A stretch of DNA of 25,069 nucleotides, taken from IMG/VR virus record IMGVR_UViG_3300025671_000481, positions 1 to 25,069 of that record; one strand, 5' to 3'. The notes under the pieces were generated by a model. It saw only the letters and a list, made by a program, of their open reading frames with translations. It did not search any database and was not told the DNA's origin. This document shows, piece after piece, positions 1 through 25,069 of the stretch (the first letter of the stretch is position 1; each line of letters begins with the position of its first letter). Both the position numbers and the translations under genes were made by a program. The DNA is from a virus.

Positions 1-117
1 TATGATAGACTTGGCATGGGTAATGAGGATGAGTATTTTTGGAAGACAGCAAAAGAAAGGGATAGCAACCCCTTAAAAAGTTCTGTTCAACCTAATCAGG
101 AACCAACAGATGGCTAA
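1..117 (+). CDS. 3' end of an unidentified upstream gene (partial)
   Basis: The window opens inside a frame that is open from base 1 and ends at the TAA at 115-117, giving 38 C-terminal residues that begin YDRLGMGNEDEYFWKTA and end in EPTDG. The piece is hydrophilic, with no membrane segment or recognisable motif. Its stop overlaps the start of the next gene by 8 bases, which fits a co-transcribed phage operon. In T4-like cyanophages the hub gene gp5 often lies a little upstream of gp25, so this could be the gp5 C-terminus. That is inference from gene order only; the visible residues do not prove it. Confidence 0.6.
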   Translation, partial: YDRLGMGNEDEYFWKTAKERDSNPLKSSVQPNQEPTDG

Positions 118-364
118 CAACCCAAACCCAGATAGGAATGCAAATTATATGAAAGAAACATGGGGGACAACTAGTTTGATTACAGATTATTGGTCAAATC
201 CAGAACCAAAGCAAGAAATGCTTCGTGAGATTGCAAATGATAGTCTCACTCCAAAGAAGCATGACTTGAAGAAGCAATCAGAACTGCATGAAAGAATTCG
301 CAATGATCAAGATTATGATGACTGGGAGTATGGCACGGAACCCATTCCATTAAATGAGTTTTAG
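110..364 (+). CDS. Small acidic hypothetical protein, 84 residues
   Basis: The frame starts at ATG 110, and an AGGA Shine-Dalgarno sequence at 98-101 lies 8 bases upstream. This is the clearest ribosome-binding site in the window, which supports this start. The product is short, very hydrophilic and rich in Asp, Glu, Asn and Lys. A charged central part (QEMLREIAND to HERIRNDQ) is probably helical, and the tail is acidic (DYDDWEYGTEPIPLNEF). It has no signal peptide or membrane segment. I do not recognise a family. It overlaps the preceding gene by 8 bases and ends just before the late promoter of gp25. A minor virion or assembly role is plausible from the neighbours but is not shown by the sequence. 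Confidence 0.7.
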   Translation: MANNPNPDRNANYMKETWGTTSLITDYWSNPEPKQEMLREIANDSLTPKKHDLKKQSELHERIRNDQDYDDWEYGTEPIPLNEF

Positions 365-367
365 TGT

Positions 368-375
368 AATAAATA
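368..375 (+). promoter_or_regulatory. T4-type late promoter for gp25-gp6 and downstream genes
   Basis: The octamer AATAAATA lies 4 bases after the stop of the 84-residue gene. It matches the NATAAATA form of the T4 late promoter (TATAAATA), which is read by host RNA polymerase with the phage late sigma factor gp55. By analogy with T4, transcription would start about 6 bases downstream, near 381. That leaves a leader of about 20 bases before the GTG start of gp25. Confidence 0.7.
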
Positions 376-400
376 ACTTCAAGTATTCTTGTATATTACT

Positions 401-802
401 GTGCCTGTACAAAGAGTCAGTAAAGGTTTTAAGGACATTAGTGCCTCTTTTCAGGTCAATCCGCTGAACTTCGATTTGATTGCCTTAAAGAATGAAAGTG
501 CCATTGCCAGGTCACTCCGCAATCTGGTAATGACTCAACGAGGAGAGAGACCATTTGCACCAACTTTAGGGTCGGGTGTTAATGGTCTTCTCTTTGAAAA
601 TATTGATACCATTACTGCATCTGTTCTTCGTGATGAAATCGTTCAAGTTATTGAAAGTTACGAACCGAGAGTTTCATTGATTGATGTTAATGTTACTGGT
701 AATCCAGATGAGAATGCTATGAATGTAAGAATTCAATATCGTATTATTGGTGTTGAAGTTCCTGCACAACAACTCACATTCGCATTGCAACCCACTAGGT
801 AA
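401..802 (+). CDS. gp25: Baseplate wedge subunit gp25 (GPW/gp25 family)
   Basis: This is a structural protein of the contractile-tail baseplate. Gp25-family proteins form part of the inner wedge core with gp6 and gp53 and contact the first sheath ring. The frame gives 133 residues from GTG 401, very close to T4 gp25 (132). The family signature is clear: IARSLRNLVMTQRGERPF followed by LGSGVNGLLFEN (about residues 31-63), then a beta-rich C-terminal half ending in VPAQQLTFALQPTR. I chose GTG 401 (MPVQRVSKGFKD) over the in-frame TTG 389. Cyanophage gp25 proteins as I recall them begin at this VQRVSKGF stretch, and the TTG would sit only about 8 bases from the predicted transcription start. Neither start has a Shine-Dalgarno sequence. 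The stop abuts the gp6 ATG with no gap, suggesting coupled translation. Confidence 0.93.
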   Translation: MPVQRVSKGFKDISASFQVNPLNFDLIALKNESAIARSLRNLVMTQRGERPFAPTLGSGVNGLLFENIDTITASVLRDEIVQVIESYEPRVSLIDVNVTGNPDENAMNVRIQYRIIGVEVPAQQLTFALQPTR

Positions 803-2848
803 ATGCCTTTAGTCAATTTTAGCAACTTAGACTTTGATCAGATAAAGACTTCTATTCAGGATTACCTGAAGACGAATTCAAACTTTACTGACTATGATTA
901 TGAAGGGTCTAATCTTTCCACCATTATTGATCTGTTAGCATATAACACATATATCACTTCATACAACGCCAACATGGTGACGAATGAGGTGTTTATTGAT
1001 AGTGCTACCTTGAGAGAGAATGTAGTTTCTCTTGCAAGGAATATTGGTTATGTCCCTAGATCCAGAAAAGCAGCAGTAGCAAATATTTCATTCTCTGTAG
1101 ATGTATCAAATACAACTGCAGTTACCGTTACTTTGCAGGCGGGATTAGTTCTGACTACATCCAATACATTTGGTAATACAAGTTATACATTTTCAATCCC
1201 ATCAGACATTACAGTTCCAGTTGATTCTACAGGGACTGCATACTTTAATGATATTGATGTCTATGAAGGATCTTTCTTACAGCAAAAATTTACAGTAAGT
1301 TCTAGAACACCAGATCAAAAATATATCTTAGGTAATGGTGGCATTGATACCTCACTGATCAATGTTACAGTAAGAGAATCGGCAACATCATCGGTTCAGA
1401 GAAAATACAGACAGTCCGATAGTTTGTTCGATATCACCGCTACATCGCCCGTATACTTCCTCCAAGAGGTCTCTGACGAGAGATATGAACTCTTGTTCGG
1501 TGACGGTGTGTTTGGTATCAAACCTGAAGAACCCAATGTAATCGTTGCAAATTATATTGTCACTAGTGGTGAGAGTGGCAATAATCTTGCTAACTTCTCT
1601 TTCTCTGGTTCATTAGTTAGTAACAATGGATCGGTAGTAACAAACGGTATCTCAATTGTTACTACTAACCAATCATCTTACGGCGGTAAGGCAATTGAAT
1701 CTGTAAATTCTGTCAAGAAGTATGCTACTCAAATCTATGCTTCTCAGAATAGAGCAGTAACAGCATCTGACTACGAGGCAATTGTTCCAAACATCTATGC
1801 TGAGACAGAATCAGTTTCTGCCTTTGGTGGTGAAGACCTTTCACCTCCTGCATATGGTAAAGTATTCATTAGCATCAAACCATATAATGGTGTGTTTCTT
1901 TCTTCTGCCATTAAGCAAAACATTCAGTCAGCATTAAAGCAGTATAGTGTTGCAGGTATTGTTCCTGAAATTGTTGATCTAAAATATCTCTACATTGAAA
2001 CTAATTCAAGTGTTTATTATAATACAAACTTAGCATCTAGTGCTGCAAATCTAAAAACGATTATTTCTGAAAATATTGTAAATTATTCGGATTCAACCGA
2101 ACTCAATAAATTTGGTGCAAGGTTCAAGTATAGTAAATTCCAAAAAATTATCGACGACAGTCAAGAGTCAATCACTTCTAACATCACAAATGTTGATATC
2201 AGAAGAGACATGGAAGCAAAACTGAATCAGTTTGCTGAGTATGAGATTTGTTATGGAAATAGATTCTATGTGAAAAATCATGGACACGGAACTTACAGTG
2301 GACAAGTGAGTTACAATATCAAATCCTCTGGTTTCACAGTTAGTGGTATTAGTGGAACAGTTTATCTTGGTGATCAAGCAAATAGTGATTTAGAGACAGG
2401 TTCTGTATTTCTCTTTAAATTAGACTCAGATACTCAACCAGTTATTGTTAAAAGAAATATTGGAACCATTGATTATAAAAAAGGTGAGATTAAGTTGAAC
2501 CCCATCAACATTATCTCAACTAGAGTTGTGAAGAATGGAACATCATTTGTTGAGATCTCTGCCTCACCATATTCTAATGATGTGATTGGTCTTCAAGACC
2601 TATATTTGCAATTAGATAACTCAAATGTAGTTGTCAATGTGATCCAAGATAACATTTCTTCTGGTAATGATATTTCTGGAAGTAACTATAAAGTTTCTTC
2701 TAGTTACGCAAATGGAAGTCTGGTTCGTGGAACACCAGTTCTAGTCACAACAGACACAAATACTACTTCTGGAACTACGGTAAATAGTAGTAGTTCTAGT
2801 GCTACCAGTTCTAACACTGGTTCTAGTGGTTCCAATTATTCTTACTAA
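803..2848 (+). CDS. gp6: Baseplate wedge subunit gp6
   Basis: Gp6 forms the ring of dimers that joins the six baseplate wedges, and its C-terminal core belongs to the phage P2 gpJ-like fold. The product is 681 residues, against 660 for T4 gp6. The N-terminal region is typical: an amphipathic start (NLDFDQIKTSIQDYL), then YDYEGSNLSTIIDLLAYNT, then VFIDSATLRENVVSLARNIGYVPR (about residues 8-90). The middle carries the gpJ-like stretch YELLFGDGVFG (about residues 228-238) and ASDYEAIVPNIYAE (about 320-333). The last 33 residues are a Ser/Thr-rich low-complexity tail. The gene follows gp25 without a gap and is separated from the giant downstream gene by 14 bases. It shares the gp25 late promoter, since no promoter motif lies immediately before it. 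Confidence 0.93.
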   Translation: MPLVNFSNLDFDQIKTSIQDYLKTNSNFTDYDYEGSNLSTIIDLLAYNTYITSYNANMVTNEVFIDSATLRENVVSLARNIGYVPRSRKAAVANISFSVDVSNTTAVTVTLQAGLVLTTSNTFGNTSYTFSIPSDITVPVDSTGTAYFNDIDVYEGSFLQQKFTVSSRTPDQKYILGNGGIDTSLINVTVRESATSSVQRKYRQSDSLFDITATSPVYFLQEVSDERYELLFGDGVFGIKPEEPNVIVANYIVTSGESGNNLANFSFSGSLVSNNGSVVTNGISIVTTNQSSYGGKAIESVNSVKKYATQIYASQNRAVTASDYEAIVPNIYAETESVSAFGGEDLSPPAYGKVFISIKPYNGVFLSSAIKQNIQSALKQYSVAGIVPEIVDLKYLYIETNSSVYYNTNLASSAANLKTIISENIVNYSDSTELNKFGARFKYSKFQKIIDDSQESITSNITNVDIRRDMEAKLNQFAEYEICYGNRFYVKNHGHGTYSGQVSYNIKSSGFTVSGISGTVYLGDQANSDLETGSVFLFKLDSDTQPVIVKRNIGTIDYKKGEIKLNPINIISTRVVKNGTSFVEISASPYSNDVIGLQDLYLQLDNSNVVVNVIQDNISSGNDISGSNYKVSSSYANGSLVRGTPVLVTTDTNTTSGTTVNSSSSSATSSNTGSSGSNYSY

Positions 2849-2862
2849 GTAGCAGTCGATAA

Positions 2863-5800
2863 ATGGCAGTAGATAGAGTCAAGTTCCAGGACATTGTTGC
2901 TAGTCAACTCCCTGACTATGTAAAGGAGGACTTTCCTCTCCTTACAGATTTTCTGCAGCAATATTATGCTTCACAAGAATTTGAAAGTGGAACATATGAC
3001 CTGATTCAAAACCTTGATCAGTATGTGAAAGTTGATGAGTTGTCTAGACTGACAACTTCTACTGTCTTACTGAATGACATCTCTTATACTGACACAACCA
3101 TTGCAACTTCTGCGAATGGAAACTTTACTGAAGGATTCCCAGAAACCAATGGTTTGATCAAAATTGATGATGAGATCATCACCTATGAGTATAAGACAGA
3201 TTCCTCGTTTGTTAACTGTACAAGGGGTTTCAGTGGCGTTACAAGTTACGTTGGGACTAATACCCCCGATGAGTTGGTATTTACTTCTACAGAGGCAAAT
3301 ATACACAAATCTGGAGCAACTATCTCCAATCTGAATATTCTATTCCTTCAAGAGTTCTTTAAGAAACTCAAGTATCAGGTCACTCCTGGTTTTACTGAAA
3401 GACAATTATATTCAGGTCTTGATCAAAGAAACTTTGTCTTCAATGCAGATAGTTTCTATAAGTCAAAAGGAACAGATCAATCATTTGAGATTCTGTTCAG
3501 AGCATTGTATGGTGAAGATGTAGATGTAATCAAACCAGCAGAATATTTGCTGCGTCCTTCTAATGCAGATTATAAAATCACTCAAGATCTGGTAGTTGAA
3601 CAGATTCTAGGTGATCCTCTTCAACTTCAAAATCTGACTCTGTTCCAAGACTCTACAGGCGCTAGAGGTTCTGTAACTAATGTTGAACAGATTCAGTATG
3701 ATCAAGGTCAATATTATCAGATTTCTATTGACTATGGTTATCAAAGAGACATTGATGTAACAGGAACAGTTTATAGTAGTTTCAAACCAAATTCTCAGAC
3801 AAAGATTCTTACAGGAGTTTCTGCAGGTTCATCAATCATTGATGTAGATTCTACTGTTGGTTTTGCTGCAACTGGTAACCTCATTGCTAAAGATGCTGAT
3901 GGTGATGATGTCCTCATTCAATATCTTGATAAGAATGATAACCAGTTCTTATCAGTTAGTGGCGTCACCACATCTCTGACTAAAACCACTGACATCAGAT
4001 TTGATGACTATTCATATGCTTATGTTGGCATTAATACCTCAGAGCAAATTCAGGTAAGAATTAGTTCAACACTGAAAGATATCAAGTTTGATGGGTCACC
4101 CTACTACTACAAAAAGGGCGATACCATTCAACTTCAGTCTATTGGTATTGAAGATTATAAAGAGCAGTCGAAGAATTGGTTCTTCAATGTAAAAACCAAT
4201 TGGGAAGCAGCAAGTGTTTCTGTTATTGACGCAACAGAAAACTCTTATGAGATCAATACATATGATCCACACTTCTTGAAGGTTGGATATGATATTCTTC
4301 TTACAGATGTAACTGATGGAAGCAACTATAGTGGAAGTGTTAGTGTTGTTAGATCTTCAACATCACTGATTGTCAACCTTACTACTTCTATTAATGTTGC
4401 CCATTCATTTGAAATTGAAAACCAGTTGTTGAAGGGATACTCCACTAAGTATTCTCAAATTGGTAATTTTGTTGCTAATGTTCAAAACACATACACAGAT
4501 TTCTCTGAGAATGTAATTGTAGCATCAAACTCGCTTCCACATTATGAGGCACCTGCTAATCCTTATGATAAAAAGGTAACCTTTAGCGGAACATTTACAT
4601 CCACAAAAGAAATCCAGTTAACAACTTCTACTGATCATGGTTTCTATACTGGAGACGCTATCTGGTATAAGCCATTTGTAACCAAAACAACTACCACAAC
4701 TCCAAGTGGTGCACAGATCGTCACCACAACCACAAACAGTTTTGAAGGTGTCGATGCTGGCATTTACTACATTAAGAGAGTTAGCTCTACAACTGTTAGT
4801 ATTGCCAGAAGTAAGGCAGACTTGTTCTCTGCAAGTTATGTTACTTTTAATGGAACAGTTACCAATAACCAGTTCATTTACTATGACTTTTATCTGAAGA
4901 CTGTTCAACCTCAGAAGATTTATAGAAATATTCTTCCACCTGTCAATAAGAGTGGTGAATATAAGACAACACCAGGTTACAGTGGTATCTTGGTAAATGG
5001 TGTTGAGATCTTAAACTACAAGTCTACTGACTCAGTTTTGTATGGTGACATTCAGTCATTTGAAATTGAGAGGGGTGGACAGAACTATGATGTCATTACA
5101 CCACCAGAACTCTACATTACCGATGAAGTAGGAACAGGAGCAACAGGTAAATGTTGCGTAACTGGTCGTTTGGAGAGGATTGATATTATCAGTGGTGGTT
5201 TTGATTATGTTGGCACACCTACTGTAAGAATCAGTGGTGGTAATGGTAAGGATGCTGCAGCAGAAGTCAACATGTCTGCTATCATCCACTCAGTATCATT
5301 TGCTGCCAATTCGACTGATAGAGTAGACACAACTGCAGATACAATTGGTTTCACAACCTATCACAACTTTGGTCAAGACGAAAGAGTCATTTATAATGCA
5401 GGAAATGAAACTAAGGTTGGCGGTCTCTCTACAGAAGCGTCTTACTATGTTGGAGTAGTTGATAACTTTACGGTCAAACTCTATACTACACCCTCTGATG
5501 CTAGCGCTGGCATCAATACTGTCAATTTGACATCTCTGGGCACTGGACTACAAACACTGAAGTCTGCTACAAGAAAGAATGTCATTACCAATATTGTAGT
5601 AACTAATCCTGGTAGTGGATATCAAAATAAGCAGAGAACTATTCCAACTGCTGGTGTAAGCACTTCACTCAATCAGTTCACTATCACGAATCATGGTTAT
5701 AATTCAAAAGAGATTGTAGGATATGCTGGAACCAATATCATTGGTCTGTCTACAACTAAGGACTACTATGTTGTCAAGGTAGACAATAATACCTTCTCAC

Positions 5801-8800
5801 TGTCTGAAGTTGGTGTAGGATCGACTGCAACAGATTACTACTATGATAATGGTATCCTTGTAAATCTTCATAGTGAAGGATCTGGAAACTTTAATTATAA
5901 ACCAATCACAGTTTCTGTTGAGGGAACAACAGGCATTTCTACAAGAGCAGGTCAAAGTTTTGCTGCTGTTGTTCAACCAGTCTTTAGAGGAACTATTGAA
6001 TCTGTCGATCTAACAAGTGCTGGTGTTGGTTATGGTGCATCGGAGATCATCAACTTTAATAGGCAACCAAGCATCACTTTCAGAAGTGGTGAAAATGCAG
6101 TATTGGTCCCTGTCATCAACAATGGAAGCATTTCAGAGGTCATCATCAATAATGGCGGAGGTGGTTACAACTCTCCACCCGACTTGGTAATTAATAGTTC
6201 TACTGGAAACTATGCTAGATTGACACCTATTATTAGAAACGGTGCAATCGTAGATGTTAAGGTAATTAATGGTGGTATTGGTTACCACAATCAAACTTCT
6301 ATCAATGTTATCCCTGCGGGTTCAGGAGCAATTGCTGCTGCAAATATCAGATCCTGGAATATCAATCTCTTTGAGAGAAACTTTAATAACATTACAACAG
6401 ATGATGGTTTCCTTGATGAAAACATTGATGACACCTCTCTTGAGTATTCACACGTCTATGCAGCAAGACAACTAAGAAGAGCAGTTTACTCTGTATCAGG
6501 TTCTGATGCAGACAATTCTCTCTATGGAAATCCAGACCTTGTTTTGGATGACAATGTAGAGGTAGATAGTGAATATCACTCACCAATCATTGGATGGGCG
6601 TATGATGGCAATCCAATCTATGGTCCATTTGGTTTTGCACAAAACACTGGTGGTTCTGTAAGAAGAATGTTGTCTGGTTATGAAACACAAGCAAATGCAG
6701 CAAATAGACCTCCTCTCACAATCTACCCTTCTGGTTTCTTCATTGAAGACTTTACTTTTACAGGGACTGGAGACCTTGACCAACACAATGGCAGATTCTG
6801 TGTAACACCAGATTATCCAAATGGTGTCTATGCATACTTTACCACTATCAATAATAATGTAGACTCTGATGGACCATTTAAGAATTATAAGAGACCTATC
6901 TTCCCCTATTTGATTGGTGACTCTTATAAGTCTGAACCAAATCCATTCAACTTCAGACTTAGATCAAATCAAGAGTTCTATGACATTCAAAAGTCTGGTC
7001 TCCTGAGAAACACTGCAGAGTATCATACCAATGATACTAAGAGTGGTTATGATTATATCTTTAACTCCAACACAGTTCAAAAGCAAGTAATTGATATTAC
7101 AGCAACATCTACTGGTTCAATTGAGCAAGTAGGAATTCTAACTGGTGGCATCAACTATAGAGTTGGTGATAAGATTGATTTCAATAATGGAAATACTGGT
7201 GGAAGAGATGCTGATGTCAAAGTCTCAAGTATTCTCGGTAAGACTGTTTCTAGTGTTAGTGTTGCAACTACAACCTTCTACAATGTAGAGTTCATTAGAA
7301 ATGGTGGTTCTTATCTTGGATTTACTACCTCTGCTCCTCACAACTTAGAGAATGGAGATACTGTCCAGATCTCTGGCATCTCTACATTCTTCAAAGGTTT
7401 CAATGGAAGTTACACTGTAGGTGTTAGAAGTGATAACTTTGTTTTGACACTAGGTGTTGGCGCTACAGCAACCACTGGAGAGGTTGCATACTTCTACGTT
7501 TCAGGACCTCTTACATATCCAAACATCAGAGTCAATGACATTCTTCAAATTGAAGATGAAAGAGTTAAGGTTCTGAACATTGATTCTGCATCACAAAGAA
7601 TCAGAGTTCTTAGGGCACAAGATGGCACTCTTGGAGTTGCACACACCAACAGAGAGATTCTCCTTGAGGATCCTAAAAAATTCACTGTAAACATTGGTGG
7701 TCTTACAACAACCAAGTCATACACTCTGAATGATCAGTTGTATTATGATCCAGCAGAATCTATTGGTGTAGGCACCGTAGCAGTTGCTGGTGCTGGTAAG
7801 ACTGTAACCTTCTCAAATCCTGGAGTTGGAGCAACTCAAGTCTTTGTTCCTATTCAGTCGATTTACTATCCCAACCACCGTTTGAGTCTGAATGAAGTTA
7901 TCACCTACAATACTAATGGCGGTCAAGCATCTCAGGTTTGGAATGGTGTAACAGGAGCTGCATTCACTTCTCTCAATAGTTTCAATTCTCTCTATGCTGT
8001 TCCAATCTCAGAAGATCTGATTGGCATTAGCACCAATAAAGTTGGTCTTGGAACTGTTGGTTACGTCGGAGTCAATACATCACTCTCACTACTTTACTTC
8101 ACAGGTAACATTGGAACAGGAAACACTCACAGTTTTACCACAAACAGAGTCAATGTAATCTCTGGTCAGGTTTCACAAAACATTGTGACAGTTTCAACTG
8201 CAACCACTCATGGTCTGACAGGCAATGATACTGTAACAATCTCTGTAAAACCAACTTCAACAAAAACAGTTAAGGTCAAGTATAACAAATACAATAGAAG
8301 AATTGTATTTGATCCAAGAGACTTCTCTTCAAGCGATATTAATCTTACCCTTAACACAATTGGTTTCGGCACAGAATATTTTGCTCTTGGTGATAGAGTA
8401 ATCTATACATCTGATTCACCATCTAGTGGTCTTGTCAACCAGGGAATGTATTATGTCATTCCTTATAATGAAACTCAAGTTCGTCTGGTCACTGAAGAGT
8501 TTGAGTTAAATGCTGCAGAACCAAATTATGTTAACATTGGAACTGCATCAACTGGAACACTCTCTAAGATTAATCCAGTAGTCAAACCAAGTAGAAATAA
8601 CTCACTGGTGTTTGACTTGTCAGACTCCTCAATGTCATTCTTCAATAATAATGTAAATTACTCTGCCTTTGACTTTAACATCTATTCGGACAAGAAGTTC
8701 ACAACAGAATTCTTGACTTCTGGTGAGTCAAGCACATTTGAAGTAACAAAGAGTGGAACCATTGGTGTTGACACAACTGCAAAGGTCACTCTGTCAGTCA

Positions 8801-11800
8801 GTGATTATATTCCACAGAATCTCTTCTATAAATTTGTTCCAACAAATCTGAATATTATTCCAGATGTTCAAAGTGAAATTGTTATTGATGATACTGTAGC
8901 GAACTACAATGAAATCGAAGTGGTTCCCACTGAATATGATGGCACATACACCATATCTGGTGTAGGAACAAATGCCTTTACATACAATATTCCAAACAGA
9001 CCTGGTGTCACTACATACACTTCTTCAAACTCAAAGACAACCTATGAGACAAACTCCAAGTCTGCATATGGTGCCATCACCAAGTTTAAGGTCTTTAATG
9101 GTGGTTATGATTACAAGACTCTGCCAGGTATTACCTCAGTAATCACTGCTACTGGATCTGGAGCAATTCTGCAACCAAGTAGCACAAGCATTGGTAGAAT
9201 TCTGGACACCAGACTGAACAATATTGGTTTTGAATATCCTTCTGATGAGACAGCAAGATTGGTTGCTAATCTCCCCGAAGTCCTCAAGATGAATCTGCTT
9301 GCTTCCTTTGAGAGCATTGGCATTACTTCTGGTGGTCAAAATTATCTTGTAGCACCACAGATTGTTGTTATTGATGGTTTCACAAATCAAGTAATTACTG
9401 ATCTGGATTTGAGATATGAACTTGGAGATACACAAGTTTCTATTATCAAGAACACTTCTGGAATGTATAATACACCTCCCAGAATCCTTCCAACCAGCAA
9501 CTCTAATGGCGTTGGAATTTCTTCTCTGACTTATACTTCTGGAACAAAGACTGTTAGACTTTTCCTTGACGCTGAATTCAGTAATAATGAAGACTTCCCA
9601 TACGAAGTTGGCGAAAATATTATGGTTGAGAATATCAGTGTTGGTATCAACTCTACTGGAAAGGGTTACAACTCTAAGAATTACAACTACTCATTGTTCC
9701 CAGTAACTGGTCTGAACACTGCTTTAGGTGGATCGGGAGCATATGTTGAATATAGTTTGGCAGATTACCTGACTGGCAGTCAGTTCCCTGGAAACTTTGA
9801 TTCTGGAAACTCTGCAGGTAGAGCAATTCCGCAGAAACAGTTCCCAGTATTTGATCCCGTTCTTAAGATCAATAACTTCTCCCAAAATGAAGTAGTTAAG
9901 AATGGTAAAAACAAAGGAACTGTCGAAAGATCAGATCAACTTAGTGAGTATCTCTTTGTAAGCACTCCAAAAGAGTTTGTTGTTGGAACCAAGGTTATTG
10001 GCGAAAGTTCTAATACTCAGGGTGTCATTGAAGAAAAGACAAACTTTAATGCACAAGTCATTACTGGAGCAGGTGCAACAGTTTATGATGGATGGCAAAC
10101 CAATTCTGGTTTCCTGAATGACAATTTTCAGAGAATGCCAAACAATGAGTATTATCAGAATCTCTCATACTCACTTAAGGCCAAGGTTCCTTATGAAACC
10201 TGGAATGATCCTGTCAGTGCACTGAACCACACTGCTGGTTTTGCTAAGTTTGCAGACTTTGTTATTGAAAGTATTGAGGATAGACCTGGAGGTATTGCTT
10301 CCCCAGAAGATAGCAATGTTGAAACTGTTGTTGATATCACCAGTTTTGGTTACCTCAACTGCTTCTCCGATTTTGATATCGTAAGTGAAGTTACAGCAAA
10401 TGCTGATGGAACAATTGTTTCAACTGAGATTGTATTTGATAATACTATTCTCAATGATTACTTTAAGTCAATTGGAAATAGAGTTCTTACTATTGATGAT
10501 TTCAGTGGTTCATTCAATAGCAATGAGAGACCAGAACCTTATGAACCAATTGCATCTTATCCAACAAATTATGTTTACAACAAACTGATTACCTTTGCTA
10601 AGGATGCTTCTCTTGATGATGAGAAGCAGGTAAGTGTTATATCTCTTCTCCAAGATGGGACCGAAGGTTACTTCCAACAATATGGATTAATTGAAGCAGG
10701 AGCAGAACTTGGTTATTATGATTACCTTCCATCCTCTGGCGGTTTTGATGTAGTCTTCTATCCAGAAGATTATCAATATAGCAGCTACGATACTGCTACA
10801 GTGTCATTCAATGCCCTTGATAATATTGTTGGTGTTGGTTCTACTAATATTGGTGAAGTAACACTGATCAATAGTTATAGAACAGCAATTGCTGCAGGTG
10901 TATCCACAACTATTGTTGCAATCGGATCATCCTTCAGAACATCCAAACTTTTGGTTCAAATTGAAGATGCTGCCAACTCTAAGTTCACCGCTTCAGAACT
11001 CAATTTGATTCATGATGGAACAAACGTATTTGTTTTAGAGTATGGTGACTTGCAAATGAGTGATACTCCAGACTTTACTGGGTTTGGAACATTCAGTGCT
11101 AGAATTGATGGTTCCAATATCTTAGTTGACTTTAACTCAAATGTATCTGTTGCATTGACTGCAAATACTAATGTAGTATCAATTTCAAACACATCTGTTG
11201 TAGGCGTTTCTTCTGTAAATCTTGATGTATGCGACATTGTTACTTACAAAACTGACATTGCTGCTTCTGCATCGCCAACAGCAAATACAATTGCAGAATT
11301 CAGATCACCAATTGAAGCATCTTACTTCATTGTTTCAGTTGAAGACATGACAAACTCACAGTTTGAAATGTTTGAAGCAATCACTCTTGAAGCAACTGTG
11401 AATGAAGATTCTATTGTTGAGTATGGAAATGTATTTACAGGAAGTGATAATCTTGGAACTGTTGGTTTTGATACTGCAGGTGGCAATTATCAGTTGACAT
11501 ATACACCAATTGCAAATGCAGAAATGCAAGTTAGAGTTTACTCTATGCAGTTGTTCGTCTATGATATGAATGATAATGCTACTGGCATTAGTTTTAATAA
11601 TACTGTAATTGATACTGATCGTCAAAAGTATAATGGGTCTCTTGCAGATGTCAAGACATCATTCGGTCTGACGCACAATGGTTTGAATATCTTCCAGAGA
11701 AGTTTTGATGGAAGTGATTCTGGAATTGTTGATATCACAAAGAACTTCATTAAGATCCCTGAGCACTTCTTTGTCACTGGCGAAAAAGTCTACTACAACT

Positions 11801-14800
11801 GGGCAGGTGCAGGAACAACACAAGCAATTGGTATTGCAACCACAACAGTTCCTGGCATCGGTAATACTGACAAACTTCCAAATGAATTGTATGTCGTTAA
11901 AGAGAGTGATCTGAACCTCAGATTTGCTTCTTCTGCACAAAATGCTCTGGCAGAACCTCCAAATACATTTGTAGTTAACTCTGTTGGTATTGGAACTTCT
12001 CATAGTATCACAGCAACTAATCAAAATCCAAAAGTGATCGTTGCTATTGATAATATGATCCAGTCGCCAATTGTTTCTGCGGGTGTTACTGCAGCACTTG
12101 ATCAAAACATCATCTTTAATACTAACTTTGCACTAACTGGAGTTACATCCATATTTGCACAAGATCTTATCCAAATTGATGATGAGATTATGATTGTTGT
12201 TGCTGTTGGTGTTGGTGGCGCAAACAATGTTGTTGTAAGAAGAGAACAGTTGGGAACATCTCTTGCTTCTCATGGCATTGGCGCTCTTGTAACAAAACTT
12301 GGTGGCAACTATAATATCGTTGACAATACTCTTCACTTCACAAGTGCACCATATGGTAATACACCAGTTGGCGTAGCTGCAACTGTTGATCCTGATGGTG
12401 TTGATTGGTCTGGTATTACAACCAGTTCTACTTTCCAGGGTAGAATGTTTATGAGATCTGGTGTCAAGGGTTCTTCTGATGAGACTTATTCCAAGAACTA
12501 TATCTTTGATGACATCACAAATCAATTTACAGGCATTCAAAGCACCTTTACACTGACATCTAGTGGAAGCACTGTTACAGGAATTGCAACAGACAATGCT
12601 GTAATTCTGATCAATGGCATCTTCCAGAGTCCACAAGGTGTTCAACCTATCAATCTTCAACAGGGTGATTATACACTTGAGGAGAGTGGAATTACAACTA
12701 TCAGGTTCACTGGAAATGGTGACGATCCTTATGGTTATGATCCAAACAGATCAGACCTTCCTCAAGGTGGTCGTATGGTCACAATTGGTAGTACTGAAGG
12801 ATTTGGTTATCAACCTTTGATTTCTGCAGGAGCAACAGCAACTGTCTCTGTTGCTGGAACTATTCAAACAATTAGTATTGGTAACAGTGGTTCTGGTTAT
12901 AGAGCAGGAATTCAGACTGTAGTCAATGTTGGAGTTCAGACTTATAGTGATGATGTTCCTAACATTGAATTCATCGGCACTGCTGCAATTAGTGGTGGTA
13001 ACATTGTAAGCGTTGCTATCACCAATCCTGGAGCAGGATATACCAGCACCAATCCACCACTGGTCGTATTTGATGATCCACTTCCTTATTCAAATGTTCC
13101 TCTGGTTTATAGTTCTGAGTCCCCTGTAGGTGCTGGTGAAAGTGGCACTGTAGACATTACAGTTGGTCAGGGTTCTAGTGTAATCAACTTCTCAATCGTT
13201 GATTATGGTTTCAACTACAAACCAGGTGATATTCTGACAGTCAATGTCGGTGGAGCATCAGGCATTCCAACTGATACTACTAAGACATTTGATGAATTCC
13301 AAATTACAGTTGAAGAGTCATTCTCAGACCAATTCAATGGTTGGGCAATTGGTCAACTTCAAGTTCTTGACAGCATTGCTGATCAATTTGATGGAACACA
13401 AACCACCTTTGCTCTGAAGTTGGGGGGTGAACCATTCTCTGCAACAACTGATGCAGGATCTCCAATCATTCTTGAAGATACTCTGCTTGTCTTTATCAAT
13501 GACATTCTGCAGAATCCAATTACTTCTTATGACTTTAATGGTGGCAGTAAGATTAGATTTGGAACTGCACCAAAAGCAGGTGATAGTTCTAAGATCTTCT
13601 TCTACAAAGGAACTGGTGATGTTGACGTTGTATTTGTAGATATTCTTGAAACCATCAAGGTTGGCGACACCCTTGATATCGACAACAATCCTGCAAAGGG
13701 TCAGGGAATTGCACTTGATCAAGATCCAAGAACTATAGTTGGCATCAATACTGTTGATAGCGTCAATACCAACCCATATTCTGGTCCTGGAGTTACAACT
13801 GACAGATCTCTGTTCAGACCCGTAACCTGGTGTAAGCAACTCACAGATAAGATTATTAATGGACAGAAGATTGGCAAGGATAGAATAGAATATGAACCTA
13901 ACATTTATCCTGCTTCCTATATCCTTAAAAATGTTGGCGTTACTACACAAACATTATTTGTTGATAGTGTAAGACCACTATTCAATAGTAATAATGAAAC
14001 CAACTTCAGAGATTTCCAGAATGCAATTACCATTACATCACAAGATACAGTAATCTCTGCTGCAGCAACAGCAGTTGTCTCTGCTGCTGGAACAATTTCT
14101 TCACTGGTAGTTGGCACTGCTGGTGCTGGTTACACTGCAACACCTACAGTATCAATTGCTGATCCTGTAGGAGGCGCTGTTACTGCAACTGCGACTGCAA
14201 CTATCAGCAATGGTTCTGTTACGTCACTGACCGTTACTGGCGCAGGTGCTGGTTATACAAGCACAAATGCTCCTGTTGTTCTTATTGAAACACCAAGTGT
14301 AGTTGTTGAAGACATTGACGTTACTTCATATGTTGGCGATTATGGAGTGATCGTTGGTGTTGGAACCACAGTCGCTGCTTCACAAAATCAATTCTACTTT
14401 GATACATTCATCTCTCTTGATTCCTTCATGAGAGACGCTAATGTCGTAGGAACTGCTGTTACAGTTAGTGGCATCTCAACTGCCAACTATCTGACAATAT
14501 TTAATACTAATATTAGCATTGGTAGCACATTTGCGTCAGAGGATGAGAGTGGAGCATCTATTGGTATTGGAACAACCTTCTTGGATTGTGTATATAAAGT
14601 TGATAGTTTTGAGGATAATGACATCTTCATTAGTGCAGGATCCACCATTGGATTCACAACTACTTGCAGAAGAGTATTTGTTAATGTAGATACTGTTGGA
14701 AGTGGAATTGGTTACACAAATCTTCCTGATATGGGTGACTTTAGTTGGGGCATTATTAATCTTCAAAGAAGATCAGATGCTCAAGAATTCAACTTCTATG

Positions 14801-14883
14801 GTGATAATGGTTACACTGGCATTTCAACCTCTGCTCTTGTAACTAGAAGTGCTTCCTTGAAGTTTAAGAATTATACATCTTAA
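2863..14883 (+). CDS. Giant modular virion structural protein (4006 residues), YHYH-like domain
   Basis: An uninterrupted 12-kb frame encodes a probable baseplate-periphery or fibre-like protein of T4-like cyanophages. Its exact role is unknown. The N-terminal 300 residues look like the family core: FQDIVASQLPDYVKEDFPLL at the start, SFYKSKGTDQSFEILFRALYG near residues 197-217, and IKPAEYLLRPSNADYK after it. The rest is a chain of diverged beta-rich modules. GxGY repeats lie near residues 733-805, 1047-1162, 3314-3470 and 3729-3816. 'HG...YYV' modules lie near 589, 829, 939, 1489, 1829 and 2964. Two 'VED..NS.F' copies lie near 2687-2766 and 2811-2901, and two 'iNgilQ' copies near 3215-3290 and 3504-3585. 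A YHYH-like domain at about 1200-1340 contains GWAYDGNPIYGPFG and DLDQHNGRF. No transmembrane segment or catalytic triad is visible. The C-terminus (DMGDFSWGII near 3961-3970) is distinct from the repeats. The ATG has no Shine-Dalgarno sequence. Confidence 0.88.
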   Translation: MAVDRVKFQDIVASQLPDYVKEDFPLLTDFLQQYYASQEFESGTYDLIQNLDQYVKVDELSRLTTSTVLLNDISYTDTTIATSANGNFTEGFPETNGLIKIDDEIITYEYKTDSSFVNCTRGFSGVTSYVGTNTPDELVFTSTEANIHKSGATISNLNILFLQEFFKKLKYQVTPGFTERQLYSGLDQRNFVFNADSFYKSKGTDQSFEILFRALYGEDVDVIKPAEYLLRPSNADYKITQDLVVEQILGDPLQLQNLTLFQDSTGARGSVTNVEQIQYDQGQYYQISIDYGYQRDIDVTGTVYSSFKPNSQTKILTGVSAGSSIIDVDSTVGFAATGNLIAKDADGDDVLIQYLDKNDNQFLSVSGVTTSLTKTTDIRFDDYSYAYVGINTSEQIQVRISSTLKDIKFDGSPYYYKKGDTIQLQSIGIEDYKEQSKNWFFNVKTNWEAASVSVIDATENSYEINTYDPHFLKVGYDILLTDVTDGSNYSGSVSVVRSSTSLIVNLTTSINVAHSFEIENQLLKGYSTKYSQIGNFVANVQNTYTDFSENVIVASNSLPHYEAPANPYDKKVTFSGTFTSTKEIQLTTSTDHGFYTGDAIWYKPFVTKTTTTTPSGAQIVTTTTNSFEGVDAGIYYIKRVSSTTVSIARSKADLFSASYVTFNGTVTNNQFIYYDFYLKTVQPQKIYRNILPPVNKSGEYKTTPGYSGILVNGVEILNYKSTDSVLYGDIQSFEIERGGQNYDVITPPELYITDEVGTGATGKCCVTGRLERIDIISGGFDYVGTPTVRISGGNGKDAAAEVNMSAIIHSVSFAANSTDRVDTTADTIGFTTYHNFGQDERVIYNAGNETKVGGLSTEASYYVGVVDNFTVKLYTTPSDASAGINTVNLTSLGTGLQTLKSATRKNVITNIVVTNPGSGYQNKQRTIPTAGVSTSLNQFTITNHGYNSKEIVGYAGTNIIGLSTTKDYYVVKVDNNTFSLSEVGVGSTATDYYYDNGILVNLHSEGSGNFNYKPITVSVEGTTGISTRAGQSFAAVVQPVFRGTIESVDLTSAGVGYGASEIINFNRQPSITFRSGENAVLVPVINNGSISEVIINNGGGGYNSPPDLVINSSTGNYARLTPIIRNGAIVDVKVINGGIGYHNQTSINVIPAGSGAIAAANIRSWNINLFERNFNNITTDDGFLDENIDDTSLEYSHVYAARQLRRAVYSVSGSDADNSLYGNPDLVLDDNVEVDSEYHSPIIGWAYDGNPIYGPFGFAQNTGGSVRRMLSGYETQANAANRPPLTIYPSGFFIEDFTFTGTGDLDQHNGRFCVTPDYPNGVYAYFTTINNNVDSDGPFKNYKRPIFPYLIGDSYKSEPNPFNFRLRSNQEFYDIQKSGLLRNTAEYHTNDTKSGYDYIFNSNTVQKQVIDITATSTGSIEQVGILTGGINYRVGDKIDFNNGNTGGRDADVKVSSILGKTVSSVSVATTTFYNVEFIRNGGSYLGFTTSAPHNLENGDTVQISGISTFFKGFNGSYTVGVRSDNFVLTLGVGATATTGEVAYFYVSGPLTYPNIRVNDILQIEDERVKVLNIDSASQRIRVLRAQDGTLGVAHTNREILLEDPKKFTVNIGGLTTTKSYTLNDQLYYDPAESIGVGTVAVAGAGKTVTFSNPGVGATQVFVPIQSIYYPNHRLSLNEVITYNTNGGQASQVWNGVTGAAFTSLNSFNSLYAVPISEDLIGISTNKVGLGTVGYVGVNTSLSLLYFTGNIGTGNTHSFTTNRVNVISGQVSQNIVTVSTATTHGLTGNDTVTISVKPTSTKTVKVKYNKYNRRIVFDPRDFSSSDINLTLNTIGFGTEYFALGDRVIYTSDSPSSGLVNQGMYYVIPYNETQVRLVTEEFELNAAEPNYVNIGTASTGTLSKINPVVKPSRNNSLVFDLSDSSMSFFNNNVNYSAFDFNIYSDKKFTTEFLTSGESSTFEVTKSGTIGVDTTAKVTLSVSDYIPQNLFYKFVPTNLNIIPDVQSEIVIDDTVANYNEIEVVPTEYDGTYTISGVGTNAFTYNIPNRPGVTTYTSSNSKTTYETNSKSAYGAITKFKVFNGGYDYKTLPGITSVITATGSGAILQPSSTSIGRILDTRLNNIGFEYPSDETARLVANLPEVLKMNLLASFESIGITSGGQNYLVAPQIVVIDGFTNQVITDLDLRYELGDTQVSIIKNTSGMYNTPPRILPTSNSNGVGISSLTYTSGTKTVRLFLDAEFSNNEDFPYEVGENIMVENISVGINSTGKGYNSKNYNYSLFPVTGLNTALGGSGAYVEYSLADYLTGSQFPGNFDSGNSAGRAIPQKQFPVFDPVLKINNFSQNEVVKNGKNKGTVERSDQLSEYLFVSTPKEFVVGTKVIGESSNTQGVIEEKTNFNAQVITGAGATVYDGWQTNSGFLNDNFQRMPNNEYYQNLSYSLKAKVPYETWNDPVSALNHTAGFAKFADFVIESIEDRPGGIASPEDSNVETVVDITSFGYLNCFSDFDIVSEVTANADGTIVSTEIVFDNTILNDYFKSIGNRVLTIDDFSGSFNSNERPEPYEPIASYPTNYVYNKLITFAKDASLDDEKQVSVISLLQDGTEGYFQQYGLIEAGAELGYYDYLPSSGGFDVVFYPEDYQYSSYDTATVSFNALDNIVGVGSTNIGEVTLINSYRTAIAAGVSTTIVAIGSSFRTSKLLVQIEDAANSKFTASELNLIHDGTNVFVLEYGDLQMSDTPDFTGFGTFSARIDGSNILVDFNSNVSVALTANTNVVSISNTSVVGVSSVNLDVCDIVTYKTDIAASASPTANTIAEFRSPIEASYFIVSVEDMTNSQFEMFEAITLEATVNEDSIVEYGNVFTGSDNLGTVGFDTAGGNYQLTYTPIANAEMQVRVYSMQLFVYDMNDNATGISFNNTVIDTDRQKYNGSLADVKTSFGLTHNGLNIFQRSFDGSDSGIVDITKNFIKIPEHFFVTGEKVYYNWAGAGTTQAIGIATTTVPGIGNTDKLPNELYVVKESDLNLRFASSAQNALAEPPNTFVVNSVGIGTSHSITATNQNPKVIVAIDNMIQSPIVSAGVTAALDQNIIFNTNFALTGVTSIFAQDLIQIDDEIMIVVAVGVGGANNVVVRREQLGTSLASHGIGALVTKLGGNYNIVDNTLHFTSAPYGNTPVGVAATVDPDGVDWSGITTSSTFQGRMFMRSGVKGSSDETYSKNYIFDDITNQFTGIQSTFTLTSSGSTVTGIATDNAVILINGIFQSPQGVQPINLQQGDYTLEESGITTIRFTGNGDDPYGYDPNRSDLPQGGRMVTIGSTEGFGYQPLISAGATATVSVAGTIQTISIGNSGSGYRAGIQTVVNVGVQTYSDDVPNIEFIGTAAISGGNIVSVAITNPGAGYTSTNPPLVVFDDPLPYSNVPLVYSSESPVGAGESGTVDITVGQGSSVINFSIVDYGFNYKPGDILTVNVGGASGIPTDTTKTFDEFQITVEESFSDQFNGWAIGQLQVLDSIADQFDGTQTTFALKLGGEPFSATTDAGSPIILEDTLLVFINDILQNPITSYDFNGGSKIRFGTAPKAGDSSKIFFYKGTGDVDVVFVDILETIKVGDTLDIDNNPAKGQGIALDQDPRTIVGINTVDSVNTNPYSGPGVTTDRSLFRPVTWCKQLTDKIINGQKIGKDRIEYEPNIYPASYILKNVGVTTQTLFVDSVRPLFNSNNETNFRDFQNAITITSQDTVISAAATAVVSAAGTISSLVVGTAGAGYTATPTVSIADPVGGAVTATATATISNGSVTSLTVTGAGAGYTSTNAPVVLIETPSVVVEDIDVTSYVGDYGVIVGVGTTVAASQNQFYFDTFISLDSFMRDANVVGTAVTVSGISTANYLTIFNTNISIGSTFASEDESGASIGIGTTFLDCVYKVDSFEDNDIFISAGSTIGFTTTCRRVFVNVDTVGSGIGYTNLPDMGDFSWGIINLQRRSDAQEFNFYGDNGYTGISTSALVTRSASLKFKNYTS
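5053..5262 (+). repeat. GG-x-x-Y repeat pair 1 in the giant protein
   Basis: Two in-frame copies of a roughly 35-residue beta module are seen. The first has IERGGQNYDVITPPELYI and the second IISGGFDYVGTPTVRISGG. Each has a hydrophobic strand, a Gly-Gly-x-x-Tyr turn, a Pro-rich link and a second strand. They are the first members of a repeat family that recurs later in this gene and in gp8 and the 2484-residue protein. Confidence 0.65.
6001..6345 (+). repeat. GxGY tandem repeat block 2 in the giant protein
   Basis: Three consecutive copies carry the signatures LTSAGVGYGASEIINF, INNGGGGYNSPPDLVI and VINGGIGYHNQTSINVI. Between them run the connecting strands ENAVLVPVINNGSISEV and YARLTPIIRNGAIVDV. 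The unit is about 38 residues long, and the pattern 'I.NG.I..V.I.NGG.GY..PP.L.I' repeats clearly. The DNA copies are diverged, so these are old duplications. Confidence 0.75.
10921..11565 (+). repeat. Duplicated VED/EYG module in the giant protein
   Basis: Two copies of about 80-90 residues lie at roughly 10921-11160 and 11293-11565. They align as TSKLLVQIEDAANSKFTASE with ASYFIVSVEDMTNSQFEMFE, then VFVLEYGDL with DSIVEYGNV, then FTGFGTFSARIDGSNILVDF with NLGTVGFDTAGGNYQLTY. The shared pattern is beta-rich. An intervening stretch (VVSISNTSVVGVSSVNLDV) separates the copies. Confidence 0.7.
12802..13266 (+). repeat. GxGY repeat block 3 in the giant protein
   Basis: Four turn motifs are spaced along the block: GFGYQPL, GNSGSGYRAGI, NPGAGYTSTNPPLVVF and DYGFNYKPGDIL. 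The linker ATVSVAGTIQTISI is closely matched at the start of the next block. Spacing is irregular because extra strands lie between the third and fourth motifs. Confidence 0.7.
14047..14310 (+). repeat. GxGY repeat block 4 in the giant protein
   Basis: Two copies, TAGAGYTATPTVSIADP and GAGAGYTSTNAPVVLIETP, are joined by a strongly Ala/Thr-rich linker (VTATATATISNGSVTSL). Bases 14053-14100 match bases 12820-12867 at 38 of 48 positions, so part of this block is a copy of block 3 or shares a recent source with it. Confidence 0.72.
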
Positions 14884-14886
14884 CTA

Positions 14887-14893
14887 CTAAATA
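14887..14893 (+). promoter_or_regulatory. Possible late promoter (CTAAATA) before the 138-residue gene
   Basis: CTAAATA lies 3 bases after the stop of the giant gene and ends 20 bases before the ATG at 14914. The spacing matches the three clearer late promoters in this window (19 to 25 bases). The base composition differs from NATAAATA at one of the conserved positions, so this is a weaker call. Confidence 0.45.
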
Positions 14894-14913
14894 CTAAAAA
14901 GTCTTGACAGGAA

Positions 14914-15330
14914 ATGGCAAAACAGTTAGTTGGTATCGGCACCACTATTAATGATGGCACGGGCGATAGTCTGCGTGTAGGTGCTGATAAAATCAACGAC
15001 AATTTTAATGAAATTTATAATGTAGTAGGTAATGGAACCACGACTTTTGTTGGCATTGTTTCTCAGATTACTGCAGGAACAAATGTAAGTGTTTCAACCG
15101 CTTTTGGTTCCGTTGAGGTTGGTGTTTCAACAACTCCAAGTTTTACTTCAATCGTGGTCGGTTCGGCAGTAACAGGCAACTCTAGTGGAGTCAATGTTAC
15201 TGGTGTAATCACTGCTACTGGTGGTTTTGTAAGTGTAGGAAATACTACTCCTATTCAAATTACTCTTTCGGGAAGTGTCTTGACATTTACTGCAAGTGGG
15301 ATTGGGTCAACCAGCTTTACATTATCCTAA
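14914..15330 (+). CDS. Small virion structural protein with NDGTGD adaptor motif (138 residues)
   Basis: The N-terminus reads VGIGTTINDGTGDSLRVGAD, followed by KINDNFNEIYNVVGNG (about residues 6-42). This 'NDGTGD.LR.G..KIN.NF.EIY' motif is known from the N-terminal ends of phage tail-fibre and other virion proteins, where I infer it is an attachment segment. The remainder is Thr/Ser/Gly/Val-rich and beta-like, with short repeats such as VGVSTTPSF, ITAGTNVSVST and SGIGSTSFTLS, and no receptor-binding domain is evident. The likely role is a small baseplate or fibre-associated protein, but the precise function is unknown. An AGGA sequence sits at 14909-14912, only one base from the ATG, which is closer than a normal ribosome-binding site. 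The gene lies between the giant gene and gp8, with a promoter-like motif on each side. Confidence 0.78.
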   Translation: MAKQLVGIGTTINDGTGDSLRVGADKINDNFNEIYNVVGNGTTTFVGIVSQITAGTNVSVSTAFGSVEVGVSTTPSFTSIVVGSAVTGNSSGVNVTGVITATGGFVSVGNTTPIQITLSGSVLTFTASGIGSTSFTLS

Positions 15331-15336
15331 TAAATA
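15329..15336 (+). promoter_or_regulatory. T4-type late promoter for gp8
   Basis: An AATAAATA octamer, identical to the one before gp25, overlaps the TAA stop of the 138-residue gene. It ends 19 bases before the gp8 ATG. The predicted transcription start near 15342 would give a leader of about 14 bases. Confidence 0.7.
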
Positions 15337-15355
15337 AAGAAAATTCTGTTTACAA

Positions 15356-16915
15356 ATGGCAGCGATAATTACTGACCAACTTCGTATTTTGAATGCAAAG
15401 AATTTTGTCGCTGGGGTTCAATCCAGTTCAAATTCTTATTACACATTCATTGGCATCCCTAATGCTTCTGATTATCAATCTGACTGGGACACAACTCCCC
15501 CTTCTCCTATTGATAACTTTGAGCAGATCAATAATACATATTGGGACGGAATGCTGGCGCTGAAGAAGATTGCGCCAAGTGATGTAAGTCAGGTTGTTAG
15601 AAAAGCAACTTGGGCATCAGGTGTGACTTATGATATGTGGAGGAATGATATTAGCAGAAACAACCCTTCACAACCATCGGGTGTTTTTAATATCTATGCT
15701 GCCAATTATTATGTAATGAACTCTGACTATAGAGTTTATGTTTGCCTCTTTAATAATGCTACCCCCGAAAACAATTATCAAGGTGGTCCTTCACTAGACG
15801 AACCTACCTTTACAGACTTGGAACCAAGATCTGCTGGTTCCAGTGGTGACGGTTATATCTGGAAGTATTTGTATACCATCAGTCCTTCACAGGCAATTAA
15901 GTTTGATTCAACAAACTATATTCCTGTTCCTTCCGATTGGAATACAAATGCCACCTATGCACCAGTTAGAAATAATGCTGCAGCAAGTGGTCAACTCAAG
16001 ATTGTAACAATTAGAAATAGGGGTGTTGCACTTGGTGATCCAAATAAAACTTATACTGGAGTTCCTATTCTTGGCGATGGTGAAGGTGCTACAGCAACAG
16101 TTGTAGTTAACAATGATTCTCAAATAGAAACTGTTACGGTTTCTAAGGGTGGTTCAGGTTATACATTTGGAACTCTTGACCTTGTGGCAGGTGGAGTTCC
16201 TGCAGGAACTACTGCACCATCCTTTAATGTTATCATTCCACCTCCAGGTGGTCACGGTGCTGACATCTATAGGGAGTTAGGAGCATATAATGTTCTGACA
16301 TACTCCAGATTTGAAAATGATACCGAGAATCCAGACTTTATTACTGGTAACCAGTTTGCTGCAGTTGGTCTTCTTGAAAATCCATTAGCATACAATTCAA
16401 CCTCTAAATTGAGTTTGGATAAAGCAAGTGCTCTTTATGCACTTAAGTTGACTGGAACTGGTTATAGTTCTGCATCATTTACAGCAGACTCTGAAATCAC
16501 ACAAACTGTTGGTCTTGGATCTACTGCTGTTGGTAGAGTCGTCTCTTATGATCAGTTGACAGGTGTTCTGAAGTATTGGCAAGACTTCTCTCTTGCAGGT
16601 TTCAACACCGATGGGTCTGCAAATACAGATCCAGAATATGGTTTCAACTTGAATAGATTCACTGCAGATATTAACTCTGGAGGCAGTTTCACCATTCTTG
16701 GTGGAAGCACAAATCTGGCAATTCAAACCAGTTTCCAAGGTGTCTCCACGGTAATAAATAGTAGGACATATTACCTCGGTCAGACTTTTGTAGATGGTGT
16801 TTCTCAACCTGAGTCTGAGAAATACTCTGGAAACATGATTTACATTGACAATAGACCCTCTGTTACAAGGTCTTCAGCTCAGAAAGAAGACGTAAAAATT
16901 ATCTTGCAGTTCTAA
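15356..16915 (+). CDS. gp8: Baseplate wedge subunit gp8
   Basis: In T4, gp8 is a dimer in each baseplate wedge that links gp10, gp7 and gp6. The product has 519 residues against 334 in T4, so it is enlarged, as I recall is common in cyanophages. The N-terminal part carries the family pattern: VQSSSNSYYTFIGIPNASD (about residues 21-39), then a Trp-rich stretch with WASGVTYDMWRNDIS, then YRVYVCLFNN. The best T4 match is SGDGYIWKYLYTISPSQ (about residues 163-179) with TNYIPVPSDW after it, corresponding to T4 DGYVWEYLFEIPP and EYIVVPWPEE. A GxGY module (VSKGGSGYTFGTLDLV, near residue 260) is inserted before GGHGADIYRELGAYNVL. The gene has its own late promoter but no Shine-Dalgarno sequence. It is followed after 6 bases by the DUF4815-type gene. 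Confidence 0.93.
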   Translation: MAAIITDQLRILNAKNFVAGVQSSSNSYYTFIGIPNASDYQSDWDTTPPSPIDNFEQINNTYWDGMLALKKIAPSDVSQVVRKATWASGVTYDMWRNDISRNNPSQPSGVFNIYAANYYVMNSDYRVYVCLFNNATPENNYQGGPSLDEPTFTDLEPRSAGSSGDGYIWKYLYTISPSQAIKFDSTNYIPVPSDWNTNATYAPVRNNAAASGQLKIVTIRNRGVALGDPNKTYTGVPILGDGEGATATVVVNNDSQIETVTVSKGGSGYTFGTLDLVAGGVPAGTTAPSFNVIIPPPGGHGADIYRELGAYNVLTYSRFENDTENPDFITGNQFAAVGLLENPLAYNSTSKLSLDKASALYALKLTGTGYSSASFTADSEITQTVGLGSTAVGRVVSYDQLTGVLKYWQDFSLAGFNTDGSANTDPEYGFNLNRFTADINSGGSFTILGGSTNLAIQTSFQGVSTVINSRTYYLGQTFVDGVSQPESEKYSGNMIYIDNRPSVTRSSAQKEDVKIILQF

Positions 16916-16921
16916 AAAATC

Positions 16922-19900
16922 ATGCCACAGGAAACTAACCTCAACGTTGCTCCTTATTTTGACGACTTTGATCCACAGAGTAACTATTATAAGGTCCTCT
17001 TTAAGCCTGGATATCCTGTTCAGGCAAGAGAACTAACTACTCTTCAATCAATTCTTCAAAATCAAGTTGAGGATGTTGGTAATCACCTCTTTAAAGAGGG
17101 AGCACAGGTCATTCCTGGTGGCGTAACTTACCTGAATCCATTCTATGCCATTCAAATTGAGTCAGAATTCCTCGGAATTCCTGTTTCGGTCTATCTGGAT
17201 CAGTTAGTTGGCAAAACAATTACTGGTGAAACCTCTGGAATCACCGCAAAAGTGGTCACTTACATCACTGATGAGCAGTCTGAGAGGAGCAATTTCACAC
17301 TTTATGTTGATTATTTTGAGTCGAGCAGCACAGATTTGGCAACTTCGCAGTTTTTGGACAATGAAGTCCTGCTGACAGACGAAAATATTACCTTTAGCAC
17401 CACTTTTATTGCTGCTGGAGAAGGTTTTTCGAGAACAATTGCTACAAATGCTGCTGCAACTGCCTCTGCATTTGCAATCAATGACGGAGTTTACTTCCTG
17501 AGAGGTTATTTTGTTGATGTTTACTCGGATTTGATCATTTTAGATCAATATGGTGATACTCCAAGTTATAGAGTTGGTCTAAATGTCGTAGAATCCATTG
17601 TTTCTTCGGATATTGACCCCTCTCTGAATGATAATGCTCAGGGTTATAACAATTTTGCTGCTCCTGGCGCTGATAGACTGAAAATTACAGCAACTTTATT
17701 CAAAAAAACCATTGATGACCTTAATGATCAGAGTTTTGTCCAACTCGCAGAGGTCAAAAATGGTGTTCTGAGAGATATTGTCACTGCAACTGATTATAAT
17801 TTACTTGGTGACGAACTTGCAAAGAGAACTTTTGATGAATCTGGTCATTATTATATCAAAGAGTTTGTATCCACTGTAAGAGAGAGTCTGAATAACGGTT
17901 TTGGCAATAGAGGTGTCTATAATGCCAATCAAACAACAGATGGTGGACAAACTCCAAATGACAATCTTGCCATTTACAAGATTTCACCTGGTAGAGCATA
18001 TGTAAGAGGATATGAAGTATCCAAAAAGGCATCTACTTTCTTGGATGTTCCAAAACCAAGAACTACAAATCTGATTGAAGGTCAGTCAGTCAATTTTGGT
18101 TTTGGTCCAACATTCTCAGTCAATAGAGTTTTTGGTTCTGCTACAATTGGATTCAATACAACCAACACTTTGAGTCTGAGAGACCAAAGAGTCGGTGGAA
18201 CACAAACTACAAGACCTGGTAATGAAATTGGTGTTGCTAGAATCTATGATTTTGCCCTTGAGTCTGGTTCATATGATACTACAACTCCAGATCTGAATCA
18301 ATGGGACCTTTCTCTCTTTGATGTTCAGACATATTCTGATGTAACTGTCAATGAAGCAGTTACACTTACCACTCCAACCTTTATTCAGGGTCAATCTAGT
18401 GGTGCTAGTGCATTCTTGAGATTTGATGTTAGTGCTGGAACTGCTCTGACTGCATATGATGTTCAAGGTGACTTCTTCATTGGTGAAAGACTTCTCTTCA
18501 ATGGTGTAGATACCAATGCAAGATCAGTTACAAACCTGACAAATAACGAACTGTCTAATGTCAAGTCCGTTTTTGGTATTGTTGGTAGTGGAACAACATT
18601 TAGTGCTGATTTGATCCAGTATCCAGTCAGAACCATTGGTATTGCATCAATTACTGCTGCAAGTGGTGGCATTTCAACAGTATCTTCACCTGGTTTCACA
18701 TTCCCAGGTATCGTAACAACTGGTGGTTTGGTTCAATACTCAATTCCCACAAATAGTATTCCTTCCTTTGGTAGAGTAACAGGAGTCAATAATTCTTCCT
18801 TCACTATTGAGGCGGTTACAACTGTTACTGGTTTCAGAGACGGTGCACTTCCTACCTCTGCAACTGAAGTTACCGATCTTACTACTGTTGAGTCAAAATA
18901 TCAGAGAAATGCTGGAAGTGGCAATGCTTCTTCAAATGCAACTCTGTTTAGCAGATTCCCCAAGAGCAATATTTCCTCTGTAGATCTGAATGGTGCAAGT
19001 ATTGTAGTTAGAAAACAATATAGCACAACTATTACTAATAACTCAACTGCAACTCTCTCTGCAGGCACTGATGAAGTCTTCCTGCCATTTGATGAAGAGA
19101 GATACATTGTTATCAGGTCTGATGGTTCAACAGAAGCACTGACTGCAGATAAGTTTGATTTTACAAGTGGTTCAACTCAACTAACAATTAATGGTCTTGG
19201 TGCCAATGATAGCGGCACTGTTGTAATTGCAACTCTTAGAAAGAGTCAAGTTACTGCAAAGACTAAGAGAAAGTTTGTTGCTAATAGTTTGATCGTTGAT
19301 AAGTCTTCTGTTTCTGCTTCTGGAACAGGATCAACCACTCTGAATGATGGTCTGACATACGGCACATTTGCATTTGGAACAAGAGTTCAGGACCCTGTTA
19401 TCTCGTTGAATGTTCCTGATGTTATCAAGATTCATGGTGTATTTGAGTCTAATGACACAACTACTCCTGTTGCACCATCAATGATTGCAGGATCAATGGA
19501 TGGTCCTACCGCAACAACAAATGACCTTATCATTGGTGAAGAGATTGTTGGCACAATTAGTGGTGCAAGAGCAACATATCTTGTAAGAGTCAATGATACT
19601 AATATCAGATTTACTTATAAGAATAATACGGTTTTCCAAAATGGTGAAGTAATTAACTTTGTTTCTTCTGGTGTAAGTGCTGTTGCTAATAGCATCAATA
19701 TTGGAAGCAAAAATGTTACATCAGACTTTACTCTCTTCAATGGTCAAAAAGATTCAATCTATGACATCTCAAGACTGGTAAGAAAACCAAATTCTTCTGC
19801 ACCTTCTAGAAAACTTGTAGTTTACTTTGATAATGCATACTATGAGTCTTCAGATACTGGAGATATCACACTTGCAAATTCATACACTGACTTCAACTAT

Positions 19901-22900
19901 ACCACAGAGATTGCATCAATCAATGATGTAAGAAACACTGATATTATTGATGGTAGACCAAGAGTTAGTGAGTATAGTGTTACTGCTGGCGCTAGATCGC
20001 CATTTGAGTTTGATGGAAGATCCTTCACTAGTGGTCAACATAGTTCTAAGGAAGTTCTTGCTTCTGATGAGTCTATCACTGTTGGTTACAACTACTATTT
20101 GGCAAGAGCAGATAGAATCTATATTGACAAGAATGGTAACTTCTCCGTCAAGTATGGAACACCTGCCGATGAACCACAACTTCCAGAAGAAGTCAATGGT
20201 GGTCTGAACATTGCCAACGTTTATCTGCCAGCATATCTCTACAAGACCTCTGATGCAAAGGTAGATTTTGTAGAGCACAAGAGATATCAAATGTCCGATA
20301 TCTCCAAACTGGAGCAGAGAATCAAGAACCTTGAGTATTACACTCAACTGAATCAACTTGAGGCAGACACTCTGAACCTGTTTGTATCTGATGCAAATGG
20401 ATTCAACAGATTCAAGTCTGGCGTATTTGTTGACAACTTCTCAACTACTGAACCACAAGATTCTGGTGTTGGTGTTAGAAACAGTATTGATACCAGAAAG
20501 AGAATTCTGAGACCTGCACACTACACAACTGCAGTCAATCTTGAGATTGGTAACACAACCATTGCTGGTATTGGAACCACAACTGCTGCAAATCAGGATT
20601 CTAGATTTGCTGATATTCTTGGAACTAATACTAAGAGAACTGGTCAGGTTGTAACTCTTGACTACACTGAGACTCAGTGGTTAGATCAACCATTTGCTAC
20701 CAGATCTGAGAGCGTAACACCTTATCTGGTTACATTCTACAATGGATCTGTTGCACTGGAACCAACTGTTGATATCTGGATTGATGTCAACAGAATGGAA
20801 GTCAGAGATGTTCTGCAAGAAGGTTCATTCAACGCTGTTGCAGATGCAATGAGAGTTGAAACCATTTCAGAAGTTGATGGTCTGAGACAGGGTGTAAGTC
20901 CTGTTCTTTGGAACTCTTGGGAGACCACTGGTGTTGATGTCAACTTCAGTCTTGGAATGAGCTCAAGTGCTAATGACACCAATGTTAATGTTGGTGTGAA
21001 CGGCAATGTTGGAGTCAACCTCAGTCAGCAAAGAAGAGGAACACAAAATACTGTAACTGAAGTTATTGATACAGAATCTCTGGGTGACAGAATCGTCAAC
21101 AGAAATATCATTCACTTCATGAGGTCGCGTAACATTCAGTTCACCGCAACCAAACTGAAGCCATACACAAGACTCTATACATTCTTTGATAATGTAGATG
21201 TTAACAACTTCTGCCTGACCAAACTGGTAGAAATTGAAATGACTGCTGGCACCTTTACAGTTGGTGAAACAGTTCAGGGCACAATGGGCGATAACACCTC
21301 TCAGATCATTGATAGTGGTGTTCCTTCTATTGCATTCAGAGTTGCATCTGCAAACCACAAGTATGGACCTTATAACAATCCATCTGACACATTTGATTCT
21401 AACCCATACGATAGAAACAATACTCTCCCCGCAACCTATTCTGAGACCTCAACAGTTCTGAACGTTGATACCTTTAGTCTTGCTTCCGAAGAAGCACCTC
21501 AGTTTGCTGGTTATCTGGCAACTGGAATGATTCTCAGAGGTCAGAGCAGTGGAGCACAAGCAACAGTTACTAACGTAAGACTGGTATCTGATAGACTTGG
21601 CACCCTGATTGGTTCATACAGAGTTCCTGATGCAACCAATACTGCAAACCCAACATTTGAGACTGGTAGAACTACATTCAGACTGACTAGCAGCCCAACA
21701 AACTCACAAGTTCAGGGTCAGACAACAACAGAAGCAGAAGAAATCTTCTACTCACAAGGCGATCTTGACAATACTCAAGAAGTTACACTCTCACTGAGAA
21801 ATGCAAGAGTTGAAATTGATGATAGTTTTGTTGAAACCAGAAGCATTGGTGATAGTGCTGGTGCAAGTGCTTCTGCAAGTGTTCAGATTCCTAGACCTGC
21901 TCCCCCAAGAAGAGTTGACCCACTGGCACAAACCTTCCTGGTCGATGATGAGTCTGGCGTATATGTAACCAGTGTTGATGTATACTTCTCTGCTAAGGAT
22001 GATACACTGCCCGTTACAGTTCAACTTCGTGAGACTGATCTTGGAACACCAACTCAGAGAATCCTTGGTTATTCTGAAGTTGATGTAGAACCAGCAAATA
22101 TCACGACTTCTGATGATGCAACAGTTGCAACCAGAATCAACTTTGAATCTCCTGTTTATCTTGCTGGTGGTAGAGAGTATGCACTGGTTCTGTTGTCACA
22201 CTCAACAGAATACAGAGTTTGGATCTCTAGACTTGGTGAGTCTGATGTAAGAACTCTTGCTGCGGAGGCAGGTCAAGTTCTTGTTTCCTCTCAGAATCTG
22301 CTTGGTTCGCTGTTCAAGTCACAGAACGCTGCTGTCTGGACGCCAAGTCAGTATGAGGACCTCAAGTTTACCCTTAACAGAGCAGAGTTTGTTGCAAATG
22401 GTTCTGTTCAGTTCTTCAACCCACAACTCCCAACTGACCTGGAGAGAATCACACCTAATGGTGTCACAATCACTCCAAGAAACATTAGAGTTGGTCTTGG
22501 CACAACTCTTCAGGATGCTGGTCTAGCATTTGGCAACACTATCCTTCAGGAAGGAACAGACGGAACTGGTTCACTGGTAGGTTATGGTGGTTCTGCAACT
22601 GGAACCATGACAATCACCAACGCTGGTATTGGTTTCACACCTGCCTCAGGAACCTTCTCTTACACTGGTGTTGCTCTTACAAGTGTCACTGGTAGTGGTC
22701 TGAATGCTACTGCAAGTATCTTGATTGAGGATGGTGTTGCTATTGGCGCAACAATCACTGAAGGTGGAAAGGGTTATTCTGTCGGTGATGTTCTGACACC
22801 AATCACAGTTGGAACTGAGGGTCTTGGATCTGGAATGAGACTTTCTGTTGCTGGAATCTCTGGCAACAATGAATTGATCATTGAAGAAGTTCAAGGCAGA

Positions 22901-24376
22901 TTTGGTACTTCAGCAGGTCAGTTCCTCAAGTATGTCAACAACAGTGGAGTCACAACAACACTCAATTTTTCTGTTGGGGGTAATGTTGTTCCACAGTCCC
23001 CAATCAGAATTAATTCTGATGGTCTGCATCTTAAGATCTTCCAGAGAAATCATGGCATGTATCAGAATACAAACCTGGTCACTCTGAAGAGCATTCAGTC
23101 AGATCAAACGCCAACCACTCTGAGTTCTCCATACAATAGCAGTGCCACAGGTGATATTTCTATTGCAACAACATCTATCTTCGGAACGTTTGAAAATGTA
23201 AGTGTCGCATCTACAAATCCTGGTTATGCCAAGATTGGTAGTGAGATCATCAGATACACTGGCGTTGGTGCTGGTTCACTTACAGGGATCACAAGAGGCA
23301 TTGATAATACTCTGGTTGAGAATCATACATCTAGTGACCTGGTTTACAAGTATGAACTTGATGGTGTATCACTCAGAAGAATTAACACTGAGCACAATCT
23401 GAATGAAGTAACTGTTTCTAACCCAATCACTCTTGATTCTTATCATGTCAAGATTGATATGTCAGACACTGATAATGGAACAGATAGATCTTCTTCACAG
23501 ACCGCATTCCCAGAACTGCACTTTAACACTGCTAAGACTGCTGGTGGACCAAATGCTAAGGGAACCTACAACCTGCCATTTGATCTGATTATCCCCAATG
23601 TCAGAACCACAACCCCAACAGGCGTAACTCTGAGTGCTTCTGTAAGAACCGTAACTGGTTCAAGCATCAATGGAACAGAAAGTTCCTTCGTTGATAAAGG
23701 TTTCCAATCAGTTGCTCTTAATCAGAAGAACTACTTTGATTCTGCAAGAGTTGTTGCTTCTCAAGTCAATGAGAACAATTATACTACTACACTGCCTGGT
23801 AACAAATCATTTACTATGAATATGAATCTTGCAACTGGTGATTCTAAGTTGAGTCCTGCAATTGATCTGAACAACAGCGCGGTCATCTTTACCTCAAACA
23901 GAACAAACCAACCTGTCACTAACTACGCAACCAACCTGCAAGTTAACACTGTAACAGAAGATCCAAATAGATTTGTCTATGTAACCAAGAATATTATTCT
24001 TGAGAATCCTGCTTCTTCTCTGCAAGTTCTTCTTGATGGATATGTAAGCACATATAATGATGTAAGAGTCTTCTACGCGCTGAATCAAGAAACTGATGTA
24101 GATGAGACAGTATTTGTTCCCTTCCCAGGTTATGCTAACCTTGATGCAAGTGGTCAAGTAATCAACCCTGCAAATAATGATGGTTCACCTGACACCTATG
24201 TCGCAAAGACTGATCAGTATCAACCAGATCCATCATTGAATCTCTTTACTGATTATAAGTTCAGCGCAGAAAAATTGGCACCATTTACATCATTTAGAAT
24301 CAAAATCATTGGAACTTCTACAAACTCTGCAATTGTTCCACAATTCAGAAATCTCAGAGCAATTGCTTTCGCTTGA
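16922..24376 (+). CDS. Large DUF4815-type virion structural protein (2484 residues)
   Basis: A large structural protein, probably part of the outer baseplate or a fibre-attachment component. The N-terminus is the DUF4815 type: VAPYFDDFDPQSNYYKVLF, then PVQARELTTLQSILQNQVED and FKEGAQVIPGG (about residues 9-67). 'G..v.G..SGA.A' modules recur near residues 97, 489, 871, 1445 and 1536, for example TFIQGQSSGASAFLRF and MILRGQSSGAQATV. A helical stretch near 1123-1150 (SKLEQRIKNLEYYTQLNQL) is followed by NGFNRFKSGVFVDNF. NIIHFMRSRNIQFTATKLKP and YTFFDNVDVNNFC lie near 1393-1432. DPLAQTFLVDDESGVYVTSV begins near 1667. GxGY modules lie near 1886-1990 and an 'IGSEIIRY...TRG' module near 2101-2144. 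The C-terminus (FTSFRIKIIGTST, FRNLRAIAFA) resembles that of cyanophage relatives as I recall them. No enzyme motif is seen. It is probably expressed from the gp8 promoter. Confidence 0.87.
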   Translation: MPQETNLNVAPYFDDFDPQSNYYKVLFKPGYPVQARELTTLQSILQNQVEDVGNHLFKEGAQVIPGGVTYLNPFYAIQIESEFLGIPVSVYLDQLVGKTITGETSGITAKVVTYITDEQSERSNFTLYVDYFESSSTDLATSQFLDNEVLLTDENITFSTTFIAAGEGFSRTIATNAAATASAFAINDGVYFLRGYFVDVYSDLIILDQYGDTPSYRVGLNVVESIVSSDIDPSLNDNAQGYNNFAAPGADRLKITATLFKKTIDDLNDQSFVQLAEVKNGVLRDIVTATDYNLLGDELAKRTFDESGHYYIKEFVSTVRESLNNGFGNRGVYNANQTTDGGQTPNDNLAIYKISPGRAYVRGYEVSKKASTFLDVPKPRTTNLIEGQSVNFGFGPTFSVNRVFGSATIGFNTTNTLSLRDQRVGGTQTTRPGNEIGVARIYDFALESGSYDTTTPDLNQWDLSLFDVQTYSDVTVNEAVTLTTPTFIQGQSSGASAFLRFDVSAGTALTAYDVQGDFFIGERLLFNGVDTNARSVTNLTNNELSNVKSVFGIVGSGTTFSADLIQYPVRTIGIASITAASGGISTVSSPGFTFPGIVTTGGLVQYSIPTNSIPSFGRVTGVNNSSFTIEAVTTVTGFRDGALPTSATEVTDLTTVESKYQRNAGSGNASSNATLFSRFPKSNISSVDLNGASIVVRKQYSTTITNNSTATLSAGTDEVFLPFDEERYIVIRSDGSTEALTADKFDFTSGSTQLTINGLGANDSGTVVIATLRKSQVTAKTKRKFVANSLIVDKSSVSASGTGSTTLNDGLTYGTFAFGTRVQDPVISLNVPDVIKIHGVFESNDTTTPVAPSMIAGSMDGPTATTNDLIIGEEIVGTISGARATYLVRVNDTNIRFTYKNNTVFQNGEVINFVSSGVSAVANSINIGSKNVTSDFTLFNGQKDSIYDISRLVRKPNSSAPSRKLVVYFDNAYYESSDTGDITLANSYTDFNYTTEIASINDVRNTDIIDGRPRVSEYSVTAGARSPFEFDGRSFTSGQHSSKEVLASDESITVGYNYYLARADRIYIDKNGNFSVKYGTPADEPQLPEEVNGGLNIANVYLPAYLYKTSDAKVDFVEHKRYQMSDISKLEQRIKNLEYYTQLNQLEADTLNLFVSDANGFNRFKSGVFVDNFSTTEPQDSGVGVRNSIDTRKRILRPAHYTTAVNLEIGNTTIAGIGTTTAANQDSRFADILGTNTKRTGQVVTLDYTETQWLDQPFATRSESVTPYLVTFYNGSVALEPTVDIWIDVNRMEVRDVLQEGSFNAVADAMRVETISEVDGLRQGVSPVLWNSWETTGVDVNFSLGMSSSANDTNVNVGVNGNVGVNLSQQRRGTQNTVTEVIDTESLGDRIVNRNIIHFMRSRNIQFTATKLKPYTRLYTFFDNVDVNNFCLTKLVEIEMTAGTFTVGETVQGTMGDNTSQIIDSGVPSIAFRVASANHKYGPYNNPSDTFDSNPYDRNNTLPATYSETSTVLNVDTFSLASEEAPQFAGYLATGMILRGQSSGAQATVTNVRLVSDRLGTLIGSYRVPDATNTANPTFETGRTTFRLTSSPTNSQVQGQTTTEAEEIFYSQGDLDNTQEVTLSLRNARVEIDDSFVETRSIGDSAGASASASVQIPRPAPPRRVDPLAQTFLVDDESGVYVTSVDVYFSAKDDTLPVTVQLRETDLGTPTQRILGYSEVDVEPANITTSDDATVATRINFESPVYLAGGREYALVLLSHSTEYRVWISRLGESDVRTLAAEAGQVLVSSQNLLGSLFKSQNAAVWTPSQYEDLKFTLNRAEFVANGSVQFFNPQLPTDLERITPNGVTITPRNIRVGLGTTLQDAGLAFGNTILQEGTDGTGSLVGYGGSATGTMTITNAGIGFTPASGTFSYTGVALTSVTGSGLNATASILIEDGVAIGATITEGGKGYSVGDVLTPITVGTEGLGSGMRLSVAGISGNNELIIEEVQGRFGTSAGQFLKYVNNSGVTTTLNFSVGGNVVPQSPIRINSDGLHLKIFQRNHGMYQNTNLVTLKSIQSDQTPTTLSSPYNSSATGDISIATTSIFGTFENVSVASTNPGYAKIGSEIIRYTGVGAGSLTGITRGIDNTLVENHTSSDLVYKYELDGVSLRRINTEHNLNEVTVSNPITLDSYHVKIDMSDTDNGTDRSSSQTAFPELHFNTAKTAGGPNAKGTYNLPFDLIIPNVRTTTPTGVTLSASVRTVTGSSINGTESSFVDKGFQSVALNQKNYFDSARVVASQVNENNYTTTLPGNKSFTMNMNLATGDSKLSPAIDLNNSAVIFTSNRTNQPVTNYATNLQVNTVTEDPNRFVYVTKNIILENPASSLQVLLDGYVSTYNDVRVFYALNQETDVDETVFVPFPGYANLDASGQVINPANNDGSPDTYVAKTDQYQPDPSLNLFTDYKFSAEKLAPFTSFRIKIIGTSTNSAIVPQFRNLRAIAFA

Positions 24377-24377
24377 T

Positions 24378-24599
24378 ATGACTCTTATCCCAGTTAAAGG
24401 AAAGGACGGTTTTTACAGAGATAGCAACACAAATGCTATTGTCAACAAAAACCGTCTTGAGTTTGAATCTTATGTTTCTACCAGAAGCAAAATGAACTCT
24501 GAAAAAGAGAAGATTGAGAATATGGAAATTGAAATGGCAAACATCAAGAGTGATCTTGATGAAATAAAGCAACTGTTACGCAAGGCCCTTCAGAGTTGA
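24378..24599 (+). CDS. Small coiled-coil hypothetical protein, 73 residues
   Basis: ATG 24378 lies one base after the stop of the large structural gene, which fits translational coupling, so it is preferred to the longer frame opening at 24309 that would overlap that gene by 68 bases. The product starts MTLIPVKGKDGFYRDSNTNA and then has a short basic segment. It ends in a long charged heptad helix (about residues 40-72, EKEKIENMEIEMANIKSDL then DEIKQLLRKAL), strongly suggesting a coiled coil. Small proteins of this type (a GFYRD... head plus helical tail) sit beside structural genes in T4-like cyanophages, but I know of no assigned function. Its stop overlaps the promoter of gp13, and its coding sequence contains a strong inverted repeat. 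Confidence 0.78.
   Translation: MTLIPVKGKDGFYRDSNTNAIVNKNRLEFESYVSTRSKMNSEKEKIENMEIEMANIKSDLDEIKQLLRKALQS
24405..24456. repeat. Inverted repeat able to fold as a two-part hairpin
   Basis: GACGGTTTTT at 24405-24414 is the exact reverse complement of AAAAACCGTC at 24447-24456. Inside it, ATAGCA (24421-24426) and TGCTAT (24434-24439) form a second stem closed by a 7-base loop. The structure lies 27 bases inside the 73-residue gene. It is not followed by a run of T, so it is not a typical intrinsic terminator. Confidence 0.65.
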
Positions 24600-24605
24600 T
24601 AAATA
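24598..24605 (+). promoter_or_regulatory. T4-type late promoter for gp13
   Basis: GATAAATA overlaps the TGA stop of the 73-residue gene and ends 22 bases before the ATG at 24628. The predicted transcription start near 24611 would leave a leader of about 17 bases. The motif matches the NATAAATA late consensus. Confidence 0.7.
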
Positions 24606-24627
24606 GAAAAAAAGTTACATCATATAA

Positions 24628-25069
24628 ATGGCGCAGCCTTCTACTAGACAAGAATTAATTGATTATTCCCTGCGACAGTTAGGTGCTCCCGTATTAGAAA
24701 TCAATATTGCTGATGAGCAAATCAGTGACTTGGTTGATGACGCAATTCAGATGTATCAGCAGAGGCATTATGATGGTGTTACTCAGGTATATTTGAAGTA
24801 TGCTATTACTCAAAACGATATTGATAGAGGAAAAGCAAGACCACCTGGTGCTGGTGGTCAGCAGGTAGGTATTGCTTCAACATCTGCCACTACAGATATT
24901 GTTGGAACTGCAACTACTTTCACTTACTACGAAAATAGTAATTATTTGCAAGTTCCTCCTGATATTATTGGCATTAACAAAGTATTTCAGTATGATGATG
25001 CGCAATCAGTAAGCTCATCTAATATGTTTAGTTTCAAGTATCAGTTGTTCTTGAATGATATTTATTATT
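24628..25069 (+). CDS. gp13: Neck protein gp13 (head completion), N-terminal part
   Basis: In T4, gp13 with gp14 forms the neck complex that closes the filled head and receives the tail. The frame starts at ATG 24628 and is open to the window edge, giving 147 residues of a protein that is 309 residues in T4. The N-terminus reads LIDYSLRQLGAPVLEINI, followed by an acidic helix (DEQISDLVDDAIQMYQQRHY). The pattern 'lRqLGaPVl.inv.deQi.d.vddAi...qqrHydG' fits gp13 of cyanophages. A low-complexity link (PPGAGGQQVGIASTSATT) precedes YLQVPPDIIGINKVF. Position after the baseplate genes fits the usual order of gp13 then gp14. A late promoter lies just upstream, and no Shine-Dalgarno sequence is seen. 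The identification rests on the N-terminal pattern and gene order, since the rest is missing. Confidence 0.8.
   Translation, partial: MAQPSTRQELIDYSLRQLGAPVLEINIADEQISDLVDDAIQMYQQRHYDGVTQVYLKYAITQNDIDRGKARPPGAGGQQVGIASTSATTDIVGTATTFTYYENSNYLQVPPDIIGINKVFQYDDAQSVSSSNMFSFKYQLFLNDIYY

Follow-up and report, generated by a model that had tools for sequence, protein, structure and literature searches.

A giant cyanophage baseplate wedge protein, probably the counterpart of T4 gp7, with a chain of anciently duplicated domains

The 4006-residue product (hereafter the giant) of a 12-kb frame in a 25,069-base virus record, the whole of which was analysed and is called the window, is probably the cyanophage counterpart of T4 gp7, in which a gp7-type head in the baseplate wedge would carry an arm of anciently duplicated domains at the periphery. 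Few marine viruses are as abundant as the T4-like cyanophages, yet the literature on their gp7 is contradictory, in that genomes list a 'baseplate wedge initiator' whereas one paper holds the protein to be absent and replaced by VrlC. The giant belongs to a known family and is of typical size for it, and this copy is itself of less interest than the still unsettled build of the cyanophage baseplate. With the trifurcation core connecting the giant to gp7, and homologues of roughly 500 up to 6600 residues at a single locus, there is a clear test of how this baseplate and its outer part are built. In the window the operon order is gp25-gp6-giant-(gp9/10-like)-gp8-VrlC, with the giant between gp6 and gp8, as for a gp7-type wedge subunit; the genes concerned are the following.

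389–802, plus strand: gp25 homologue (GPW_gp25, 3.8e-16)
803–2848, plus strand: gp6 homologue (PHROG 219, 654 bits; Gp6 Pfam domains), the presumed partner of the giant's core
2863–14883, plus strand: giant, probably gp7-type, baseplate wedge gene, 4006 aa (open frame; PHROG 2885; 22 contigs)
15356–16915, plus strand: gp8 homologue (PHROG 438, 519 bits; Phage-Gp8)

The initial annotation, made from the sequence alone, had described a single open 12-kb frame encoding a modular virion protein larger than any T4 baseplate protein, and this description holds. Open-frame analysis of the window gave 4006 uninterrupted codons at 2863–14883 (plus strand, stop included). A contig of another metagenome is 99.2% identical to the window over the first 14.0 kb, and a long frame occupies the gp6–gp8 position in 22 of 22 IMG/VR contigs (independent metagenomic viral contigs, picked for a long downstream stretch), with 4000–4302 codons in 20 of them. 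This shows the frame to be genuine and undivided; the 4006-residue protein exists and its gene is correctly delimited. That an assembly or sequencing error had fused separate genes, the objection raised by the annotation itself, might be argued from phages B23 and S-SSM7, which devote two genes to the giant, and from the several frames of the S-SKS1 record; it has practically no probability left, being already refuted by the one uninterrupted frame in 22 independent contigs and in many isolate genomes, as well as by the nearly identical second assembly.

Along its chain the giant is colinear with PHROG 2885 ('baseplate wedge subunit', 4179 positions), residues 4–3360 matching positions 8–3355 in one long block (3661 bits), followed by a separate C-terminal match at positions 4040–4178. 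A near DNA search against phages matched only 0.1-kb pieces, and isolates were therefore compared as proteins. The product of the gene between gp6 and gp8 has 4337 residues in RN05-S, 4307 in P-TIM68, 4156 in S-SM2, 4067 in both Bellamy and SynMITS9220M01, 4120 in S-SCSM1, 3884 in S-CAM9, 4314 in S-CAM7, 5195 in P-SSM2, 4446 in P-HM1, 6076 in syn9 and 6171 in S-SSM5. Among the isolate genomes read, the single-chain giants range from 3884 to 6171 aa; 4006 aa is an ordinary size among them, and giant forms are normal in these viruses. The proteins of Bellamy, SynMITS9220M01 and S-SCSM1 align with the giant in a single full-length BLAST alignment at 37–43% identity. Relatives in isolates are annotated as 'gp7 / baseplate wedge initiator', and those of this name (Bellamy gp111, P-TIM68 gp086, S-SM2 gp7, P-SSM2 gp7) share with the giant the locus, the size (3884–5195 aa) and the module order, with 29–49% identity along most of the chain; the giant differs from these PHROG 2885 proteins only in sequence and in a few insertions or replacements past residue 2550. 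Short homologues occupy the same locus in non-cyanobacterial phages, namely HTVC008M (1016 aa), phiM7 (1006 aa), Ochrobactrum OC (631 aa) and IME-SM1 (503 aa), so that the sequences compared here span 503–6171 aa. These short proteins share the N-terminal core with the giant, whereas nearly all of the arm is missing from them.

The identity of the head was approached with a profile built from 35 relatives over the first 379 residues, and two parts of this region are listed here.

2863–3042, plus strand: N-terminal helices, residues 1–60 (helices H8-38 in a low-confidence model; conservation)
3310–3732, plus strand: trifurcation region, residues 150–290, with the beta domain that follows (profile matches to gp7; Foldseek)

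Against PDB sequences the head profile returned two matches only, KP1-type gp7 at 728–814 (E 3e-5) and T4 gp7 at 727–758 (E 6e-5), and the reverse search with T4 gp7 as query found PHROG 2885 at positions 196–224 (E 1.3e-4). In Foldseek the predicted N-terminal model ranked gp7 first and second (E 5e-4 and 7e-3), the model being of low confidence (pLDDT 68.6, pTM 0.34) and the TM-scores low (0.15). From these gp7-only sequence matches, the Foldseek ranks and the locus, the giant is therefore read as cyanophage gp7. By sequence, the trifurcation region of T4 gp7 has its homologue in the N-terminal 290 residues or so of the giant; thus the core of about 300 residues noted initially is confirmed by profile and conservation, and the function, then thought not to be readable from the sequence, is readable in part. 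Residues 1–60 and the part around the KGT motif (residues 202–204), which in the trifurcation region of gp7-type proteins reads KGT or KGI, form the most conserved stretch of the giant. The head profile matches the N-termini of the gp6–gp8 proteins of HTVC008M, phiM7, Ochrobactrum OC and IME-SM1 (E 1e-14 to 1e-23), in which the helices and the KGT region are both N-terminal, and residues 1–60 themselves are matched in HTVC008M, Ochrobactrum OC and IME-SM1; they would correspond to the core-bundle helix that pairs with two gp6.

The relation to T4 gp7 is confined to a shared stretch of about 30–90 residues, and the whole giant as query had no match among PDB sequences, so that slices and profiles were needed. 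The Pfam families PF21427, PF21428 and PF21456, present in T4 gp7, are absent from the giant and from its slices; they belong to the T4 form and were not used as a criterion for the wider gp7-type subunit, membership of which therefore rests on the locus and the trifurcation core. Both proteins have the gp6–gp8 gene position and the trifurcation region in common, but in T4 gp7 (1032 aa) the shared part, 727–814, is near the C-terminal end, whereas in the giant its counterpart is at 150–290 and the rest of the chain is downstream. As far as the sequence can be followed, nothing observed would derive the extension from other domains of T4 gp7.

This assignment disagrees with a published account, according to which gp7 is absent from pelagi- and cyanomyophages and replaced by VrlC (PMC7029224). 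If that were so, VrlC would fill the role of gp7 and the giant would be an unrelated structural or receptor-binding protein, and VrlC is indeed found in the same operon in most of the relatives read. The VrlC of the window (16922–24376), a DUF4815 protein of 2484 residues encoded just past gp8, is related to the structurally solved ORF65, which is likewise a DUF4815 protein (9euf, E 6e-43) and not to gp7; DUF4815 is confined in the window to 16922–24376, and the giant has no VrlC/DUF4815 homology. The gp7 core profile, which matches the giant and the short homologues, gave no convincing match in the VrlC of the window or of HTVC008M, in T4 gp6 or gp10, or in shuffled proteins. Furthermore, VrlC and the gp7-core protein occur together, adjacent in the operons of HTVC008M, phiM7 and cyanophages. 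A replacement of gp7 by VrlC is on these grounds improbable, and the relationship to 9euf may help to place VrlC within the cyanophage baseplate.

Downstream of the head, the assignment to gp7 leaves a long modular extension. The orthologue profile, built from 11 sequences, was cut into ninety-residue slices for comparison with the complete profile; this gave 98 off-diagonal self-matches of probability ≥80, with none in the column-shuffled and none in the reversed controls. The matches cover 1989 of the 4006 residues, about half of the chain; the repeats reported initially are therefore real, and the 'some 3500' residues assigned to them are about twice the demonstrable extent. They group into at least six families, named I, T, G, J, X and F, which the module HMM scan found in the order I I T G T T G G (YHYH) G J T T G X X X T J F G F G, shuffled proteins giving no matches. 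All copies listed below, together with the conserved end of the chain, are on the plus strand and, except where noted, were identified by self-match and module HMM.

3046–3252, plus strand: module I copy 1, residues 62–130, small beta domain inserted in the core (self-match with 306–372, probability 93–95)
3778–3978, plus strand: module I copy 2, residues 306–372 (profile self-match, module HMM)
4558–4857, plus strand: module T copy 1, residues 566–665, beta-barrel-like
5035–5286, plus strand: module G copy, residues 725–808, 'GxGY' beta repeat
5269–5559, plus strand: module T copy 2, residues 803–899 (also FCCH-like Foldseek matches)
5614–5898, plus strand: module T copy 3, residues 918–1012
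5971–6372, plus strand: module G, two overlapping copies, residues 1037–1170
7513–7689, plus strand: module J copy 1, residues 1551–1609
7798–8100, plus strand: module T copy 4, residues 1646–1746
8251–8589, plus strand: module T copy 5, residues 1797–1909
9049–9342, plus strand: module G copies, residues 2063–2160
10549–11538, plus strand: module X, three copies, residues 2563–2648, 2669–2760 and 2792–2892, plastic zone
11692–12036, plus strand: module T copy 6, residues 2944–3058
12139–12318, plus strand: module J copy 2, residues 3093–3152
12502–12711, plus strand: module F copy 1, residues 3214–3283
12808–13080, plus strand: module G copy, residues 3316–3406
13363–13563, plus strand: module F copy 2, residues 3501–3567
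14041–14385, plus strand: module G copies, residues 3727–3841
14383–14880, plus strand: conserved C-terminal segment, residues 3841–4006 (PHROG 2885 positions 4040–4178, E 1.8e-20)

The C-terminus is distinct, as had been noted, yet conserved, and in B23 a separate gene ends with it. A structure model of residues 700–1400 (pLDDT 83.8, pTM 0.72) shows module G at 725–808 as long paired strands (pLDDT about 90); its best viral structural match is the Bellamy orthologue, and Foldseek against the PDB gave nothing below 1e-3. The T-type modules at residues 803–1012 and 1489–1519 bear a weak likeness, in sequence and fold, to the FCCH domain of the ubiquitin-activating enzyme E1: Foldseek matches to Uba1 had probabilities of 0.5–0.9 over about 140 columns, and weak Pfam E1_FCCH matches below the cut-off agree with them, so that FCCH is a possible fold of module T. 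Matches to a mitochondrial complex I subunit (residues 700–1400, profile E 0.023) and to a coronavirus domain (Pfam E 0.11) were taken as chance.

The initial annotation had suggested growth by repeated internal duplication, and the giant is indeed built in part in this way; what did not stand is that the expansion is recent. A lineage-recent enlargement would accord with the genuine internal repeats. The module order and count are, however, common to the near relatives of about 4000 residues, with small differences that mostly concern weak G copies, and orthologues of equal size and order, named initially as the finding that would remove the idea, do exist. In every module family orthologous copies are on average closer (mean identity 34–53% among near relatives) than paralogous copies within the window (22–42%), and the gene contains no tandem DNA repeats, the longest direct repeat being 52 nt at 71%. 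Taken together, the shared order, the closer orthologues and the lack of tandem repeats imply that the duplications predate the split of these phages and are ancient rather than recent; for this phage group a recent expansion is already refuted and has almost no probability left.

Module exchange does occur, as had been supposed, but it is concentrated past residue 2550, at about 2550–2930, 3350–3400 and 3740 and at a split point at about 2890–3120. Thus S-CAM9 is without the X zone, P-SSM2 has about 1080 extra residues near 3360, and RN05-S about 290 near 3740. The PHROG 701-type giants of syn9 and S-SSM5, which share the locus and the gp7 core, are larger than that of the window, and in them this core is interrupted by about 500 residues that separate its helices from the KGT region, with G repeats in the syn9 insert; the syn9 giant has YHYH, G and F modules like the window, and T or X modules were not found in it. 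In B23 (21896–33675) the giant is two adjacent genes of 2845 and 1081 residues, and in S-SSM7 (21876–40970) 3007 residues are followed by a fibre-connector gene and then by 3001 residues, both splits corresponding to window residues of about 2890–3120. They are natural evidence that the two halves, head and tail, need not form one chain. The S-SKS1 orthologue (21898–34290) extends over several frames, partly unannotated in the RefSeq record, through either error or real splitting.

The extension also contains the YHYH-like domain.

6526–6858, plus strand: half YHYH domain, residues 1222–1332, with the YHYH motif missing (PF14240, 89.4 bits)

The PF14240 match is real (89.4 bits against a curated cut-off of 25), yet it extends over positions 78–185 of 193 only, so that the domain named initially is present as its C-terminal half, the motif half with its histidines being missing. 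Two bacterial proteins with a whole-model match carry NAHxQPxGxYHYHG about 25 residues ahead of the ADG motif; this stretch, or [YF]H[YFV]H, is absent from the window and from every orthologue examined, and the aligned relatives have, instead of the YHYH motif, an invariant histidine in HSPIIGWAYDG. YHYH domains were predicted to be zinc-binding, zinc-dependent hydrolases from conserved histidines and an aspartate (PMC7824862), and on our reading it is the missing half that held the histidines in question. The absent motif argues against scoring the YHYH copy of cyanophage gp7 as a zinc-dependent hydrolase, and the half-domain would be a structural or binding domain in the arm rather than a metal-dependent hydrolase. 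Almost all cyanophages have it (463 phage records with a match to the half-domain, 469 with a match to the head), and none of the few Pelagibacter and Methylophilales records with a head match is among the YHYH-matching records; a role linked to cyanobacterial hosts is possible.

In T4-type baseplates each of the six wedges combines gp7 with two copies of gp6. By analogy, the head of the giant would pack with two gp6 copies per wedge unit, giving six chains per baseplate, and, more speculatively, the extension of about 3700 residues may project outward at the edge of the baseplate, in the form of a long beaded arm, and supply the peripheral and host-contact functions of T4 gp10, gp11 and gp12. 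The genes g10, g11 and g12 are reported missing from cyanomyoviruses (PMC2984593), which suggests a peripheral arm in their place; some cyanophages retain an adjacent gp9/10-like gene, and the replacement of gp10 is therefore incomplete. Module X is similar to a portion of the gp9-type fibre connector family (PHROG 967, about residues 2682–2760, E 2.8e-8), which would fit an arm that holds fibres. Annotated relatives, counted as such by annotation and position, have been detected in purified virions, namely S-SZBM1 ORF208 (6619 aa, 71 peptides by mass spectrometry of CsCl-purified virions; PMC9146016) and S-CREM2 ORF122 (about 1937 aa from its coordinates, 91 unique peptides; PMC10665884). The literature searched contained no solved baseplate structure for a T4-like cyanophage. 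The full picture, a periphery rebuilt on one wedge protein, in which six gp7-type chains with beaded arms and a dead YHYH half-domain form an outer ring in place of gp10, gp11 and gp12, is put forward tentatively, at somewhat less than an even chance. If it holds, one locus ranges from about 500 to more than 6600 residues across the T4 superfamily.

It is also conceivable, though rather unlikely, that the giant is a long fibre or fibre-like protein attached to the wedge and lengthened chiefly to recognise the host, the gp7-like head serving only to anchor it. The annotation of syn9 gp101 as 'putative fiber', the YHYH domain with its repeated beta modules, and the connector likeness of the X modules all point in this direction. 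The arm is, however, colinear and nearly constant in length among relatives, unlike fast-changing fibre tips, and no trimeric fibre signature was found in the giant; fibre Pfams are absent from it and from its slices, the PHROG 967 likeness being confined to module X. Moreover, the variable fibre-like gene at this locus is the neighbour at 14914–15330.

This 138-residue frame, in the gap between the giant and gp8, contains both ends of the RN05-S fibre-connector protein (444-residue class), namely residues 1–77 and about 344–443, with the middle missing, and is an internally shortened rather than a truncated connector. The interval between gp7 and gp8 is 19–40 nt in five IMG/VR contigs and 2.0–2.2 kb in three, so that a fibre-connector gene seems to be present in some close relatives and absent from others.
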